Part shown: piece by piece, positions 1 to 60,277 of the stretch
Position numbering within the stretch: position 1 is the first letter of the stretch
How the letters are laid out: each line of letters begins with the position of its first letter
Source of the DNA: a virus
Length of the DNA: 60,277 bases
Strand: one strand, 5' to 3'
IMG/VR virus record: IMGVR_UViG_3300045954_000073
Coordinates: 1-60,277 of that record
Program-made: the position numbers and the translations under genes
Notes under the pieces: model-generated
Database searches by the model: none
What the model was told of the DNA's origin: nothing
Seen by the model: the letters and a program-made list of their open reading frames with translations, nothing else

Positions 1-1608
1 ATGGCACATTCACAACTTTTTCAGCAACTAGCACGCACCATTCGTATTGTTCGCTATTGTCAACAGCATGATATCTCTACTGGTGAAGGTATTGAACGGA
101 TTTCTGCTATTGAGAAACTGATGTCGGTTCATAAAGCTAAAAGGCGGGAATTTCTCGCAGATTTGGGAAAAATTACTTTAGTAGGTGGAACAATTGGTTT
201 AAGTTCTGGCTTTTTTCGTAGTACTTTAGCTGTACCATTACCAGTAGATGCAAAGATAGCAATTGTTGGTGCTGGTTTAGCGGGACTTGCTTGTGCTTAC
301 GAACTACAAAAGAAAGGAATTAAGGCAACTCTTTATGAAGCCAGTAATAGAATAGGAGGACGTTGTTACTCTCTTAATGACTTTTTTTCGGGACAAGTTG
401 CCGAAAGAGGTGGAGAGTTAATCGACAATTCACACAAAACAATCTTAGGATATGCTCAAGAGTTTAAATTGGAATTGGAGGATTTATCAAAACAATCAGG
501 TGAAGTTGTTTATCACTTCGATGGACAGCGTTATACTGAATCAGTTATCGTTGATGAATTACGCGATTTTGTAACTGTAATTAGAGAAGATTTACGTTTA
601 TTGAGCAAACCGACTGCGAATAAATTTACTCAAGCTGATCAAATTCTCGACTTGACTAACCTGCAAGATTATCTTCAGAAACGTGGGGCAGGAAATCTCC
701 TCAAAAAAGTCATCCAAGCAGCTTATATTGGTGAATATGGAAGGGAACTTGAGCAGCAAAGTAGCTTAAATTTTATTCTTTTTATCCATGCAAATAGGCA
801 GTCAAAATTGAATCTGTTTGGGTTTAGTGATGAACGTTATCATATTGTTGGTGGTAATCAGCAAATTGTGGAAGGTTTAAAAAACCGTCTGCCAGGACAG
901 ATTAAATACGCGAAAAAACTCATTGCTGCGAAAAAGGATAGTGCAGGTAAAATTGAATTGACTTTTGATGATAACTTGAGTGAAAAATTTGATGCTGTTG
1001 TCTTTGCTATTCCCTTCTCAACTCTGCGAGAAGTAGATTTAAATGGACTACAACTACCACAATGGAAACGGGACGCTATCAACAATTTCACCTATGGAAC
1101 TAACTCAAAGTTGATGGTGGGTTTTAATAGTCGTCCTTGGGTTAACATCGGTTCTAATGGTTCTGCTTACTCTAATTTACCTACCTTTCAATGTGTTTGG
1201 GAAACTAATTACACTCAAGCTACTAAGAATCGGGCAGTTTTGACAAATTTCGCTGGCGGAAATTTGGGTGCAAGGCTAAACTCTAAAAATTTACAACAGG
1301 AAACTGCTAATTTTCTCAGTGATTTAAAACTAGTCTTTCCTGGTGCAGATACTTCAGCGGTGCAAATCAATCATCAGTTTTCAGCACATTTGGAAAACTG
1401 GTCTGTTAACCCACTAGCTAAAGGTAGTTATAGTTGCAATAAACCTGGTTACTTTACGACTATTGCTGATAATGAGGGGAAGTCAGTTGATAATCTCTAC
1501 TTTGCCGGAGAACATACTAGTTCATTCTATGAGTGGCAAGGTTTTATGGAAGGTGCAGCTGTTTCGGGAATTAAAGCTGCAAAGCAAATTATCCAGAGTT
1601 TTAAATAA
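1..1608 (+). CDS. Flavin-dependent amine oxidase with Tat signal
   Basis: A 535-residue FAD-dependent amine or L-amino-acid oxidase. These enzymes oxidise amines or amino acids to imines and reduce O2 to H2O2. A twin-arginine signal (KRREFLADLGK followed by a hydrophobic run) lies near residues 48-75, which suggests export. The dinucleotide-binding motif GAGLAGLACAYELQ with the downstream acidic EAS is near residues 90-117. The C-terminal FAD motif YFAGEHTS...WQGFMEGAAVSG is near residue 500. About 45 residues precede the twin arginines, so the true start could lie further in. It is not a phage-type gene and probably belongs to the host. The substrate cannot be read from the sequence. Confidence 0.88.
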   Translation: MAHSQLFQQLARTIRIVRYCQQHDISTGEGIERISAIEKLMSVHKAKRREFLADLGKITLVGGTIGLSSGFFRSTLAVPLPVDAKIAIVGAGLAGLACAYELQKKGIKATLYEASNRIGGRCYSLNDFFSGQVAERGGELIDNSHKTILGYAQEFKLELEDLSKQSGEVVYHFDGQRYTESVIVDELRDFVTVIREDLRLLSKPTANKFTQADQILDLTNLQDYLQKRGAGNLLKKVIQAAYIGEYGRELEQQSSLNFILFIHANRQSKLNLFGFSDERYHIVGGNQQIVEGLKNRLPGQIKYAKKLIAAKKDSAGKIELTFDDNLSEKFDAVVFAIPFSTLREVDLNGLQLPQWKRDAINNFTYGTNSKLMVGFNSRPWVNIGSNGSAYSNLPTFQCVWETNYTQATKNRAVLTNFAGGNLGARLNSKNLQQETANFLSDLKLVFPGADTSAVQINHQFSAHLENWSVNPLAKGSYSCNKPGYFTTIADNEGKSVDNLYFAGEHTSSFYEWQGFMEGAAVSGIKAAKQIIQSFK

Positions 1609-1744
1609 GTGAATTTAATTCAGTAATATCCCTGATACTGGGGAAAAACTAATTTCTAGGGATTTAGGTGGCAAACTATAGCCAAGTTGCATTCTGTATA
1701 GTACACTTGTATTGGTAGATTGCTGTCAGTACAGGTTCCAGAGT

Positions 1745-1780
1745 AAATCCCCCGGCTCGTCACCGAGGGATTTTTATTTT
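1745..1780 (+). terminator. Rho-independent terminator
   Basis: A stem AAATCCC/GGGATTT encloses a second stem CTCG/CGAG, followed by TTTATTTT. It lies about 140 bp after the amine oxidase stop and probably ends that transcript. The rest of 1609-1907 holds no gene I can support. Confidence 0.7.
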
Positions 1781-1907
1781 AGTTCTTACCAGTTAATAGC
1801 TTTAGGGCTTCTGTAAATTAATGCACTAATTTTGAACTAAATTCGCTCCTGCTTAACGTATGCCATGATTGCGATTGGTTAACATACCCCTGTTCAACGA
1901 AAAATGT

Positions 1908-2066
1908 TTACTTCCTCAATTGTGGACAGCCAAGGATTGCACAAGTGATAATTAAAAGCACCCAAATATATCCAGATGGAATGGCTTCTTTTATTAGGAA
2001 GACAAAGGCGAACAAGAATACGAAGAAAATAGAAAGTTTATTCATTAACTTTGTAGTTGTTGTCAT
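1908..2066 (-). CDS. Small two-helix membrane protein
   Basis: A 52-residue reading frame starting MTTTTKLMNKLSIFF, with two hydrophobic helices (about residues 11-27 and 32-46) and a basic end, PQLRK. It is the last gene of the minus-strand cluster that includes the gpK-like gene. Its start overlaps the 3' end of the preceding frameshifted gene, which suggests translational coupling. A second in-frame ATG lies at 2045. Size and topology would suit a holin-like or superinfection-exclusion peptide, but nothing identifies it. Confidence 0.5.
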   Translation of the reverse strand: MTTTTKLMNKLSIFFVFLFAFVFLIKEAIPSGYIWVLLIITCAILGCPQLRK

Positions 2067-2176
2067 TTCCTGCAATGTCGGTCACCCCAAAAATCTCGCC
2101 AGAAGGTAGTTTAAGATGTACTACATCTCTTGAGTCGGTCACCCAATCTGCAAAAGATTGAGGAACTCCAGCATGT

Positions 2177-2488
2177 TTAAAAAACAGCAGCTACAGAAGA
2201 TGTCACAACCATATTTAGTGCCTTCGACAAATCTTCCGGCTCATAAAAATCTGGCTTGCTTTGGTAGTCATAAATGATTTGATCCACTATTCTCATGGCC
2301 TCATAAAGGCACTTGCCAAAGCTAAAGTCATGCCAAGAATAATAAGATTCAAAAAAGCTATTCTGCTTATCACCGCATATAGATATATGCGGTTGATACG
2401 CTAGTCTATGACGTACAATAACCTTGCTTATTTGTATTGTGAACCCCTCATAATACAAAATCATAAATTCTCCTATTGTGAGCGCCAA
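2177..2488 (-). CDS. Hypothetical protein, probably frameshifted at its 3' end
   Basis: A 103-residue protein of no recognised family, overlapping the preceding gene by 16 nt. A start at the ATG at 2464 (MILYYEGFTIQ) is also possible. The frame stops right after a run of six T (minus strand). Removing one T joins it to an open extension of about 47 codons ending at 2038 (FKHAGVPQSFADWV...GEIFGVTDIAGND). That extension reads like ordinary protein and has no start of its own. The ancestral gene was probably about 150 residues, spanning 2038-2488. Confidence 0.55.
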   Translation of the reverse strand: MALTIGEFMILYYEGFTIQISKVIVRHRLAYQPHISICGDKQNSFFESYYSWHDFSFGKCLYEAMRIVDQIIYDYQSKPDFYEPEDLSKALNMVVTSSVAAVF

Positions 2489-2733
2489 ACAACTTTACCA
2501 AAACGATATTTAGAATTTATCAACACCATTCTTACTGTCAACATCAATTTAGGGGTGTAGCGATTTACAGCTATTTGCAAGCTTTGGGTAATCTTCTTTA
2601 TAGGATATTGAGCATAAATACACCCTTCTCCTAAAAATCGCCAAATTTTAAAAGCTGAATCCCAGATTTCAACTTTAAATAAAGTAACCTCTGTTCTGGA
2701 AATTGAAATACGTAGACATCGCTTATTCTTCAT
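2473..2733 (-). CDS. Hypothetical protein
   Basis: An 86-residue basic protein, MKNKRCLRISISRTEVTLF..., of no recognised family. It starts inside the last codons of the gpK-like gene (11-nt overlap) and its end overlaps the next gene, so it is very likely co-translated with the tail-tip peptidase. Confidence 0.55.
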   Translation of the reverse strand: MKNKRCLRISISRTEVTLFKVEIWDSAFKIWRFLGEGCIYAQYPIKKITQSLQIAVNRYTPKLMLTVRMVLINSKYRFGKVVWRSQ

Positions 2734-3526
2734 AACTAAACAACGATTTGTGTCTTACTATTTTAGCAGGCTTCCAATAACCTCCGTAAATAGCTGCATC
2801 ACTTAATCTGTCAATTAAGTGATGATAAAAAATATTTTTATCTGGCTCCCACATCAGACCAGCATGATTAAGTTTGCTGCTGTTGATACGCATCAACAAA
2901 ACATCATGCTTTTGAAGCTTTTCCGTGACTGGAATTTCTATGAATCCCTCGTTAGCAAAATTTTGTTCATAGAAGTTCCAATCAGGGTTTGTATTCCATT
3001 CCCCTATCTCCCCCCTAGGATAATCTTTTAATACAATTCCTATTTCAAAAAATGCATCCCTGATCAAGGTGTAACAGTCCAAAATCCCGTATCTGAACTC
3101 CCTACCCAAAAGCGGAGGACAATAGCCAGAAGGATGCGTTATTTCTAAATTCCCTTGAGGCAAAACCATCAGCACCCAAGGCAAGTTGGAAGCCTCGCAG
3201 GCGACTTTATCAAACTCACTAAATGCGAGCTTGCCATTATAAACACTAGCGTCTGTGTGGCTGTGAAAAATGGCCACCACTTCACAATTTGCACTAGCAT
3301 GGGCATACTCTGAGGCGGATATAGCAAAATCCGTTTTAGGGCTGCTGTGAATGTTTTGGCACGGAACAAACATCAACTCCCCTTGTACGTCAACGAACAG
3401 TCCACAAGCCTCATTTGGGTATTGGTTCCAAGCAAAGTTGATTAGCTGAGTCTTAAAATCTGCAAATTCCATGCTCATGATGAAATCATTATCAGGTAAG
3501 GGTGGTTGGGCGATCGCCTCTGTCAA
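2723..3526 (-). CDS. K: Tail-tip peptidoglycan peptidase, lambda gpK-like (JAB/MPN + NlpC/P60)
   Basis: A two-domain tail assembly protein of the lambda gpK type, used at the tail tip to cut peptidoglycan cross-links during infection. The N-terminal JAB/MPN-like metallopeptidase domain (about residues 25-140) has the EACG segment, HSHTD and SEFD, the pieces of a JAMM zinc site; the HxH-to-S spacing is longer than the classical motif. The C-terminal NlpC/P60 domain (about 145-250) has catalytic DCYTLIRD, NHAGLMW and HHLIDR. The longest frame starts with TTG overlapping the upstream stop; an ATG at 3478 (MSMEF) is an alternative. It is the only K-like gene in the window and lies about 50 kb from L and I, its usual neighbours. 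Confidence 0.82.
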   Translation of the reverse strand: MTEAIAQPPLPDNDFIMSMEFADFKTQLINFAWNQYPNEACGLFVDVQGELMFVPCQNIHSSPKTDFAISASEYAHASANCEVVAIFHSHTDASVYNGKLAFSEFDKVACEASNLPWVLMVLPQGNLEITHPSGYCPPLLGREFRYGILDCYTLIRDAFFEIGIVLKDYPRGEIGEWNTNPDWNFYEQNFANEGFIEIPVTEKLQKHDVLLMRINSSKLNHAGLMWEPDKNIFYHHLIDRLSDAAIYGGYWKPAKIVRHKSLFSYEE

Positions 3527-3714
3527 GATTTGAGATTGGTAATCCGAGGTTCAAAAAGGGATTTTATCCCACCACCCCAATGCTCATAAATATCAGTTTG
3601 CACGTTGTTAACGTAATCACTGTGCTTGTTTATCCAGAAACAGGTTTTCCCAATTCTAAATCTTGTCCAGTGTCCGCCTTTTAGTCGGCGATACCATTCA
3701 AAATCGTTTAGCAT
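3523..3714 (-). CDS. Hypothetical protein upstream of K
   Basis: A 63-residue protein rich in aromatic and basic residues (FEWYRRLKGGHWTRF, HSDYVNN, YEHWGGG). No family is recognised. Its stop overlaps the TTG start of the gpK-like gene, and the two form an operon. It faces the decayed M copy across a 35-bp gap. Confidence 0.5.
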   Translation of the reverse strand: MLNDFEWYRRLKGGHWTRFRIGKTCFWINKHSDYVNNVQTDIYEHWGGGIKSLFEPRITNLKS

Positions 3715-3749
3715 TAATTATATTAAGGTATGCGATCGCCTCTTGAATT

Positions 3750-4094
3750 ATGCCGACGATATCATCAGATTATAAGATAAAAATCAATCCTACTGAGAAA
3801 GTTACTTATAGGCGAAATGTGGTCAGCTTTGGTGATGGCTACCCACAGCGTTCAAAGTCTGGCATCAACGCAATTCGCTCAAGCTGGAGCGTGACTTTCA
3901 CTGACTTAAACACAGCAGATAAAATTGCATTGCAATCAATCATTGATACCGCAGCAGGTGTCACAGGAATTGATTGGGTTCCCCCTGGTGAAGTCTAGGC
4001 TAAAAGGTGGCTGATCTCCGAACGTGTCACTAATTGGTTATCAAATGAATTATGGGAAATCTCGTGTACTATGGAATTACTGCATGAGACTTAA
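3750..4094 (+). pseudogene. Minor tail protein M, second copy broken by an in-frame TAG
   Basis: A 114-codon copy of the gpM-like minor tail gene found intact at 53010-53354, with the same length and clear similarity throughout (MPTISSDYK, YRRNVVSFGDGY, SWSVTFTDL, WEISCTMELLHE). The frame is interrupted by TAG at 3996-3998, where the intact copy has a Gln codon in the PGEIQSKRW segment, so a single CAG-to-TAG change explains it. Reading past the TAG gives AKRWLISERVTNWLSNELW. Only 82 residues can be made without readthrough. Confidence 0.85.
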
Positions 4095-4105
4095 TTAAGT
4101 TAATA

Positions 4106-4335
4106 ATGCCAATACCAAGCACTGAATTATTAACCTTAACCCCAGATGCAATAATTGATTTTTATGTTTTGGACTTGTCGCCATTAAGTACAAATAAGCT
4201 TTATCGTTTCTGTAACTGGAAACAATCAAACGGCACTGATATTGTATTCCAGCGGAAAACGGCTTTCAAGTTGCAAATTGAGATTTGGAAAATATGCTGA
4301 ACTCCCTTGGGGGCTTCCCAGGCGTTGATAGTTAA
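4106..4335 (+). pseudogene. Minor tail protein L, second copy with a large internal deletion
   Basis: The first about 48 residues (ELLTLTPDAIIDFYVLDL, FCNWKQSNGTDIVFQ) match the intact L gene at 53376-54053. The sequence then jumps to the region for the L C-terminus (GKRLSSCKLRFGKYAELP), but in a different frame. About 480 bp are missing at a junction near 4252-4256. A further 2-nt loss in the final codons shifts the GGYPGVDS end. The surviving open frame (4106-4300) is only 64 codons and would lack most of the domain. Confidence 0.85.
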
Positions 4336-4355
4336 CAAATAATCAGAAAGAACTT

Positions 4356-4993
4356 ATGAACAATCAAGAATTAGCTACTCTTATCAGCAAATATGCCAAA
4401 ATCAAGTCCTATAATTTTTCCACAAAATTGAGTCATATAGAGATTGTTTACATTGAAGGCATTAACGGGGAAGAAGAGGGATGGACACTCAACAATGATG
4501 CCCCCAACGAATTCAATGACCAACGATTGGTTGCAAATCATGACTCAGATGGAAATTTGCAAATTATTGGCTCTTGGCAGGCGACTACTGAACCAGGTGA
4601 TCGCTACACATTTAATCCCATGAATCCTAAAGGTGCTGCCCGAATTCAGTTTGGTCAGTCGGCACACACGGCAACTCAGAGCCGCACGAAGCATTAATTC
4701 AAGTCGCTCCCGTCCCTGTTTACAGAGATTTCAACAAGGACGGAAAGCGAACTAGCGATAAGATTGATACTGGAATTTTTGGCATTAATCAACATCACGG
4801 ATATGACCTACCTCGCAATAATGTCGCCAACGCTAGTGCGGGGTGCTTGGTTGGAAGAAGACGCGAAGGACACAAAGAGTTTATGCGCCTAGTAAAATCA
4901 GATAGCCGATACAAAACTGACAAGGGATATGTTTTCTACACCACCATTATTCCTGGTGATGACTTGATGGCTCTCACCTTGTCTACTATTTGA
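4356..4993 (+). pseudogene. Phage cell-wall enzyme, L,D-transpeptidase-like motif, frameshifted
   Basis: The first frame (4356-4697, 113 codons) runs to FNPMNPKGAARIQFGQ and then breaks. A second frame picks up directly with VGTHGNSEPHEALIQ and continues through INQHHGYDLPRNNVANASAG and CLVGRRREGHKEF to IPGDDLMALTLSTI at 4993. The HHG and SAGC segments resemble the HG...SHGC catalytic signature of L,D-transpeptidase-like cysteine enzymes, with Ala in place of the second His. A short deletion near 4655 seems to have joined the halves out of frame. The catalytic half has no start, so the gene is probably inactive. Confidence 0.65.
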
Positions 4994-5012
4994 TTACTCA
5001 CAATAACTAAGA

Positions 5013-5038
5013 CCTTCATGATGAATTCATCATGAAGG
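5013..5038. repeat. Dispersed GAATTC-centred palindrome, copy
   Basis: A perfect 26-nt palindrome whose left half is CCTTCATGATGAA. It lies just after the frameshifted cell-wall gene. It shares its TGATGAATTCATCA core with copies at 12922, 42021 and 52966, while its outer arms differ by paired changes. Confidence 0.85.
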
Positions 5039-5108
5039 CGGAAGAGCAGCCGTACAAAAGCCCTTATCCAAGAAATGATGAGGGATGTTTTGACGTGTAA
5101 ATTAATTG

Positions 5109-5414
5109 CTAAAGCCTGTACCAATCCCTTGCATTTGCTTTTTTTAGACACTGTTCGGTGGGCAAGTAGGCAGATACAATGTCTAAATTTTCTTCCGTTG
5201 CACACTCAAAATACAAGAAACCCTCCACATAAAAATCTAAATGAATCACCCACTCATTAGTCAGTTCAGTATCAATTTTGAAAGCACATCCAGCTTTCAA
5301 TAAAGCCCATGCCTTCCCTACTTGTTGCTGGCATTCAGCACTGTCTCTATTAGTCCATTTCTCTTGGGAGACTATGGCACGCTCACAAAGTGAAATAAGT
5401 CGCTCTCTATACAT
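5109..5414 (-). CDS. Hypothetical protein
   Basis: A 101-residue protein (MYRERLISLCERAIVSQEKW..., YVEGFLYFECATEENLD). No family is recognised and no membrane segment is visible. It ends the minus-strand block that carries the ATPase, about 45 bp after the HNH-like gene. Confidence 0.55.
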   Translation of the reverse strand: MYRERLISLCERAIVSQEKWTNRDSAECQQQVGKAWALLKAGCAFKIDTELTNEWVIHLDFYVEGFLYFECATEENLDIVSAYLPTEQCLKKANARDWYRL

Positions 5415-5460
5415 ATTTTGCTAAAGCAATAGCGTTAATGATACTCAAATCTATCTAATT

Positions 5461-5895
5461 CTAGAGATATAAAAGTTTATATCCCAGTAGCAGACGTTTA
5501 GTAAATTTTTCTGTATTTCTGTTGTTCCACACTGGATTTTTCTTGTCTAAAATCCAGTTTTGGGAATTATGGCAAATGGTAGTATGACATTTTTTGCACA
5601 CTGGAAACCAGTTCACGCCCAAATGATTGCCATCGTATTGCGTATGGTGTAACTCAACGTATTTGTGCTTTAAACAACAGCAGCACAATGAATCGTATCT
5701 TTCTAGCTTTGAATGCGCGATCGCACATTCTCGACTATAGTTGTTGCCATAGCGAACTGAATAATCTAATTGCGGTTTAGTAGATATTCGTGTAGTAGTT
5801 CCACTTGCTTGTCGCTTGGTGCTTGTCCCATCATGTCTTCCCACTTGGTTTTGATTTCGGCGGGAGTGGGTACTCGTCCGAGTTCGTCTGCCCAT
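5461..5895 (-). CDS. HNH-type zinc-binding nuclease-like protein
   Basis: The C-terminal two thirds show an HNH-like zinc fold: CCCC..., VELHHTQYDGNHLGVNW, then CKKCHTTICH. This is the usual arrangement of CxxC pairs around the HH core in small phage HNH endonucleases, which often act near terminase or replication genes. The ATG at 5895 puts about 43 residues inside the 3' end of the upstream ATPase gene in another frame. That Arg/Thr-rich stretch looks like a shadow, and a later non-ATG start (for example a GTG about 17 codons in) is possible. A second HNH-like protein lies at 10046-10393. Confidence 0.6.
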   Translation of the reverse strand: MGRRTRTSTHSRRNQNQVGRHDGTSTKRQASGTTTRISTKPQLDYSVRYGNNYSRECAIAHSKLERYDSLCCCCLKHKYVELHHTQYDGNHLGVNWFPVCKKCHTTICHNSQNWILDKKNPVWNNRNTEKFTKRLLLGYKLLYL

Positions 5896-7454
5896 TTAAC
5901 CAAATCCTCATACCAATCAGTTTGAATATCTTCGGGAGATGCCAAAGGAATAGTTAGGGGAAGCTGGTTGAGTGGTAATAATCCTTTGGGTTTGTTCCCC
6001 TTCTTTTTGAATTGCGTGTAACTGTGGTGCGTGGGGTGTACTGCCACTTGCTCAGGAACAGAACCGCGCACCACACAGCTGTAAGCCGTCTCCTCAATAT
6101 ATTTACGTCGTGGGTCATCCTTCTTCCACTGCAAGGCAATTTGACGAGCAGTGGCACACAACCCAACTAGTAAGTAGTTATTCCTCATCTGCGCTGAGAT
6201 TCCTAAGTCGTCAGCATTTGAAGATTGATTGAGAGCGATCAACGCTATTTTGTATTTCCTGGACTCACTGCCTAGCCTTTTAATGGCGAGTTCCATATTT
6301 TCCTTGTCTTCAAAGTTTTCAAGACAAGCGTTGATTTCGTCAGCAAAAACAATAATTGATGGTTCCATATCTATCTGTTCTTTGGAAAGCGATCGCCGAT
6401 GGTCTAGGAGTCCAAGCAATATGAGCAGCTGCTTTTCTATTAACTTAAAGTCCATAATCGTATGAATGCCCAACTCCTGCCATAAAACATTTACATTGGC
6501 GTGTGGGTCGAGAGCTAAAACTTGAGCAGGTTCATCTTTGGTCAGCCAACCGGCTACCCATGTAGCCACCGAAGTTTTACCACTACCAGAATTACCAGCA
6601 ATGATAATACCGACTGCATCATCCGCTAAATCCCGCCAATCATAAAATTCAATTGCCCCTATCTTGCCAGGACACAAAGCCTCATAGTCAATCTCATCCG
6701 TCAATTCCACAGGGATATGTATTGCGGATAGCCTTGAAATTTCATTCCTGTGCTTGGACTCCTCTGCCTCCAATTTAGCTATTTCCGCTTTCAATTTAGC
6801 TAGTTGTAATTGGCGCTGCATCTCGACCAATTCATTGTGCTTCTCGGCCTGCTCACGCTCAAATTCCAACTCACTCGGAGATTTATCTAAGGCGCGTGCA
6901 ACTTGGTCTTGATGAGTAATCCTATCTTTTATGTATTCAGTTTCAACAGCAACTTTGTGTGAGGCAATTTCGCGCTGCTGCTCGTTGATTAATATCTCTT
7001 GATTTAAGTCCGTTTTTAGTTGCTCGAAGTAAGCTACAAATTCTCTTTTGTAGCGTTGCAAGCGTTTTGATGTTAGCGAAGTGCATCCAGCTAATATTAG
7101 CAAGCTACTCAATGCCCAGTTTTTAGCCTTTGGGTTGGTTGCCGCGATTGTCCGCAGTCGTGTTGCTTTTTCAGAAAGGATAAAAGTCCCTTGTGGTTGA
7201 AATCGCGGGTTAGCTGGTACGTAATCCTCTTGCCTCCAGTATCCTTCAGGTATGATGTATTGTTTGTCCTGGGTGCAGTACTTGGTATTGAAATTATTAA
7301 TCGTTTTAGGCTTAAAACAGAACTCAATTACATCGTATTTTGTACCCGAAAGAGAATAGACTGACAATCCTAATCCCGATATTCCAAGAGCGATCGCCAG
7401 CCCAATAGTAGTTTGATTCTGTTGTTTAAACAGCTTTAACCAATCCACCACCAT
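5766..7454 (-). CDS. Membrane-anchored FtsK/HerA-type ATPase (coupling-protein-like)
   Basis: A 562-residue P-loop ATPase. Two N-terminal hydrophobic segments (about residues 17-36 and 112-128) are followed by a charged coiled coil (about 140-245). The ATPase core has Walker A GNSGSGKTS (about 288), Walker B IIVFADEINA (about 360) and a Q/N-rich sensor segment LIALNQSSNADDLG. The layout of membrane anchor, coil and hexameric ATPase is that of FtsK/VirD4-like DNA pumps used in segregation or conjugative transfer. It overlaps the preceding membrane-protein gene by 19 nt. Its substrate is not evident; no relaxase or mating-pore gene is visible, so it may have an element-specific role. Confidence 0.72.
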   Translation of the reverse strand: MVVDWLKLFKQQNQTTIGLAIALGISGLGLSVYSLSGTKYDVIEFCFKPKTINNFNTKYCTQDKQYIIPEGYWRQEDYVPANPRFQPQGTFILSEKATRLRTIAATNPKAKNWALSSLLILAGCTSLTSKRLQRYKREFVAYFEQLKTDLNQEILINEQQREIASHKVAVETEYIKDRITHQDQVARALDKSPSELEFEREQAEKHNELVEMQRQLQLAKLKAEIAKLEAEESKHRNEISRLSAIHIPVELTDEIDYEALCPGKIGAIEFYDWRDLADDAVGIIIAGNSGSGKTSVATWVAGWLTKDEPAQVLALDPHANVNVLWQELGIHTIMDFKLIEKQLLILLGLLDHRRSLSKEQIDMEPSIIVFADEINACLENFEDKENMELAIKRLGSESRKYKIALIALNQSSNADDLGISAQMRNNYLLVGLCATARQIALQWKKDDPRRKYIEETAYSCVVRGSVPEQVAVHPTHHSYTQFKKKGNKPKGLLPLNQLPLTIPLASPEDIQTDWYEDLVKWADELGRVPTPAEIKTKWEDMMGQAPSDKQVELLHEYLLNRN

Positions 7455-8020
7455 CTCCTAAACAACTTAAAAAGAACTGGCAAAAGTGCTAACCCTAGCG
7501 AAAAACTTAACAATATTTGTATTTGAAAATTAATAGTCAAGCCATCTGTAGGCTGAACTCTAATCTCGTAGTTTTTTACCTCAATTTCAAAAGCTTGGAT
7601 TGATTCATTGGCGTAGTTCATAAGCTGCCTGTATTCCTTGGTTGCGTTCCATGAAATACCAGCAGAAGCCAACAATTTACTAAAGCCAAAGACTACCCGT
7701 GAAATATCTTTTACTTTGTAATCACTTTGCAAGTTAATCCCAGATTCACCAATGTCAATGCCGGCAGGGATTGACCCCAGCGCAAAGCCTATTAATCCTG
7801 CGCTCATTGCCCCTAATCCAAAATCAATAGCTAGGAAACAAAGCGAGATATTAGCAGAATTGGCGGTTAATGTAAGTAAAAAGTTTTTGATTACTGTAAC
7901 CGCTGCACAACTTGATAAATAGTCTTGTTCTAAGCGATTTAAATAATCTTGATACTCACGGGCTAACTGGCTGTGTGTTTGTTCTTCTTGCTGGTCTAGT
8001 TCGTCAATTTCGGGTAGCAT
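7436..8020 (-). CDS. Membrane protein, probable partner of the ATPase
   Basis: About 194 residues, read from the ATG at 8020 (MLPEIDELDQQEEQ). A GTG 11 codons upstream lies inside a hairpin and is less likely. There is a charged coiled N-terminus, two hydrophobic segments in the first half (about residues 45-95), and a C-terminal helix with a basic tail (LLPVLFKLFRRWWW). The end overlaps the ATPase start, so the two are probably coupled and may form a membrane complex. No family is recognised. Confidence 0.6.
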   Translation of the reverse strand: MLPEIDELDQQEEQTHSQLAREYQDYLNRLEQDYLSSCAAVTVIKNFLLTLTANSANISLCFLAIDFGLGAMSAGLIGFALGSIPAGIDIGESGINLQSDYKVKDISRVVFGFSKLLASAGISWNATKEYRQLMNYANESIQAFEIEVKNYEIRVQPTDGLTINFQIQILLSFSLGLALLPVLFKLFRRWWWIG

Positions 8021-8047
8021 TGTATTCTCATTAATTAAAAAACTTGT

Positions 8048-8081
8048 AACCACTACTCCTTAAGTCATCTGAGTAGTGGTT
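8048..8081. terminator. Strong intergenic hairpin
   Basis: 11-bp arms AACCACTACTC/GAGTAGTGGTT around a 12-nt loop, followed on the plus strand by TTTATTT. Flanking genes are on the minus strand, where the hairpin follows the stop at 8090 and a T run begins about 4 nt later. It could be a terminator or attenuator within the minus operon, or stop plus-strand transcription. Confidence 0.6.
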
Positions 8082-8089
8082 TTTATTTA

Positions 8090-8743
8090 CTAAATACCTA
8101 AAGCGTTGCGGAGTCGCTGCATCACCCCAAGGGGATTTCTCGCAGCAGCTTCGTAATCGCGTTTGTGAATTAATGTCAAATCGGACTGTTCGCCATTCTC
8201 TAGAAGGTGTTGAGCAGTCTTCAGTTCGTAAGCACGATTTTCTTGAATTTGGTTCAATTCAACACGTGATCGCTGTTCCAGTAATCGAACCTTGCCTTCA
8301 ACATCCTGGATTATTAAGTCAGCAAGTAGTTTGGCCCGTCCGTAGTCAATTGCCCATTCATGCCGTCCGGTTTCTATCTCCATCTGGGCTTTGAATTGTT
8401 CACGTAACTCAACCATGTCGTCCCAATATTTGACATTGGCAAAGCTGGCTTGGCGTTTGGCTTTTTGAATATTTACTTCGGCTTTACTGCCGTCTGCCAC
8501 AAATTCACCTAAAAACTTATTCCATTCCTGTTCATTAGTGATTTTAGTTTTGACGGTTTCAATAATGGCGGGCATTAAAGTAGCAGCCATTTTGCCCTCG
8601 TTATACATTGAGCCTAGTTTTCGCAGTACATTTTGATCACCTATCAATGCCTGTTGCAACTCCGCTACAGTTACACCAGCGACTCTTTGTGCTGCTTTAC
8701 CTGCTCTTGTTCTGGTATTGATACGGGTTTTGATGTGCTTCAT
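8090..8743 (-). CDS. Hypothetical coiled-coil protein
   Basis: 217 residues with a basic N-terminus (KTRINTRTRAGKAAQRVAG) and long charged helices (YWDDMVELREQFKAQMEIE, LLEQRSRVELNQIQENR). No catalytic motif or membrane segment is seen. It sits in the minus-strand run with the ATPase and membrane protein, which suggests a structural or adaptor role in the same unknown system. Confidence 0.55.
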   Translation of the reverse strand: MKHIKTRINTRTRAGKAAQRVAGVTVAELQQALIGDQNVLRKLGSMYNEGKMAATLMPAIIETVKTKITNEQEWNKFLGEFVADGSKAEVNIQKAKRQASFANVKYWDDMVELREQFKAQMEIETGRHEWAIDYGRAKLLADLIIQDVEGKVRLLEQRSRVELNQIQENRAYELKTAQHLLENGEQSDLTLIHKRDYEAAARNPLGVMQRLRNALGI

Positions 8744-8846
8744 AATAAAACATTACTTGGGTTACAAACAACGCAATCGGCAGTAGTAGCACTAGTAGTA
8801 GCAAGTTAAATTGATGTTGTTCTCGATATAGAGCAACCTGCTCAAC
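8697..8846 (-). CDS. Possible small single-helix membrane protein
   Basis: An open frame between the two coiled-coil genes reads SLVEQVALYREQHQFN, then a strongly hydrophobic stretch LLLLVLLLPIALFVTQ, then a polar tail. It overlaps the start of the next gene. No ATG start exists; a TTG at 8804 or an unusual codon further up would be needed. The hydrophobic character suggests a real peptide but the start is unproven. Confidence 0.28.
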   Translation of the reverse strand, partial: VEQVALYREQHQFNLLLLVLLLPIALFVTQVMFYYEAHQNPYQYQNKSR

Positions 8847-9390
8847 TAGGGATTTTGAAGAGGTTGAGAATCTCTGTTTTTGTGTTGCGAAAATTTTCTA
8901 CAGATTCGTTCACACGATCAGAAAATTTACGGGCTTTATTATTGAACCTCTCATTACTTTCTTGCAATTTGGAAACAAAATGATCTTCTACCTCTTGCAT
9001 CAAATCATCTGTTTGTTGCATATCTTCTGCTAGTTGGTAATCAATCCAAGCAATGATAGCAGACTTAATTTGCCCTCTAAGTGAGGCGCGATCACTCAAT
9101 GCCCAGTCCATTTTTTGGCTAACCTGTTTAATTTGGTCAATAGATAAATTGACATCTAGGCTAGAAGCAATTTCTTGAATTAAAGTTTGCTTTTGAGTAT
9201 GACTAAGCTCATTTGTTTTTGTTACTGCTAGTTTGGATTGCGGCAACAATTCATCGACAATTTTTGAAATATTTTCTTCTGTTAACTCATTTTCAGGGTA
9301 CTTATCTGAAATATGTCTTTTGATTTGCGCTAAAGAAAATGATTGACCTTTACGTGTTAAACGAGACTGAATAATCTTGGCTTCTCTCAT
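8842..9390 (-). CDS. Hypothetical protein
   Basis: 182 residues. The first part looks helical and DNA-binding-like (MREAKIIQSRLTRKGQSF, then SLAQIKRHISDKY). The C-terminal half is a predicted coiled coil (DDLMQEVEDHFVSKLQES, FNNKARKFSDRVNESVENF). It starts 12 bp after the stop of the upstream gene, in the same minus-strand operon. No family is recognised. Confidence 0.55.
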   Translation of the reverse strand: MREAKIIQSRLTRKGQSFSLAQIKRHISDKYPENELTEENISKIVDELLPQSKLAVTKTNELSHTQKQTLIQEIASSLDVNLSIDQIKQVSQKMDWALSDRASLRGQIKSAIIAWIDYQLAEDMQQTDDLMQEVEDHFVSKLQESNERFNNKARKFSDRVNESVENFRNTKTEILNLFKIPS

Positions 9391-9402
9391 ACAACTCCTT
9401 AA

Positions 9403-9795
9403 TTAAGCAAATAATTTGTACAATACTTCTCCCAGTTGGGACATAGAATAAGTACTGTCATTGCGGTAACTTATCCCGACGCTCCTAAATGCCCGATAAA
9501 ATTTGTCACGAGAAATTGAAGGATGTTTTTGATAAACATAATCTTTCAAAACCGCGCCCTTTACCTTGTCATTTAATTCAGCAGCCGATTGAACGACTAA
9601 CTTCAAAACATCAGACGCGATCGCTTTTCTGGGCGCAACTTTCTTGCACTTAGCTACAAACCTCAGGTTATCAACAGTAAGTGGCAGTTGAGCCGCTTCT
9701 AGTTGCTTTTTCAATGCGCTCCATTGTGAAGCACGAATAGGACTCCCAAGACAAGTTTCATAAATTGTTCTGAACTTCTCCTTTTTTGCTGGCAT
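9403..9795 (-). CDS. Hypothetical protein, first gene of the minus operon
   Basis: A 130-residue basic, mostly helical protein (MPAKKEKFRTIYETCLG, KKVAPRKAIASDVLKL, HPSISRDKFYRAFRSVG). No family is recognised; a DNA-binding role is possible from the charge. It is the first gene of the operon running down to the ATPase, directly downstream of the repeat-rich region at 9824-10047. Confidence 0.5.
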   Translation of the reverse strand: MPAKKEKFRTIYETCLGSPIRASQWSALKKQLEAAQLPLTVDNLRFVAKCKKVAPRKAIASDVLKLVVQSAAELNDKVKGAVLKDYVYQKHPSISRDKFYRAFRSVGISYRNDSTYSMSQLGEVLYKLFA

Positions 9796-9823
9796 ATCCC
9801 TTTCTCCCCATTTTCACAATTCA

Positions 9824-10047
9824 GTTGCACCTGACATTTACTGCAACGCTTTGATTTGCGAGTAACGTGCTACTTTGCATAGTGCCTAACTGGTAGTTAG
9901 TGCAAAAAACTTTGCAATTTAATGCTAAATGCTTGTTTTATTAGCCGTGTATTGCAACTGACTACTTTGGAATCATTGGTGTTCTTACTTTGCACGGCGT
10001 GCGCTCAGATAGTGCAACGCTGCATAAAATGCAAATAATGCAACGCT
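9824..10047. promoter_or_regulatory. Cluster of TGCAACGCT and TTGCA-type repeats
   Basis: Three exact TGCAACGCT copies (9842, 10013, 10039) plus TTGCACCTGAC and TTGCAACTGAC (near 9824 and 9952) and several TTTGCA/GTGCAA elements are packed into about 225 bp between two minus-strand genes. The region lies upstream of the ATPase operon and is likely its control region, or possibly an iteron-type binding array. There are no coding signs. Confidence 0.45.
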
Positions 10048-10393
10048 AGACGTGGGTTTTACGACGCACGCAACGAGATTTGGTTGGTATTGCAACCCAA
10101 ATAAGCGTCCAAAGTATTAGCAGAATTCTCAGAAATAGATTCACCAAAGGGCGCAAAGGTGTTTTCCAAAATATCCACCAATGCACAATCCAATGAGCGG
10201 TCTTAGAGAGTGGTACTGTGTCACGCAGTGGCATTTCTTTCTGGAAGTTTTTGTAGGTCATGTGGTGACAATGACTACTTTTAGCCCAAGGAAATACTAC
10301 ACAGTGTTTTTTAGTTAATGCTTGACAACGACCTGATTTCTCCTTCCACCGAGGAGAATTGATGTAGATATAATACTGCGGAGAACGGCTCAT
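10046..10393 (-). CDS. HNH-like protein with C-terminal membrane helix
   Basis: 115 residues. The N-terminal part, YYIYINSPRWKEKSGRCQAL, SSHCHHMTYKNFQKE and VPLSKTAHWIVHW, follows the layout of small HNH nucleases (a SPxW...R entry, an H-HH core, then a CH or AH pair), but most zinc cysteines are missing. A hydrophobic segment (about residues 82-100, LVNLFLRILLILWTLIW) follows. This looks like a degenerate or re-purposed HNH fold tethered to the membrane. Catalytic activity is doubtful. Confidence 0.5.
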   Translation of the reverse strand: MSRSPQYYIYINSPRWKEKSGRCQALTKKHCVVFPWAKSSHCHHMTYKNFQKEMPLRDTVPLSKTAHWIVHWWIFWKTPLRPLVNLFLRILLILWTLIWVAIPTKSRCVRRKTHV

Positions 10394-10529
10394 ATTTTTG
10401 CCACCTCTGCTATGTGTCCGTTAAAATTTTGATGCGGTGCATGACCATAGACAAATTAAAACCTCTTTCGGGGAAGGGGTCAATAAAACTGTCACTATCT
10501 AGTGACATTGTTAGTACCCATAAGTGACA

Positions 10530-10856
10530 TTATTGCAGCTTGCCTAACGCCTCCAGTACAGCGTACCTTTGATGAGCCAAACTCAGTAACGGGTTTATGT
10601 AAATGGGGTAATCTTGCTTTCCGTCCTCCCATTTCCAGTGTCTACGGATGCTTTCATAGGTAATAGCATTTTCTGTAAGCTTGACTAGCTCTAAGATACA
10701 GGCTTTTTTGTATCCATACTCACCTGGATGAATTCCGTAAAGCTTAGGTATCCATATACTGCAAAATTCTTCTATATTCACTTTGTGCTGTAGCTTTAGG
10801 TAGGCTTGTAATGTAATAACTTGCATAGTCCCAAAATGTGATAGTCTTAATCTCAT
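10530..10856 (-). CDS. Hypothetical protein
   Basis: About 108 residues from the ATG at 10856 (MRLRLSHFG); another ATG at 10826 (MQVITLQAYLKLQ) is also plausible. The protein has no membrane segment and no recognised family (IPKLYGIHPGEYGYKKACIL, YESIRRHWKWEDG). It is separated from its neighbours and may be transcribed alone. Confidence 0.45.
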   Translation of the reverse strand: MRLRLSHFGTMQVITLQAYLKLQHKVNIEEFCSIWIPKLYGIHPGEYGYKKACILELVKLTENAITYESIRRHWKWEDGKQDYPIYINPLLSLAHQRYAVLEALGKLQ

Positions 10857-11342
10857 AATTCTATGGCAAGTTATCAAATTTTATGCTAAAAATACTTTTT
10901 TAGGACTAAACGGCATAGTTCGATAAACCAAATGCAATCTTCACCAATAGCCATGAAGACCAAGAATTAATTTCTGGGGTGTTATAGGACATAAATAATT
11001 CTTACCCAATCAGCTGGGTGCATATCGCCTGCCATCATATCTATTGTGGACAACCAGCGTCAGAAAAGTCTATGGATAAGCTGATAAAGGTTGCTCGTTA
11101 GCCTTTGCTCTACAAGAATTCCAGCAAAAACCTCTCTAAGAGATTCCATTTGACACAAGCTAAAACCCTTAATTAGTCGTTTATAAATGTCAGTGGAACA
11201 GTTTTATATTGCCACCATGCGATTAAGTCTACCTCATGATGAAATCCTCAACAGGGATATTTAAAATTCTTTTTACGCTGTTTTATTTATTAGAAAAATT
11301 TCCAGATCGGTTAATATAATTAACAACATTAATTATAGATTT
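10857..11342. other. Intergenic region without a supported gene
   Basis: Contains a partial copy of the dispersed palindrome (about 11231-11250, CCTCATGATGAAATCCTCA with a degenerate right arm) and an A+T-rich stretch before 11343. Short frames on the minus strand (about 30 codons) lack a good start and were not called. Confidence 0.4.
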
Positions 11343-11615
11343 ATGCAGAAAAAACTAGGAATATTTGCTAAATGTTCGTTAGCGATGATAGTGACTTTGA
11401 TATTTGCCTCTCACACGCTAGAAGGACTTAATGTTGCAGCGAAAAAAACACCTCAAGGCGACGAGGTGTACGAGCTTTCTTACACTTCTCGCGCAATAGA
11501 TCCATTTATTTCTGCTGCTTTTATTACGTTAATTACTGGAATACTAGGAATTCGTCTGCCAGGCAATAGAATTCAATCTAGAAGTGTAGATAAGAACAAT
11601 AACAATCATGAGTAA
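11343..11615 (+). CDS. Small membrane protein
   Basis: 90 residues with a first hydrophobic helix (about 8-26, possibly a signal anchor) and a second (about 55-72, ISAAFITLITGILGI). The tail is polar and Asn-rich. No family is recognised. The next genes start at its end, so it may be the first of a short plus-strand operon. Confidence 0.5.
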   Translation: MQKKLGIFAKCSLAMIVTLIFASHTLEGLNVAAKKTPQGDEVYELSYTSRAIDPFISAAFITLITGILGIRLPGNRIQSRSVDKNNNNHE

Positions 11616-11630
11616 TCGGACAAGTAAGCA

Positions 11631-12293
11631 GTGCGAAAATGGCTTAGGAAATCTAGCAAAACTCAGACTCCAAAAATTTCCAAATCCTGGTACAGGAAAG
11701 GTATCTGCAAAATTCTACTTCTCAAGAGGGAGAAAGATTGGGAGGTGGCAACATTCCGCATCAACCCCTCCAGAGAGATGTTCAGACTTAGTGAATATTA
11801 TTATTTCCGCACCGAAAACGAGCAGCGAAAGTTCAAGCTTATTGGGCATAGTTACTACCTCCGAGTTGATAATCTCCAAAGAATGGAAGCAGAGGTGGTT
11901 GGGGTTATCAATGGAGCCGCCGTCATATTGGGAAATGCTGAAAGCACTTTTTGTGAGCATTTTACTCACAAACTTTCAGTATTTTATGTGCTTGGTGCTG
12001 GTGCTGATATTATTGTGGGTATTTGGGATATAGGAATACAGAATAGTATTATTTACCAAAGTGTCTCGTCTCTAGATTTAATGTTTGGACAAGCGTTAGG
12101 GGTGGTTGCACTCAAAGCATTAAAAGCTGTCCACAAACCGGAATATGGAGAGGATTTCACATGGGTGCAATTTATGGAAAACAGGAACTGGCTACAAGAA
12201 TTTTTGGAAGCGATTCAGGCGATCGCCCTGAAGATGGGAGTATCCGTGGAGCAAGTAAATGTTCTAGAAATCTATAAAAGGAAATCAGCCTAA
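11631..12293 (+). CDS. Hypothetical protein
   Basis: 220 residues, starting at GTG. A strongly basic N-terminus (RKWLRKSSKTQTPKISKSW) precedes a mixed domain with hydrophobic patches (VVGVINGAAVILGNAE, LGAGADIIVGIWDIG). The alternative frame at 11608-12033 is shorter and reads less like protein. It is followed by a clear terminator. Function unknown. Confidence 0.5.
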   Translation: MRKWLRKSSKTQTPKISKSWYRKGICKILLLKREKDWEVATFRINPSREMFRLSEYYYFRTENEQRKFKLIGHSYYLRVDNLQRMEAEVVGVINGAAVILGNAESTFCEHFTHKLSVFYVLGAGADIIVGIWDIGIQNSIIYQSVSSLDLMFGQALGVVALKALKAVHKPEYGEDFTWVQFMENRNWLQEFLEAIQAIALKMGVSVEQVNVLEIYKRKSA

Positions 12294-12308
12294 GTCTGTT
12301 TGCTCATT

Positions 12309-12338
12309 AAAAAAACACTCCAATATGGAGCGTTTTTT
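12309..12338. terminator. Bidirectional terminator between convergent genes
   Basis: A CTCCA/TGGAG stem is flanked by an A run on the left and GTTTTTT on the right, centred between the converging stops at 12293 and 12365. This is the classic shape for termination in both directions. Confidence 0.75.
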
Positions 12339-12364
12339 GCTTTTTAGAAAGCGACTTTATCAAA

Positions 12365-12736
12365 CTAAGACTCGGTGGGGACTACTGGAGTTTCTGTCTG
12401 GATTTCTGTCTGTTCAGCAGTAGGCGTGAAAATGTTGGCTATGTTCACACCGATGTTGTCTAAGCCAGCTTTAGCAGAGGTTAGTTGATAAATTGCTTCT
12501 TGCAAATTTGCCTTATCTTCTGGTGATTCAGACAAATCTACAGTTTTCAATTTTTCAATTGCTTCTTTGACTTCCTGTGTTTCGGTCGCAATCAGGGCAG
12601 GAATAGCATCAATTCCTTGCTTAATAGCTACCGTTAATTTTTTGACTTCTAAAGTAGAACTCATGATTTGATTTTGCTTGCTGATTATTTGTTTTAGTAG
12701 GCTTGGGATATTCAGCCAATTAAAGTTGTTAAACAC
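12365..12736 (-). CDS. Hypothetical phage protein
   Basis: 123 residues with a GTG start at 12736 preceded by a good GGTGGAG ribosome site. An internal ATG at 12664 (MSSTLEVKKLTVAI) is an alternative. The core is amphipathic helix (TQEVKEAIEKLKTVDL), and the C-terminus is Thr/Glu/Pro-rich. No family is recognised. Confidence 0.5.
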   Translation of the reverse strand: MFNNFNWLNIPSLLKQIISKQNQIMSSTLEVKKLTVAIKQGIDAIPALIATETQEVKEAIEKLKTVDLSESPEDKANLQEAIYQLTSAKAGLDNIGVNIANIFTPTAEQTEIQTETPVVPTES

Positions 12737-13179
12737 AGGCTGACTCCACCAATTTACTTCAATAAAGTATAGCTAATTTATAATTGATATGGCAGGTAAT
12801 TTTTATTTTTAAATTAATTAAAAGAGTTTATTGCTGATAAAATTATCATAATTAAAATCCATAATCATGATTGAAAAAGAGATTAGCAGCGAATAATGCA
12901 ACCACCCCTCTAAATTTTTGCTCATGATGAATTCATCATGAATTGTGCAGTATGATTTGCTAACTTGCTAAAGCTTGTACTTACGTAAACACGCTTTTGA
13001 ATTTAATTAAATTGCTAGAAAGGTATCATAAGCAACTTTTTAACGCGTCTTTATTATAGATTTTTATACTTCTTTCAGAGAAAATACTAGGGAAGAAGTT
13101 GTTTAAAAATGATACAAATGAAATAACTAAATAACTGTGCAACATTTACGCGCAGATTTGCACCGATTCTTTGAGAAAT
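12737..13179. other. A+T-rich intergenic region with palindrome copy
   Basis: A divergent intergenic region of about 440 bp, very A+T-rich, containing the palindrome at 12922-12941. No coding frame is supported. It probably carries promoters for both flanking genes, but none is clear enough to place. Confidence 0.4.
12922..12941. repeat. Dispersed GAATTC-centred palindrome, copy
   Basis: A perfect 20-nt palindrome (left half TCATGATGAA) lying between divergent genes. Since no gene ends here, this copy is not simply a gene-end terminator. Confidence 0.85.
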
Positions 13180-13932
13180 ATGCAAGCTATTCCTAGTCAA
13201 GCACTCTATCAATACCTTGTGAATTCCAGTTGTGGCGACCTACTAAGGTTTTGCGAAGTGTCTTTTGAGAAAAATCAATACGGGCATTGCGTGATCATAC
13301 ATTGTAGGGATGGATTTAGCGCGATCCATATATCGAAACAATATCAAGGATTGGTGTCCACAATTGTATCTGTAGCAGTTGGGCAATGGGAAGCTGTAAT
13401 ATTAAGATTAAAGGGGCAAGATATCAACATCATCCCCCTTCGTGAAAATTTTTTAGTTTCCAATATGATGATAGCATCTACCAAAGCTCAAATTCCTCAT
13501 TACCAAGGTTTATTAGAACTTGCGTGTTCCGAACCAGAATACGCCACCTATGTTACTTTAGTACCCACTAGAGATGGACAATCAGTTTGGGAGTGGGGAA
13601 AGCCCATAGAGTGTATTCTGGCTAGCGATGGAGTCAGCAAATTCTCTTCTCGCCAGCCATTCAAATTTCATCGAGCGAATATTACTCGCCTTTATGACAG
13701 GCAAGAGATGGAGCGGCAGATGTTGGACTTAACTAGGGAGTTTAGGCGATCGCCCAGAGACAGAGTAGTTATCACAGACTATCCATACGAAACCTATCTG
13801 TCAGATCCACACTTTGAAGACGAATTGGTAAAATCTCAGCAAAAAGGTCGGTATTTAGCCGACCTTGAAATGATGTTCGTAGAAAATGTTGGTTTAATAA
13901 GAATCTGTCGTTGTAAGCAACAGATAGTTTAG
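13180..13932 (+). CDS. Hypothetical protein
   Basis: 250 residues from the ATG at 13180 (MQAIPSQALYQYL); a TTG three codons earlier extends the frame slightly. No membrane segment or known motif is seen. The C-terminal part is charged (RLYDRQEMERQMLDLTREF, RSPRDRVVITDYPYE). It converges on the repressor candidate with a 4-nt overlap of 3' ends. Confidence 0.5.
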   Translation: MQAIPSQALYQYLVNSSCGDLLRFCEVSFEKNQYGHCVIIHCRDGFSAIHISKQYQGLVSTIVSVAVGQWEAVILRLKGQDINIIPLRENFLVSNMMIASTKAQIPHYQGLLELACSEPEYATYVTLVPTRDGQSVWEWGKPIECILASDGVSKFSSRQPFKFHRANITRLYDRQEMERQMLDLTREFRRSPRDRVVITDYPYETYLSDPHFEDELVKSQQKGRYLADLEMMFVENVGLIRICRCKQQIV

Positions 13933-14660
13933 TACTGATTAGTATGATGTCCATTTTCTTGTTCCTGTGGTTCACCAAGAAGCACAGGATTTTCTGTTAC
14001 TGTGACCCACTGGGCATAGGAATAAACTTTATGTTCAGGATCTACGACTGTATGAATTATTGCCCTTTCTGATTCTAAGGCGCATGAGCCTTTCCCCGCC
14101 TGGATTTCGCGCAATCGTTCCACCGTAGGCAAGAAAGGATCGGTGTCAGAAATGGCTTGAATCCTCGACTCTAAGGCATCCTGTGTGATGCCATTCCTCT
14201 CCATTGCCTCCCGTAGCATCTCTGAAAATTTCACCACGTTTTTAATCACCCCTTTGATTTTTGATGATTGTACTGTAGTGGAACTGCAATAATCTGCATC
14301 TATAGATGTAGAGCGTGGATAATGTTCGCACGCAATATTAATAAAATCGTCTATCGTCAAAAGATTCCCATTTTCATCCGTCACAAAGCCAGCGGCGGCG
14401 ATCGCTGCCAATGTGTTGTACTGAGGTGTCCCAATCCCATTTTCCACGTTGCCAATTGTCTTGGCAGAAACGCGCTTTTGGGTTTTTGCAAAAATCTCAT
14501 CTGCCGCTTTTTGCAGGCTAAACACTTTATCATCTCCTGGCAACTTTTGCTTTTCCCTGGCGATACGAATTAACCGCCCAAGCTTGGCTAGGCCGTTGTC
14601 TGTCCAAAATTTAGGTTTGTTTTCAGCTTGAGATTGCACTTTGTGGCGTCTGTTGCACAT
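13929..14660 (-). CDS. XRE-type transcriptional repressor (phage immunity candidate)
   Basis: 243 residues with an N-terminal helix-turn-helix of the Cro/CI (XRE) kind at about 24-95 (LGRLIRIAREKQKL, SLQKAADEIFAKTQ, VSAKTIGNVENGIGTPQY). A second, weaker helix-turn-helix-like segment is at about 145-190 (EMLREAMERNGITQDALESR). It is divergent from the rightward early genes, with operator-like repeats in the 105-bp gap. That is the expected place for the lysogenic repressor. No LexA-type cleavage site is visible. Confidence 0.65.
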   Translation of the reverse strand: MCNRRHKVQSQAENKPKFWTDNGLAKLGRLIRIAREKQKLPGDDKVFSLQKAADEIFAKTQKRVSAKTIGNVENGIGTPQYNTLAAIAAAGFVTDENGNLLTIDDFINIACEHYPRSTSIDADYCSSTTVQSSKIKGVIKNVVKFSEMLREAMERNGITQDALESRIQAISDTDPFLPTVERLREIQAGKGSCALESERAIIHTVVDPEHKVYSYAQWVTVTENPVLLGEPQEQENGHHTNQY

Positions 14661-14672
14661 TTCTTAGAATTT

Positions 14673-14692
14673 TATCACAAATTTTTGTGATA
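14673..14692. promoter_or_regulatory. Operator-like inverted repeat
   Basis: TATCACAAAT/TTTTGTGATA is a 20-bp inverted repeat with one mismatch, just upstream of the repressor start. It is a likely binding site for the adjacent repressor or another early regulator. Confidence 0.55.
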
Positions 14693-14704
14693 TTTTTTTG
14701 TTTT

Positions 14705-14757
14705 ATGTACCATGTAACAGACTTCATGCTATATTCTGTATCATGTATCATGTAACA
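14705..14757. promoter_or_regulatory. Direct-repeat operators before the early genes
   Basis: ATGTACCATGTAACA (14705-14719) and ATGTATCATGTAACA (14743-14757) differ by one base. Between them an overlapping TGTATCATG pair adds a third partial site. They sit 8-60 bp before the ribbon-helix-helix gene, as expected of operators for that protein or for the repressor across the gap. Confidence 0.55.
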
Positions 14758-14765
14758 TATTTCAA

Positions 14766-14957
14766 ATGCCTGTTACTGTTTATGACAACATAAAAGTGTA
14801 TCAAAAGGCTCTGGTGCGAATACATCCAGATTTGCTGGAGCCAATCAAAGACTTAGCGACTAAGAGAGGAATAACTCAAACGCACATGATTGAGACTTTG
14901 CTCCAAATAGGCATCATACATTTAGAAAGTTTTGAGTTAGCAGAAGCTAGAAACTAG
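14766..14957 (+). CDS. Ribbon-helix-helix DNA-binding protein (first early gene)
   Basis: A 63-residue protein with a strand (KALVRIHPDL) followed by two helices (LEPIKDLATKRG, THMIETLLQIGIIHLE), the Arc/CopG ribbon-helix-helix pattern. It lies immediately after tandem repeats and opposite the XRE repressor, so a Cro-like, self-regulating role is a reasonable inference. Confidence 0.6.
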   Translation: MPVTVYDNIKVYQKALVRIHPDLLEPIKDLATKRGITQTHMIETLLQIGIIHLESFELAEARN

Positions 14958-15000
14958 TCATGAACCAACTCAATATTTGCGTGGAGGGTCAGGAGGGTCA

Positions 15001-15333
15001 ATGGAGCAAATCTTAATTACTCCAGAGGCGCTCAAGCAAGCAATCCGCGAGGTGCTGGCTGAGTTCATGCCGAATTCGGCATTAGCAACTCATAACGCAA
15101 GACAGGAATGGTTCGACACTGACCCTGCTTATTCCATGATTGGAGTCCGGTCAGCCCGGCGACTTAGAGCCAAAGTGCTGAATGGCACTTTGCGCCAAGG
15201 CATTGACTGGCGCGATGACCGGGAGCCAGGGGCGGAAAGGCCCTCATATAGGTTTCACGTAGAAAATTGCAAGAAGCGTCTTGCAGTCCCACCCGAAAAA
15301 CGTAAATTATCTCGCAAAGCGCAAGCGCAATAG
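15001..15333 (+). CDS. Excisionase-like DNA-binding protein
   Basis: 110 residues from the ATG at 15001, which follows tandem GGAGGGTCA ribosome-site copies; an upstream GTG is less likely. The segment TDPAYSMIGVRSARRLRAKV with GIDWRDDREPG looks like the winged-helix core seen in excisionase- or MerR-like small proteins. A basic tail follows (PEKRKLSRKAQAQ). The ParB-like gene starts 1 nt after its stop. Confidence 0.45.
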   Translation: MEQILITPEALKQAIREVLAEFMPNSALATHNARQEWFDTDPAYSMIGVRSARRLRAKVLNGTLRQGIDWRDDREPGAERPSYRFHVENCKKRLAVPPEKRKLSRKAQAQ

Positions 15334-15334
15334 T

Positions 15335-16795
15335 ATGAAGACAGATTTTATAAACTGGAAAATTGAAGACATCAAAATTCCTGATGGCATGGTGTCCAAC
15401 AAGGTTTTGGTGCAACAGAATGTTGAAGCATTCAACGAAGATGGTGCAGTTGAGGAAATATCTGTAGATGCAGATGGCTATCTTATAAAGGGAATAAATG
15501 GGGTTGAAGCACTCAAGGAGCTTGGACAATCCGAAGTTTACGCCCTCACCACATTGCCCGACACCCCTGCAATACCAGAGTTGCAGTATATCCCCATTGA
15601 AAATCTGCAACTTCATCCTATAAACAGCAGTATTTATGGAAGAGGCGAGAATCTTGAGAAACTAGAAATAAGCCTTAGGGAAGTAGGATGCCTTAATCCG
15701 CTAACCGTGGTGCCGGCAGAAGCTTCTCACTTCAAAGACAAGCTTCTCAAAGTAGAAGGATTTGTGCCAGTAGACGGGAATTCTAGACTTGCTGCAGGTG
15801 GCAATGTTGGATTAAAAGGTTTCCTAGCTCGTGTAGTGACTTTTAATTCGAGTGCAGAGGAGCTGGAGGCTTTGCTATCAGCAAACGTATATCGACAGAA
15901 GTCCATCATCCAAATAGTACGAGAGTTAGAGTACTGGGAAGAAATCGAGCAGGCAAAAGCCGAGGAACGCCGGGGGAAGGCGGGAAAGGGGCTGGGTTCA
16001 GTTCGGGATATCGTAGCCCGGCGAGCCAATTGGGCAGGTTCCACATACGCCCATGCTAAAAAGGCAGTTGCCTATATGGACAAATTTGCGAACGCCCCCC
16101 AAGGATCGCATGAATACAAACTTTATTGGAACCTTAGAAAGAAGTTAGAACAGCCTAGAGGCGTCGAAGGTGCTTATAAGCTAATCGAGCCTTTTGTCAA
16201 AGAGGAGTTTCCACAGGAAACTAAAATTAAAATCTACGACTCCGTAAAAATCATCAACGGGGAATATGAAGGCAAGCAAGGCGTAGTTCGGGTTTGCCTT
16301 GACGATGGCTCGTTTCTCGTTAACCTTGATGGTACAGACCCCAAGTCCCAGCCAAAATTCAAGGCAACCGAATTGGAGCTAATTCCAATTGAGAAAATAG
16401 AACCTTCCACATCACAGACCAAACAGTCAGAACCGCCCACCTCTGTAGAGCAAGAACTATCTAAAAAACAAGAGGAACTTGGATTAGGGAAGAGCAAAGA
16501 ACAAGTCCTGCCATCAAAGAAAAAACCTGGTATTCAACCAGAAGAAGAGATCCAGTCGCAAGTCTTGCAAGCTAATGGCAGCAAGTTCAAGGATGGACAA
16601 ACTGAGGCAGCTTTTAGGGCAGTTCTTCAGCTGAACCCCAGACAAATATTTGAACTATTTTCAGCTCTCAATCAAGATATGTCTGTCGAACAACTAGAAG
16701 CTTTATGGCGGGCATTTAAATCCAATTTAGAGCATAAGGTAGATGATCGCAGCCTTGAAGCTTGGTCAAACATTATTTTGCAAAAGGCGGCTTAA
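15335..16795 (+). CDS. ParB/Spo0J-like nuclease-fold protein with KOW-like domain
   Basis: About 486 residues from the ATG at 15335. The ParB N-terminal domain is clear at about 85-180: IPIENLQLHPINSSIYGRGE, NPLTVVP and the VDGNSRLAAGGNVG box that matches the family's ERRxxA region. A helical segment follows (EEIEQAKAEERRGKAGKG, VARRANWAG...), then a KOW/SH3-like module (VKIINGEYEGKQGVVRVCL) and a charged tail. No ParA partner is seen. The family includes partition proteins and regulators; here it may serve segregation, replication or gene control. Confidence 0.75.
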   Translation: MKTDFINWKIEDIKIPDGMVSNKVLVQQNVEAFNEDGAVEEISVDADGYLIKGINGVEALKELGQSEVYALTTLPDTPAIPELQYIPIENLQLHPINSSIYGRGENLEKLEISLREVGCLNPLTVVPAEASHFKDKLLKVEGFVPVDGNSRLAAGGNVGLKGFLARVVTFNSSAEELEALLSANVYRQKSIIQIVRELEYWEEIEQAKAEERRGKAGKGLGSVRDIVARRANWAGSTYAHAKKAVAYMDKFANAPQGSHEYKLYWNLRKKLEQPRGVEGAYKLIEPFVKEEFPQETKIKIYDSVKIINGEYEGKQGVVRVCLDDGSFLVNLDGTDPKSQPKFKATELELIPIEKIEPSTSQTKQSEPPTSVEQELSKKQEELGLGKSKEQVLPSKKKPGIQPEEEIQSQVLQANGSKFKDGQTEAAFRAVLQLNPRQIFELFSALNQDMSVEQLEALWRAFKSNLEHKVDDRSLEAWSNIILQKAA

Positions 16796-16797
16796 AT

Positions 16798-16983
16798 ATG
16801 GCGATGCCTAAATGCATTCGATACCAAATACCTGCTCACGAAATAGCTAATGCTCAAAAAGGCGTACCAATGGAAAACCTAGAGAAAATATCTGAACCCG
16901 AAGAATTTACCGTCGATTTTGAGGTTGCATGGGAAGCCTCTCGCGGACACAAAATATCTAACAGAAAAGCAAAGAAACCTTAG
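16798..16983 (+). CDS. Small hypothetical protein
   Basis: 61 residues from the ATG at 16798, which follows the ParB-like stop by 2 nt (MAMPKCIRYQIPAHEIANAQ). A basic C-terminal tail (KISNRKAKKP) suggests nucleic-acid contact. No family is recognised. It is followed by a GGGCGGG/CCCGCCC hairpin. Confidence 0.45.
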   Translation: MAMPKCIRYQIPAHEIANAQKGVPMENLEKISEPEEFTVDFEVAWEASRGHKISNRKAKKP

Positions 16984-17003
16984 TGGAACTATTGTCAAGC
17001 AAA

Positions 17004-17022
17004 GGGCGGGAAGTACCCGCCC
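17004..17022 (+). terminator. GC-rich hairpin, possible terminator or processing site
   Basis: Perfect arms GGGCGGG/CCCGCCC around AAGTA, right after the small gene ending at 16983. No T run follows, so it may reduce read-through or protect the mRNA end rather than stop transcription. Confidence 0.5.
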
Positions 17023-17047
17023 CATTCCCCGTTAGAAACTTATTTAA

Positions 17048-17284
17048 ATGTCAACACTACTTGTAGTAGGTGCAATTGTTCAGCACATAAATTCAGATTG
17101 TCCCCATATCGGCGGCATAAACGGTCAAATAACCTGGATGGATACTAGCGGGACTTTCTGCGATGTGGTCTTTGATTTACCCCCAATCGAGGTCATCAAA
17201 CACCCTCACCTCAACGAACGTTATTACAACCGAATCAACGACCCGGTACGGCTACCCACAAGACTCTTAAAGCAAGTGGAATAA
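17048..17284 (+). CDS. Hypothetical protein, SH3-like
   Basis: 78 residues, beta-rich (VVGAIVQHINSDCPHIGG, GQITWMDTSGTFCDVVF), suggesting a small SH3/KOW-like barrel. Its stop overlaps the start of the methyltransferase at 17284 (TAATG), so the two are translated together. Confidence 0.45.
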   Translation: MSTLLVVGAIVQHINSDCPHIGGINGQITWMDTSGTFCDVVFDLPPIEVIKHPHLNERYYNRINDPVRLPTRLLKQVE

Positions 17285-17985
17285 TGGATCAGCTAACTCT
17301 CAACATTGAAGTTCCTCGCACATCTAAACCTAAACAAACAATAAAACGACACGACCTTGACAGATATGATTCCCCTGGGTGGTTTGTCACTCATCTACCT
17401 AACTATCTGAATATAAAAGGCGTGATTGGTGAACCTTGCAAAGGTGCTGGCAACCTATCAAGCTTACTAAGCTGCTTTGACGGATGTACAACTTTGTGGA
17501 CTAACGACATAGACACAAGTTTATCGACCAATTTTTATCTGGATGCCGCCGATCCTGTCTCATGGTTGCAATTTCCAAAAACGGATTGGGTAGTAACTAA
17601 TCCTCCATTCGATCAAGCTTTTGATATTCTGCAAAACGCTTACATCTATGCCCGTGTTGGTGTAGTCATGTTCCTCCGCCTTTCGTTTATAGAGCCTACA
17701 GCAGAGCGGGGTCAATGGTTGTTTAACTATCCTCGTTACGTTGACTTAGTTTATCCCCGATTCAAATTCCGTAGGGATAAAAACAATAAATCTTGGCAAG
17801 CAGATTCAGTACCAATAGCGGCAATGGTATGGCGCAAAGACACTAATCAAAGGCTAGGTTCTATGACAATTCCTAGTTCTCACATACTAGGATTTCATGA
17901 CAACCCAGAAAACGGGCCAAGCATAAATCAGCAAATCAAGAACTTGAGGCAAATTCAAAATAATTCTCAAATTACCAACTGGTAA
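17284..17985 (+). CDS. DNA adenine methyltransferase-like protein (NPPF motif)
   Basis: 233 residues. The AdoMet-binding region is VIGEPCKGAGNLSSLLSCF (about 48-66) and the catalytic motif is VVTNPPFDQAF (about 100), the NPPF form of gamma-class N6-adenine methyltransferases. Order I-then-IV with a short total length suggests a stand-alone phage enzyme with no separate recognition subunit visible. It is one of three methyltransferase genes in the early operon. Confidence 0.7.
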   Translation: MDQLTLNIEVPRTSKPKQTIKRHDLDRYDSPGWFVTHLPNYLNIKGVIGEPCKGAGNLSSLLSCFDGCTTLWTNDIDTSLSTNFYLDAADPVSWLQFPKTDWVVTNPPFDQAFDILQNAYIYARVGVVMFLRLSFIEPTAERGQWLFNYPRYVDLVYPRFKFRRDKNNKSWQADSVPIAAMVWRKDTNQRLGSMTIPSSHILGFHDNPENGPSINQQIKNLRQIQNNSQITNW

Positions 17986-17989
17986 ATCT

Positions 17990-18292
17990 ATGTCTGAAAT
18001 TATCATTCACATACAACCCCAAAAATACATTGACATTATTCGCAACACTCCCGTAGAACTATTGCCTGAAATTTCGCCAGAAATTGAACAGCAAATATTA
18101 GGAAAAGTTTGCAAAATTTGCAACAAAGCAACAGGTACTTATATGTATCGCTTGCTCTATCAAGTAGTCGCGAGTCATGGCTACTGGATTAAACCAGAGC
18201 AATTTTCAACTCAAGGTTTAGTACTTATGACTACCACAAACCTAGTTAAAATGCCGAATTGGCACGAGCGACGGACGTTTGATTTTAACTGA
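17990..18292 (+). CDS. Hypothetical protein
   Basis: 100 residues. A CKICNKATGTYMYRLLY segment could be a single zinc knuckle. It lies 5 nt after the NPPF methyltransferase and is probably co-transcribed with it. No family is recognised. Confidence 0.45.
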   Translation: MSEIIIHIQPQKYIDIIRNTPVELLPEISPEIEQQILGKVCKICNKATGTYMYRLLYQVVASHGYWIKPEQFSTQGLVLMTTTNLVKMPNWHERRTFDFN

Positions 18293-18384
18293 TAAATTTG
18301 CCCAAGAAACTTTGTCAGAGATTGCGTCACAACATCAAAAATTTTTGTTTAATCTTCTTGAAATTGTAATCAAAACACTTTGCA

Positions 18385-19212
18385 ATGAAAACTCCTCCAT
18401 TGCTTCGGTATCATGGTGGCAAATATCGTGATGCTCACCGGATTATCTCGCAATTCCCATCACATGAATTTTATGTTGAAGTATTTGGTGGTGGCGCTTC
18501 GGTGCTGTTGCAAAAACAGCCTTCTTCATTTGAGGTCTACAACGATCTCAGTGGAGATGTGGTGAACTTTTTTAAAGTGCTGCGTGATCAGGCAGATGAG
18601 CTAATTAAAACTATCCAGTTAACTCCATATTCAAGGCTGGAAAGAAAATTAGCTTATGAGCCAGCAGCAGATAGCTTGGAGCGTGCCCGCAGATTGTACA
18701 TCCGCAGCTGGCAGGGCTTTGGTTCTAGTTCGCTAAAAATGAATACTGGATGGCGTTTTATGTATCGCCAATTAAGCGGCGAGAACGTTGTCGCCTCCTT
18801 CAACCGCACCGATCACTTGTATATTCTGGCAGCGCGACTCAAGCAGGTGCAGATTGAAAATGATGACGCTATCTCCATCATTAAACGTTATGGCAGAAAT
18901 GAAAAGACGCTGTTTTATTTAGATCCGCCATACCCCCACAGCACTCGTACAAGTTCAAATAGCTACGACCACGAAATGACAGATGAGCAGCACAGAGAAC
19001 TAGCACAAGTTTTGCATTCATTTAACGGGATGTACTTGATCAGTGGTTATGATTGTGAGCTTTACCGAGAACTTTACAAAGGATGGCGGTTAGTCGATTG
19101 GTCAAGCTTGATTAATGGGGTGAAGCGCAAATCCAAAGAGTGCCTTTGGATATCTCCTACTTGTGATTCCCACCAATTGCCGTTGTTTGCGATTAATGGG
19201 CGTGTGCAATGA
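18385..19212 (+). CDS. dam: DNA adenine methylase, Dam/D12 class
   Basis: 275 residues with the class hallmarks: LLRYHGGKYRDAH (about 5-17), AdoMet motif EVFGGGASVLL (about 33-43), VYNDLSGDVVNFF, and catalytic FYLDPPYPHS (about 178). D12-class enzymes of this kind usually methylate the adenine of GATC, the centre of the HIP1 octamer GCGATCGC that is common here. Its end overlaps the replication initiator gene by 4 nt (ATGA). Confidence 0.88.
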   Translation: MKTPPLLRYHGGKYRDAHRIISQFPSHEFYVEVFGGGASVLLQKQPSSFEVYNDLSGDVVNFFKVLRDQADELIKTIQLTPYSRLERKLAYEPAADSLERARRLYIRSWQGFGSSSLKMNTGWRFMYRQLSGENVVASFNRTDHLYILAARLKQVQIENDDAISIIKRYGRNEKTLFYLDPPYPHSTRTSSNSYDHEMTDEQHRELAQVLHSFNGMYLISGYDCELYRELYKGWRLVDWSSLINGVKRKSKECLWISPTCDSHQLPLFAINGRVQ

Positions 19213-20282
19213 GAGAATCTTGTATTTCTCATACTGCCCGCCAGCCAATAGCTATAGTTCGGCAGGATTACTATTTTTTGACTGGTAGAGATGCTGTAGC
19301 GGCTGCAATACTCAATATTTTTGAATATTGGGCTAATGCAGAAATTGCTAAAAACCCAAGTGAAGTTAATCCTTGGGTTGGAATTCACACTATCCAAGAG
19401 TTTGAAGAGCTTTTAGTAGGAATTGCTACTGACAAACAAATTAGGAAGCGCCTGCATACATTGCAGGAAGCAGGGTTTATTCAAGTGCGTCAACCCCTTA
19501 AACACAGGAAAAGTCTTGAGTTTAGGTTCATGGTTACAGTGGTGCAAGAATCGCTTGACCGTAGACCCAACGGTCAAACAACCGCTGACCCAACGGTCAA
19601 ACAACCGCTGACCCAACGGTCAAATGACCGTAGACCCAACGGTCAAACAACCGCTGACCCAACGGTCAAACAACCGCTGACCCAACGGTCAAATGACCGT
19701 TTCACTATATATAAAGAAGATCAATCAGAAATCAAGAGAGAAGTAAGAGAGAAGGAATTTTCTTATCCCGAACCTGAATTTGGTGCAACAGCAGCGCAGG
19801 AAGCAGTACCTCAATCTTCCACTTTGCTACCGACAGAACCAGAATTACAACCAACCAGTAATCTTGTATCCACCGCGTCGCTTAAAACCGCTAATACGAC
19901 AGCTGATCGCGTCCGGCGAACCTGGCAAGAAACCGGACTATTGCCCAAAATTCCGATGGAATTAGAGGCATGGGCCCAAGAAGATTTGGGTACTGAAATT
20001 ATTGCCTTTTACCGCAATAGCGGAAGAATCACCACGACGAAGCAAGGGGATATCAAGCCTGGGTTCGCTTTATACGTTGCTGCCCAGCATGAGAGTCGAA
20101 CCAAAGATATTGACTATGGATACTCATACATTCGTAGTCTAGAGGCAGTTCCCCATAAATGGGAAACGCTGGCGTCCCTCGTAATCAAATGGCAGTCCAG
20201 TGTTAGTACTGGCGATCAGAACATCAACATTACCAAAGAAGTCAACAGAACCTTGAAACCACCAATGCAAGTAAGTATTTAA
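19209..20282 (+). CDS. Replication initiator, lambda O-like, with iterons inside the gene
   Basis: 357 residues. The N-terminal winged-helix domain (about 10-112: YYFLTGRDAVAAAILNIFEY, ATDKQIRKRLHTLQEAGFI) is of the kind found in phage replication initiators. A low-complexity linker (about 119-164) is encoded by six 23-bp direct repeats. The C-terminal region (about 230-350: TADRVRRTWQETGLLP, FYRNSGRITTTKQGDI) is followed directly by a putative helicase-loader gene. The order initiator, internal iterons, A+T-rich stretch, loader is that of lambda O/ori/P. The assignment rests on architecture, not close sequence identity. Confidence 0.65.
   Translation: MRESCISHTARQPIAIVRQDYYFLTGRDAVAAAILNIFEYWANAEIAKNPSEVNPWVGIHTIQEFEELLVGIATDKQIRKRLHTLQEAGFIQVRQPLKHRKSLEFRFMVTVVQESLDRRPNGQTTADPTVKQPLTQRSNDRRPNGQTTADPTVKQPLTQRSNDRFTIYKEDQSEIKREVREKEFSYPEPEFGATAAQEAVPQSSTLLPTEPELQPTSNLVSTASLKTANTTADRVRRTWQETGLLPKIPMELEAWAQEDLGTEIIAFYRNSGRITTTKQGDIKPGFALYVAAQHESRTKDIDYGYSYIRSLEAVPHKWETLASLVIKWQSSVSTGDQNINITKEVNRTLKPPMQVSI
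19564..19701. repeat. Six 23-bp direct repeats (candidate origin iterons)
   Basis: Six head-to-tail copies of GACCCAACGGTCAAACAACC+GCT, starting at 19564, 19587, 19610, 19633, 19656 and 19679. Every third copy has TGACCGT in place of the AACCGCT end, giving two nearly identical 69-bp blocks. Those third copies contain a perfect inverted repeat ACGGTCA-AA-TGACCGT. The unit is not a multiple of three, so the same DNA is read in all three frames. An A+T-rich tract (TTTCACTATATATAAAG) follows at once. Confidence 0.85.
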
Positions 20283-20291
20283 GAGGCACAA

Positions 20292-20825
20292 ATGCTTGAC
20301 TATCAAGACTTTAAGAATGCTGTATCGGAGCTAGAAAGATTTTATAAAGGTGAAATTTTAAACGGCGGAATTTTGGAATCCGCTTGGTATGAAACCTTGA
20401 AGCGATTATCGCTTTCACAACTGCAAACGGGAATAGCCAGATGCTTTTTAAAGCATCCCCGTAAATATAATTTTTTTCCCTCATCTGGGCAAATTTTGGA
20501 GTTTGCAGTTGGTGAATACCGTCCCCCCGGTGAATGTTTAAAAAGAGATTTTTCACTAGCTTGCTTGCCCTCTGAGGAACAAAGGATGTCTTCTGAAGAG
20601 AAAGCTGAAGCGATCAAGCGCGGAAGGCTCACAGCAACCATCATTGTAAACAGCAGTGGCTTTATGTCTGTAGAGCAAAAAGACAAACTAATCGAAAACC
20701 TGCGACAGAAACCAACCTATGAACTTGAAATGATTGCTTCCACGGCTAAACAGGCTCAAAAGCAGAAAATAGGCAAACGGAAGGCTTTTAGCAATATTTC
20801 GACAGAACTAGAAAAAGTGATGTAA
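20292..20825 (+). CDS. Putative replicative helicase loader (lambda P-like position)
   Basis: 177 residues, starting 9 nt after the initiator stop. The N-terminal half (FKNAVSELERFYKGEI, SLSQLQTGIARCFLKHPRK, FFPSSGQILEFAVGEY) has the helical layout of phage helicase-loader/G39P-like proteins, which link the origin-bound initiator to DnaB. The basic C-terminus (KQAQKQKIGKRKAF) fits DNA or helicase contact. No P-loop is present, so this would be a non-ATPase loader. Confidence 0.5.
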   Translation: MLDYQDFKNAVSELERFYKGEILNGGILESAWYETLKRLSLSQLQTGIARCFLKHPRKYNFFPSSGQILEFAVGEYRPPGECLKRDFSLACLPSEEQRMSSEEKAEAIKRGRLTATIIVNSSGFMSVEQKDKLIENLRQKPTYELEMIASTAKQAQKQKIGKRKAFSNISTELEKVM

Positions 20826-20841
20826 AGATGGAGGTACTAAA

Positions 20842-23800
20842 ATGTATGATTTTCAAGTAGGCGATCGCTTTGCAATTCCGCAATCAAAACAGGTTTGTGA
20901 AATTTTAGAAATTAAGACCAGTCGCAAGTCCACACCTTATCGTGTGCGATGGGGTAAATCTAAAATTGAAAGATGGCTCGGATTATCAACGCTCCAGAAG
21001 CTCAAATACTTGCCTTCTGACGAAATCATCAGCAAGCCAAATAGTAAATCCAACTCATTAAATTTGGGTAAAGTCTTTAATGGTGCTGCACGCCTTGCTA
21101 CAGACGAAGATATCAAAATTCTTTCCCCCGGTGACTGGATAAAAGCTAAGGAAGAAAACTACTGCTACTGTTTTAAGCGTTGGGATGGCAAAACTCCGGT
21201 TGGTGAGTGGAAGGGTAAAGAGTTTCCGTTCCACCGTAATCTATTGATGGTTTGCACATCTATTGATGGTGTGTTGATAGAAAAGTTTTGCAATGATAAT
21301 ACCCTTGCTGCTCCTACAAAAATTATAAAAGCAATTACCCTGCACCAACCTTGGGCGCAGCTAGTTGGCATTCACAAGCACTATGAGACTAGGAGTTGGA
21401 GTACTGACTACAGAGGTAAACTTGCTATCCATGCTGCACAAAAGCCGAAGCGATGGAACGACCACAAAAAAATTATTAGTGAATTCAGTGATCTGTTAGC
21501 AACGAGGGACTGCGAATACTCTGCAATAGTTGCAATCGCCAATTTAACAGACTGTATCAAAATGACTGAAGAATTTATCAGTCAGCAATCAGAAACAGAA
21601 ATAAGATGCGGACTGTGGGAGATTGGGCGCTATGCCTGGAAGTTGGAGAATGTAAAGATACTTTCTGAGCCAATACCTGCTAAAGGCTTTCATAAGCTCT
21701 GGGACATTGAATTATCTATTTTCGTTGTCGAAGAAAGTGAAACTTTTGTTAACAAAGATGCTCAATCTTCTGGACTAAACTCCGAAGGATGTGTAGAGCA
21801 AGTTTTACAATATTGCGTCCCCGGTGACGTAATTGGTCTTGGTGGGTGGTGTATTCTGGGCCAGCAGCCAAGTTACTTAACTACATTCTGGGAAACCATT
21901 AATAATGAATCCCAATCTCAGGAATCTGCACTAACTTTTCAACCAAACCTAACCGTCGCCATCTGTGAATTTTTGGGCAAGTGTGATCGACCTGCTCAAT
22001 CAATAAGGGATATAGCCAAAGCAGTCGGTTGCGATGTTGATAATGTCCACGATGCTCTTGAGGTGGGAAGGCAACAGGGGTTATTTAAACCTGCTTTTAC
22101 AATTGAGCCTGATTTTTGGTTCTTAAACCGCCAAGAATCTGCTGAAGCTGAAACCGACAAATTGACCATAGACAAACTTTCAGTAGGTGATCGCGTTTGC
22201 TACGATATCAACTCCTCTACCCGTAGAGGTTTAGTGATTACAGCAGGAGAAAGAGTCGGTGTTAAGTGGGATAACTGGGTAACTCTTGCCTATTCTGCTG
22301 ACGACATAGCCAATATGGTTCAATATATGAACTTTCGCTGTGAAGATATTGATCCAGAATCTGAAGAATTTTTACAAGATTTGGATGCTGATCAGTATCG
22401 ATGGAACGAAAAAGATTTTGGTGACGTTCCTCGCAAGGCAGACGGCGACCAATTAACCATTTTTTTTGATGACGCAGAAGAACCGCCGCTACCTGAAGAT
22501 TTTCCAGATATCCAATCTTTTGATAAAGCCTGGGACGTGTGGGACAAGCAAAACCAAGCTTATTTGACATCGGTTGAAAAGGAGTGGCGAGTTTCAGGAA
22601 TCGTCAATAAGCAACAACGACGAGACGGAACAGTTGTTAGTGTTGGACGATCAGGATTTTCAATTGAGTGGGATGGGTGGATCAAAATTCCTTACTCATT
22701 TTCACAGATTCAGGAATTGAAGCTATTAAAAATTCAGAAAACCGAGGAAAAAGAAGAATGCTTACAACAGGACACCTATTCTGTGGCGGTGGCGGCGACA
22801 CAGAAGGAGCAATTAAAGCTGGATATTGCCCTCTCTGGGGAATTGATAACAACTCCCAAGCCTGCGCCGTCTTCCGAAAGCGATTCCCAAAAACCGACCT
22901 GTATGAATACGACGTTAGAGAACTCTCTGACGACTTCATTCTCGGTTTGCCCATCCCCGACTGCCTCATTTGGGGAAGCCCTTGTCCAGACTTTTCCACT
23001 GCTGGCAAACGAGCCGGCATTAATGGATCTCGTGGACAGTTGTTTTTTGAAGGAATCCGATTTCTTCGCCTCCAGCGTCCACCATCATTCCTGTTTGAAA
23101 ACGTTGAGGGAATCCTTAGCAGTGACCAAGCAACTGCCTTCCCCCTCATCATCGAAACGTTTGCAGAACTGGGGTATGTGGGGACTTGGCAAAAACTTAA
23201 TGCCAACCGACACGTCCCTCAAAACCGAGAACGAATTTATTGTGTGGGCTATCACATCGGATGTAAGAGCAACGCAGCCTAAGCTTTACAAAAAATCTTT
23301 GCACGAGGTTCTCAACGGTTCACCCGTAAACTCGTTTACGGGTGAGGATATTGACGAAGCTCCTACAATTTGCGGCGCAGGGTGGCAGCATCGATCGCCT
23401 CAAAATAGAGATAAATCAGGTGCTTCCTTTGCAATCATTTTTCGCGCAGCTGATGGCGATCACGTCTACTCTGCCGATTTATGTAAAGATGCCCCAACTT
23501 TAAGAAGCTTGGCAAATACGGGTAAACACCAATCAGGATCTGGTGCTTACAAAGTCCGCCAGATGGGTAGCGATGCAACCATAGAGCGCCCAATCACCCC
23601 CACTGAGGCAGAGATGCTGATGGGATGGGAAGTCGGCAGTACAGCAATTGGTATTGATGCCGAGGGGCATGAAATATCAATTAGTGATACTCAACGCATA
23701 AAAATGCTGGGCAACGGCATTGTCCCAGCGGAAATAACAAATATTTTGGAGCGTCTAAAGCCGATTCTTAAGCGCAAATTAGAATCGGAAATTTCGCCAA

Positions 23801-23886
23801 ATTTGAAGGCCGCCTACTGGCAATTACGTCGCAGCGGAAAAACTCACCAAGAAGCCAAGAAAATATTAGTAGGAGTAACACAATGA
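20842..23886 (+). CDS. ASCH-domain multi-module protein; frame runs on into a methyltransferase 3' end
   Basis: A 1014-codon open frame with two unrelated parts. Codons 1 to about 640 are a coherent protein: an SH3-like module (VGDRFAIPQSKQVCEIL), an ASCH domain at about 163-292 (KAITLHQPWAQLVGIHKHYE, GFHKLWDIE), a helical domain and two more SH3-like modules (VGDRVCYDINSSTRRG, GTVVSVGRSGFSIEWDG). ASCH domains bind RNA or modified bases. From 22758 a C5-methyltransferase is read in another frame, while this frame stays open in Ser/Thr-rich sequence that looks like a shadow. From about 23290 this frame carries that enzyme's C-terminal motifs (PTEAEMLMGWE, MLGNGIVPAEI). The native end of the ASCH protein is therefore unclear. 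Confidence 0.6.
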   Translation: MYDFQVGDRFAIPQSKQVCEILEIKTSRKSTPYRVRWGKSKIERWLGLSTLQKLKYLPSDEIISKPNSKSNSLNLGKVFNGAARLATDEDIKILSPGDWIKAKEENYCYCFKRWDGKTPVGEWKGKEFPFHRNLLMVCTSIDGVLIEKFCNDNTLAAPTKIIKAITLHQPWAQLVGIHKHYETRSWSTDYRGKLAIHAAQKPKRWNDHKKIISEFSDLLATRDCEYSAIVAIANLTDCIKMTEEFISQQSETEIRCGLWEIGRYAWKLENVKILSEPIPAKGFHKLWDIELSIFVVEESETFVNKDAQSSGLNSEGCVEQVLQYCVPGDVIGLGGWCILGQQPSYLTTFWETINNESQSQESALTFQPNLTVAICEFLGKCDRPAQSIRDIAKAVGCDVDNVHDALEVGRQQGLFKPAFTIEPDFWFLNRQESAEAETDKLTIDKLSVGDRVCYDINSSTRRGLVITAGERVGVKWDNWVTLAYSADDIANMVQYMNFRCEDIDPESEEFLQDLDADQYRWNEKDFGDVPRKADGDQLTIFFDDAEEPPLPEDFPDIQSFDKAWDVWDKQNQAYLTSVEKEWRVSGIVNKQQRRDGTVVSVGRSGFSIEWDGWIKIPYSFSQIQELKLLKIQKTEEKEECLQQDTYSVAVAATQKEQLKLDIALSGELITTPKPAPSSESDSQKPTCMNTTLENSLTTSFSVCPSPTASFGEALVQTFPLLANEPALMDLVDSCFLKESDFFASSVHHHSCLKTLRESLAVTKQLPSPSSSKRLQNWGMWGLGKNLMPTDTSLKTENEFIVWAITSDVRATQPKLYKKSLHEVLNGSPVNSFTGEDIDEAPTICGAGWQHRSPQNRDKSGASFAIIFRAADGDHVYSADLCKDAPTLRSLANTGKHQSGSGAYKVRQMGSDATIERPITPTEAEMLMGWEVGSTAIGIDAEGHEISISDTQRIKMLGNGIVPAEITNILERLKPILKRKLESEISPNLKAAYWQLRRSGKTHQEAKKILVGVTQ
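22758..23282 (+). CDS. DNA cytosine-5 methyltransferase, N-terminal part (gene split by +1 shift)
   Basis: From the ATG at 22758 (purine-rich ribosome site upstream): motif I LFCGGGGDTEGAIKAGY, motif II-like WGIDNN, catalytic motif IV GSPCPDFSTAGKR, motif VI FLFENVEG, motif VIII PQNRERIYCVGY. The frame stops at 23280-23282. Motifs IX and X lie downstream in the +1 frame, up to 23886. A full enzyme would need a +1 shift between about 23230 and 23282, or it has been lost by an indel or stop mutation. It carries the catalytic Cys but no target-recognition domain, so it is probably inactive as it stands. Confidence 0.8.
   Translation: MLTTGHLFCGGGGDTEGAIKAGYCPLWGIDNNSQACAVFRKRFPKTDLYEYDVRELSDDFILGLPIPDCLIWGSPCPDFSTAGKRAGINGSRGQLFFEGIRFLRLQRPPSFLFENVEGILSSDQATAFPLIIETFAELGYVGTWQKLNANRHVPQNRERIYCVGYHIGCKSNAA
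23321..23344. repeat. Perfect 11-bp hairpin at the methyltransferase break
   Basis: CACCCGTAAAC and GTTTACGGGTG pair perfectly across 2 nt, 39 nt after the premature stop of the methyltransferase's first frame. It could be the footprint of a small insertion or simply a local palindrome. Confidence 0.55.
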
Positions 23887-24428
23887 AATTAGCATACAGG
23901 GTTGGTGATGACGAGAGACAAGAAATTATATTCACTTCAGATAGTGAATTAACACTTGCTGACAACTACGAGGTAGTTGAGCGTTGCCCCGATTATGACG
24001 AATACAAAAAGCTTGGATACGTACCGCCCGAAACTTTGCTTAATGATGGGTAGTGGTTAGCGTGCATTGAGTGTGAAGCGAGAGTTGATAGCGATTACTG
24101 GGACTATGAGAACGATGTCAAACTAGAACCTGTATTCGCCAAGGATTCTGTTTTCTGCTGTCAATCTTGCCATGATGAATTTATGGCGAGAATAGAAGCT
24201 ACAAGGCAAACCAGAGAGCGAGTCATTAAAGTTATAACGTCCAGATGTCCTGAAGCATCTGAAATTTACGTCATGGTAGGGACAAAAGAAGTTTACGCAG
24301 AATTCAAGTTTCCAGGCTCTAAATACAAGGCACAATGGCGAACTGAAGACCCCGATCACATTTACTATTGCAAGGCTGACGAAGAGGCGGCAATCGCTTA
24401 CTTCAAGCTCAAGGAAATAGCAGTTTAG
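23883..24428 (+). pseudogene. Zinc-ribbon-like protein interrupted by in-frame TAG
   Basis: ATG at 23883 overlaps the upstream stop (ATGA). The frame runs 56 codons (MKLAYRVGDDERQEIIF...) to TAG at 24051-24053 and then continues in the same frame for 124 codons to 24428. The second part has paired cysteines (CIEC and CCQSCHDEF), then VGTKEVYAEFKFPGSKYKAQ. The two parts together look like one 181-residue protein. Either one point mutation killed it, or the distal part (own ATG at 24183) is expressed alone, or the stop is read through. No family is recognised. Confidence 0.6.
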
Positions 24429-24500
24429 TGATAAAGCGGGCGATGCCGATCTGATTGGTTGTCACCCGTTTAATAATTTCACCATAATAATTAAATTGAT

Positions 24501-25397
24501 ATGAGATACGCTTCTAGCCTGCTTTATGGTGGTGCGCTGGTAGATTCTCAAGGTGCTACCTACCAGGACTATTCCAAACTGCTTCTGCGTTGCCCATTCT
24601 GCGGTGAACCAGTATTTTTATCCGCTGCTAAATATCGTACAGAACACGCCCGTTTAGCACCTAAATCTAAGAAAATTGTTTTGGTCAAAGGTCACGACGT
24701 TTCCGCCAGCTTTGCTCATTTTCCTGGTATTGCATCGGAGAAATGCGAATTTAAAGCGTTAGGAATCAAGCAATCCGACATTAAAAAGAGTATTGCTAGG
24801 GGTAAAAATCAAAGACTCAAATTTTTCCAAAATCGCTTCTGGAAAATTTTACAAGGGGAACGAGACGTTAAGGTTAGCACTGTTTATCAGCTTGTTAAAA
24901 AAGCTAACTTATTCCTGTCCGATGGCTATCTAACTGAAATAGCAACGGAACTTACCGAAGATGTTGCCAGAAGATTTAAAACCTATGAAGGCATGAAAGA
25001 TTTTGCCTCTGGACTGCTACAAGAAGCCGCTCGGCGTCCTTGCGAGTTAATCGTAGCTAAAGACGAAAAAGAGATGGATGAAGCTACTTCTTGGCTGTTG
25101 TCTCTAGAGCTTGATCTGCATTTGCAGATCGTCGGTGAAGCAATTGAATTTTTGAAGACTAAATCAGCCACTAGGCTGCTTCATGAATTTATTGATTTAG
25201 CGGTTGCCCACAATATCAGTATTAAAGGTGAATCAGAATTACTGAATTTGGCAAAGCTTGATAAATCAATGCCCCTGCTGAAAAAAGATTACCAGAATTT
25301 AGTGAGTACGATTATTGCCAGCATGGTTGCTATGTTAGCCGGCACTCAATGGGCGATCACCATTCATGAGGCAAATTCAGAATCCAAAGCCTCATGA
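24501..25397 (+). CDS. CoiA-like zinc-motif protein
   Basis: 298 residues. The N-terminal part has CPFCGEPVFLSAA (about 31-43) followed by SASFAHFPGIASEKC (about 71-85). This CxxC plus FAHFPG plus C layout matches the zinc-binding part of CoiA-like proteins, whose members bind or cut DNA. The remainder is helical with no clear nuclease box. The TGA stop lies inside a copy of the dispersed palindrome (25391-25412), so the final Ser and the stop come from the repeat. It is the last gene before terminase. Confidence 0.5.
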   Translation: MRYASSLLYGGALVDSQGATYQDYSKLLLRCPFCGEPVFLSAAKYRTEHARLAPKSKKIVLVKGHDVSASFAHFPGIASEKCEFKALGIKQSDIKKSIARGKNQRLKFFQNRFWKILQGERDVKVSTVYQLVKKANLFLSDGYLTEIATELTEDVARRFKTYEGMKDFASGLLQEAARRPCELIVAKDEKEMDEATSWLLSLELDLHLQIVGEAIEFLKTKSATRLLHEFIDLAVAHNISIKGESELLNLAKLDKSMPLLKKDYQNLVSTIIASMVAMLAGTQWAITIHEANSESKAS

Positions 25398-25412
25398 CGA
25401 ATTCATCATGAG
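25391..25412. repeat. Dispersed GAATTC-centred palindrome, copy over a stop codon
   Basis: CTCATGACGAA/TTCATCATGAG with one mismatch in 22 nt. The gene ending at 25397 takes its TGA from this element. Confidence 0.8.
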
Positions 25413-25490
25413 AGCGTGATTAAGTAAATTTTATAGCAGTTAGCTTTCTGCAATTAAAATGTGTTTATATTTATGCTTGTATGAAAAATA

Positions 25491-26060
25491 ATGTCAAAGT
25501 TGACCCCTAAGCGAATTAGATTTGCTGAAGAGTACATCATCGATTTCAACGCTACTGCTGCCTATACTCGTGCTGGATATTCAGCTTCAACTGTTGCTGT
25601 AGCCCGTAGCGAAGGATTCAAACTACTCCAGATACCAGAGATTCAAGCTTACATTCTGTCATTATGTAACCAACGTTCCGAAAAAACTGGCATTACTGTC
25701 GAAAGAGTCCTAGAGGAGCTAGAGCGGTTAGCAACCAGCAATCTCTTAAACATAGGTACGTGGGATAATGCGGGGGGGCTGGTACTAAAAAGTAGCGAAG
25801 AAATAGAGCCGAAGCACTCGGCTGCAATATCTTCAATAACCTGTAATACAAAGTTTGATAAAGAAGGGAATAAAACTGTTACTTTATCCTGCAAGCTACA
25901 TGACAAAACTCGTCCATTGGAATTGATTGCTAAATATTTAGGAATGATAAATGACTTTAACGGCGCGATCGCCTGCTTGAGAAAGTACGGGCTAGACCTT
26001 TATCAGGATAACAAAGGTGAGTGGAATGTGAGAAGGATAAATGTTTCTCCCAATACCTAG
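25491..26060 (+). CDS. terS: Terminase small subunit
   Basis: 189 residues of the Terminase_2 type. KRIRFAEEYIIDFNATAAYT and RAGYSASTVAVARSEGFKLL form the N-terminal helix-turn-helix that recognises the packaging site, then come a coiled segment (ITVERVLEELERLATSN) and a C-terminal beta part. It overlaps the large subunit by 20 nt and starts the morphogenesis region. Confidence 0.88.
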   Translation: MSKLTPKRIRFAEEYIIDFNATAAYTRAGYSASTVAVARSEGFKLLQIPEIQAYILSLCNQRSEKTGITVERVLEELERLATSNLLNIGTWDNAGGLVLKSSEEIEPKHSAAISSITCNTKFDKEGNKTVTLSCKLHDKTRPLELIAKYLGMINDFNGAIACLRKYGLDLYQDNKGEWNVRRINVSPNT

Positions 26061-27531
26061 ACTTACTCAGGCGAATGATAAGGCTAGGCAAAAGGCGATC
26101 GCGCAATCTAACTCTGAAACCGAAGTTTATCAACTACCCCCACCCCAGGCAGGCCCGCAAACAGATTTTTATAACACTAAGGCTAGTGTTTGTATTTACG
26201 GTGGGAGTGCCGGTGCTGGTAAATCGTTCGCCCTTCTCCTCAAAGCAGCCAAACATATAAATGTCTCTGACTACGGAAGCGTTATCTTCCGGCGCACATC
26301 ACCAGAGATAAAAAATGAGGGTGGACTGTGGGATGAATCCTGCAAGCTGTACCGCTCTATCCCAGGCTCCAAGAGCAGAGAGAATGACCTGGATTGGATA
26401 TTCCCTAGCAGTGCCATTAGCTTTGGGCATATTCAGTATGAGAAAGATGCAGAGAATAAATTTCCAGGGGCACAAATTGCTCACATAGGATTTGATGAAT
26501 TAACTAAATTTACTGAGCGTCAATTTTGGTTTTTGTTCTCCAGAAATAGAACTACCTGTGGTGTTGAACCAAGGATTGATGCAACCTGCAACCCTGATGC
26601 TGATAGCTGGGTTGCTAAATTGGTTGAGTGGTACATCGACCAAAAAACTGGTTATCCAATTCCTGAAAGGTCAGGTGTAATTCGCTATTTTTATCGCATC
26701 AATGCTGAGATGCATTGGGGTGACACTGCTGAGGAATTAGAGCAGAAATATCCTGATATGGCGGCGATCGCACCCCCAAAATCATTTACTTTTATTGCTG
26801 CCAATGTTTACGATAATCCGGCGCTATTGAATACTAATCCTCAATACTTACAAAACCTTATGGCGCAACATCCTGTAGAGATGGAGCGGCTATTAAAAGG
26901 TAATTGGAAAGTTAAATATGAAGCTGGCAAAATATTCAATAGAAACTGGTTTGAAATTGTTAACGCAATTCCAGAAAAGCGCGGCGTAACTGTGCGATTT
27001 TGGGATTTTGCGGCTACTGCTAAGGAGTTCGCCACAAAGACAAGTTTCTACTCGGCTAATATTAAAATGACTTTGATTGACGGCATCTATTACATTGCTG
27101 ATTGTGATTGGGAACAGGTAAGCGGTGATGATGGTGATGACTCAGTGAAAGGTAGGGCCCAGAGTGATGGTAGGTTATGTAAAGTGCGTTGGGAGCTAGA
27201 AGGAGGCAGCGCATCCAGAAGGTATGAGGCGCATCTGAAGCGAGAATTATCCGGTTTTGATGCGGCGGGTGTTTTGCCACTGGGCGATAAAGTGACTCGC
27301 GCGTTGCCTTGGGCTACAGCAGCCAAGAATGGCAAAATTAAACTGCTTCGTGCAGCATGGAATGACCAGTTTTTATCAGCGGTCAATCAATTTGATGGAA
27401 CTGCTAAACCACTAGTAAATGATATAGTTGATAGTGGTAGTGGTGCTTACGCCGTACTTGGTGAAAGTGGTGTAACGATGGCGATCGCACCTGGTGGAAA
27501 AATCAATAATCCGTTTAAAATTCAACAATGA
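26041..27531 (+). CDS. terL: Terminase large subunit
   Basis: 496 residues. ATPase: Walker A CIYGGSAGAGKSFALLLKA (about 50-68), adenine-contact IFRRTSPEIKNEGG, Walker B AQIAHIGFDELTKF (about 146-159), coupling motif ATCNPDADSW. Nuclease (RNase H-like): VRFWDFAATAK (about 318), a second acidic site YYIADCDWEQ and a third in the NDIVDSGSGAY region. It packages phage DNA into the prohead using the portal encoded downstream. It starts inside the terS end. Confidence 0.93.
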   Translation: MFLPIPRLTQANDKARQKAIAQSNSETEVYQLPPPQAGPQTDFYNTKASVCIYGGSAGAGKSFALLLKAAKHINVSDYGSVIFRRTSPEIKNEGGLWDESCKLYRSIPGSKSRENDLDWIFPSSAISFGHIQYEKDAENKFPGAQIAHIGFDELTKFTERQFWFLFSRNRTTCGVEPRIDATCNPDADSWVAKLVEWYIDQKTGYPIPERSGVIRYFYRINAEMHWGDTAEELEQKYPDMAAIAPPKSFTFIAANVYDNPALLNTNPQYLQNLMAQHPVEMERLLKGNWKVKYEAGKIFNRNWFEIVNAIPEKRGVTVRFWDFAATAKEFATKTSFYSANIKMTLIDGIYYIADCDWEQVSGDDGDDSVKGRAQSDGRLCKVRWELEGGSASRRYEAHLKRELSGFDAAGVLPLGDKVTRALPWATAAKNGKIKLLRAAWNDQFLSAVNQFDGTAKPLVNDIVDSGSGAYAVLGESGVTMAIAPGGKINNPFKIQQ

Positions 27532-27725
27532 AAGTATTCGCAACTCGATTTTTAGAAAAGATGAAACCAGCTTCCGAAGCAGAGTGGGAATGGAATCCAG
27601 TAAATAAACCTCCTGAGATTTTTGCTAGTGGCATGCATACCCAAACTCACCAATCTACTTATGCTGCCGAAAAAGATAATCGGACTGATCATGATCGCCC
27701 TAATGAAGGGTTCTTGATAGTTTGA
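27528..27725 (+). CDS. Small hypothetical protein
   Basis: 65 residues, overlapping the terL stop by 4 nt (ATGA), so it is translationally coupled to it. No family is recognised (ASEAEWEWNPVNKPPEIFAS). Small genes here often encode head accessory proteins. Confidence 0.5.
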   Translation: MKVFATRFLEKMKPASEAEWEWNPVNKPPEIFASGMHTQTHQSTYAAEKDNRTDHDRPNEGFLIV

Positions 27726-27734
27726 TAAAAATTT

Positions 27735-27995
27735 ATGAGAGCTTGGAAGCACCACCTAAAAGCACCTTATCTTCACTCCCAAGATGTATTTCGTATTGGG
27801 GCTGGTGCAGGTGGTGCTGTTTTTCTTGACTATGACAAGATGCTTCAATACCTAAAACAAGATAGCAATGAATACGAAGTAGCAGAGATAGAAGTTGCTC
27901 TTGATGAACTAAGATTTGACTATGGTAATGATTGGATGGCTACAATCCTGGTAGACAGATTTAGCTCTACTGGCTTTCAGCCTATTGATTGGTGA
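27735..27995 (+). CDS. Small hypothetical protein
   Basis: 86 residues, acidic C-terminal half (LKQDSNEYEVAEIEVALDEL). No family is recognised. It lies between terminase and portal in the same direction and is followed by a palindrome copy at 28013. Confidence 0.5.
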   Translation: MRAWKHHLKAPYLHSQDVFRIGAGAGGAVFLDYDKMLQYLKQDSNEYEVAEIEVALDELRFDYGNDWMATILVDRFSSTGFQPIDW

Positions 27996-28012
27996 GGCGA
28001 TCGCACCACAAC

Positions 28013-28038
28013 ACCTCATGATGAAATCCTCATGAGGT
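28013..28038. repeat. Dispersed palindrome, copy before the portal gene
   Basis: 9-bp arms ACCTCATGA/TCATGAGGT around TGAAATCC, between the gene ending at 27995 and the portal start. Confidence 0.75.
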
Positions 28039-28066
28039 TTAACATATTCATTAACAATTATAAAAA

Positions 28067-29344
28067 GTGCTAAACGGAAAAATATTATCTCCCAAGGTTC
28101 AAGTGCTGGTTAATACTTGGCTTGGTCAAGTACCAGTTAACGATACCAATCCCATTGATTCTTATGTCGAAATGATGAATCACCCCATCTTGGCTGCTGG
28201 GGCTGATTTAAGGATTTTACTTGGTGTGAGCATGATGGAGCCGTACACCCACCCAGATCCAAAAATCCAGGCAGAGGGCAGAGCTTCAGTATCTAATCTA
28301 AAAGGCAGCTTTCTGAATATTTTGGCAGGAATGCTGACTCATATTGTTTTTGGGCGCAGCTGGTCGGAAGTGGCATTTGACATCAAGAAGCGCAAAGCCG
28401 TATTAAAAGCAATTCAAACTCTAGACCCTCGCTATTATCGGTTTGAGGGCGGATTAGGGGAAATCAACACAGTTCACTACTACGGCCATTCGGATATTAA
28501 AATTCCCTACTCTTCAGGTATTCACCTAATTAATCAGCCCTACTTAGCTCTAGGCGGTGATCCATACGGTATTGCTGCCTGTAAACGGGCGTACCCCTAT
28601 TGGGAGCTATTTAAAGTTGTAATGGCTTGTGTAGCCATAGCATCGGAGCGCCAAGCGAATGACTTGCCGGTAGTGAAGACTGACACTAGCGATAATAATG
28701 TGATGATGCCCGATAGTGAGGGCCGCCCGATGATCGATCCTCAAACAGGGGAGCCGCAATTATTTAATCGGGGATACGTCCGGGCTAAACAATTAGAGGA
28801 GTTGAAAAATAATTCCTTCTTAGTGCTCGACATCCTAGACGAAATTGATAGCTTATCAAACAAGACTGATGGTAAATTTTATGCTGATATACTTTCCTTC
28901 CTAGAAAGCATGATGCTGCTGTGCTTTCTTGTTCCCCGCACCACGACCAACACGGGTGGCAACGGCACCGGTGACAGCAACCTCAACTCAGGGCATCGGG
29001 AGATACTACGGTTAGTGACACGCTCTCAAATGTTGGCGGTGGGCGAGGAGCTAGTAGAAAATGTCATGAGGCCAATGCTTACCTTTAACTATGGCGAGCT
29101 TGATGATTATGGCAGTTTTCCAGTCAGCGACGAAGATGGTGAAGATACGATTCAGCTACTGCAAGTCATTGGAAACGTTGTGCAATCTGGCGGATTCAGC
29201 GCCGCTGACCTGCAAGTGGTAAACCGTATGAGGCAATTGGCTCGTATCCCTGTGATCGCTCAAGAAGAATTTATCCCGTCCGAGCCAGTAATAAGCAATG
29301 GCGATCGCAATGCCCGACTCCTAGAAGGTTTTTTTTTGACATAA
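28067..29344 (+). CDS. Portal protein (DUF935/Mu gp29-like)
   Basis: 425 residues from GTG. The pattern LSPKVQVLVNTWLGQVP, NHPILAAGADLRILLG, ILAGMLTHIVFGRSWSEVAF, LDPRYYRFEG and the conserved helical wing (SQMLAVGEELVENVMRPML) fits portal proteins of the Mu gp29/DUF935 kind, the dodecameric DNA gate of the head. It ends at TAA 29342 just after a run of nine T. The neighbouring minor-head frame is continuous through this run one base back, so a portal-head fusion by slippage is possible. Confidence 0.78.
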   Translation: MLNGKILSPKVQVLVNTWLGQVPVNDTNPIDSYVEMMNHPILAAGADLRILLGVSMMEPYTHPDPKIQAEGRASVSNLKGSFLNILAGMLTHIVFGRSWSEVAFDIKKRKAVLKAIQTLDPRYYRFEGGLGEINTVHYYGHSDIKIPYSSGIHLINQPYLALGGDPYGIAACKRAYPYWELFKVVMACVAIASERQANDLPVVKTDTSDNNVMMPDSEGRPMIDPQTGEPQLFNRGYVRAKQLEELKNNSFLVLDILDEIDSLSNKTDGKFYADILSFLESMMLLCFLVPRTTTNTGGNGTGDSNLNSGHREILRLVTRSQMLAVGEELVENVMRPMLTFNYGELDDYGSFPVSDEDGEDTIQLLQVIGNVVQSGGFSAADLQVVNRMRQLARIPVIAQEEFIPSEPVISNGDRNARLLEGFFLT

Positions 29345-29442
29345 AAGCCAATGAACCATTAACTTTCACTTGGAACCGAGAATCGCAGCGTTATCATTAC
29401 GCATCTGGAAGGCAGAAGGGGCGGTTTGTTAGTGACGCCAAA

Positions 29443-29991
29443 GTGAAGGAAATAGTTGTCAAAGCTATTGACCGGCAGAAAAGTGCAAGTAAGGGTATAA
29501 CGGATAATCTTTTAACCAAGGACATTTCTGTTGCTGAATGGGAGAGGCAAACTGCTGGTGTGCTGCGTAATTTGTCAATTTGGCAATATTCTCTAGGTGT
29601 CGGCGGCATCAAGCAGATGGATTGGAAAGATTACGCCATCATTACTGGTGAATTAAATTTTCAATTTCAACATCTGCGAAACTTCTCAAAGGATATATTG
29701 TCTGGCACACTTACAGAAGCCCAGATTCGCGCTCGTACCCAACTTTATCTAAATCGCTCTCGTAATCTTTACGAGCGGGGCAGATTGGAGGGCCACCGCC
29801 GTAATGGGTATTTGTGGGAAAGAAGAGTTTTGGCGACGGTTGAGAACTGTGCAGATTGCATTGGCTATGCTAGCTCTGGATGGCTGCCTATTGGTACTTT
29901 GCCAAGTCCTGGCGATAGATGTCAATGCAGAGCTAATTGCAAGTGTACTAAGTATTATTCAAATTCAATTTCAATCAGTAGACCTAAGTGA
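29443..29991 (+). CDS. Minor head / head morphogenesis protein (SPP1 gp7 / Mu F-like)
   Basis: 182 residues are called from GTG 29443, but the frame is open and protein-like back to at least 29338 (DIKANEPLTFTWNRESQRYH, then ASGRQKGRFVSDAKV) with no ATG, GTG or TTG there. The C-terminal motif ENCADCIGYASSGWLPIGTL with CQCRANCKCTKYY is typical of phage minor head proteins, which sit near the portal and may help DNA ejection. The missing start and the T9 run at the portal end suggest entry by -1 slippage, or loss of a start codon. Confidence 0.72.
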   Translation: MKEIVVKAIDRQKSASKGITDNLLTKDISVAEWERQTAGVLRNLSIWQYSLGVGGIKQMDWKDYAIITGELNFQFQHLRNFSKDILSGTLTEAQIRARTQLYLNRSRNLYERGRLEGHRRNGYLWERRVLATVENCADCIGYASSGWLPIGTLPSPGDRCQCRANCKCTKYYSNSISISRPK

Positions 29992-30065
29992 TGGGTGCGA
30001 TCGCTTTTAGTTTCTGGTGAATTTCAGGATTTTTTCTGATTCCGCATTAAGCAAAATAAAAGAAA

Positions 30066-30094
30066 GAGCTTGCATTCTTAAGTGGTGCAAGCTC
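30066..30094 (-). terminator. Rho-independent terminator (minus strand)
   Basis: GAGCTTGCA/TGCAAGCTC 9-bp arms, followed on the minus strand by TTTCTTTTATTTT. It lies 34 bp after the end of the minus-strand gene at 30128-30481 and also shields the head operon from opposing transcription. Confidence 0.75.
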
Positions 30095-30127
30095 CTCTAA
30101 ATTTTGACAAATACTAAAAATTCACAC

Positions 30128-30481
30128 TTACGGAAGGTAACAAATTTCCATTGATTCCTTGTTTAGCTTTTCGATAAATGAGTTTATCACTGGAGTGGCA
30201 TTCATTTCATGTTGAGTTAACTGTAGCCAAGTCTCTGCGGACTCTTCGTGCATGAGCGGATAAAGATATTTAGTATTATTATTTATTTCGGTCAATTTAA
30301 AGCTTTTCTTGTCTAATTCGTGTCCAAAAGTAGATCAAGCCTTATCTTTGTACAGACTTGGAAAATCCCATAAATGATGGGCAACGGCTACAACCTCAGT
30401 AAAAGAACCGCTGACCATAGAATTGGTTACTTTGCTAAGAACCCATATCCCGATCTTGATTTCTTGCTTTATAATGTTCAT
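30128..30481 (-). pseudogene. Hypothetical moron gene interrupted by in-frame TGA
   Basis: The frame begins with a strong ribosome site (AAAGGAG, 5 nt before ATG) and reads MNIIKQEIKIGIWVLSKVTN for 48 codons to TGA at 30337-30335. It then stays open in the same frame for 68 codons (STFGHELDKKSFKLTEINNN...FIEKLNKESMEICYLP). A CGA-to-TGA change would explain the stop. With its own ribosome site and terminator it was an independent unit inserted in the head operon. Confidence 0.6.
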
Positions 30482-30503
30482 GTGCGCTCCTTTCTAGCGT
30501 ACC

Positions 30504-30548
30504 TCCAGGGGTAGGAATAGGTGTTAGAGCACCGCCTACGCGCCTGGA
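30504..30548. promoter_or_regulatory. Imperfect inverted repeat between divergent moron genes
   Basis: TCCAGG...CCTGGA outer arms with GTAGG/CCTAC inside and a GGTG/CACC mini-hairpin in the centre. It lies between the starts of the minus gene (30481) and the plus gene (30625), so it is a possible operator. Confidence 0.3.
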
Positions 30549-30624
30549 ATTTATATTATTATACCTTAAAGACTTTGTTTGGATATGAGATTATCCTGAC
30601 TAGTAAATATTAAATTTTAATACT

Positions 30625-31041
30625 ATGTCAAAACAAGAAGAGATAAAATCAACTTTGCGCCATTTCAAATTTATTGCTGGGGATAATATATCTCGAACGG
30701 AGTTGCCACTTATTGTTAGATTTATTGACATTCGATCGCGCAAAATTGAACTTTTGGGGATAAGAGAATATCACGCTGTTATTAGCCCAAAATACAGAAA
30801 GTCGGAGATTATAGAGTTTTTCTGTAATCTTAAGCCATTTGAAAGGCAAAAATTGTTGATAAACTGCCCAGATATGATTGTGGCGTTACCTAGTGACTGC
30901 AAACTTCTTGGGGTAGCAAGACCTGCCGCGATCGCCAAGCGTTCTGGTAATTTCTCAGGCAAGACAGTGGAATATGATGTTTTCTCTATTGTCTCAGTTC
31001 TTGAACTTACGGCAAGCTTGAATATACTATCCACCTCATGA
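30625..31041 (+). CDS. Hypothetical moron protein
   Basis: 138 residues, no membrane segment or recognised family (LPLIVRFIDIRSRKIELLGI, PAAIAKRSGNFSGKTVEYDV). The stop TGA and last Ser codon come from a TCATGA that belongs to a degenerate palindrome copy. It is part of the island between the minor head protein and the prohead protease. Confidence 0.5.
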   Translation: MSKQEEIKSTLRHFKFIAGDNISRTELPLIVRFIDIRSRKIELLGIREYHAVISPKYRKSEIIEFFCNLKPFERQKLLINCPDMIVALPSDCKLLGVARPAAIAKRSGNFSGKTVEYDVFSIVSVLELTASLNILSTS

Positions 31042-31054
31042 GGAAATCGTCAGG

Positions 31055-31234
31055 ATGTCAAACACTTTTCAGCCAGATGAAGAAGAATTGCCCCCACTAT
31101 CAAGTTTGTCCAGCAGTGTTGATGAACAAGTCGTTAATGATGCGGTTGAGGCTTTTAAGCTGAATCCGCCTTTAGCTAACTTCCAAAACTTGCTGCAAGC
31201 TGAGGATGAAGGTGCTGTAGAGAGTTCTGGCTAA
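31055..31234 (+). CDS. Small acidic protein
   Basis: 59 residues starting 13 nt after the previous stop with AGGA just upstream: MSNTFQPDEEELPPLSSLSS, then DEQVVNDAVEAF and an acidic end. No family is recognised. Strong negative charge is common among phage inhibitor and decoy proteins, but no role can be assigned. Confidence 0.5.
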   Translation: MSNTFQPDEEELPPLSSLSSSVDEQVVNDAVEAFKLNPPLANFQNLLQAEDEGAVESSG

Positions 31235-31372
31235 ATTGCAAATTTTTGACAAGCAAAAAATAGCCCCCTGATTCAAACAGAGAGCTATATTTTCAAAATT
31301 CTAATCTCAACTGTATGTAGGGCATAGATGCTGTCATGTAAAGATCCTAGTAAATAAATATCACCCAATAAA

Positions 31373-31400
31373 AAACCGCCTATTTCCCCTTAGGCGGTTT
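31373..31400. terminator. Strong terminator
   Basis: AAACCGCCTA/TAGGCGGTTT 10-bp arms around TTTCCCCT, flanked by A5 and TTTAATTATTT. It ends the plus-strand moron transcript and possibly the convergent minus one. Confidence 0.8.
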
Positions 31401-31494
31401 AATTATTTCATGGTGTGTTGTGGTATTGCTGCTGCTTGACTGGTAATAGAAATTCAATATAATGTAGCCCTGAGAATTAGTATATATCCTCAAA

Positions 31495-31842
31495 TTACAA
31501 TTGACAAGTATTATTTTGAGCAAGTTTTTCAGCAGCTTCTCGCATTATTTTTGTTGCCTTTAGTCCCCTGTCTTGAAGCCTTTTGTAAGAGCCTGAAGGC
31601 AGCACTTGATCAACGCGGTCTTCTAGGAAATCAAAACAGTGTTTAAGGCAGAGATTAAACTGAATTGCAAGAATAGCCACGTCCATCACTACTATTTTCC
31701 CTTGTTCTAATTTAATTCGTCGTGCCTCTGTCGTAAGTTTTGGCCCGATCGCGTAGTAAGTTTTTCTATGTATTCTCCAGAATTCCTGTCCTCTAGCAGT
31801 TTTAAGAGATTCAGTCAGGGCTTTTTCTTCTTCGGTTAGCAT
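31495..31842 (-). CDS. Hypothetical moron protein
   Basis: 115 residues, helical and charged (MLTEEEKALTESLKTARGQE, KLTTEARRIKLEQGKIVV). No family is recognised. It lies on the minus strand beside an XRE regulator, inside an otherwise plus-strand head operon. Confidence 0.5.
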   Translation of the reverse strand: MLTEEEKALTESLKTARGQEFWRIHRKTYYAIGPKLTTEARRIKLEQGKIVVMDVAILAIQFNLCLKHCFDFLEDRVDQVLPSGSYKRLQDRGLKATKIMREAAEKLAQNNTCQL

Positions 31843-31980
31843 AGGTTTAATTCCTGATAATGTGGCTTCATGATGAAATCAGCAGAAGCAATCTTTGAGA
31901 TATTTCCGTGATAAAAATCACGAGGGATATGATTTATGTGTTCCAGTTAATTTTCCATTTCCATCCCCAGCTATTGCGAC

Positions 31981-32319
31981 TCACTTAGGCATCAAATAGC
32001 TAACATCTACACCTAGCCCTTGAGCGATCGCCGCTATTTCATCAATCGCGATAGAGCTTCTTCTTTCCTTGGAGTACCAAAATTGCTCTATTGCAGCTAA
32101 CACTTGCGTTGTTATGTTGATTTTAGCAGACAGTTCTTTTCGGGAAACGCCCAATCTTTCTCGCAACATATAAATATGCAAACTAACTTTTTCGTCAAAT
32201 GTCAAATTTTCATAGACGTTCGGGTTAGTTAAAGGAATGTAATTTAGCATTTCTACAAATTCTGAGTGATTGTGGCAATTTTCGCATAAATTAGCATTTG
32301 CTACAACTGCAAATTTCAA
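31981..32319 (-). CDS. XRE-family helix-turn-helix regulator
   Basis: 112 residues. The helix-turn-helix lies at about 48-108: LHIYMLRERLGVSRKELSAK, INITTQVLAAIEQFW and IDEIAAIAQGLGVDVSYLM, the full XRE core. The N-terminus has CENCHNHSEF, which may bind metal. It is divergent from the prohead protease gene with a 48-bp gap, so it could control either its own island or the late genes. Confidence 0.65.
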   Translation of the reverse strand: MKFAVVANANLCENCHNHSEFVEMLNYIPLTNPNVYENLTFDEKVSLHIYMLRERLGVSRKELSAKINITTQVLAAIEQFWYSKERRSSIAIDEIAAIAQGLGVDVSYLMPK

Positions 32320-32367
32320 AGCAAGAAATATTGATTTACTTTAGTATTAATACCAAAGCACTGCTAT

Positions 32368-33465
32368 ATGTTGACGCGATTATTAAGCACAAAGGAAGCA
32401 CAAATAAATCGTGATGAAAGAACAGTAACTTTCCCTTTCTCATCGCGCCGTCCGGTGGTGAGATGGGCTTGGTATGAAAACGAATACCCAGAGGGTACAA
32501 GCAGGCAATTTGAAGAGATTTTGTCTCACCAAACTTCCGCATGGAATCTTGAGCGCGTCACTCAAAATGTTTGCCCCCACCTTAAAAATCATGACCGCAA
32601 TCAAAAGTTAGGGCAGGTCAAAAGTTGTATTTTTGACGGTGAACGGGGGTTCGCCACAAGTAAATTAAGGCAAACTCCAGAAGCTGACCAGTTCTTAACT
32701 GATTTGGAAGATGGTACAGCAGGTGGCATCAGCTTTGGCTATTCCGTTAATCAATATCGTGTCGTCTCTCCGGCTGAGTACGAGTACGACGATGAGGGAT
32801 ACAGAAAAGTCAAAAAAATGGCAGTTTTAGAAGCCACTGACATTGAGTTATATGAGATTTCCTCTGAAGAAATACCCGCAGATCCTACAGTTGGATTTGG
32901 TAAATCTTCGGAAGAAAAAATAAATTTACGTACTATTACCATTGAGGGCGATCCAAATTTTGATTTTAAACTTGACAATATGAATGAACTAGAAAAAACT
33001 AAAGCTGACTTATCGGATTTGCAGACTAAATACCAAGTTTTGGAATCTGAAAATAAAAAATTGCTTGGTCATGTGACGGAGTTAAATGAAGGGATTGCAA
33101 CTAGGGATAGCAAAATTCAATTCCTAGAAGCACAGAGTAAAGTTACTAGCGAATATTTTAGGCTTAGGCAGGCAGCTGGTGATTTAGTGTCTGAAGCTAA
33201 ATTATCTGGCGCTGAATATGATGATCTGTTTAGCGATGACGCCAATGCAGACATTAAGCGATCACTCAATGAACCTGGAAGATTAGGCAATATCAGTTTC
33301 TATTTGGAAAGAGCAGGGAAGCGATCGCCCCAACTCAATCTGAAACAAGTATTGAAAAATGAGCCATTGCCTGAACCTCCGGGTTTGCCCCAGAACCCTC
33401 AGCAAGTCCAGGAAGATGCTGAAAATCTGGTTGGATATGCCCGTAATCAAACTATCTATATGTAA
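32368..33465 (+). CDS. Prohead protease fused to scaffold
   Basis: 365 residues. The N-terminal HK97-type (S78) protease domain has LKNHDRNQKLGQVKS with the catalytic His and TAGGISFGYSVNQYR with the catalytic Ser. The C-terminal half is a coiled coil (LEKTKADLSDLQTKYQVLES) followed by a Pro-rich end, as in protease-scaffold fusions that template capsid assembly and then self-digest. It precedes the decoration-like and capsid genes. Confidence 0.78.
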   Translation: MLTRLLSTKEAQINRDERTVTFPFSSRRPVVRWAWYENEYPEGTSRQFEEILSHQTSAWNLERVTQNVCPHLKNHDRNQKLGQVKSCIFDGERGFATSKLRQTPEADQFLTDLEDGTAGGISFGYSVNQYRVVSPAEYEYDDEGYRKVKKMAVLEATDIELYEISSEEIPADPTVGFGKSSEEKINLRTITIEGDPNFDFKLDNMNELEKTKADLSDLQTKYQVLESENKKLLGHVTELNEGIATRDSKIQFLEAQSKVTSEYFRLRQAAGDLVSEAKLSGAEYDDLFSDDANADIKRSLNEPGRLGNISFYLERAGKRSPQLNLKQVLKNEPLPEPPGLPQNPQQVQEDAENLVGYARNQTIYM

Positions 33466-33467
33466 TT

Positions 33468-34406
33468 ATGCTTCACGAAGTTTATAGTTACGACGACGAA
33501 TTAGAGGGGTTTGTCCCTGTACTGGCTAGAGCTTGCAGTGAAGGTGGTGCGATATATGCTCAACTAGACCCTGCTTACGCCACAGGCAAGGAAGGCGCGA
33601 TTAGAAAAAGCGTAAAAATATTTGCGCCTGGGTTCTTTGCTGGCGCAATCCCAGGTAGTAACAAAGAAAGAATTCTACCTCGCACCTACACCACTGCTGC
33701 GGTAGCCGCTAATGCTACAAGCGTTTTGGTTAAGAAAAACCACTCAGGAATCTTTGTCGCTGGTGGAACGCTTTCAATCATCCTTCCTTCGGGGCGCGTT
33801 AATATTGCTTCTAGTAGTGCCGGATGGGCTGCTGCTGATACTGTTACGATAGCGATCGCTGGTGTTTCCGTTTCTTATGCCGTAATTAGCGCCGACGTTG
33901 GTGGAACTTTAGCGGCCACCAACCAAAACGTGGCTAACAAAGTATTAGCAGCTATCAAAGCCAACCCTTACCTAAGAAGCAAGGTAGACGGTTTAACCGT
34001 TCTAGGTGCGACCAATTCTGTAGATATTGTGTTCTGGAGTATCGACCCTGCACTATCCTTGCACTCTCTCAGCGCCTCCGATACCGCTGCTAACGGTACG
34101 GTAACAGCTTCTGGATCTGCTTTTGTGCCAAATACAACGATTGGGACTATCTCAGTAGTCAATACTGCCAACGACACTCTGACTATAAGTGCCGCCGCCA
34201 TCTCTGTACCCGCAGGGATGCCTATCGGGGTAGCTACAAGTTCCCCTGCTAACTTGGGAATGCTTTCGCCTACGCAGCCAATTGATTTGCTATACCGCGA
34301 ATCTCAGAACTATGCACTGTACACAGAAGCTTATGTGTATCGTGAAAGGCTGCCGTACTGGGATGCGGAATTGCAAGGACTTTTCCCCGAAATTGTTTTA
34401 GTGTGA
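33468..34406 (+). CDS. Head structural protein, possible decoration protein
   Basis: 312 residues starting 2 nt after the protease stop. Ala/Ser/Val/Thr-rich beta sequence with repeated small modules (ATSVLVKKNHSGIFVAGGTL; ANDTLTISAAAISVPAGMPI) like those in phage decoration and fibre proteins. The C-terminus (LLYRESQNYALYTEAYVYRE) is more compact. Its place between protease and capsid suits a decoration protein, but the size is unusually large for one. Confidence 0.55.
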   Translation: MLHEVYSYDDELEGFVPVLARACSEGGAIYAQLDPAYATGKEGAIRKSVKIFAPGFFAGAIPGSNKERILPRTYTTAAVAANATSVLVKKNHSGIFVAGGTLSIILPSGRVNIASSSAGWAAADTVTIAIAGVSVSYAVISADVGGTLAATNQNVANKVLAAIKANPYLRSKVDGLTVLGATNSVDIVFWSIDPALSLHSLSASDTAANGTVTASGSAFVPNTTIGTISVVNTANDTLTISAAAISVPAGMPIGVATSSPANLGMLSPTQPIDLLYRESQNYALYTEAYVYRERLPYWDAELQGLFPEIVLV

Positions 34407-34416
34407 GGTTAAATAA

Positions 34417-35592
34417 ATGCCAAGCGTTATTGAATTGATTAATGCGAATTTGCCACGGATTAACAAATCCGTAGACCTCACATTAAGTACAGTTTCTTCT
34501 ACTGGAGAAATCTATGTCGATGGTTTACCAGATCCGGCACTGAATCGCTTTTTCCCAATCGTCAACTACCCAGATCCAAAGTTGGCGATGCTCAAGTTCA
34601 AGAGTTCAAAGCCGACATTAGCTTACATTGTGGCTACGGATGGGACAGTACCTGCCGACACAGAACGACTGCAATTAACTCAAGAGTTGTTTGGTAACTT
34701 CAAGCTTGCCAAGGGCTATTTAGTTACCGAAGCTGATATGGAAGTGATGCGGGAAGTTGACATGATGGCTGCTACTGGGCAGGAATTAGCAGCCGAGCAG
34801 ATAAGAATGCACTACTTAGCAATGCCTGCAAGTCTGTCTCAAGGGTGCATCAATTTGCATACTATGTTAACCCTGCGGACTGCTTGTGCGGGGCGATGTT
34901 ACTATTACGACGAAACCACCAAGATTCCTGCTGATCTTAGCTATGTAGCACAAATTCCAAATGGCAATTTAGCTGCTGCATTGACGGGGAACAGTAGATG
35001 GTCGCAGTGGGCAACTGCCAATGGTATCAATGATATTGTGGCTCATATGCAAGTCGTGTACGACAATATCAAGCGTTTTCCGCCATTTATTGTTATGTCT
35101 CGGACTGAGGCTAACAACCTCAGAAATCAGGCTAGCACTAAAGAAGTTGTTTATCGCGCCAAAGGTATTATTACTGAAGTTGGTACACCGAATGCTGCGG
35201 CAATCGCCGCTTTGACTCCCCCATCTTTAACAGATATTGCGGATGTAATTGGTCAAAGGCTCTTAGCCGGTGGAGGACAAAACGGCTCAGTACAAATTAT
35301 TGTCACCGATGCGGTTTACTATGTGCGTAGTGCAGGTGGTATCACGCAAGCCTATCCTTACCTACCCGCAGGCTACTATATCTTTGCGTGGGATAACTAT
35401 ATTGAACGGGCGATCGTTCCCACCGCATCAAATAACTTTGCCGGTGGGCTAAGTGTGAAGGCTAGGGTAACTGATGATGAGCCACCACAAGAGCGTATTA
35501 CTGTCGCTGGTCGTGGTTTTCCTCTCGCTCCTGACGCCCGGCTAATCGCCGCCAGAAACGTAGAGGATTCAGCGATTATTCTACCAGTGTAG
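34417..35592 (+). CDS. Major capsid protein (lambda gpE-like)
   Basis: 391 residues. Size, gene order and features such as LINANLPRINKSVDLTLST, GLPDPALNRFFPIVNYPDP, an N-terminal extended arm, a long helical spine and the C-terminal DNYIERAIVPTASNNFAGGL fit an HK97-fold major capsid protein of the lambda gpE class. The recognition is from context and general pattern, not a strict motif. Confidence 0.72.
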   Translation: MPSVIELINANLPRINKSVDLTLSTVSSTGEIYVDGLPDPALNRFFPIVNYPDPKLAMLKFKSSKPTLAYIVATDGTVPADTERLQLTQELFGNFKLAKGYLVTEADMEVMREVDMMAATGQELAAEQIRMHYLAMPASLSQGCINLHTMLTLRTACAGRCYYYDETTKIPADLSYVAQIPNGNLAAALTGNSRWSQWATANGINDIVAHMQVVYDNIKRFPPFIVMSRTEANNLRNQASTKEVVYRAKGIITEVGTPNAAAIAALTPPSLTDIADVIGQRLLAGGGQNGSVQIIVTDAVYYVRSAGGITQAYPYLPAGYYIFAWDNYIERAIVPTASNNFAGGLSVKARVTDDEPPQERITVAGRGFPLAPDARLIAARNVEDSAIILPV

Positions 35593-36018
35593 TTACCACT
35601 TAATGATATTTTTGCCTCGTTGACCAATAAACGATGTCCCTTTAGCAGTTGATGGTGGTTCGGGTGCTACGTTAGTAGCAATTTTCAAAAGTCTTTGATA
35701 TTCCTTACCATAGCTGGTTAAGGAATACGAAGAACTCTCGGAAGAAACTGACTGAAATTTAACCCTGTACCCATCATCCTTGGTTTCAAATTCCTGCAAT
35801 GTTCCCGTTGGATAGCTTACGCTTTGACTTTCTTGAGTGATGTTTGTAGGAGGAGACAAAGCAATTTTATGAGCCATCAAAGCCGCCCATGCAGCACTCT
35901 CTAAGACACCCCATTTATACAGGCTAATTTCTCCATCAACATCTGACTTGAAAGCATTGAATCTATCTTCTTGGTTCTCAAATTCTGGATATTTAGCTGT
36001 AAATTCTTGAAAATTCAT
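35593..36018 (-). CDS. Head completion / head-tail connector protein (DUF4054-like), inverted
   Basis: 141 residues. FTAKYPEFENQEDRFNAFKS, then ISLYKWGVLESAAWAALMAH and ALSPP fit the YPEF...F...W...A..LMAAH..AL pattern of small head-completion proteins (DUF4054/gp6-like) that lie just after the capsid gene. It is on the opposite strand to all its partners. Its ATG shares the CATG at 36016-36019 with the start of the next gene, so its ribosome site (AGGA) is inside that gene. Confidence 0.65.
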   Translation of the reverse strand: MNFQEFTAKYPEFENQEDRFNAFKSDVDGEISLYKWGVLESAAWAALMAHKIALSPPTNITQESQSVSYPTGTLQEFETKDDGYRVKFQSVSSESSSYSLTSYGKEYQRLLKIATNVAPEPPSTAKGTSFIGQRGKNIIKW

Positions 36019-36457
36019 GATTGATTCCTACATCGCTTCTACTATCAATTGTATTCCCCAACCTTATTTTGGAAAGCCGAATTTGATTTTGACTTTCAAA
36101 ATAGGTAATGGAGAATTTGTAGAAGATGAAGCAGGAAATCCAGTTGAAATCACTCAAGATTTAATAGTTAAAGCCAGTGTTCGAGTCGATAAAGAGCTTA
36201 AAGATTTTAAAATCGATGGTCAAATAGGATCTGTTGATATTTTATTAATTGGTCGATGCGTAGAGCCTAAGCTTTTACCAAATTCTATTGACTTTGAAAA
36301 GCCTGCCGACGCTATCTTGATTGACCATGCAGTAAGTGGACAAGAAATAACGGGAGTATTTCGCTTTACTCCGACTATCCAGCACCGATCACCCCTATTG
36401 GTCAAAGCTTTGGGAATGAAAATTGAAGGCAAATTTAACACTACGGCACGGACATGA
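36017..36457 (+). CDS. Hypothetical neck/tail-region protein
   Basis: 146 residues, beta-rich (LILTFKIGNGEFVEDEAGNP, GSVDILLIGRCVEPKLLP). No family is recognised. Position between capsid and tail tube suggests a neck protein. Its ATG overlaps head-to-head with the inverted head-completion gene, and no clear ribosome site precedes it. Confidence 0.5.
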   Translation: MIDSYIASTINCIPQPYFGKPNLILTFKIGNGEFVEDEAGNPVEITQDLIVKASVRVDKELKDFKIDGQIGSVDILLIGRCVEPKLLPNSIDFEKPADAILIDHAVSGQEITGVFRFTPTIQHRSPLLVKALGMKIEGKFNTTART

Positions 36458-36744
36458 CCCAAAGAGTTATTTTTTCGGCTCCGCTACCTATTTCTGTTAC
36501 TCCGGTCACAATTCAAGCTGGAGGAAATTTTAGCCAGTTTCCTGACCTAAAGGCGATCGCTATTGACCTGATCAATACTTCTTCTTCTGATATTGAATAT
36601 TCTCGCGTTGAGTTTGATATTTATATCCCAATTCCAGCAGGTGGCAATCGCATGATTACAGGTATTAAAAATGCAAATGAAATTAGCATTCGCAGAATTG
36701 ATCAAGGGAATTCAGTAACAATATACGCAGAGGTATTTGAATGA
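36454..36744 (+). CDS. Hypothetical structural protein
   Basis: 96 residues, beta-rich (SAPLPISVTPVTIQAGGNFS, DLINTSSSDIEYSRVEFDIY). It overlaps its neighbours by 4 nt on each side, so it is tightly coupled in the structural operon. No family is recognised. Confidence 0.5.
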   Translation: MTQRVIFSAPLPISVTPVTIQAGGNFSQFPDLKAIAIDLINTSSSDIEYSRVEFDIYIPIPAGGNRMITGIKNANEISIRRIDQGNSVTIYAEVFE

Positions 36745-37544
36745 GTTTTTCCGGATCTAATCGTTCTGGCTCAGGCGGTGATAGTAGTGGCAATGATGCA
36801 ATTGGTGCGAAAACTGACCCAGCAGCGAACTCTGACACTGCCGATACGGGCTTAATCAGTCTGATTAAGCGATTGCTAACAAAAATTCCGGCATTAATCA
36901 ATAACAGATTGCCTGTTAATTTGCCCACAGGAGCAAATACTGCTAGTAACTCAACGCCAGTAACTTTATCTAGCGACGGCACATTTACTCAAAATTTTGG
37001 TCTTACTACTGATCCATCAGCAACTTCCGATAGCGGAAATTTTGGATTCATCAGCCTTTTTAAAAGACTACTAGAAAGACTAACGTTTCTGCTAGCGCAA
37101 ATAGTTTTAAGTGATACAATCTCGCGCACCAGTACTGTTTTGCATACCGCATCAGTAGCTCTTTTAGATAATGGCACTAATCTTGTTCGCGCTAGATCCG
37201 CTGTCGGATCTAGCGAAGGGTTGGGCCGCCAAAAAGTGGCTATTGGTACTTTTGCTTACAATTGTTTATTTTTCAGTAGCGGAACTTCTAGTCTTATAAG
37301 CCTAGATAGCTGCTATTCCAAATTCGGAATGCAGTTGAGTATTACATCAGGGTCTTTAAGTACTGTCAGTTATGAATTACAAGGATCAATGGACGGAACA
37401 AAGTGGTCTTCTCTTGTAAACTCGTCTGCAACTGCTGACGGGAATATTGTCTTCGCTACAGATAAACCTGTTCTTTATTTTAGGGTGGCGGTATCAATGA
37501 GTGGCGCTTCACCCAACTTAGCAATTAGGATTTGTGCATGCTAA
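36741..37544 (+). CDS. Structural protein with discoidin-like C-terminus
   Basis: 267 residues. A Ser/Gly-rich start is followed by two related helical modules (DTGLISLIKRLLTKI and NFGFISLFKRLLERL, each after a TDPxAxSD box). A C-terminal beta domain (VSYELQGSMDGTKWSSLVNS, YFRVAVSMSG) resembles F5/8-type carbohydrate-binding folds common in phage accessory proteins. It contains a perfect DNA hairpin at 37190-37215. Probable role: surface-exposed accessory protein. Confidence 0.5.
   Translation: MSFSGSNRSGSGGDSSGNDAIGAKTDPAANSDTADTGLISLIKRLLTKIPALINNRLPVNLPTGANTASNSTPVTLSSDGTFTQNFGLTTDPSATSDSGNFGFISLFKRLLERLTFLLAQIVLSDTISRTSTVLHTASVALLDNGTNLVRARSAVGSSEGLGRQKVAIGTFAYNCLFFSSGTSSLISLDSCYSKFGMQLSITSGSLSTVSYELQGSMDGTKWSSLVNSSATADGNIVFATDKPVLYFRVAVSMSGASPNLAIRICAC
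37190..37215. repeat. Perfect 11-bp hairpin inside a coding sequence
   Basis: CGCTAGATCCG/CGGATCTAGCG around CTGT, within the gene at 36741-37544, coding for RARSAVGSSE. It has no T run. It might slow translation or be a processing site. Confidence 0.6.
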
Positions 37545-37837
37545 AGAAAGATTTTAAACCACAAGACGGTTACACTCAACCTTGTCCGCATTGCGGTGCT
37601 GTATTTCAGGTTCCTTTAGTGAATGAGGATGGGTATGTATATTTATACAGCATCCCAAGTTTTTCGGTGAGGGAAAGGGATCAGCAAGCAGAACAAGGGG
37701 AACTTGTTGCTCATCAACAGATTTGCACTGCAGAAAATCCTTTTATTAATGACCCAAATGCCTTTTACTTCCAAAAAGACGGCAATGGACAATTTATCGA
37801 ACCAGTAAGTTGTTACACCGAGGTTTGCGAATATTAA
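37532..37837 (+). CDS. Zinc-finger-like small protein
   Basis: 101 residues from GTG, or about 99 from the ATG at 37538 (MLKKDFKPQDG). The segment PCPHCGAVFQVP followed by VAHQQIC gives a CxxC...HxxxC zinc site. It overlaps the previous gene by 13 nt. No family is recognised; it may help head-tail joining or be an accessory. Confidence 0.5.
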   Translation: MCMLKKDFKPQDGYTQPCPHCGAVFQVPLVNEDGYVYLYSIPSFSVRERDQQAEQGELVAHQQICTAENPFINDPNAFYFQKDGNGQFIEPVSCYTEVCEY

Positions 37838-37843
37838 ATATTC

Positions 37844-38248
37844 ATGGTTAAAGAAAAGTGGAATCTTCATTCGATTCCTGCTCCTAAATACAAACACATG
37901 AAAGCGACATTTTCTTGGCGTGTTCCTTATGTAGTTATCGTTCACGAAGGAGCAACGCTAAAAACCGGAACCGTAATACATCCCCGTCCTTGGACACAAG
38001 TAGCTATTTCTGAATACGATTTTTTGAAGCAATATGCTTTTAACTTTGGCAAAAATTATGATTTTAGACAAGCATTTATCAATGTTTCCGAAGAATTTGG
38101 CGGTGTTTGCCAGGATGCGATCGCCTCCCCAATCTGGGAGTGGGATAGAACTACTTTTCGCCGCAGTGGCGAAGTGGCAACTAGCCCTAGAAACATTGTG
38201 GACTTGGGCAATTTGCGTGATTCCTACAGGCTAGAGTTTAACTTTTAA
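37844..38248 (+). CDS. Head-tail joining protein (HK97 gp10-like)
   Basis: 134 residues. WRVPYVVIVHEGATLKTG, HPRPWTQVAI and NLRDSYRLEF fit the minor tail or joining proteins placed between connector and tail terminator (HK97 gp10 group). The assignment is tentative and based on the YxxxVHEG...RPW pattern plus order. Confidence 0.5.
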   Translation: MVKEKWNLHSIPAPKYKHMKATFSWRVPYVVIVHEGATLKTGTVIHPRPWTQVAISEYDFLKQYAFNFGKNYDFRQAFINVSEEFGGVCQDAIASPIWEWDRTTFRRSGEVATSPRNIVDLGNLRDSYRLEFNF

Positions 38249-38251
38249 TTT

Positions 38252-38626
38252 ATGAATGACATCGAGTTGAAAAATAAACTATTGGAGGTGATTAATAATG
38301 AATTAGGTTATTACAGAAATAATCAAAAGTCTATTTGGGTATATGGCTCAGTTAGCCAACCTCCATCCTCAAGTGATGGACTAGAGTGTTTGATAAAGCA
38401 GCAGCCAAATGGCGTTGCTCAAGCGGTAAGCGGGGCTAAAAAATATAAGCCTCAGATGTGGGAAATCACACTCAAAAACTACAAGCCGTCATCAAAATTG
38501 GTGGAGGCGATTGCAAAAATTGAACTCGAATTCATCGTTAATAGCTGCAATCATATTCCTGCTACTAATGAAATTTTCGAGCAAGCACGGATTTTAATTT
38601 TCGATCCAATTGTTATTTCAAGGTAA
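38252..38626 (+). CDS. Putative tail terminator/completion protein
   Basis: 124 residues, mixed alpha/beta (ELKNKLLEVINNELGYY, GVAQAVSGAKKYKPQMWEIT). Position after the gp10-like gene and two genes before the tail tube is the usual place for the tail terminator (lambda gpU position). No motif confirms it. Confidence 0.45.
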   Translation: MNDIELKNKLLEVINNELGYYRNNQKSIWVYGSVSQPPSSSDGLECLIKQQPNGVAQAVSGAKKYKPQMWEITLKNYKPSSKLVEAIAKIELEFIVNSCNHIPATNEIFEQARILIFDPIVISR

Positions 38627-38628
38627 GT

Positions 38629-39231
38629 ATGTCAATAAAAGTTCAGTTAAGTGAGCAAGAAATCATCACTAAACCAGTTTCTGTCGATTTAGTGCCAGGA
38701 AGGGTAGATGTTTCTGTTGTAGGTAATGAAACTAGAGTTTTTATTCCCTTTAATCTAGCGCCAGTCAGTCCTGCGCCCATTGAAGTTAGTTTTTCAACTG
38801 TTGTAGATAGTCCCACGATTGTGGCTGTAGCGGGTGAGAACGTATCCCCAATCGTTTTTGGATGTGTGGTCGCAAGTGCAGTTTTTCCAGCAGGGACAAC
38901 TGTGTTGGTAAAGAATATTAATGATGATGTTGCACAATTTATTCTAAGCAACAATGCGATTGAATCTGGTGTTTTTGTGTTGAAATTTCAGCCTCCTGAA
39001 GTTTCACCTACGGTGCTAGCGTATTTGCACACCTACAAGGAGAATCCTGAAAAAAATGGGCAGATGCTGGTGAATACCTTGCTGTTGTTTTACGACCTCG
39101 ATAACTACCCAGAGACTGCGACTCCTGACAACGCCGATAAAATAATCAACCTTGTCACTGAACAACAATCTGATTGGGCCCCTGTTGATATGGAGAAAAT
39201 CTTAGGTCTTTTGAAATTTAATCAGGTGTAA
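38629..39231 (+). CDS. Hypothetical tail protein
   Basis: 200 residues, beta-rich. The middle (VVASAVFPAGTTVLVKNIND, ESGVFVLKFQPP) shares a small module with the tail chaperone at 40170-41270 (VSGRGIPKGTVVDGKDGNQI, ESGLFKLSFSG). It lies directly before the tail tube gene. No family is recognised. Confidence 0.5.
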   Translation: MSIKVQLSEQEIITKPVSVDLVPGRVDVSVVGNETRVFIPFNLAPVSPAPIEVSFSTVVDSPTIVAVAGENVSPIVFGCVVASAVFPAGTTVLVKNINDDVAQFILSNNAIESGVFVLKFQPPEVSPTVLAYLHTYKENPEKNGQMLVNTLLLFYDLDNYPETATPDNADKIINLVTEQQSDWAPVDMEKILGLLKFNQV

Positions 39232-39232
39232 T

Positions 39233-39934
39233 ATGCCAGAAGCAGTAGGCTCAGTTATTCTTGCCAATACTGGGCTTGATATTCTCATGCTCCCTTTGGG
39301 GAGCCGAAATCCTACCCGCCGCACCATCACAGCTACAGCGCAGGCTAATGTTGGTGCTACCTCTATCACTCTACAAAGTTCAGCTGCTAACACAGTAGTG
39401 AAGGCAGGAACCTGTTTGAGTTTTGCAACAGCTAGCCCCACAGAACGCCAGTTAGTGGTGCTAGCAGAAGACGCAACGATTGGAACCACTCCTGCACCTG
39501 TATCCATAATTGGATTAGAAAAAACAGTCGCAGCCAACTCCACGGCAAATTTTGTTGTTGGCTTACTACCTCTGTACGGTATTCAGTCCTTCGAGCTGAG
39601 TTCCAACGACCAAACCGTAGACGTGACTAACACGCGATCAGGCTTTGGAACGGAAAACGTTAAAGTCCGGTCAGGTCGTCAGTATCAAATCTCTGGGGTG
39701 CAAGTACCAGGAGATGTGGGACTGGAACTTGTCAAAGACATTAACCTCAATCCTGCCTTCTACAGACGGGAGGCTTGGACTGTCATTACCTATCCAGATG
39801 GTGAGAAGTACGAGGGAGCGTCAATGATTATGAACTTCTCTCAGCCAGGGAACCAAAACGAGGTAAAAAAATACAGTTTCCAGCTACAGTTCCAGGGTGA
39901 TCCGATTTGGACTCGCTCTTACTACCCTGCTTAG
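39233..39934 (+). CDS. Major tail (tube) protein
   Basis: 233 residues. ATSITLQSSAANTVVKAGTC is followed by a compact region (FELSSNDQTVDVTNTRSGFG, YQISGVQVPGDVGLELVKD, WTVITYPDGEKYEGASMIMN). Two-part beta layout, length and the place before the chaperones and tape measure fit the tube-forming protein of a siphovirus. It assembles as stacked hexamers around the tape measure. Confidence 0.65.
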   Translation: MPEAVGSVILANTGLDILMLPLGSRNPTRRTITATAQANVGATSITLQSSAANTVVKAGTCLSFATASPTERQLVVLAEDATIGTTPAPVSIIGLEKTVAANSTANFVVGLLPLYGIQSFELSSNDQTVDVTNTRSGFGTENVKVRSGRQYQISGVQVPGDVGLELVKDINLNPAFYRREAWTVITYPDGEKYEGASMIMNFSQPGNQNEVKKYSFQLQFQGDPIWTRSYYPA

Positions 39935-39936
39935 TT

Positions 39937-40227
39937 ATGTTGTATGACCTTTTGTGGGACAAATCAAAAGTTTTTGTTTGTTTGGTTAATTGCCGAATTC
40001 AAGGCAATCATCTTTGCTGTGGCGCTGCTGCTTTTCGCGGTGGACTATCAGGAGAAATTGCTGTTACTGATGGCAAGCAAGAATTTCTAATCAAAGTCCC
40101 GCAAGAGGTTAAAAAAAATGCTACTTATCAAGTTTTTTCTAGTTCAAATGACAGATTAGAGATTGAATTATGTCACCCAAATTACCGCTCAGAAGAAAAC
40201 CCACCAAGGCAGAGCCTTACTGTGTAG
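39937..40227 (+). CDS. Hypothetical tail-region protein
   Basis: 96 residues from the ATG at 39937 (MLYDLLWDKSKVFVCLVNC). The remainder is hydrophilic with Cys-rich patches (GNHLCCGAAAF). It overlaps the next gene by 58 nt. No family is recognised. Confidence 0.45.
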   Translation: MLYDLLWDKSKVFVCLVNCRIQGNHLCCGAAAFRGGLSGEIAVTDGKQEFLIKVPQEVKKNATYQVFSSSNDRLEIELCHPNYRSEENPPRQSLTV

Positions 40228-41270
40228 GAAATGAAGAAGTCGGATATTTGCATTTACTGAAGAAAGGTTTTGTCACTGTCGGTGAACGGGATGTCATCGG
40301 CGAATTCGAGATTGACCGGCAGCAAGGATTGCAAGCAATCAGTAGGCTGCTTAAAAAAATAGCTGCAGATAGAGGAATTACTCGCCAACAGGCTCGTGAG
40401 TTGTTGTTTCCGAATAGAGAAAATCAATCTGCACTGCCTGTATTTGTTGTTTGTACTGCGATCGCCAGCAGATTCTCTCTTGAGTCTGTTGAAAACTTAG
40501 ACAGTGTGAATATTGGCGATTATGTTTCTGGGCGCGGCATTCCCAAGGGAACTGTCGTTGATGGCAAAGATGGCAACCAAATTGCTATTAGTCAGCACGC
40601 TACTGAGTCAGGCTTGTTTAAGTTGAGTTTCTCAGGTATTAATCCTGATGCTGAAACTTCAGACGACATCCTCCTAGAATACCCAGATGAGGCAGAACAG
40701 CTTAATAAATTGGGATTAGCAACAGCGAAACTCAAGAATTTTGTTACTACGTTGTTTATTCAGGAAAGGGTCTTATTCCCTATTGAGTTGACTCAAGAAG
40801 CGCCAATCAACTCCACCCATCTGAATATTCAGCCTGCCACCGCTTACTTAAAAGATGGATATCAAGTCAAATTCGGGAACTGTATCGCCACCGTTCAAGG
40901 AAACCACGATCTAGATGCCGAGCTTATAGCAGTTGCGCCAACATCAGAACGATTGCCTGCTGGCGCAGTCGGATTCCTCTGGTTCCCAGAGATGAAAGCC
41001 TACCTCAGAGGCATGGGTGACTGGACGAATGAGGATACTAAAAATTTAGACGAGAGGCTAGTCGATGAAATATTTGATTTCTATCAAAATGAGCGTTCAG
41101 GATGGCCCAACACCGCAGAAGCAGCAGAAGCAAGGGGAGACAATAAGGGGGAGCGGACGAATCATCCGCAATTGGAACCGGAACCGCAATCGACTGGAGT
41201 CAACTCTATTGGCGAATCCAATCCTACCGTCTTGCGGATAGCAGATTTGCAGATTGGTGCAGCTTCTTAG
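40170..41270 (+). CDS. Tail assembly chaperone (lambda gpG-like)
   Basis: 366 residues. The N-terminal part (GFVTVGERDVIGEFEIDRQQ, ADRGITRQQARELLF) is followed by two small beta modules and a C-terminal acidic helical part (DTKNLDERLVDEIFDFYQNE). Its place between tail tube and tape measure is that of lambda G, which binds the tape measure during assembly. A second open frame, one base back, continues past the stop to 41560, giving a G-T type extension. Confidence 0.65.
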   Translation: MSPKLPLRRKPTKAEPYCVGNEEVGYLHLLKKGFVTVGERDVIGEFEIDRQQGLQAISRLLKKIAADRGITRQQARELLFPNRENQSALPVFVVCTAIASRFSLESVENLDSVNIGDYVSGRGIPKGTVVDGKDGNQIAISQHATESGLFKLSFSGINPDAETSDDILLEYPDEAEQLNKLGLATAKLKNFVTTLFIQERVLFPIELTQEAPINSTHLNIQPATAYLKDGYQVKFGNCIATVQGNHDLDAELIAVAPTSERLPAGAVGFLWFPEMKAYLRGMGDWTNEDTKNLDERLVDEIFDFYQNERSGWPNTAEAAEARGDNKGERTNHPQLEPEPQSTGVNSIGESNPTVLRIADLQIGAAS

Positions 41271-41560
41271 AGCAGCCAGATTGGCTGATATTTGAGGTTA
41301 TTGAGCATCAGGAAAACTTTAGGCGAGAACAGGCAAATATAGCAGCCTACACTGATGCAGTCGGATGGGCTGGATTATTTAACGGCTTTGCTGGCAAGAA
41401 CGACGACAAGTGCAGCCCATCCGACCTACTGCCATTCAAGATGGAAGCAGACAAGCCAAAACGGGTAAGTGATCGCACCAAGAAAATCATTCTTGAAGCG
41501 TTCAATCAAGGTAGGCTTTCTCCGTTTCTTACCTCATCTCTGGTGATGTTACTTGATTAG
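41147..41560 (+). CDS. Tail assembly chaperone extension (lambda gpT-like), -1 frame
   Basis: Open for 137 codons in the -1 frame of the chaperone gene, with no start codon needed if a -1 shift occurs. The -1 frame is closed upstream by TAA at 41144 and opens at once into GGADESS, then WSQLYWRIQSYRLADSRFAD, WCSFLEQPDWLIFEVIEHQE, GWAGLFNGFAGKNDD. This reads as a well-folded protein. The best slip site is GGGGGA at 41147-41152 (AAG GGG GAG to GGG GGA); the shift must occur before the zero-frame stop at 41268. The arrangement matches the lambda G/GT system. Confidence 0.65.
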   Translation, partial: GGADESSAIGTGTAIDWSQLYWRIQSYRLADSRFADWCSFLEQPDWLIFEVIEHQENFRREQANIAAYTDAVGWAGLFNGFAGKNDDKCSPSDLLPFKMEADKPKRVSDRTKKIILEAFNQGRLSPFLTSSLVMLLD

Positions 41561-41590
41561 TCATTGATCATTAGTGTTAAGAGGGTAATT

Positions 41591-41905
41591 ATGTTGCTGA
41601 AACCATTTACGAATGATACTGGCATTGGTGGATGTGGATATTGCTTTAAATGTCCAGGATGCAAGGATTGGCATTGTTTGTCCGTGCGTCCAAACACTTT
41701 ACCTAATGGTGCTGGATGGGTATTTAATGGTGACTTTGAAAGACCCACCTTTCAACCTAGTGTTTTGTCAACAGTGACTTTTGAAAGCGGGGAAAAGGAG
41801 GTCTGTCATTTGTTTGTTACTGATGGCAATTTAATATTTTTGGGTGATTGCACTCATGAGCTAGCAGGAAAAACACAGCCAATGCTGGATTTTGCTAACC
41901 CGTAA
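41591..41905 (+). CDS. DUF6527-like small phage protein
   Basis: 104 residues from the ATG at 41591 with GAGGG upstream. CGYCFKCPGCKDWHCLSV, GAGWVFNGDFERPTFQPSVL, CHLFVTDGNLIFLGDCTHEL and AGKTQPM match the pattern of DUF6527 phage proteins, with several Cys and His likely holding zinc. Function unknown. Confidence 0.7.
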   Translation: MLLKPFTNDTGIGGCGYCFKCPGCKDWHCLSVRPNTLPNGAGWVFNGDFERPTFQPSVLSTVTFESGEKEVCHLFVTDGNLIFLGDCTHELAGKTQPMLDFANP

Positions 41906-42020
41906 AACCTTTTCGCAGCAAGAGATTGAGCAACGTGATACTCATTTTTGCTAAATTGCCAAACCACCAATTTGGGTAACCCAAGGAAGTGCTAAGGAAG
42001 TGCTTCAGTCACAACCACTC

Positions 42021-42046
42021 TCCTCATGATGAATTCATCATGAGGA
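42021..42046. repeat. Dispersed GAATTC-centred palindrome, copy before the tape measure
   Basis: A perfect 26-nt palindrome with left half TCCTCATGATGAA, 28 bp before the tape measure start and within reach of its translation start region. Confidence 0.88.
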
Positions 42047-42074
42047 AAGTAAATCTATTTAAGGGAAAAGTTTT

Positions 42075-45000
42075 ATGAAATTAGGGGAATTGCTGATCGA
42101 ATTTGGCGGCGACTTCTCGCAGCTTGATAAGGACATAGCAGAAGCCAAGCGCAAGGCCTCTGCTTCTGCGCGTGATATTGAGCAAATTTTCAACAAGAGA
42201 TTGAGAATTAATGTTGACGACTCCCCATTAACTAGGCTGAACAAACACCTTGATTTAAAAGTTCGTCACCTGCAGCAAGTTCAGCAAAACTTTAACAGCA
42301 ACCCCCTAACAATTAAAACTGATGAATCCAATCTGACTAAACTCAACAAAGCTTTAGGTAAAATCGAGTCTAGTTCTAATGTGCAGATATCCATTAAGAC
42401 TAATCATAAATCAAGTGACCTTAAACAAGATTTTAATCAAATAACTGATGATATTGGTGATGAATTCGAGAAAGTAGGCGATCGCTTAGTCAAAGCTATC
42501 AAGAAATCTGGCAAGGGTGGTATTTTTGATGCTGTATTTGCCATTCCTAAAAATATAGGAGTGGGATTCCAAGAAGGTATAGGGAAGGTTTTTGCTGATA
42601 AGGTTGCCTCTGGCTATGTGCGATCGGTTGAGAGTAAGTTTAAAGTTTCCCTGCGTGATTTAGGCAAGAAAAATGCTGATAGCGTAATAGATGCCGGAGG
42701 TAATACCACTAATTCAGTATTAAATAAGCTTGGGATGAAGAATGGCGCTGATGATGTAAAATCGGGCGTTCAAGCAATCAATAATCAATTCAGGCAACTA
42801 GTTCCCGAAGACGTAATTAACGCCAAATTGACCCGTGTAGAGAAAAGATTTGGTAAGTTTTTTGACGATTTGACTAAGCTCAAATCTGCAGATGTAAACC
42901 TGAATAATCTATTGGGATTAGCTCAAGAAATTAGTTCAATCCCTAAAATACCGATTGAATCGATGCGTAATCGGCGTAAATCGGCGTTGTCAGAAATTGC
43001 ACAAAATATTAGAAAAGAGGCGAGGACATCCCATTCCTCTATAGAAGTTGACAAGGATGCTGAATACCTAACCTTTGTCAGTGGTGGCTATGCAGGGAAG
43101 CAAGGCAAAGGCTCCCACGACGCAGCTAAAAAAATGGGGATGTTGCTTGGAGACAAACACCAAGTAATTCCGGTAGAAGATGTTTACACAGACGTTAGCA
43201 GTCCAATTGGTGAACAGGGCGCTTTGCGCTGGTCAGCCGAAGCATTAATGAAAACATTAAAAACGCCTTTGAAGCATGGCATCAATCCAGATGCTGTGAC
43301 TATGGCAACGCAGGCTTACCAGGCACACTTGCAAGATCCCACAAAGCCGATTAGAGCCGCTGGCTATTCAGCTGGCGGCTTTGTAGTTAATGATTTTGTG
43401 GAGATCATGAAAGAACTAGGGGTGAAAGATGTAAGTGCAGTTTCAATGGGTACGCCTCACTACGGCGTCTTGTCCAATAACAAACCCAATCAATACACCC
43501 CAATACTGGGGCAAGATGATGGGGTTATGAGGCTTGGTAAAATAGGAGCAGTTTTCACAGGTGGCTTTGCACCCAACATGCAAACAACCAGTGTCAGTGG
43601 GCATGAATTATCGAGTTACCTTGCCGATCCTCAATCTCAACATTACTTTCTGCAAGGATTAGAGGGAGCGAATTATGAAAAGCGTTCAGACGCTTTCAAT
43701 AATCCTGATACTTTTCGGATTTTAGATTATAAAAAAAATATTGAAAAAGCACTTGCTGGAATTGAGGAGATTTTAGTCAATCCAGTAGCAGATCAAGGTT
43801 TGCAGCAGCAAATACTGAGTGCGAATTTGGAAGGCATTAAGCAAACTAAATCTGATATTGATGAAGTTTTACAAAAATTAGATAAAGAAGTAATTGCCGA
43901 CTTTCAAGAATACTATGATGCACTGCTGGAAGCTGAAGCAGTTTTGCAAGATTTGATTGGTCAATCTCAACCTAAGCAGGTAAGTAAACCTCAAGGCACT
44001 AATGCGCCTTCTAGGAATGATGTTGAGCAATTAATGATGGGCGCTCAAAAAAGGGATTTAGAGCTAATAGCACCTGCATTTGGCATCAAAAATGCAGGCA
44101 AAATATCAAAGCAAGACTTAACACAATCGCTGCTAGATAAAGCACCATTAGAGATACTCAAGCAGCGATTGCCTTTTATGGTAGAGCCTAGTCAGCAGGT
44201 GCTGGACTCCATCAGTAAACGTGCAGCATTAGATCCAGATGCATTAAAGACGGTTACACAAGCAAGTTCTATAAATTTATTGAAACGATCTAGACAAGCT
44301 ACTAGAGGCTCAGAATTAATCACTTTGTCCAGTGATATTGAGCGTGAATATCAAATAGTTATTGGTTTGCTAGGCAAAAATTTATCTGAAGATTCCAAGA
44401 GAATCTTGCAAGGTGCAAAATTAACTTTGGGGAAAGCTAGGAAGCTAGCTATTCAAAATGCAGTTGCAGAAGTTAGTGAACAATATCAGCAACGTCAAGC
44501 AAGCCAGTCAAACCAATCTCAAGGCTTGGCTAGAACAAGCAACCCACTAAACCCATTATTGAAACTGCGGCAAGATGCATTGAAGCAAATGCGTCAGAAC
44601 TATAAGCAGGTATTTAGTGAATTAGCCAGCTTGACCAATTTTCAATTTGACGCCAACAAACTGCCTAAGTTGGTAGTTGATGAAACATCGCTACGCAATA
44701 TAGGTGCTGATGCTTTCTACGACATCGAAAAAAACCAAATATTAATTAACAAAGAAATTTATAAGGCGTTGCAGAAAACTCCTCAAGAATTAGCCAAAGC
44801 TGAAAATATACTTGAGATATTAGCCCATGAAGCACAGCACGTATTTCAATCGAATTACGGACAATTGTCGCTTGATGATTTAGTTGCTGGTAACTCTGCG
44901 GTTCCATTAGTAGATCCGTCTGCAGCGTCGCAAAAATCACGACAGGAGGCAAGGCAGAATGTCAAGCAAGTAAGGCGTGATACAGGAATATCATTTACCC

Positions 45001-48000
45001 GTGCCAAAGCTATTGAACGCTTAGAAATCGATGCTTATGAAGCTGAAAAGAAAGCTTCTCAGGTTGCAGTTAAATTGCAGGGAGCGGCGCCATCAAGGCA
45101 GGAAACCTCAGATGCGATTGCTTCAACTTTAGATAATATTTCTAAAATAATTCAAGAGTTTATACAAAAAATAGATTCTCTCGCACCGCAGATTAGAACC
45201 AACTTTATAGCCATTACTAAGGCTATGAATAATGGCTTGCAAGGATGGTTTGTATCTATCAAAGAAAAGCTCAATTTAATAATTAATCCGCTTCCTGAAA
45301 CTGTTGCAGATCCTTCTCAAGGATTGGCCAGGTCATCAGGCAAAACACGACGTATGCCAAATATGCGCCGTGCTCAACAATTCGCCGGAGACGTGGCTAG
45401 ATATGCTCAAGTGTTGGCATATAATGCCGAAACGCAAGCAGATGAAGCTACAGAAGCGTCAAGCACAAGATTAATTAATCGGATAGTACCCAGAAAAATC
45501 AGAAGGAAATTAGCCGCAGGCAGCGAAAAAGCAGAACAAGGCTTTAACTATTTAAGCGAAAATATACCAGGCTTTTTTAAAAACCCTGTGATAGATAAAA
45601 TTCTGACCTACACCTTGAAATTTAACATTAAGGGTTGGTCGGATGTTGTTGATGAATTTTATCGAGATTTAAATAAATTTTTCGCGTTTGTGGAGAAAAA
45701 GGCTGGTAATTCTCCATATTTAGGAGATTTTTTGAAACAGGCAACGGGCGGAGTCAAAAATTTATCTTTAACGCTTGTTGCTGGCACTGCTGTATTTTTC
45801 CGATTTTTCAGCATGATGAAATACATCGGATATTTACAGCAATTAAATGCTGTAGCTGTCATGGTTGCTACTACATTTGAAGGATTAAATAAACAATTCA
45901 TATTATCGGCAAGAACGCAAACACAGGGCATGGCGGCTTTAGAGCAGGCTATGTCGCTAGCTAAAGAACTGAGATTGAGTAGACAAGAACTTGTCACTGG
46001 AGGAGCGGGTATCCAAGCTGGTCTTAGACCACAAATCATTGATCAAATAGAAATCACTAAGTTTCTACAAGCTGCTACTCGCACAGCTAGAGTTTATGGT
46101 AGTACCCCCCAAAGTACGCAGCAGATCATGTCTGGTTTTGGGCAGATAACCCAAGACACTACCCTAAATCAACAAAGTTTTTCTCAACTACAAAATTCTG
46201 TGCCAGATGCTCTTTCTATTGCTGCTAGAGCGGCAAACACGACGGAAGCAGAATTCAGAAAGATGCTGGATACGGGCAGTGTCATAACCAATGAGTTTAT
46301 CCCACTGTTTACCAAGCAATTAAATGTCGAAGTCGAAACTGCTGGTAAATTAAGTTCGGCATCTGACACAATGGTTGCAGCTAATCAGCGATTGACAAAT
46401 GCTTTTGAGGAATTGCAGCTATCGTTCTCTGGGTTCCTGATTCCAATTAATAAGTTTGCCACCAATACTTATGCGGCAGCTGTAGAAAATGCTGTTGGAG
46501 TTACTTCAACTTTTAGCGCCGCATTGCAAGGCTTGGCGGCATGGGGCATTTATAAGTTTGCACGGGCTTTGGTTATGCTTGTTGGGCATATTCTAACGGT
46601 CGCTAAAGCTATTCCAGGATTAAGCATGGCGCTTCTTGCGGCGGGAAGAATTGCCCAACAAGTACTTTTTCAAACAATCCCTATTATTTTAAAGGTTACT
46701 AAAGAGCTTTTAATTTTCCAATTAATAGTTGACGGATTAACTATTCTCAAGGCTCGATTTTCTGATGCTGGGGGCAGTATTAGAGAATTTGCTGATTTAT
46801 CTATTAAAAATTTACGAGAACTAAAAAAGTCTCTTGATGATGTTAGCAATTCGACTCAAGCCATAGGTGATTCTCTCCCAAAAAAATCTTCCGAAATTAA
46901 AGGCAAGTCTTATTTGGAGGATACATTTTTTGGGGGAATAATTCCCAAAGAATGGGCAAGAAATATAGAAGATTTTGACAGAAATAGAAGAAATGTTGTT
47001 GATGATTATGCCCAAGAAAAGTATGGCAAGAATCGTCAAGATCAAGATTTATTTAGAATAAAATCTAGATCAGAAAAAGAAATGGAGGATAGGGGCAAGG
47101 CAACTGAGGAACTTGTCAAAACCTCCTCAGAACGAATTACCCTTGTTGGACAGCAGTTGCAACCAGGATCTGAATTATCTAGGGTCAAAGACCTCAACAA
47201 ACAAATTGATGCGATCCAAGGCAAAAGGCGAGCGATCTCTATTACCGATCCTAGTAACTCCAAACAGATAGAAAGTCTGCAGCGTGAGGAGTTGAAATTG
47301 CTGCAAGAAAGAGAGCGGCTTGTCAAGCCAGTAGAATTAATCGGATCTGGATTGGCGACGGACATAAAAGGCTTTAAAGAAGCCTTGATAGCTTACGACG
47401 AGATGGCTGCTAACGGCTTGATCACTCAAGATGAGTATGCAAAGCGAAATCAACAGCTTACTGATGCTTTAGAAAAAGCAGAAGATGCTCAAAAGCAGTT
47501 TAATAAAACAATGGAATATTCACTCACTCCGTTACAGGCCTTTGATAAGGTATGGAACAAAATTGCCAACAATTTATTAGATAGCAAGCTATCCATTGAG
47601 CAGGTGTCTAATTCACTAAAAACAGGTGTGGCAAATCAAGAAGCATCAGGGGATTTGTCTTCGGCCCAAGCCGGTTATATTAACTCCACAAGTCAGCAGA
47701 AATTATTGGGGCAACAGATTAAAATCACCGATTCTACAATTAAGCAGATGTATGGTGAACTGGAAGCTCAAGGTTCGGCAGAGATTTTTGCTAATTTAGG
47801 TATCAATAAAGAGACTGGCGTAAATCAGATTAAATCCCTCTCAGAAAAAGCAATAAACAGTCCTAGAGAAAAATCTGTACTTGACAAATTTGCAGAAATT
47901 AAAGGACTAGAACAAGAATTGTCTGGTTTGGAGCGGCAATTAGCAGAGGAAAGAGCCAACCTGCAACGCCAAATAGTGGATTTAACAAAACAGGTTGCCG

Positions 48001-51000
48001 ATTACTACCAGAACATCCAAAGACAAGCAGAACAGCAATCTATTGAATTTCAAAAACTCAAAAACCAAATTAATACTACAAATGCTCAAAACAAATTGAG
48101 AGCAGCTCTGACTAACGGCTACGACAACATTGTGACGCAATTTGTAGACGGCATTATTGATAGCATTGGGCAATTCAATCAAATAAGTGATCGCGCCCTA
48201 GACGCACAATCACAACTACTGCAAAACAGAAACCAGATACAAGATGCATCTCGACAGGCTATTGAATTGCGTCGCCAACTGCCAAATTTACCCACAATTC
48301 CTGTAGAGTTGGATTTTTCAAGTGTTAACGATAATACAAACATTCAGGAATTAAATGATGAGATAAGTGATGCTACTTCTAGCACCAAAGAATTAGAAGA
48401 TGCGATCGCATACTTAGAACGTTGTTTTAATCAAAATATTGATGCAGTAACTTATTTAAACAACAACATAAATCAGCTTGCACCTAATATCGAAACAGGT
48501 GCAGAATCTACCCAAAAATTATCCCAGGGATTTGATGATGTCAGCTCATCGGTTGATGGTATTTTGGGAAAAATCCAAGGTGTAGCCAGCACTACTGCTG
48601 AATGGCTATCTAATCTTGGTAATGCCCCAGCATTGATGCAGCAAATTGCTAATGGCATCGGCGGATTATTTGGACAAAGCCCCCAGCAAGTGCAAGATGC
48701 GACAAATCAAGTATTAAACAACCCCATCCAAGCGGCTCAAAATTTTTTAGGCGTGGACAAATTCAAGTTCCTTTCACCCATTGCTGGAACAACGGTAGAA
48801 GATTTATTGAGGTACAAACCCAGTCAAGGACAAGGGTTCTACGGTGTGAGGGATGGCGGCAAAAGGCAGCACAGCAAGATTGACTTTGATGGCAGGGCTA
48901 AAGCGGGTCAAAATGCAGAAATATTAGCTAGTCTGTCGGGGACGGCAACAGCTAAAGCCTGGACTAGCAACAGCGGTGGAATTTTCGTTGACACTGTGTT
49001 ACCTAGTGGACAAAAAATCACTTTAGAGTATGGACATTTATCACTAAAAAGTATTGCCCAAACCTTTGGCGGACAGCAAAATATAGGAACTAGAAACAGT
49101 CCAGGGAAGGTAATTCAAGTACAAGCAGGGCAAAAACTGGGGAACGTTATTCATGATAGCTTGTCCAGTGGAGCACACCTAGATTTTGGGGTGCGGATTA
49201 ATGGGAAATATGTTGAGCCTCAGAAATTTATGCAAGATTTCATTGCTGGCAAGTACGGTTCAGTGATGAGACAAAGCGCAGGGATGAGACAAAGCGCAGG
49301 GGCCATCGCCCCTAACAACAAATTGAATGCCAAATCAATTGCTGAAAATAGGGGATTACAATCTTTGCTGATTCAAGATTTGCAATCAGGGCAAATCTTG
49401 TCTGAATCAAACAGCAGCAAATCTCCGAAATCCCCAGCTTCAACAATTAAATTAATTGTTGGTGATTTGGTTGCTGATGCTGTTGAACAAGGTAAGCTTG
49501 AATTGCAAAGTCAGCTAACTCTAAAGCCTGGAGAAATTGCTGAATATTCCAATCTCAAGTCTGGACAAAAACTAACTGTTGCTGAGTTAGTTAATCTGAT
49601 GCTTGCAGAATCAGATAACACTGCTACAAATGCCTTGATAAACAGTTTAGGAGGCTTAAGAAAAACTACACAATTAGCAATTAACAAAGGCTATAAAAAT
49701 ACCAGAATTAATAACTTGTTAAGTATTCCTGGAGGTGGAACAGGCGTCAGCAATGTTTCTACTGCACAGGATACCACTATGGCAGCTAGAAATATTTTGC
49801 TGTCAAATAGTGAAGCGGGTAAAGTAGCAGCAAGTGCTTTAAGAAGCACTCGCAATTTCAAATATCAAGGTGAAGCAGGGGGGAAAATTGGTAACAATTC
49901 TCAAGTGCTGGGCAATGTAGGCGTTGTTGACATTCAAGGGAAAGAATATTTAGTCACAGCTTATGCTAACATCAACGGCAACAATGAAAACAATCGTTCA
50001 ATTATCAAAAACGCTACAAATGATGTTGTCAGTAGCCTGTCCACATCTGAGTTACCCGCATTAAGAAATCAAACTAGAGGCGGAGAGCGAGGGGTAATTA
50101 ATAACAAGACTATAAGCAGAGGCGCAAATCAGCTTTCCCCAGCAGAATACGCAAAATTAACACCTCTTGGTAGAGAACTTTATGAGCTACGCAATAATCC
50201 ATACATATTAGCAGTTTCGGACGCGGTGGCTAGGGCCGAAGGATCGGACTTTAGAGCGAATTCCAAAAACTTTGGCTATGGAATGATGATCGGTGGAGAA
50301 AATACCGCTGATTTTCGCGGACACCCATTTGTTGAAGGCGGAAGGCGTCCTCGGCACAATTCCACAGCATCTGGCCGCTATCAGATGATGAACTTTAATT
50401 ATTCCAAATCTGCGGTTCAACGTCAATTTGGCAAAGGCGCCAGAACAGATTTAGAAGCTATTATCAATTACAATGGGGCAGACAATCCTGGAACTTTTAG
50501 CCCCGGATTGCAGGATCTATATTTCATCCAATCTCTAAAATCTAGAGGAGTTTTGGATCAAATTCTCAGTGGCAAGATTGATGCTAGTGTGTGGAATAAA
50601 CTTGCCCCGCACTACGCCTCTATTCAGTCTGGAAGCAGAAGAAGTGCTTATGGCGGACAAGGAACGCCAGAAGGGCAGCACAGCAGTTTAAATAAATTCG
50701 TCGGACAAAGGCTACAAGTTCGCCAAAATCCCGCTATGCAAGCAGCTTTGAATGGGCGAAGTATTTCCCCTGCTCAAATGAATGCAACTGTCAACCAAGG
50801 CTTGGCGTTGGCGCAATCTGGCTACGAACAGCAACAGGGACTGATTCAAGAGCAAGCAGCAGCTGACAGCGAGAGACAAAAGCAGGAATTTTTGAGAAAT
50901 CAACAGCGAAATTTGCGGCAGTTTCAGCGTGCTGGTAGAGATTTGGAGGATCAGCGGCGGGGCGAAAGACGCCAAACCGAAGATTTAGCTACAAAGGCGA

Positions 51001-52955
51001 TCGCTAACCCTAGTCCTCAGCAGCAATTTGCCGTGAAAGTACGTGACATTGACAGAGAATATGACGATGCAATTCGAGATAGAGAAAGGCGATTAGCAGA
51101 GATTAAGCAACGCATTACCAGTGCAGAACAATCTTTAGCTACCGGACAAATTACGGGTGAAAATGCGGACGCCCTAAATAAACAGTTGACCAGCGACAAA
51201 ACAGCCTTGGTCGAGGCGCAAACTGAATTGGAGAAATTGACTCAGTTAAGAAAAGCAGCCAAGGAAGAAGCTGAAAAACTTTTCAACAGAGAAGAGGGAT
51301 TGCGACGCCAAAACGCTTCAATGGCGCAACGCAAAGCCGAAATCGCCAATTTACAGGAGCAAATCAACCTGCTCAATCAATTGGGGAAAATCAACTTTTC
51401 CGATCCTAGAGTGCGCCAATTGCCTGAATTGCAAAAACTTTTGGAATTGAATCAGGCTGATTTAAATCTTCAAGAAGAACTACAACGTATCGAACAGGAG
51501 CAATATTCTCACACCATCACTCCAGAGGAGGCACAACGACGGATTGCGATCGCCACCCAGCAAAATGAGAAGTTGAAAGAGACAATAACTCTCAAGCAAA
51601 CTGAATTACAACTAGAAGAGGCAAGGCGACAAATAGAAGGACAAAATGCACTCAATCAGGCACGAATTACAAATCTGAGAAGCCGGGCCACATCCGCCAA
51701 ATATAATCCTGATGCTAACCCCATCTTGTTAGAATCTGAGGCGTCCAAACTGGAGTTAGAACAGAAATATGCAGATACTGTTCGAGATTTGGATGAAGCA
51801 TTGCGAACTGGGCGCTATGGACAAGCAACCCTAGAAATTGTCCCTAAGCTTAAACAGCAAGCTTTGATTACTGCCTTGCGTGATGCGAAAAATGCCGCTA
51901 GTCAAACGAAATTGGAATTAGAAACTAGAGAGTTTGAGAAAAACCAGCGATTTTCTCAGTCAAGACAAGATTTGCTATCAGCGAGGGCAGGCTATCTCAA
52001 GACCTATGGACTTGATGCCCAAGCTGGCAAACTGGAAAAAGAAACTGCTGTTCTTCAACAAAGAAGCAGCTACCGATCATCTATTAGGGAATTAGAGCAA
52101 TTTGCGATCGCCAACAATTTGAGTGCCACTGAAGTGCAAAAATTGAGGAGTGAACTTGACCAAATTAACCAAGTAAAACTAGACACCATTAATGCACAAT
52201 TCAGTGTGTGGACAGATGTAATTAAGGGTACTCAATCTCAGTTTCAGGGATTTTTCAAAGATTTGATCAGTGGCAGTGATGATTTAGGTAGCGCGTTTGG
52301 TAAATTGTTTGGTGGCATTGGCGATATGCTAGCTAATCTTGCGGCTCAGTGGCTGACCAATGAACTGTTCGGCTCCATCATGGGTAAAGGCGGGGGTGGC
52401 GTTGGGCAGCAATCTAGCGGTGGATTTTTAGAAGGGATATTTGGTGGCTCTTCTGGCGCTACTCCCGGATTCGGCGGTGGTTTTGGTGGTAGCCTACTGG
52501 GGGGAGTGTTCAGTCTTTTTGGTTTTGCTAGCGGTGGTATGGTTGGCGAAATCCCTAATTATGCTACTGGTGGAATGCCAGAAAACTTTGCCGACAAGGT
52601 GCAAAAAGCTTACAGTCGCGAAAAAATTATGACTGGTAGGATGCCTCATTTAATTGTGGTTTCCGAAGGAGAGCGCATTCTCAATCATAAAGAGACAGCT
52701 ATTTGGAACCAATTACAACAGTCAGGTAAACTAAATTTTGCTGATGGTGGCGTGGTGGGCACTAGCGATAATATTAGTAATAATGTTGTTGACAGTACCT
52801 CTCGTACAACTATCAACGTACCTATCACTATTCAATCTCAGGGTAATAGCGGGAAGAAAGAATTTACTCCAGAACAAGCCAAGGTGTTAGAACAGGTAGT
52901 TACTGCTGTGATTGTTAACCAGCAACGCCCTGGCGGAGTTTTGTACGGATTTTAG
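42075..52955 (+). CDS. Giant tape measure protein with several enzyme domains
   Basis: 3626 residues; tape measures set tail length and enter or cross the envelope at infection. In order: coiled N-terminus; alpha/beta-hydrolase-like domain (about 330-540; nucleophile elbow GYSAGG, Ser432); possible zinc site HEAQH (918-922); tape-measure core (about 1265-1460); hydrophobic segments (about 1480-1560); coiled coils; M23-like endopeptidase (about 2235-2390; QHSKIDFDG, His2266/Asp2270, and HLDFG at 2368 where His is usual at the third position); class A beta-lactamase/DD-peptidase-like domain (about 2430-2650; STIK 2456-2459, SDN 2513-2515, KIG 2604-2606); GH104-type lysozyme-like domain (about 2709-2870; Glu2722, GRYQM); coiled coil; Gly-rich C-terminus (FASGGMVGEIPNYATGG). 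No interruption is seen. Confidence 0.88.
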   Translation: MKLGELLIEFGGDFSQLDKDIAEAKRKASASARDIEQIFNKRLRINVDDSPLTRLNKHLDLKVRHLQQVQQNFNSNPLTIKTDESNLTKLNKALGKIESSSNVQISIKTNHKSSDLKQDFNQITDDIGDEFEKVGDRLVKAIKKSGKGGIFDAVFAIPKNIGVGFQEGIGKVFADKVASGYVRSVESKFKVSLRDLGKKNADSVIDAGGNTTNSVLNKLGMKNGADDVKSGVQAINNQFRQLVPEDVINAKLTRVEKRFGKFFDDLTKLKSADVNLNNLLGLAQEISSIPKIPIESMRNRRKSALSEIAQNIRKEARTSHSSIEVDKDAEYLTFVSGGYAGKQGKGSHDAAKKMGMLLGDKHQVIPVEDVYTDVSSPIGEQGALRWSAEALMKTLKTPLKHGINPDAVTMATQAYQAHLQDPTKPIRAAGYSAGGFVVNDFVEIMKELGVKDVSAVSMGTPHYGVLSNNKPNQYTPILGQDDGVMRLGKIGAVFTGGFAPNMQTTSVSGHELSSYLADPQSQHYFLQGLEGANYEKRSDAFNNPDTFRILDYKKNIEKALAGIEEILVNPVADQGLQQQILSANLEGIKQTKSDIDEVLQKLDKEVIADFQEYYDALLEAEAVLQDLIGQSQPKQVSKPQGTNAPSRNDVEQLMMGAQKRDLELIAPAFGIKNAGKISKQDLTQSLLDKAPLEILKQRLPFMVEPSQQVLDSISKRAALDPDALKTVTQASSINLLKRSRQATRGSELITLSSDIEREYQIVIGLLGKNLSEDSKRILQGAKLTLGKARKLAIQNAVAEVSEQYQQRQASQSNQSQGLARTSNPLNPLLKLRQDALKQMRQNYKQVFSELASLTNFQFDANKLPKLVVDETSLRNIGADAFYDIEKNQILINKEIYKALQKTPQELAKAENILEILAHEAQHVFQSNYGQLSLDDLVAGNSAVPLVDPSAASQKSRQEARQNVKQVRRDTGISFTRAKAIERLEIDAYEAEKKASQVAVKLQGAAPSRQETSDAIASTLDNISKIIQEFIQKIDSLAPQIRTNFIAITKAMNNGLQGWFVSIKEKLNLIINPLPETVADPSQGLARSSGKTRRMPNMRRAQQFAGDVARYAQVLAYNAETQADEATEASSTRLINRIVPRKIRRKLAAGSEKAEQGFNYLSENIPGFFKNPVIDKILTYTLKFNIKGWSDVVDEFYRDLNKFFAFVEKKAGNSPYLGDFLKQATGGVKNLSLTLVAGTAVFFRFFSMMKYIGYLQQLNAVAVMVATTFEGLNKQFILSARTQTQGMAALEQAMSLAKELRLSRQELVTGGAGIQAGLRPQIIDQIEITKFLQAATRTARVYGSTPQSTQQIMSGFGQITQDTTLNQQSFSQLQNSVPDALSIAARAANTTEAEFRKMLDTGSVITNEFIPLFTKQLNVEVETAGKLSSASDTMVAANQRLTNAFEELQLSFSGFLIPINKFATNTYAAAVENAVGVTSTFSAALQGLAAWGIYKFARALVMLVGHILTVAKAIPGLSMALLAAGRIAQQVLFQTIPIILKVTKELLIFQLIVDGLTILKARFSDAGGSIREFADLSIKNLRELKKSLDDVSNSTQAIGDSLPKKSSEIKGKSYLEDTFFGGIIPKEWARNIEDFDRNRRNVVDDYAQEKYGKNRQDQDLFRIKSRSEKEMEDRGKATEELVKTSSERITLVGQQLQPGSELSRVKDLNKQIDAIQGKRRAISITDPSNSKQIESLQREELKLLQERERLVKPVELIGSGLATDIKGFKEALIAYDEMAANGLITQDEYAKRNQQLTDALEKAEDAQKQFNKTMEYSLTPLQAFDKVWNKIANNLLDSKLSIEQVSNSLKTGVANQEASGDLSSAQAGYINSTSQQKLLGQQIKITDSTIKQMYGELEAQGSAEIFANLGINKETGVNQIKSLSEKAINSPREKSVLDKFAEIKGLEQELSGLERQLAEERANLQRQIVDLTKQVADYYQNIQRQAEQQSIEFQKLKNQINTTNAQNKLRAALTNGYDNIVTQFVDGIIDSIGQFNQISDRALDAQSQLLQNRNQIQDASRQAIELRRQLPNLPTIPVELDFSSVNDNTNIQELNDEISDATSSTKELEDAIAYLERCFNQNIDAVTYLNNNINQLAPNIETGAESTQKLSQGFDDVSSSVDGILGKIQGVASTTAEWLSNLGNAPALMQQIANGIGGLFGQSPQQVQDATNQVLNNPIQAAQNFLGVDKFKFLSPIAGTTVEDLLRYKPSQGQGFYGVRDGGKRQHSKIDFDGRAKAGQNAEILASLSGTATAKAWTSNSGGIFVDTVLPSGQKITLEYGHLSLKSIAQTFGGQQNIGTRNSPGKVIQVQAGQKLGNVIHDSLSSGAHLDFGVRINGKYVEPQKFMQDFIAGKYGSVMRQSAGMRQSAGAIAPNNKLNAKSIAENRGLQSLLIQDLQSGQILSESNSSKSPKSPASTIKLIVGDLVADAVEQGKLELQSQLTLKPGEIAEYSNLKSGQKLTVAELVNLMLAESDNTATNALINSLGGLRKTTQLAINKGYKNTRINNLLSIPGGGTGVSNVSTAQDTTMAARNILLSNSEAGKVAASALRSTRNFKYQGEAGGKIGNNSQVLGNVGVVDIQGKEYLVTAYANINGNNENNRSIIKNATNDVVSSLSTSELPALRNQTRGGERGVINNKTISRGANQLSPAEYAKLTPLGRELYELRNNPYILAVSDAVARAEGSDFRANSKNFGYGMMIGGENTADFRGHPFVEGGRRPRHNSTASGRYQMMNFNYSKSAVQRQFGKGARTDLEAIINYNGADNPGTFSPGLQDLYFIQSLKSRGVLDQILSGKIDASVWNKLAPHYASIQSGSRRSAYGGQGTPEGQHSSLNKFVGQRLQVRQNPAMQAALNGRSISPAQMNATVNQGLALAQSGYEQQQGLIQEQAAADSERQKQEFLRNQQRNLRQFQRAGRDLEDQRRGERRQTEDLATKAIANPSPQQQFAVKVRDIDREYDDAIRDRERRLAEIKQRITSAEQSLATGQITGENADALNKQLTSDKTALVEAQTELEKLTQLRKAAKEEAEKLFNREEGLRRQNASMAQRKAEIANLQEQINLLNQLGKINFSDPRVRQLPELQKLLELNQADLNLQEELQRIEQEQYSHTITPEEAQRRIAIATQQNEKLKETITLKQTELQLEEARRQIEGQNALNQARITNLRSRATSAKYNPDANPILLESEASKLELEQKYADTVRDLDEALRTGRYGQATLEIVPKLKQQALITALRDAKNAASQTKLELETREFEKNQRFSQSRQDLLSARAGYLKTYGLDAQAGKLEKETAVLQQRSSYRSSIRELEQFAIANNLSATEVQKLRSELDQINQVKLDTINAQFSVWTDVIKGTQSQFQGFFKDLISGSDDLGSAFGKLFGGIGDMLANLAAQWLTNELFGSIMGKGGGGVGQQSSGGFLEGIFGGSSGATPGFGGGFGGSLLGGVFSLFGFASGGMVGEIPNYATGGMPENFADKVQKAYSREKIMTGRMPHLIVVSEGERILNHKETAIWNQLQQSGKLNFADGGVVGTSDNISNNVVDSTSRTTINVPITIQSQGNSGKKEFTPEQAKVLEQVVTAVIVNQQRPGGVLYGF

Positions 52956-52965
52956 AAGACATCTC

Positions 52966-52981
52966 ATGATGAATTCATCAT
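52966..52981. repeat. Dispersed GAATTC-centred palindrome, copy after the tape measure
   Basis: ATGATGAA/TTCATCAT palindrome with unpaired ends, 10 bp after the tape measure stop and beside the inverted M gene. Confidence 0.8.
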
Positions 52982-53009
52982 CAGCAAAACAGCAATAGTC
53001 CGAGAGACA

Positions 53010-53354
53010 CTAAAATTCATGCAACAATTCCATAGTGCAAGAAATTTCCCATAGATCGTCTGACAGCAAATTAGTTACAGGATCTGCAACCAACCATCTT
53101 TTGCTCTGGATTTCCCCTGGCGCAATCCAATCAATCCCTACGACTCCTGCCGCATCATCAATAATTGCTTGCAACGCTTTTTTTTTGATTTCTGTTAAAT
53201 CAGTAAAAGTCACGCTCCAACTTTGCTTCACAGCATTAATGCCGGTCTTGGATCTTTGCTGATACCCATCGCCAAAACTTACCACATTACGCCTGTAATT
53301 AGTTCTCAGAGAGGGATTGATTTTGACTTTATAATCTGATGATATGGTTGGCAT
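53010..53354 (-). CDS. M: Minor tail protein M (lambda gpM-like), inverted
   Basis: 114 residues. YRRNVVSFGDGYQQRSKTG, SWSVTFTDLTEIKKKAL, VVGIDWIAPGE, SKRWLVADPV and LWEISCTMELL fit the gpM group, which joins the tail tip around the tape measure end. It is intact and on the minus strand, between the plus-strand tape measure and L genes. The broken copy at 3750-4094 lies on the plus strand, next to its own L copy. No promoter for the minus strand was identified. Confidence 0.8.
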   Translation of the reverse strand: MPTISSDYKVKINPSLRTNYRRNVVSFGDGYQQRSKTGINAVKQSWSVTFTDLTEIKKKALQAIIDDAAGVVGIDWIAPGEIQSKRWLVADPVTNLLSDDLWEISCTMELLHEF

Positions 53355-53375
53355 ATTTACTAGAGAAATATTTTT

Positions 53376-54053
53376 ATGACCGCGCCTAATTCTGAGCTAT
53401 TAACTCTAACGCCAGATGCAATAGTCAGTCTTTATATTTTAGATTTGACGCCATTGGGTACAAATCAATTGTATAAATTTTGCAACTGGAAACAAAGCGA
53501 TGGCGCAGATATTATTTTTCAGGGGCAAACCTATATTTCCTTGCCTTTTGAAGCGAGTGGATTTGAACTAAGCACGCGAGGACAGCCAGCACAGCCTAGC
53601 ATTACACTGAGTAATATATTCGGGGTTTTTACTGCTTTCTCCTTGCAATTCAACGATTTGGTGGGTGCTACCTTAATCAGAAAACGTACGCTAGCCAAAT
53701 ATCTAGATAACTCCCCGACAGCAGATCCAAACATGGAATTTAGTGATGATCGCTATCGAGTGTGGCGCAAATCGCAAGAAAGTGAATTGAGAATCAGCTA
53801 TGAATTAAGGCGATTTTCCGATTTAGGATTTCGCAGCAAAATCCCAGCAAGAATTATTATTAAAAATTCTTGCTTCTGGCAATACCGTAGCTCTGAATGT
53901 GGTTACGCTGGTGGGGTGATCGCGGATGAGAATGACAACCTTACAAATGACCTAAGTAAGGATGCTTGTGGGAAAAGATTATCCAGTTGTAAACTTAGAT
54001 TTGGGCAATATGGAGAGTTGCCTTTTGGTGGCTATCCTGGGGTAGATAGTTAA
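53376..54053 (+). CDS. L: Minor tail protein L (lambda gpL-like, Fe-S type cysteines)
   Basis: 225 residues. ELLTLTPDAIVSLYILDLTP, YISLPFEASGFELSTRGQ and LTFSNIF-like segments precede the Cys-rich C-terminus. The four conserved cysteines (SCFWQYRSSECGYAG and DACGKRLSSCKLRFGQYGE) match those that hold the [4Fe-4S] cluster in lambda gpL. Part of the tail tip; it starts 21 bp after the inverted M start and overlaps closely with the I gene. A deleted copy is at 4106-4335. Confidence 0.83.
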   Translation: MTAPNSELLTLTPDAIVSLYILDLTPLGTNQLYKFCNWKQSDGADIIFQGQTYISLPFEASGFELSTRGQPAQPSITLSNIFGVFTAFSLQFNDLVGATLIRKRTLAKYLDNSPTADPNMEFSDDRYRVWRKSQESELRISYELRRFSDLGFRSKIPARIIIKNSCFWQYRSSECGYAGGVIADENDNLTNDLSKDACGKRLSSCKLRFGQYGELPFGGYPGVDS

Positions 54054-54063
54054 ATTTGTGATA

Positions 54064-54648
54064 ATGATGAAAATAGTCAAATTATTAGGTGAGTTAGGTA
54101 GAAAATTCGGAAGAGAATGGCGACTCAATATTCATACTCCCGCTGAAGCCATTAAGGCGATCGCTGTTAATTGCCCTGGATTTATTGAGTATCTATACGC
54201 CAGCGAGGAGAGAGGATTGTATTGGCGAGTAGTGATTGACGAGCCACAGGGCATTGACCAATCACAATTCGGTTTCCCCATTACCCAAAAACTGGTGATT
54301 GCGCCTATTATTACTGGTTCTGGTGGTTTTGGAAGAATTCTTTTAGGCGGTGCCTTGATCGCAGCCTCGGTATTTATGCCTGCATCAGTTTCAATAATTG
54401 GGATAGGCATCACCTCTACCACAGTTGGCTTATTAGGGGCAGCTTTACTGTTTCAGGGAATAAGCTCGTTGCTTGCTCCCCAAAACAAAACACCTAAAAA
54501 TAATAAAAATGAGTCTTATTTATTTGATAGATCAGCAGGATCTGGAAGACAGGGTTCGCCTGTTCCAATCGGATACGGCGAAAGGCTAATTACTGACCCT
54601 GTAATTATTAGTCAAGGTATCACCACAGAAGAAATCCCCGCAAATTAA
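54064..54648 (+). CDS. I: Tail assembly protein I (lambda gpI-like)
   Basis: About 194 residues from the ATG at 54064 (an adjacent ATG at 54067 and a GTG at 54058 are possible). The N-terminal ubiquitin-like part (WRLNIHTPAEAIKAIAVNC), the central hydrophobic glycine-rich segments (GFGRILLGGALIAASVFMPA) and the end YGERLITDPVIISQGI match gpI, a factor required for tip assembly. K, its usual upstream neighbour, is missing here. Confidence 0.78.
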   Translation: MMKIVKLLGELGRKFGREWRLNIHTPAEAIKAIAVNCPGFIEYLYASEERGLYWRVVIDEPQGIDQSQFGFPITQKLVIAPIITGSGGFGRILLGGALIAASVFMPASVSIIGIGITSTTVGLLGAALLFQGISSLLAPQNKTPKNNKNESYLFDRSAGSGRQGSPVPIGYGERLITDPVIISQGITTEEIPAN

Positions 54649-54650
54649 TA

Positions 54651-57600
54651 ATGACTAATAAACAAAGAATAATAGTACGTGGATCTGGGGGCGGCGGGGG
54701 CGGTTCTAGTGGCAACACCCCAAGGGAAGCACCCAATAACTTAAGATCGCGGGCAGATGCGGTCATTTTGCTTTTGTTGGGTGAAGGTGAAATAGAGGGT
54801 TTTTCCACAGCAGATCCCTTGCAAAGTATTTATTTAGATGCCACTCCCATAAAAAATAGCGATGGCAGCCTAAATTTCCAGAATGTAGCCATTGATTATC
54901 GCACAGGTACTCAATGGCAGGGTTATATCTCCGGCATTTCTAGTGCCGTTCGTAACGAGATAGCTGTAGGCACTCAAATCAAACAAGTTAATGGGCCCAC
55001 CACTCGTACCATCGTCAATCCAGATGCTAATGCCGTGATTGTGCGAGTCATGATTCCTACGCTTTTAGATCAAGACGACAAAGGCAATATCAACGAGTCG
55101 TCGGTCAGTTTCCGCATTGATTTATCGACTCAGGGGGGGAATTTTGAGCCTATCTACAATGAAACTATTAGCGGCAAAACTTCTGGGAACTACGAGCGAC
55201 AATATAGAATTAATTTAAGTACAAGTGGCCCTTGGGATATTCGCATCACTAGGCTTACGCCAGATAGTGATCGCACCACACTCCAAAATTCTCTATTTTG
55301 GCAGTCGCTAACTGAGGTGATTGATTTGAAATTGCGCTATCCCAATAGCGCATTACTTGGCGTTAGGGTAAGCGCCGAGCAATTTAATAGTATCCCGAAA
55401 GTCTCAGTCAAACTGAAACAGATAAGAATTCTTGTGCCTCACAATTACAATCCACTGAGCAGACAATATTCAGGGATTTTTGACGGCACTTTGATTAGGC
55501 AATACAGCAATAATCCAGCATGGATTTTTTACGATTTAATCACTAATTCTCGCTATGGTTGCGGTAAATATATTGATGAATCGCTAGTGGACAAATTTGA
55601 TTTATACGCTATTGGGCAATATTGCGATGAACTTGTTCCCGATGGAAAGGGCGGGATAGAACCGCGTTTTACTTGCAATGTTTACATCCAAAATCAAGAT
55701 GACGCTTTTAGGATTTTAGAATCCCTTTCTGCTTGTTTTCGAGGCATGATATATGAGCGCAATGCAACTATCACAGCTGTGCAAGACAAGCCATCAAATC
55801 CGAACAGAATATACACTCGCGCTAATGTAGTTTGCGAGTACGATGATGATGGACGATTAACGGCTCCACCATTTGTATACAGTGGCAGTAGCTTAGATAC
55901 TCGCGCAACTGTGGCCCTAGTTAGTTGGAGCGATCCAGCTAATAATTACGAGACTGCTGTAGAGACAGTAGAGGACAAAGAAGGACTAGCAAAATTTGGT
56001 TACAATTCAATAGAGTTAGCGGCTTTTGGATGCACTTCTAGAGGACAAGCTTACAGGCTAGGCAAATGGACTTTGCTAAGTCAACGCTATCTAACTCAAA
56101 CAATTACTTTTAAAGTGGGTGCTGAAGGGTTGCTCGTCAATCCCGGAGAAGTTTTTAAAGTGATGGATTCTCTAAAAAGCGTTTCTCGTCGCGGGGGCAG
56201 AATTAAAGCTGCGGGCATCAATTTTATAGAACTAGATGACGCAGTAATAATTGAGCCTGGAAAAAGTTACAATCTTTCAACAGTTAAAAGTAACGGGATT
56301 ATTGAAACTAAAATTGTTTTAAATTCTAGCGGAATACATACAATTTTGTATGTTAATAATTGGTCGGAGACACCACGACATATTTGGATTTTAGAATCCA
56401 GTGATTTACAGGCTCAACTCTTCAGGTGTACCGCAGTTTCAGAAATTGGCGAACATTTATATGAAATTGTGGGAGTTGAGTATAATCCTAGCATTTATGA
56501 TTTAGTAGAGAAATCAGGATTCTTGCTTGAAGAACCAGATGTTAGCGGTTTCCCAGATTTACTGATACCGCCTAGTTCGCCATCTGCACTAAAAATTCAA
56601 GAATCCTTGTATCAAACCATTGGAAGCGGAGGGGTGAAAACCAAAGCCAGTATTACCTGGCAGGCATCAACTTCAATACTTATCAAAGAATATCAACTAG
56701 AATATCGCAGAGATGGACAATCTCAATACACAGTGATTGGCGGACTTCAAGATTTATCAACTACACTATACGATGTAGCACCAGGAATATATTTTTTTAG
56801 AGTAAAAGCTATTAATAATTATGGGACATCTAGCAGTTACACGCAACAAGTCCAAGAAATTTATGGACTATCTTACCCACCGTCTGATGTCCAAAATTTT
56901 TATGTAAATATTACAGATTCATATGCTAATTTCACATGGAATGAATCTCCTGATTTAGATGTTCGAGTAGGAGGTAAATTTAGAGTTAAATATACTAGCA
57001 AAAAACAAAACACTTCTTGGGCTGACGGCATAGAAATTGCCGCAGTTGCTGGGTACTCAAATTACCTCAGATTTCCAGCACTTGAAGGAACATTTCTAAT
57101 TAAAGCTGTGGACTCCGAAGGGAACCAAAGTAGGAATGTGGCGCAAGTCGTACTAGACAACATTTCACGAACTATAAACTACAACGCAGTAGAAACATCT
57201 ATTCAGCATCCTAATTTTAATGGGATAAAAACAAATACTATTGTTGTAGACAATCAACTCAAGCTAGCCTCTATTGATTATTTTGATTTTCAGACCGGAC
57301 TATTTGACGATATGCCGGGATTATTTGATGATGTTGCCGGATACTTTGATTCAACCGAAGGCGATTTTGATTTTCAGCCTGGAATGTTTGACGATCTGGG
57401 TATTTTATACGCAATATACCCATCAGGATACTATGATTTTGATGCGCCAATAGACTTAGGAGATATTTTTGACTCTCGTTGCACTGCCAATTTCTCTGGA
57501 AGGGCAATTGATGAATCAAGATTTTTTGATAGAGTAGGAGGGCTTTTTGACAATTATTTGGGTTTTTTTGATGGAGAAGATATTGATAATGCTTCCGCCA

Positions 57601-57998
57601 TTCTTCAAATATCAGTTTCACAAGATGGAATAAATTATAATGAATATCAAAATTTTGTCACAGGAAATTACAAAGGCAGAGCTTTTAAATTCAGGGTATT
57701 TTTGCAAAGCAGTGAAGTTAAAAATAACTTTGCAATTAGCGAATTATCTGTTACTGTCGATATGCCAGATACAATTTTGTCCGGCAATACACAAACATCC
57801 AATTTAATTGATACGATAGTAAGCTTTAGTAAAAAATTCAGAGAAGTACCAGAAATAGGACTGACACTTCAAGATGGACTATCCGGTGATTATATTAAAC
57901 TAGAGTCTAAAACCACATCAGGTTTTGTGATTAATGCTAGAAACAATTTAAATAATAGAATTATAAGAACAATATCTTGGATAGCTAAAGGTTATTAA
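54651..57998 (+). CDS. J: Central tail hub / host-specificity protein (lambda gpJ-like)
   Basis: 1115 residues, close to lambda J (1132). The N-terminal hub part (AVILLLLGEGEIEGFSTADP, NGPTTRTIVNPDANAVIVRV, FTCNVYIQNQDDAFRILESL) is followed by FN3-like modules (about 640-800) and an unusual stretch of six tandem 7-residue repeats (YFDFQTG, LFDDMPG, LFDDVAG ...; residues 877-918), with related copies further on. The J protein makes the tail tip and in many phages the receptor contact. Its start follows the I stop by 2 nt. Confidence 0.8.
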   Translation: MTNKQRIIVRGSGGGGGGSSGNTPREAPNNLRSRADAVILLLLGEGEIEGFSTADPLQSIYLDATPIKNSDGSLNFQNVAIDYRTGTQWQGYISGISSAVRNEIAVGTQIKQVNGPTTRTIVNPDANAVIVRVMIPTLLDQDDKGNINESSVSFRIDLSTQGGNFEPIYNETISGKTSGNYERQYRINLSTSGPWDIRITRLTPDSDRTTLQNSLFWQSLTEVIDLKLRYPNSALLGVRVSAEQFNSIPKVSVKLKQIRILVPHNYNPLSRQYSGIFDGTLIRQYSNNPAWIFYDLITNSRYGCGKYIDESLVDKFDLYAIGQYCDELVPDGKGGIEPRFTCNVYIQNQDDAFRILESLSACFRGMIYERNATITAVQDKPSNPNRIYTRANVVCEYDDDGRLTAPPFVYSGSSLDTRATVALVSWSDPANNYETAVETVEDKEGLAKFGYNSIELAAFGCTSRGQAYRLGKWTLLSQRYLTQTITFKVGAEGLLVNPGEVFKVMDSLKSVSRRGGRIKAAGINFIELDDAVIIEPGKSYNLSTVKSNGIIETKIVLNSSGIHTILYVNNWSETPRHIWILESSDLQAQLFRCTAVSEIGEHLYEIVGVEYNPSIYDLVEKSGFLLEEPDVSGFPDLLIPPSSPSALKIQESLYQTIGSGGVKTKASITWQASTSILIKEYQLEYRRDGQSQYTVIGGLQDLSTTLYDVAPGIYFFRVKAINNYGTSSSYTQQVQEIYGLSYPPSDVQNFYVNITDSYANFTWNESPDLDVRVGGKFRVKYTSKKQNTSWADGIEIAAVAGYSNYLRFPALEGTFLIKAVDSEGNQSRNVAQVVLDNISRTINYNAVETSIQHPNFNGIKTNTIVVDNQLKLASIDYFDFQTGLFDDMPGLFDDVAGYFDSTEGDFDFQPGMFDDLGILYAIYPSGYYDFDAPIDLGDIFDSRCTANFSGRAIDESRFFDRVGGLFDNYLGFFDGEDIDNASAILQISVSQDGINYNEYQNFVTGNYKGRAFKFRVFLQSSEVKNNFAISELSVTVDMPDTILSGNTQTSNLIDTIVSFSKKFREVPEIGLTLQDGLSGDYIKLESKTTSGFVINARNNLNNRIIRTISWIAKGY

Positions 57999-57999
57999 T

Positions 58000-58653
58000 A
58001 TGCCACAACATGATTTCAATGTAGCTAATCAAAACTTCCCTTCCTTCAGGGAAGATTTAAATAAAGCCTTAGAAGCAATGGCGACTCAAAGCTCAGGAAA
58101 CAATGAGCCACTTGTGACCTACCCATATCAAATTTGGGTGGATACCCAAAATGGATTGATCAAAATGCGTAACGCCGCCAACAATGCTTGGCTGACGACT
58201 GGAAGAACCAATCAACCATTTTGGGGATTAAAAGCTAGTGACGTTGGCGCAACTTTTGTTGCTCCTTATTTTTATGAATTAGGCACTAGCATCCCGCTAA
58301 TTCGGGATACTTCAGGAAGCTGGACAGACCTGATCAATCAAAACATTACGATTAACAGTGGATGTAGATTTGTGTCTACTCTGACGGATGCCGTTTTCCA
58401 GGTTCCGTCAGGCTCTTCAAACAATACTTTTTTCAACCTGCAATCGCTAATTGGAAATTCTGTAAGGAATAGCTACCAAGGTGCGTCTGGCTTTGGTAGC
58501 TATAATGATTTTTGCAGCGCGTTTGTGCTTAATTATGCAGATGTTTTAAGCACAGGAACGCTTAACATCAAGATTCGTGCCAATTATGGCGCGAGTGCCG
58601 CTCAGGTAGTAAATTGCGTGACTGCGAGAGTTTTGGCCTTGGCAGTTTATTGA
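58000..58653 (+). CDS. Tail fibre/receptor-binding-like protein
   Basis: 217 residues starting 1 nt after the J stop. The N-terminal NFPSFREDLNKALEAMATQS and YPYQIWVDTQNGLIKMRNA segment is the pattern seen at the attachment end of many phage fibre proteins. The C-terminal part is a compact beta domain (SGCRFVSTLTDAVFQVPSG). It is probably displayed at the tail tip next to J. Confidence 0.6.
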   Translation: MPQHDFNVANQNFPSFREDLNKALEAMATQSSGNNEPLVTYPYQIWVDTQNGLIKMRNAANNAWLTTGRTNQPFWGLKASDVGATFVAPYFYELGTSIPLIRDTSGSWTDLINQNITINSGCRFVSTLTDAVFQVPSGSSNNTFFNLQSLIGNSVRNSYQGASGFGSYNDFCSAFVLNYADVLSTGTLNIKIRANYGASAAQVVNCVTARVLALAVY

Positions 58654-58687
58654 ATTGGTGGAAAAATTTGTAGGTTGCTTTGCTATT

Positions 58688-58717
58688 TCACCTACTGATA
58701 AATTCATCAGTAGGTGA
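58688..58717. repeat. Dispersed palindrome, covarying copy after the fibre gene
   Basis: Perfect 12-bp arms TCACCTACTGAT/ATCAGTAGGTGA around AAATTC. The arms differ from those at 5013 and 42021 but remain fully paired, so the stem, not the exact sequence, is kept. Confidence 0.88.
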
Positions 58718-58830
58718 GAATTGGGCGAGATATTTTTTGTAAGTGCTACACCAACTGAATTTTACTTTGGAGGAGATAAATACTGGGTGTTATTCTGCTT
58801 GTTGGTGGCAAAGTAGCGAATTAAACAGTT

Positions 58831-59070
58831 ATGAAATCTGAAAAAACCGAAAAACAAAAAAATGATGAGAAAGCTACTAAAGTAGCCTTGGGTTTGACAT
58901 TTTTGATTTTTACTCCGCTATGGTGGTGTTCTCAGCAGCCATCCAAAGAAGCTGACAACGGATGCTATGAAAGGACAGGAGCTGAGATAGGGCGACGAGA
59001 GGGTAATAAACCTCTTAGCAAAAGCGATTTAGAGCAGTATTATCGGGAACTTAGGTATAGATGCGGGTAA
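58831..59070 (+). CDS. Small membrane protein
   Basis: 79 residues with a basic start (KSEKTEKQKNDEKATK), one hydrophobic helix (about 18-34, VALGLTFLIFTPLWWC), and a polar cytoplasmic or periplasmic tail. No family is recognised. It lies in the accessory end of the element; a holin- or exclusion-like role is possible but unsupported. Confidence 0.5.
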   Translation: MKSEKTEKQKNDEKATKVALGLTFLIFTPLWWCSQQPSKEADNGCYERTGAEIGRREGNKPLSKSDLEQYYRELRYRCG

Positions 59071-59075
59071 AGTTC

Positions 59076-59249
59076 TTAAGAATCACCCTTCTCTTGCTTC
59101 TTTAGCTGCTCAATCATAAAACTGAGTTGTGATGACATGGAGCGTTTTTGCTCCTTACAGTATTCTTGGAACCACTCTAAGAGTTCTTGATCTACATAAA
59201 CAGAAATCTTGGGCTTGTTGGTGGCCACGACCATATAGCTAAACTCCAT
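59076..59249 (-). CDS. Ribbon-helix-helix (CopG-like) protein
   Basis: 57 residues from the ATG at 59249, or 52 from the ATG at 59234 (MVVATNKPKISVYVDQ). KPKISVYVDQELLEWFQEYC and SMSSQLSFMIEQLKKQ give a strand plus two helices, the CopG ribbon-helix-helix form found in antitoxins and autorepressors. It is convergent with the small membrane gene and divergent from 59417, with a palindrome over the opposite promoter. No adjacent toxin is evident. Confidence 0.6.
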   Translation of the reverse strand: MEFSYMVVATNKPKISVYVDQELLEWFQEYCKEQKRSMSSQLSFMIEQLKKQEKGDS

Positions 59250-59291
59250 TAACACTGTAACACCTCTAGCTTACTCTTAGATAGAGTTAAA

Positions 59292-59336
59292 GTCAATCTA
59301 AAATAGGTTGACGTGGAGTTACCTTAAAGCTATTAT
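59292..59336 (+). promoter_or_regulatory. Consensus promoter with overlapping operator
   Basis: TTGACG (59308-59313) and TATTAT (59331-59336) are separated by exactly 17 bp and drive toward the gene at 59417. A near-perfect inverted repeat GTCAATCTA-AAA-TAGGTTGAC (59292-59312) covers the -35 box. The adjacent ribbon-helix-helix protein is an obvious candidate repressor. Confidence 0.65.
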
Positions 59337-59416
59337 TATGAATAATAAAAGCGATCGCCCACCGTGGAAAGTTTGCGATCGCCTTCTAAACCCCTTATTT
59401 AAAGGTTCATTTCATT

Positions 59417-60277
59417 ATGACATACACACCTAATCATCTCTCAGGGTTATCACTCCCTGATCTTAAGGTAATTGCTGCTGAAATCAACGCCACGCCCATA
59501 GGCGATAAGCGATGTAAGAAAGTTTGGGTAGCGGCAATTCTTACCAAGCAACCTGTACCCCAAGAGCCAATAGCGCCCAAAACCTGTGCCACTTGTTCTT
59601 ACTACCAGTCACGCAACGATGGTACAGACAAAGGGTGGTGCAACTTATTTAATCAATTTGCTCGTGAGATTTTTACAAAGACTCAGGATTGTATAAATAC
59701 CGCTGAAAACCAAGAACCACAAACAGACGATTACTTGTTCCACGATGAGCAAGTAACAGCCCAATCTAAACTAAAAGAACTCATCAAAGAGCAATCTCTT
59801 CAAGTTACCCGTGAAGAACAAGCCAAGTCCGTTCAGGTGGTCGAGAAACATACTACTGAGTACGGCATCCAATACGTCACCCTGAGCAATGATAACTACT
59901 ATGTTGTCACGCCAGACCACCCGAATCCCAAAGAGCGGTGTGAGTGTGGGGATTGTCACTATCGCGGTGCAAAATGCAAGCACCAAATAGCAGTAGAAAA
60001 TTCTAAGCGTTCTCTCAATCCCCCAATCAATAATTTGTCAGAAGTTGGCAGCATCTATTTTATTGGTGATTTTCTCTTGAGATGTTCTGCCGTTGCCACT
60101 GATGATTACGCCGTTGTTTGGGACGTGTGCGACGGTAACAGTTCAATGGGTAAAATCATGATGGACTATGCCGGCTTTTGGCATAACAGTCAAGGCATTA
60201 GCACCCTTATCACTTCTTACGAAGCAGTAACGGATTTGTGCGAACATGCCCAAATTATTGAGCTAGCAGCTGCATAG
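59417..60277 (+). CDS. SWIM-type zinc-finger protein
   Basis: 286 residues, complete at the window end. It has a CATCSYYQSRN...GWCNLF pair, a charged helical middle (SKLKELIKEQSLQVTREEQA) and a clear SWIM-type motif CECGDCHYRGAKCKHQIAV (about 174-192; CxC...CxH). The N-terminus (LSGLSLPDLKVIAAEINATP) resembles a SAP-like helical hairpin. SWIM proteins bind DNA or partner proteins. Two HIP1 sites lie just before the gene. Confidence 0.62.
   Translation: MTYTPNHLSGLSLPDLKVIAAEINATPIGDKRCKKVWVAAILTKQPVPQEPIAPKTCATCSYYQSRNDGTDKGWCNLFNQFAREIFTKTQDCINTAENQEPQTDDYLFHDEQVTAQSKLKELIKEQSLQVTREEQAKSVQVVEKHTTEYGIQYVTLSNDNYYVVTPDHPNPKERCECGDCHYRGAKCKHQIAVENSKRSLNPPINNLSEVGSIYFIGDFLLRCSAVATDDYAVVWDVCDGNSSMGKIMMDYAGFWHNSQGISTLITSYEAVTDLCEHAQIIELAAA

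What the first reader, a model, noticed from the sequence alone, without database searches (positions are those of the whole stretch)
19564..19701. Replication origin candidate: six 23-bp iterons inside an initiator gene
The 23-bp unit is not a multiple of three, so identical DNA is translated in all three frames. Selection or duplication therefore acts on the DNA, not on the peptide. The array lies in the initiator gene, between its winged-helix domain and its C-terminal part, is followed at once by an A+T-rich tract and then by a helicase-loader-like gene. This is the arrangement of lambda O with ori-lambda inside it. The higher-order pattern (every third copy altered to make a perfect ACGGTCA-AA-TGACCGT inverted repeat) is distinctive.
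Basis: partly seen in the sequence, partly recalled or inferred. Interest (0 to 1): 0.82.

Follow-up and report, generated by a model that had tools for sequence, protein, structure and literature searches.

The report
Phage replication origin inside initiator gene
A cyanobacterial phage seems to carry the starting point for copying its DNA inside the gene for the protein that recognises it, as phage lambda does, and related phages have swapped the recognition domain and its matching DNA repeats as one unit.

Summary
Six 23-bp copies (19564-19701) lie in the 357-codon gene 19209-20282, with a dyad CGGTCAAAYRACCG in every copy. DNA-level constraint is shown: synonymous recoding of the peptide never reproduces the 23-bp periodicity (0 of 20,000), and 30 of 33 identical-residue codons match a 62%-identical homologue inside the array, against 82 of 184 outside.

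The strongest new evidence is that the repeats follow the N-terminal winged-helix (WH) domain. All four genes with this WH type carry this dyad. Seven relatives sharing the C-terminal domain but with other WH domains lack it; five of those carry a different array at the same place. In contigs L008 and L061 the flanks are alike (99% identical upstream) and only the WH-plus-array segment differs.

The next gene encodes a lambda-P-like loader (Z 8.8, rmsd 1.8 A to lambda P). An A+T-rich tract with a conserved ACTATATA element abuts the array.

Very probably a lambda-type intragenic origin, though the initiator is not detectably a lambda O homologue by sequence. The "every third copy" pattern is explained by coding: each unit type has a TGA stop in the other's frame. 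No binding or replication was shown. New member of a known kind, in cyanophages.

The parts
19209..20282 (+). initiator gene (357 codons): WH domain, array-encoded linker, helical C-terminal domain
   Evidence: ORF; domain layout from AlphaFold2 model, array-encoded region below pLDDT 50; C-domain siblings match PHROG replication-initiation families
19209..19559 (+). winged-helix DNA-binding domain of the initiator (residues 1-117)
   Evidence: 50-72% identical to L008, L007 and L072; H-H-H-strand-strand layout; weak matches to MarR/ArsR winged helices, Z about 4-4.6
19564..19701 (+). six 23-bp iterons, each with dyad CGGTCAAAYRACCG; partial unit begins at 19556
   Evidence: same 6 x 23 bp array in L008, dyads in L072 and L007
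19571..19584 (+). iteron dyad 1 CGGTCAAACAACCG
19594..19607 (+). iteron dyad 2 CGGTCAAACAACCG
19617..19630 (+). iteron dyad 3 CGGTCAAATGACCG (extended perfect dyad 19616-19631)
19640..19653 (+). iteron dyad 4
19663..19676 (+). iteron dyad 5
19686..19699 (+). iteron dyad 6 (extended perfect dyad 19684-19701)
19702..19765 (+). A+T-rich, A-skewed tract, candidate unwinding element
   Evidence: 60 bp after array 72% A+T, 99th percentile of the gene; 9 of 10 identical-residue codons conserved with L008 in the 18 codons after the array
19704..19714 (+). ACTATATATAA element at the same distance from the last dyad in window, L008 and L072 (ACTATATACAA)
19899..20210 (+). helical C-terminal domain shared with initiators that carry other WH domains and other arrays
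20292..20825 (+). lambda-P/G39P-like helicase loader (177 aa)
   Evidence: N-terminal residues 4-74 match lambda P in the DnaB-P structure 9oa1, Z 8.8, rmsd 1.8, 66 aligned; BFVD rank-1 name G39P (E 0.046); adjacent to the initiator in L008, L060-L063 and L071

Best explanation
The array is the replication origin of a temperate cyanobacterial phage, embedded in its own initiator gene. The initiator's N-terminal winged helix, probably as a dimer, binds the dyad in each of six 23-bp iterons. The bound nucleoprotein complex strains the adjacent A+T-rich tract (ACTATATATAA and the following A-rich stretch) so that it melts. The C-terminal helical domain then recruits the P-like product of the next gene, which delivers the host DnaB helicase. 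Shown here: repeats, dyads, DNA-level constraint, co-inheritance of WH and repeats, A+T tract, loader resemblance. Inferred: binding, dimerisation, melting, recruitment, origin activity.
For: DNA-level constraint: lag-23 identity is 0.86 against 0.48 (sd 0.04, maximum 0.66) in 20,000 synonymous recodings; six CGGT-N6-ACCG dyads against a mean of 0.09; identical-residue codons are the same in 30/33 inside the array against 82/184 outside (Fisher p 3e-7); using one 69-bp unit only, p is about 0.001. Co-variation: window, L008, L072 and L007 share the WH (50-72% identity) and all carry CGGTCAAAYRACCG at the same place, at 23-bp spacing in window, L008 and L007, with one 23-bp step among the spacings of L072. 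Seven genes with the same C-domain and other WH domains have no match within 2 mismatches. Five of them have other arrays there: 15 bp x8.7 in L061, 24 bp x5.5 in L063 (TACC-N6-GGTA), 21 bp x3.9 in L060 (TGTGC-N6-GCACA), 22 bp x5 in L010, 15 bp in L013. Natural swap: L008 and L061 are 99% identical for 300 bp that end 28 bp (L008) or 12 bp (L061) before the start codon, have no match across the WH plus array, then are alike again downstream; L010 and L013 have C-parts 86% identical with unrelated WH and different repeats. Replication context: PHROG replication-initiation or O-like hits for siblings (L061 1.7e-21, L063 7.7e-12, L071 3.2e-9); lambda P match for the next gene; the array-bearing gene in L055 is followed by a gene that reads as a DnaB-type helicase (my reading of the translation). 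A+T tract and ACTATATA element.
Against: No experiment. The window protein itself has no significant Pfam or PHROG match, and its predicted WH is low-confidence (pLDDT about 55). More distant WH relatives (24-33% identity: L009, L052, L053, L054, L058) show no iteron array in the gene in TRF, and L007 is cut by an assembly gap. L062, L071 and L011/L070 share the C-domain but have no clean iteron array by TRF, although L062 and L071 have dyads there. 23 bp is not an integral number of helical turns. Cumulative GC skew has its minimum near 10 kb, not here, though gene orientation confounds it. Only one close full-length homologue was available, so the codon test rests on one pair.
Confidence: 0.86

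Rival explanations
1. The array is an operator: the winged-helix protein binds it to regulate its own operon, with no role in replication start.
For: The WH is MarR/ArsR-like in its weak structural matches, and dyads suit a repressor dimer.
Against: The sites lie in mid-gene, some 350 bp downstream of the start. No promoter-like site was found at the array. The neighbour is a P-like helicase loader, siblings are replication initiators, and an A+T tract with a conserved element abuts the array. Autoregulation could coexist with origin function.
Confidence: 0.06
2. The array is a partition or segregation site (centromere) of a plasmid-like prophage, bound by the WH protein.
For: A ParB-like gene lies nearby (15281-16795, phrog_4715 E 2e-7). 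Array-bound WH adaptors exist in plasmid partition systems (general knowledge).
Against: Array and WH travel with an O-like initiator C-domain and a lambda-P-like loader, not with the ParB-like gene. I saw no ParA-type ATPase among the window ORFs I read or scanned.
Confidence: 0.04
3. The repeats are neutral: replication slippage in a disordered linker produced a tandem repeat that is maintained only because the linker tolerates it.
For: The encoded segment is predicted disordered, and the 69-bp unit is an exact in-frame duplication, so slippage and homogenisation clearly occur.
Against: The dyad is kept at the same place in three relatives of the WH (28-50% different there) while flanking synonymous sites diverge. 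Period 23 forces the same DNA through three frames. Unrelated WH types have different but also dyad-bearing arrays at the same point.
Confidence: 0.03

Closest known systems
Phage lambda ori-lambda / O and P (also Stx phages, six iterons)
   Same: Iterons in the middle of the initiator gene, A+T-rich tract beside them, helicase-loader gene directly downstream. Extra iterons add codons (two iterons = 13 residues, so the unit there is also not a multiple of three; PMC7466680). The loader N-domain matches lambda P.
   Different: The window initiator has no detectable sequence relation to O. The iterons are 23 bp with CGGT-N6-ACCG dyads rather than about 20 bp. The host is a cyanobacterium.
Salmonella phages P22 and L, gene 18
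   Same: [quoted passage not shown] The same one-gene, one-iteron-type logic is seen here.
   Different: Those initiators are only distantly alike overall. Here near-identical flanks and C-domains carry different WH plus array cassettes, so the swap boundaries can be read.
SPP1 G39P helicase loader / DnaD-type phage initiators
   Same: The downstream protein matches G39P-named viral models at rank 1 (E 0.046); siblings of the initiator match DnaD-like and replication-initiation PHROGs.
   Different: No significant sequence match of the window proteins to those families.
Iteron plasmids (Rep/RepA type)
   Same: Tandem iterons bound by winged-helix initiators next to an A+T-rich region (general knowledge).
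   Different: In those the iterons usually lie outside the rep gene; no Rep family match here.

Membership tests
Lambda-type intragenic phage origin (functional class) | tandem iterons inside the coding region of the initiator | tested here: met
   19564-19701 inside ORF 19209-20282
Lambda-type intragenic phage origin (functional class) | A+T-rich unwinding tract abutting the iterons | tested here: met
   72% A+T, 99th percentile of the gene; conserved ACTATATA element; melting itself not tested
Lambda-type intragenic phage origin (functional class) | helicase-loader gene directly downstream | tested here: met
   lambda P match Z 8.8, rmsd 1.8, 66 residues; other rows aligned to that N-terminal region alone are below Z 4
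Lambda-type intragenic phage origin (functional class) | iteron sequence pairs with the initiator's DNA-binding domain | tested here: met
   4 of 4 same-WH genes have the dyad, 0 of 7 others; inferred pairing, not measured binding
Lambda-type intragenic phage origin (functional class) | initiator binds iterons and the site starts replication | not testable with these tools
   needs EMSA or footprint and replication assay
Bacteriophage replication protein O (Pfam PF04492) | sequence match to the family model | tested here: not met
   no match for the window protein at E up to 1; only a weak match in sibling L060, E 0.0074, below cut-off
PHROG replication-initiation / O-like families | sequence match to the family | tested here: inconclusive
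   window protein none; siblings with other WH domains match strongly, through the WH rather than the shared C-domain
Lambda P / G39P helicase loaders | N-terminal fold shared with lambda P | tested here: met
   viral structure library names G39P, replisome organizer and replication protein P among top rows, E 0.046 and weaker
Lambda P / G39P helicase loaders | binds and loads DnaB | not testable with these tools
   no assay

The most novel reading that the evidence does not exclude
In this cyanophage and plasmid family the origin is a mobile cartridge: a WH domain, its own dyad iterons and the start of the unwinding tract are exchanged as one in-frame DNA segment between conserved flanks, so that origin specificity is reset in a single recombination step while the helicase-recruiting C-domain and the loader stay the same.
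Probability: 0.6. Interest if true: 0.6.

Novelty: new member of a known kind. Interest (0 to 1): 0.5.

Why it matters
My searches of the paper library found no description of an intragenic iteron origin in temperate cyanobacterial phages. The family gives a clean natural experiment on origin specificity: near-identical genes differ only in the DNA-binding domain and the repeats next to it. It offers several orthogonal initiator-iteron pairs on one C-domain and loader, which could make replicon tools for filamentous cyanobacteria and a test of how an origin and its reader change together when the DNA must also code for protein.

Tried and rejected
The array as a higher-order regulatory code (every third copy): rejected as unnecessary, since unit type A has TGA in phase 2 and type B has TGA in phase 0, and the 69-bp unit is an exact in-frame duplication.

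A collection scan with the 16-mer core in IMG/VR gave 30 stretches. Only the contig of L008 has more than one clustered copy; the rest look like chance. blastn with the array in plasmids and phages gave nothing. tblastn of the loader in plasmids gave nothing.

Sequence search of PDB with the loader and WH profiles gave only chance matches. PDB structural matches of the initiator model are weak and cover residues 73-123 only; the C-domain fold was effectively not tested there.

A seventh near-match CGGTCAAATAACCT at 17122-17135 lies in a small ORF and is not claimed as part of the origin. GC skew did not help.

Full report
What is there. The window is a 60-kb virus record with terminase and 32 copies of the cyanobacterial octamer GCGATCGC against 0.4 expected, so it is a phage of a cyanobacterium. 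The array consists of six 23-bp units from 19564 to 19701, best described as two exact copies of a 69-bp unit, and is the only tandem array scoring above 100 in the window. Each unit carries the dyad CGGTCAAAYRACCG; units 3 and 6 extend it to ACGGTCA-AA-TGACCGT.

Not a peptide effect. With the protein held fixed and codons redrawn from the phage's own usage, the 23-bp periodicity is never reached (observed 0.86; simulated mean 0.48, maximum 0.66, 20,000 draws). Six dyads are seen against a mean of 0.09. Against the homologue L008 (62% identical over the whole protein), codons for identical residues are unchanged in 30 of 33 cases in the array and 82 of 184 outside; 9 of 10 are unchanged in the 18 codons after it. 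Because copies are not independent I repeated the test on single 69-bp units: p about 0.001 and 0.0001.

The every-third-copy pattern. The three reading phases recur in the order 1, 0, 2. The common unit (ending CCGCT) reads TGA in phase 2 when followed by the next unit, and the altered unit (CAAATGACC) reads TGA in phase 0. The pattern is therefore what a 23-bp repeat must do to stay open in three frames. In L008, which has no such TGA, the third-frame copies also differ from the others.

Repeats follow the winged helix. Loci were found by three independent handles: the whole protein, the downstream loader and the C-terminal domain. Four genes share the window's WH (50-72% identity): window, L008, L072 and L007. 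All four have CGGTCAAAYRACCG between WH and C-part. L007 has an unrelated C-part by BLAST, and L072 a distant one (32%), so the dyad is not carried by the C-part. Conversely L061, L063, L062, L060, L010, L013 and L071 share the C-domain (27-68% to the window) but have other WH domains, and none has the dyad within 2 mismatches. Five of them have a different tandem array at the same point, mostly with dyads of their own. L062 and L071 have dyads but no clean array. L012, a near-copy of L010, was not counted separately.

A natural swap. L008 and L061 share 300 bp at 99% identity that end 28 bp (L008) or 12 bp (L061) before the start codon, then nothing, then a 79% identical stretch that begins 157 bp after the L008 array. 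L008 against L062 resumes 22 bp after the array. The exchanged segment is WH plus array plus, in part, the A+T tract.

Replication context. Siblings of the gene match PHROG replication-initiation and O-like families. L055, a gene with a 21-bp dyad array found by a weak WH match, is followed by what reads as a DnaB-type helicase. The window's next gene, 20292-20825, gave a model (mean pLDDT 76.5) whose residues 4-74 match lambda P in a DnaB-P structure (Z 8.8, rmsd 1.8, 66 aligned; other rows aligned to that N-terminal region alone are under 4). G39P, replisome organizer and replication protein P are among the names in the viral structure library, all at E 0.046 or weaker. The 60 bp after the array are 72% A+T, and ACTATATAYAA stands at the same distance from the last dyad in window, L008 and L072.

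Mechanism. Inference: WH dimers bind the six dyads; the complex opens the A+T tract; the C-domain brings in the P-like loader with host DnaB. Known comparison: in lambda the origin lies in the middle of O and consists of iterons and an A+T-rich region, and Stx phages have six iterons (PMC7466680). Lambda, P22 and L initiators each appear to bind different iterons in their own coding regions (PMC8022706). The system works like lambda O/P. By sequence the initiator does not meet the test for the O family.

Limits. One close full-length homologue, an assembly gap in L007, a low-confidence initiator model (mean pLDDT 52), no binding or replication data. The 4-of-4 against 0-of-7 contrast (Fisher p 0.003) ignores relatedness of the sequences.

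Noticed in passing
window 17122-17135: A near-copy of the iteron core, CGGTCAAATAACCT (1 mismatch), lies about 2.4 kb upstream inside a small ORF (about 17048-17284); possibly chance, possibly an accessory site.
   Followed up: partly
window 20842-23886: A 1014-aa gene appears to fuse a domain of phrog_3193 type with DNA cytosine methyltransferase-like parts; Nostoc plasmids have ASCH and cytosine methyltransferase genes in a similar order after the initiator and loader.
   Followed up: no
L010, L012, L013 (Nostoc plasmids): Besides the 22-bp or 15-bp array these initiators carry a second in-frame 36-bp repeat (SQVEKLDQPTPV-type peptide) and A-rich 14-15-bp tandem repeats in the tract after the array, reminiscent of unwinding-element repeats.
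   Followed up: no
L055 649-1881 (-): Another array-bearing WH gene (21 bp x2.8, TCACTATTAGTGA dyads) directly before a gene that reads as a DnaB-type helicase; suggests the layout is wider than this family.
   Followed up: partly
L007 1180-1189: An N gap in the Phormidesmis MAG sits just after two dyads, where a repeat array would be expected to break the assembly.
   Followed up: no
L062 5814-6119: An exact 153-bp tandem duplication in a Myb/HTH-like gene downstream of the loader.
   Followed up: no

What the first reader, a model, noticed from the sequence alone, without database searches (positions are those of the whole stretch)
42075..52955. Tape measure packed with a hydrolase, an M23 peptidase, a beta-lactamase-like domain and a lysozyme-like domain
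Tape measures often carry one wall-cutting domain. Here one 3626-residue chain holds an alpha/beta-hydrolase-like domain (GYSAGG), a possible HEAQH zinc site, an M23-like domain, a complete set of class A beta-lactamase/DD-peptidase signatures in order and at roughly class A spacing (STIK, SDN, KIG at 2456, 2513 and 2604) and a GH104-like lysozyme. A serine beta-lactamase/DD-peptidase fold inside a tape measure is, to my knowledge, unusual. The set could act together to open the cyanobacterial wall during DNA entry. The M23 third zinc ligand looks replaced by Asp, so that domain may be altered.
Basis: partly seen in the sequence, partly recalled or inferred. Interest (0 to 1): 0.85.

Follow-up and report, generated by a model that had tools for sequence, protein, structure and literature searches.

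The report
Penicillin-binding-type enzyme inside cyanophage tape measure
A cyanobacterial virus carries, inside the protein that sets its tail length, a cell-wall-cutting enzyme of the penicillin-binding type (closest to the cyanobacterial enzyme PBP-A, and not a true beta-lactamase) beside two better-known wall cutters, and at least five other virus lineages have the same fusion, so it is a real and recurring way of building a wall-drilling tail.

Summary
One uninterrupted ORF (42075-52955, 3626 aa) is a tape measure protein (TMP_3 3.6e-13; siphophage tail cassette) that contains a class A beta-lactamase-fold domain (Pfam Beta-lactamase2 1.9e-25), an M23-like domain and a lambda-endolysin-like domain. 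An alpha/beta-hydrolase-like domain is likely. The HEAQH zinc site is unsupported. The host is cyanobacterial: 32 HIP1 sites against 0.45 expected.

The main correction is that the domain is not a beta-lactamase. The deacylating Glu166 is Leu, as in cyanobacterial PBP-A, which is the best sequence hit and fills Foldseek ranks 1-11. The domain scores 55 bits against NCBIfam's cut-off of 200. SxxK, SDN and the third-motif Lys are conserved; KTG has become KI(G/D).

The fusion is not an assembly artefact. The domain sits in long ORFs, mostly recognisable tape measures, in six lineages on more than 30 contigs, with M23 and lysozyme modules swapped around it. The Asp at the third M23 zinc position is conserved in relatives.

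Best reading: a PBP-A-like DD-peptidase recruited as a virion-associated lysin that cuts stem-peptide crosslinks during DNA entry. Catalysis is untested. Key prediction: penicillin should acylate the domain and might impair infection.

The parts
42075..52955 (+). Tape measure protein, 3626 aa, one ORF
   Evidence: TMP_3 and phrog_339 tape measure hits; between major tail protein and L-like minor tail protein
42075..42509 (+). Conserved N-terminus (residues 1-145) shared with cyanophage tape measures
   Evidence: 38% and 32% identity to CrV-01T and Cr-LKS4 tape measures; 37 viral contigs
43062..43709 (+). Probable alpha/beta-hydrolase domain (about residues 330-545) with S432, D482, H510
   Evidence: low-confidence model
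44826..44840 (+). HEAQH motif (918-922); zincin claim unsupported
   Evidence: motif only; no Pfam match; very low pLDDT
45858..46415 (+). TMP_3 tape measure domain (1262-1447)
   Evidence: Pfam 3.6e-13, above gathering score
48870..49220 (+). M23-like metallopeptidase domain; H2266, D2270, H2321, H2368, and D2370 in place of the third ligand His
   Evidence: Pfam 3.4e-4; profile vs 2hsi 6.3e-16; HxD shared with L102, L195 and L006
49365..50015 (+). PBP-A-like DD-peptidase domain, class A beta-lactamase fold (2431-2647): S2456, K2459, S2513-D-N, L2549 at or next to the Glu166 place, K2604
   Evidence: Pfam 1.9e-25; PDB PBP-A; AF2 pLDDT 84; Foldseek ranks 1-11 PBP-A; alignments
50205..50684 (+). 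Lambda-endolysin-like (GH104-type) lysozyme/transglycosylase domain (about 2711-2870), E2722
   Evidence: profile vs 1am7 1.6e-31; phrog_17029
51546..52949 (+). Tape measure C-terminal part (3158-3625)
   Evidence: phrog_339 3.2e-12
39233..39934 (+). Major tail protein upstream
   Evidence: phrog_820 and phrog_1407
53376..54053 (+). Lambda L-like minor tail protein downstream
   Evidence: phrog_18 5.7e-84
54058..54648 (+). Tail assembly protein (phrog_32) downstream
   Evidence: phrog_32 2e-44
54651..57998 (+). Lambda J-like central tail fibre
   Evidence: phrog_31 9.6e-254

Best explanation
The gene is the tape measure of a lambda-like siphophage of a cyanobacterium. Between the tape-measure core and the C-terminus it carries three peptidoglycan-cutting modules: an M23-like endopeptidase, a PBP-A-like serine DD-peptidase and a lambda-endolysin-like glycan-cutting domain, plus a probable alpha/beta-hydrolase nearer the N-terminus. 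The PBP-A-like module would attack D-Ala-containing stem peptides through S2456 (K2459 and S2513 assisting), ideally cutting 4-3 crosslinks as an endopeptidase, while the lysozyme cuts glycan and M23 another peptide bond, so that the ejected tape measure can open a local hole for DNA entry. Shown: one ORF, tape measure identity, fold and closest relative of the domain, conserved catalytic Ser/Lys/Ser, absence of the deacylating Glu, recurrence and modular exchange. Inferred: that the enzyme is active, that it is an endopeptidase rather than only a carboxypeptidase, and when it acts.
For: Pfam and PDB matches. AF2 pLDDT 84 and Foldseek ranks 1-11 all PBP-A. Leu at the Glu166 column in the window and most relatives, as in PBP-A (Phe in L195); S70, K73, S130 and N132 equivalents conserved, including L195 and L196, which were found by a pattern without SDN. 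Low dN/dS (window vs L151 0.30/1.78). Six lineages with changing module sets around the domain. HIP1 32 vs 0.45 expected. PBP-A has DD-carboxypeptidase and DD-endopeptidase activity (PMC11189452). Precedents: the TM4 tape measure motif aids DNA injection (PMC1796659); CwlP of SP-beta carries lysozyme and endopeptidase (PMC5380687).
Against: The usual KTG Thr/Ser is Ile in the whole family, and Gly is Asp in L151 and L167. The loop that carries the Lys is low-confidence in the model (model residues 183-194, pLDDT below 50). The Microcoleus phage relative has no Lys at this site in the alignment and has SNN, so some members may be inactive. No biochemistry was available. Glu96, which sets PBP-A's preference for amidated muropeptides, is not conserved in place.
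Confidence: 0.7

Rival explanations
1. The domain is a pseudoenzyme that binds D-Ala-ending stem peptides and anchors or guides the tail tip in the wall without cutting.
For: KTG altered to KI(G/D) in every member; the Microcoleus phage relative lost the Lys and has SNN; low-confidence loop.
Against: Nucleophile Ser, Lys and the Ser/Asn of the second motif are kept in all six lineages under purifying selection; a pure binder need not keep S2456 and K2459.
Confidence: 0.2
2. A true class A beta-lactamase that destroys beta-lactams.
For: Fold and Pfam family; SxxK and SDN present.
Against: Glu166 is Leu (or Phe); 55 bits against a cut-off of 200; PBP-A is closer than any beta-lactamase by sequence and structure; a virion tape measure is an odd place for resistance.
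Confidence: 0.03
3. The fusion is an assembly or recombination artefact.
For: Only one record of the window phage itself is held.
Against: At least 30 other contigs and six lineages carry the domain inside long ORFs, many with tape measure domains; L184 is a complete 2127-aa tape measure with M23, BLA and LYS in the window's order.
Confidence: 0.01
4. The enzymes serve mainly lysis or virion maturation rather than entry (for example, helping to open the wall late in infection).
For: The lysozyme domain is of the lambda endolysin type.
Against: They are embedded in the middle of the structural tape measure; the published tape-measure lysin of TM4 acts at injection.
Confidence: 0.06

Closest known systems
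PBP-A of Thermosynechococcus elongatus (Tll2115; PDB 2j7v, 2j8y)
   Same: Fold (TM 0.77-0.80), STIK and SDN motifs, Leu in place of Glu166, cyanobacterial setting
   Different: Stand-alone cellular enzyme with KTG; the phage domain has KI(G/D), is about 25% identical and is built into a tape measure
Tape measure / virion lysins: TM4 Tmp motif 3, SP-beta CwlP, enterococcal TMP-LT
   Same: Peptidoglycan-cutting domains inside tail proteins; role in DNA injection shown for TM4; two lytic domains in CwlP; transglycosylases in enterococcal tape measures
   Different: They use lysozyme, transglycosylase or other endopeptidase domains; 'lactamase' and 'carboxypeptidase' do not occur in the review and the survey text-searched
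Class A beta-lactamases (TEM-1)
   Same: Fold, SxxK, SDN
   Different: The phage domain lacks Glu166 and KTG and fails the curated score
Microcoleus phage My-WqHQDG 'beta-lactamase enzyme family protein' (OR578706)
   Same: Beta-lactamase2 domain (1.6e-12) close to M23 and amidase genes and a baseplate J-like gene
   Different: A separate 653-aa gene, not a tape measure; motifs partly lost
BFVD entry A0A510E7V3_3
   Same: 51% identity over the domain within a 1191-aa fragment of a large viral protein
   Different: Unnamed in the tables at hand; its origin could not be checked here

Membership tests
Class A beta-lactamase | SxxK and SDN motifs | tested here: met
   S2456-K2459, S2513-N2515
Class A beta-lactamase | Glu166 in the omega loop | tested here: not met
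   Leu in the window and Leu or Phe in five other lineages
Class A beta-lactamase | K(T/S)G third motif | tested here: not met
   KIG; KID in L151 and L167
Class A beta-lactamase | NCBIfam NF033103 curated cut-off (200 bits) | tested here: not met
   55.2 bits
PBP-A-like DD-peptidase | Class A fold with PBP-A as nearest relative of known structure | tested here: met
   Foldseek ranks 1-11; sequence E 8.6e-16 with profile
PBP-A-like DD-peptidase | Leu158 instead of the catalytic Glu | tested here: met
   same column in alignment
PBP-A-like DD-peptidase | KTG motif | tested here: not met
   KI(G/D): so called PBP-A-like, not filed as a PBP-A
PBP-A-like DD-peptidase | DD-carboxypeptidase/endopeptidase activity, penicillin acylation | not testable with these tools
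   needs purified protein
Tape measure protein | TMP_3 domain, long ORF, between major tail and tail-tip genes | tested here: met
M23 peptidase | HxxxD, active-site His, HxH | tested here: inconclusive
   HSKID, GH and HLD: first two met, third His is Asp, conserved in L102, L195 and L006; single-sequence Pfam score 21.2 below cut-off 28.7
Lambda endolysin (GH104-type) | Homology to lambda endolysin and catalytic Glu | tested here: met
   1am7 1.6e-31 with profile; E2722 invariant in the five-row alignment
Alpha/beta-hydrolase | Ser-Asp-His triad in order and fold | tested here: inconclusive
   S432, D482, H510 conserved in the tape measure set, but one CL131 copy lost the Ser; fold model poor
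Gluzincin metallopeptidase | HExxH with third Glu and a homologous family | tested here: inconclusive
   motif and LEIDAYEAE (983) only; no family hit at E 1

The most novel reading that the evidence does not exclude
Cyanophages have turned a host-type penicillin-binding DD-peptidase into a virion-associated lysin built into the tape measure, within an exchangeable cassette of wall-cutting domains. Beta-lactams could then act directly on virions and impair infection at the step of DNA entry.
Probability: 0.5. Interest if true: 0.75.

Novelty: new variant of a known kind. Interest (0 to 1): 0.64.

Why it matters
Lysins in phage tails are known, but those in the literature searched are glycosidases, transglycosylases or other endopeptidase types. 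A penicillin-binding-type serine DD-peptidase would add a new catalytic class to virion lysins, would show how phages adapt to cyanobacterial peptidoglycan (PBP-A prefers amidated stem peptides), and gives a simple handle: beta-lactam probes could label and block a virion enzyme. It also warns that annotators may call such domains 'beta-lactamase' and count them as phage-borne resistance genes.

Tried and rejected
Whole-protein and terminase pattern searches of viral contigs found nothing; the J-protein search gave 80 distant siphophage loci, none with the beta-lactamase-fold module in the flanks fetched. Megablast to phages: none. The genome scan gave one weak Eubacterium hit; cyanobacterial genomes could not be centred, so no direct tree of cyanobacterial PBP-A against the phage domain could be made. 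The beta-lactamase and artefact readings were rejected (see rivals). In the last alignment the TEM KSG column was misplaced; the Lys motif is taken from the PBP-A and alignments. Text searches for a beta-lactamase domain in a tape measure gave no relevant paper, in an open-licence library only.

Full report
OBSERVATION. The window is an IMG/VR virus record of 60,277 bases. The ORF at 42075-52955 is open for 3626 codons. It lies in a lambda-like tail cassette: major tail protein at 39233, then this gene, then L-like (phrog_18), phrog_32 and J-like (phrog_31) genes. It is a tape measure: Pfam TMP_3 3.6e-13, phrog_339 tape measure at the C-terminus, NCBIfam tape_meas_nterm above its cut-off, and an N-terminus that aligns with the annotated tape measures of Cylindrospermopsis phages CrV-01T and Cr-LKS4.

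HOST. GCGATCGC (HIP1) occurs 32 times against 0.45 expected from shuffles. HIP1 over-representation is a known mark of cyanobacterial DNA (own knowledge). The N-terminus and hydrolase-like domain match cyanophages, and M23 best matches a Leptolyngbya plasmid protein.

THE BETA-LACTAMASE-FOLD DOMAIN. Residues 2431-2629 match Beta-lactamase2 at 1.9e-25. The best PDB sequence hit is Tll2115, PBP-A of Thermosynechococcus (9.3e-11 single sequence; 8.6e-16 with a family profile). AF2 with a six-row alignment gives pLDDT 84 and pTM 0.85; the weak spots are model residues 138-142 and 183-194, the latter holding the third-motif Lys. Foldseek ranks 1-11 are all PBP-A entries, ahead of every beta-lactamase.

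NOT A BETA-LACTAMASE. In an alignment with TEM-1 and PBP-A the Glu166 column is Glu in TEM-1, Leu in PBP-A and Leu in all phage rows; with two more lineages it is Leu in L196 and Phe in L195. The PBP-A L158E entry (2j9o) marks this as the same position. NCBIfam's class A model gives 55 bits against a cut-off of 200. The PBP-A paper states that this Glu is a key difference between PBP-A and class A enzymes, and that PBP-A has DD-carboxypeptidase and DD-endopeptidase activity with a strong preference for amidated stem peptides (PMC11189452). The phage family differs from PBP-A in KTG, which is KIG or KID; what that does is unknown.

RECURRENCE. A pattern for DNTATN found 44 viral contig stretches, of which 27 hold a strong relative of the domain inside a long ORF. 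Two other patterns, which do not include SDN, were then run; they brought in further contigs, among them L195 and L196, both with SxxK and SDN intact, so conservation of these motifs is not just an effect of the first pattern. By clustering there are six lineages: window, L151, L167, L195, L196 and one large cluster; the large cluster is near-identical and counts once. dN/dS is well below 1 (0.30/1.78 for window and L151; dS is high and so approximate). In longer stretches fetched from these records the domain lies in ORFs of 1582 to 5212 aa; Pfam TMP_3 is found with it in L142, L151, L178 and L179.

MODULES. Architectures differ around the domain. Window: M23 - BLA - LYS. L184/L151, a complete 2127-aa tape measure near major tail and phrog_18 genes: YkuD-like - M23 - BLA - LYS. 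L195: M23 - YkuD-like - BLA - LYS. Large cluster: LYS - BLA, in some with the hydrolase-like domain. L102/L104: M23 - LYS, no BLA seen in those records. L087: M23 and a DPBB lytic transglycosylase, no BLA. This looks like an exchangeable cassette of wall-cutting modules.

OTHER DOMAINS. The lysozyme part matches lambda endolysin at 1.6e-31 with a profile. M23 is confirmed with a profile at 6.3e-16; HxD in place of HxH is shared by L102, L195 and the Leptolyngbya plasmid protein, so Asp may still hold zinc. The hydrolase-like domain keeps S432, D482 and H510 in the tape measure set, but the model is poor. HEAQH has no support beyond the motif.

MECHANISM. Most likely the tape measure is ejected with or before the DNA and its modules open the wall locally: glycan cut by LYS, peptide crosslinks by M23 and the PBP-A-like domain. 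The TM4 tape measure motif gives the precedent for a role in DNA injection (PMC1796659). A review describes most virion lysins as single-domain and only five with two lytic domains (PMC5380687); three in one tape measure would be many. Activity, substrate and timing are inferred.

NOVELTY. No paper in the open-licence library describes such a fusion, but an unnamed BFVD protein with 51% identity exists, phrog_14881 includes the domain without a function, and the Microcoleus phage gene is already annotated as beta-lactamase family. The family thus sits unrecognised in databases; the kind (tail lysin) is known and the catalytic class is new to it as far as I could see.

Noticed in passing
L151/L184 residues about 561-700; L195, L196 and L183: A further module with H-x-D and GS(A/S)GCIVF, resembling the Cys motif of L,D-transpeptidase-like (YkuD) enzymes, in some of the same tape measures; no Pfam match seen for L151.
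   Followed up: partly
L187:10735-12693 (Microcoleus phage My-WqHQDG): Beta-lactamase-fold domain in a separate protein near two M23 genes, an amidase and a baseplate J-like gene; the N-terminal part may be a spike/hub OB-like domain (by eye only). Catalytic motifs partly lost.
   Followed up: partly
L004:13582-19014 (CL131 gp048): Three copies of the hydrolase-like domain with repeated CKVGKPCGD(I/V)CIPKK motifs in a gene next to the tape measure; one copy lost the catalytic Ser.
   Followed up: partly
window 19533-19716: 23-base tandem repeat, six registers, inside the ORF at 19209-20282.
   Followed up: no
window 17284-23886: Several DNA methyltransferase-like genes in a phage with many HIP1 sites.
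   Followed up: no
window 53376-54648: No lambda K-like gene between the L-like and phrog_32 genes, so a tail peptidase may be replaced by the tape measure modules.
   Followed up: no
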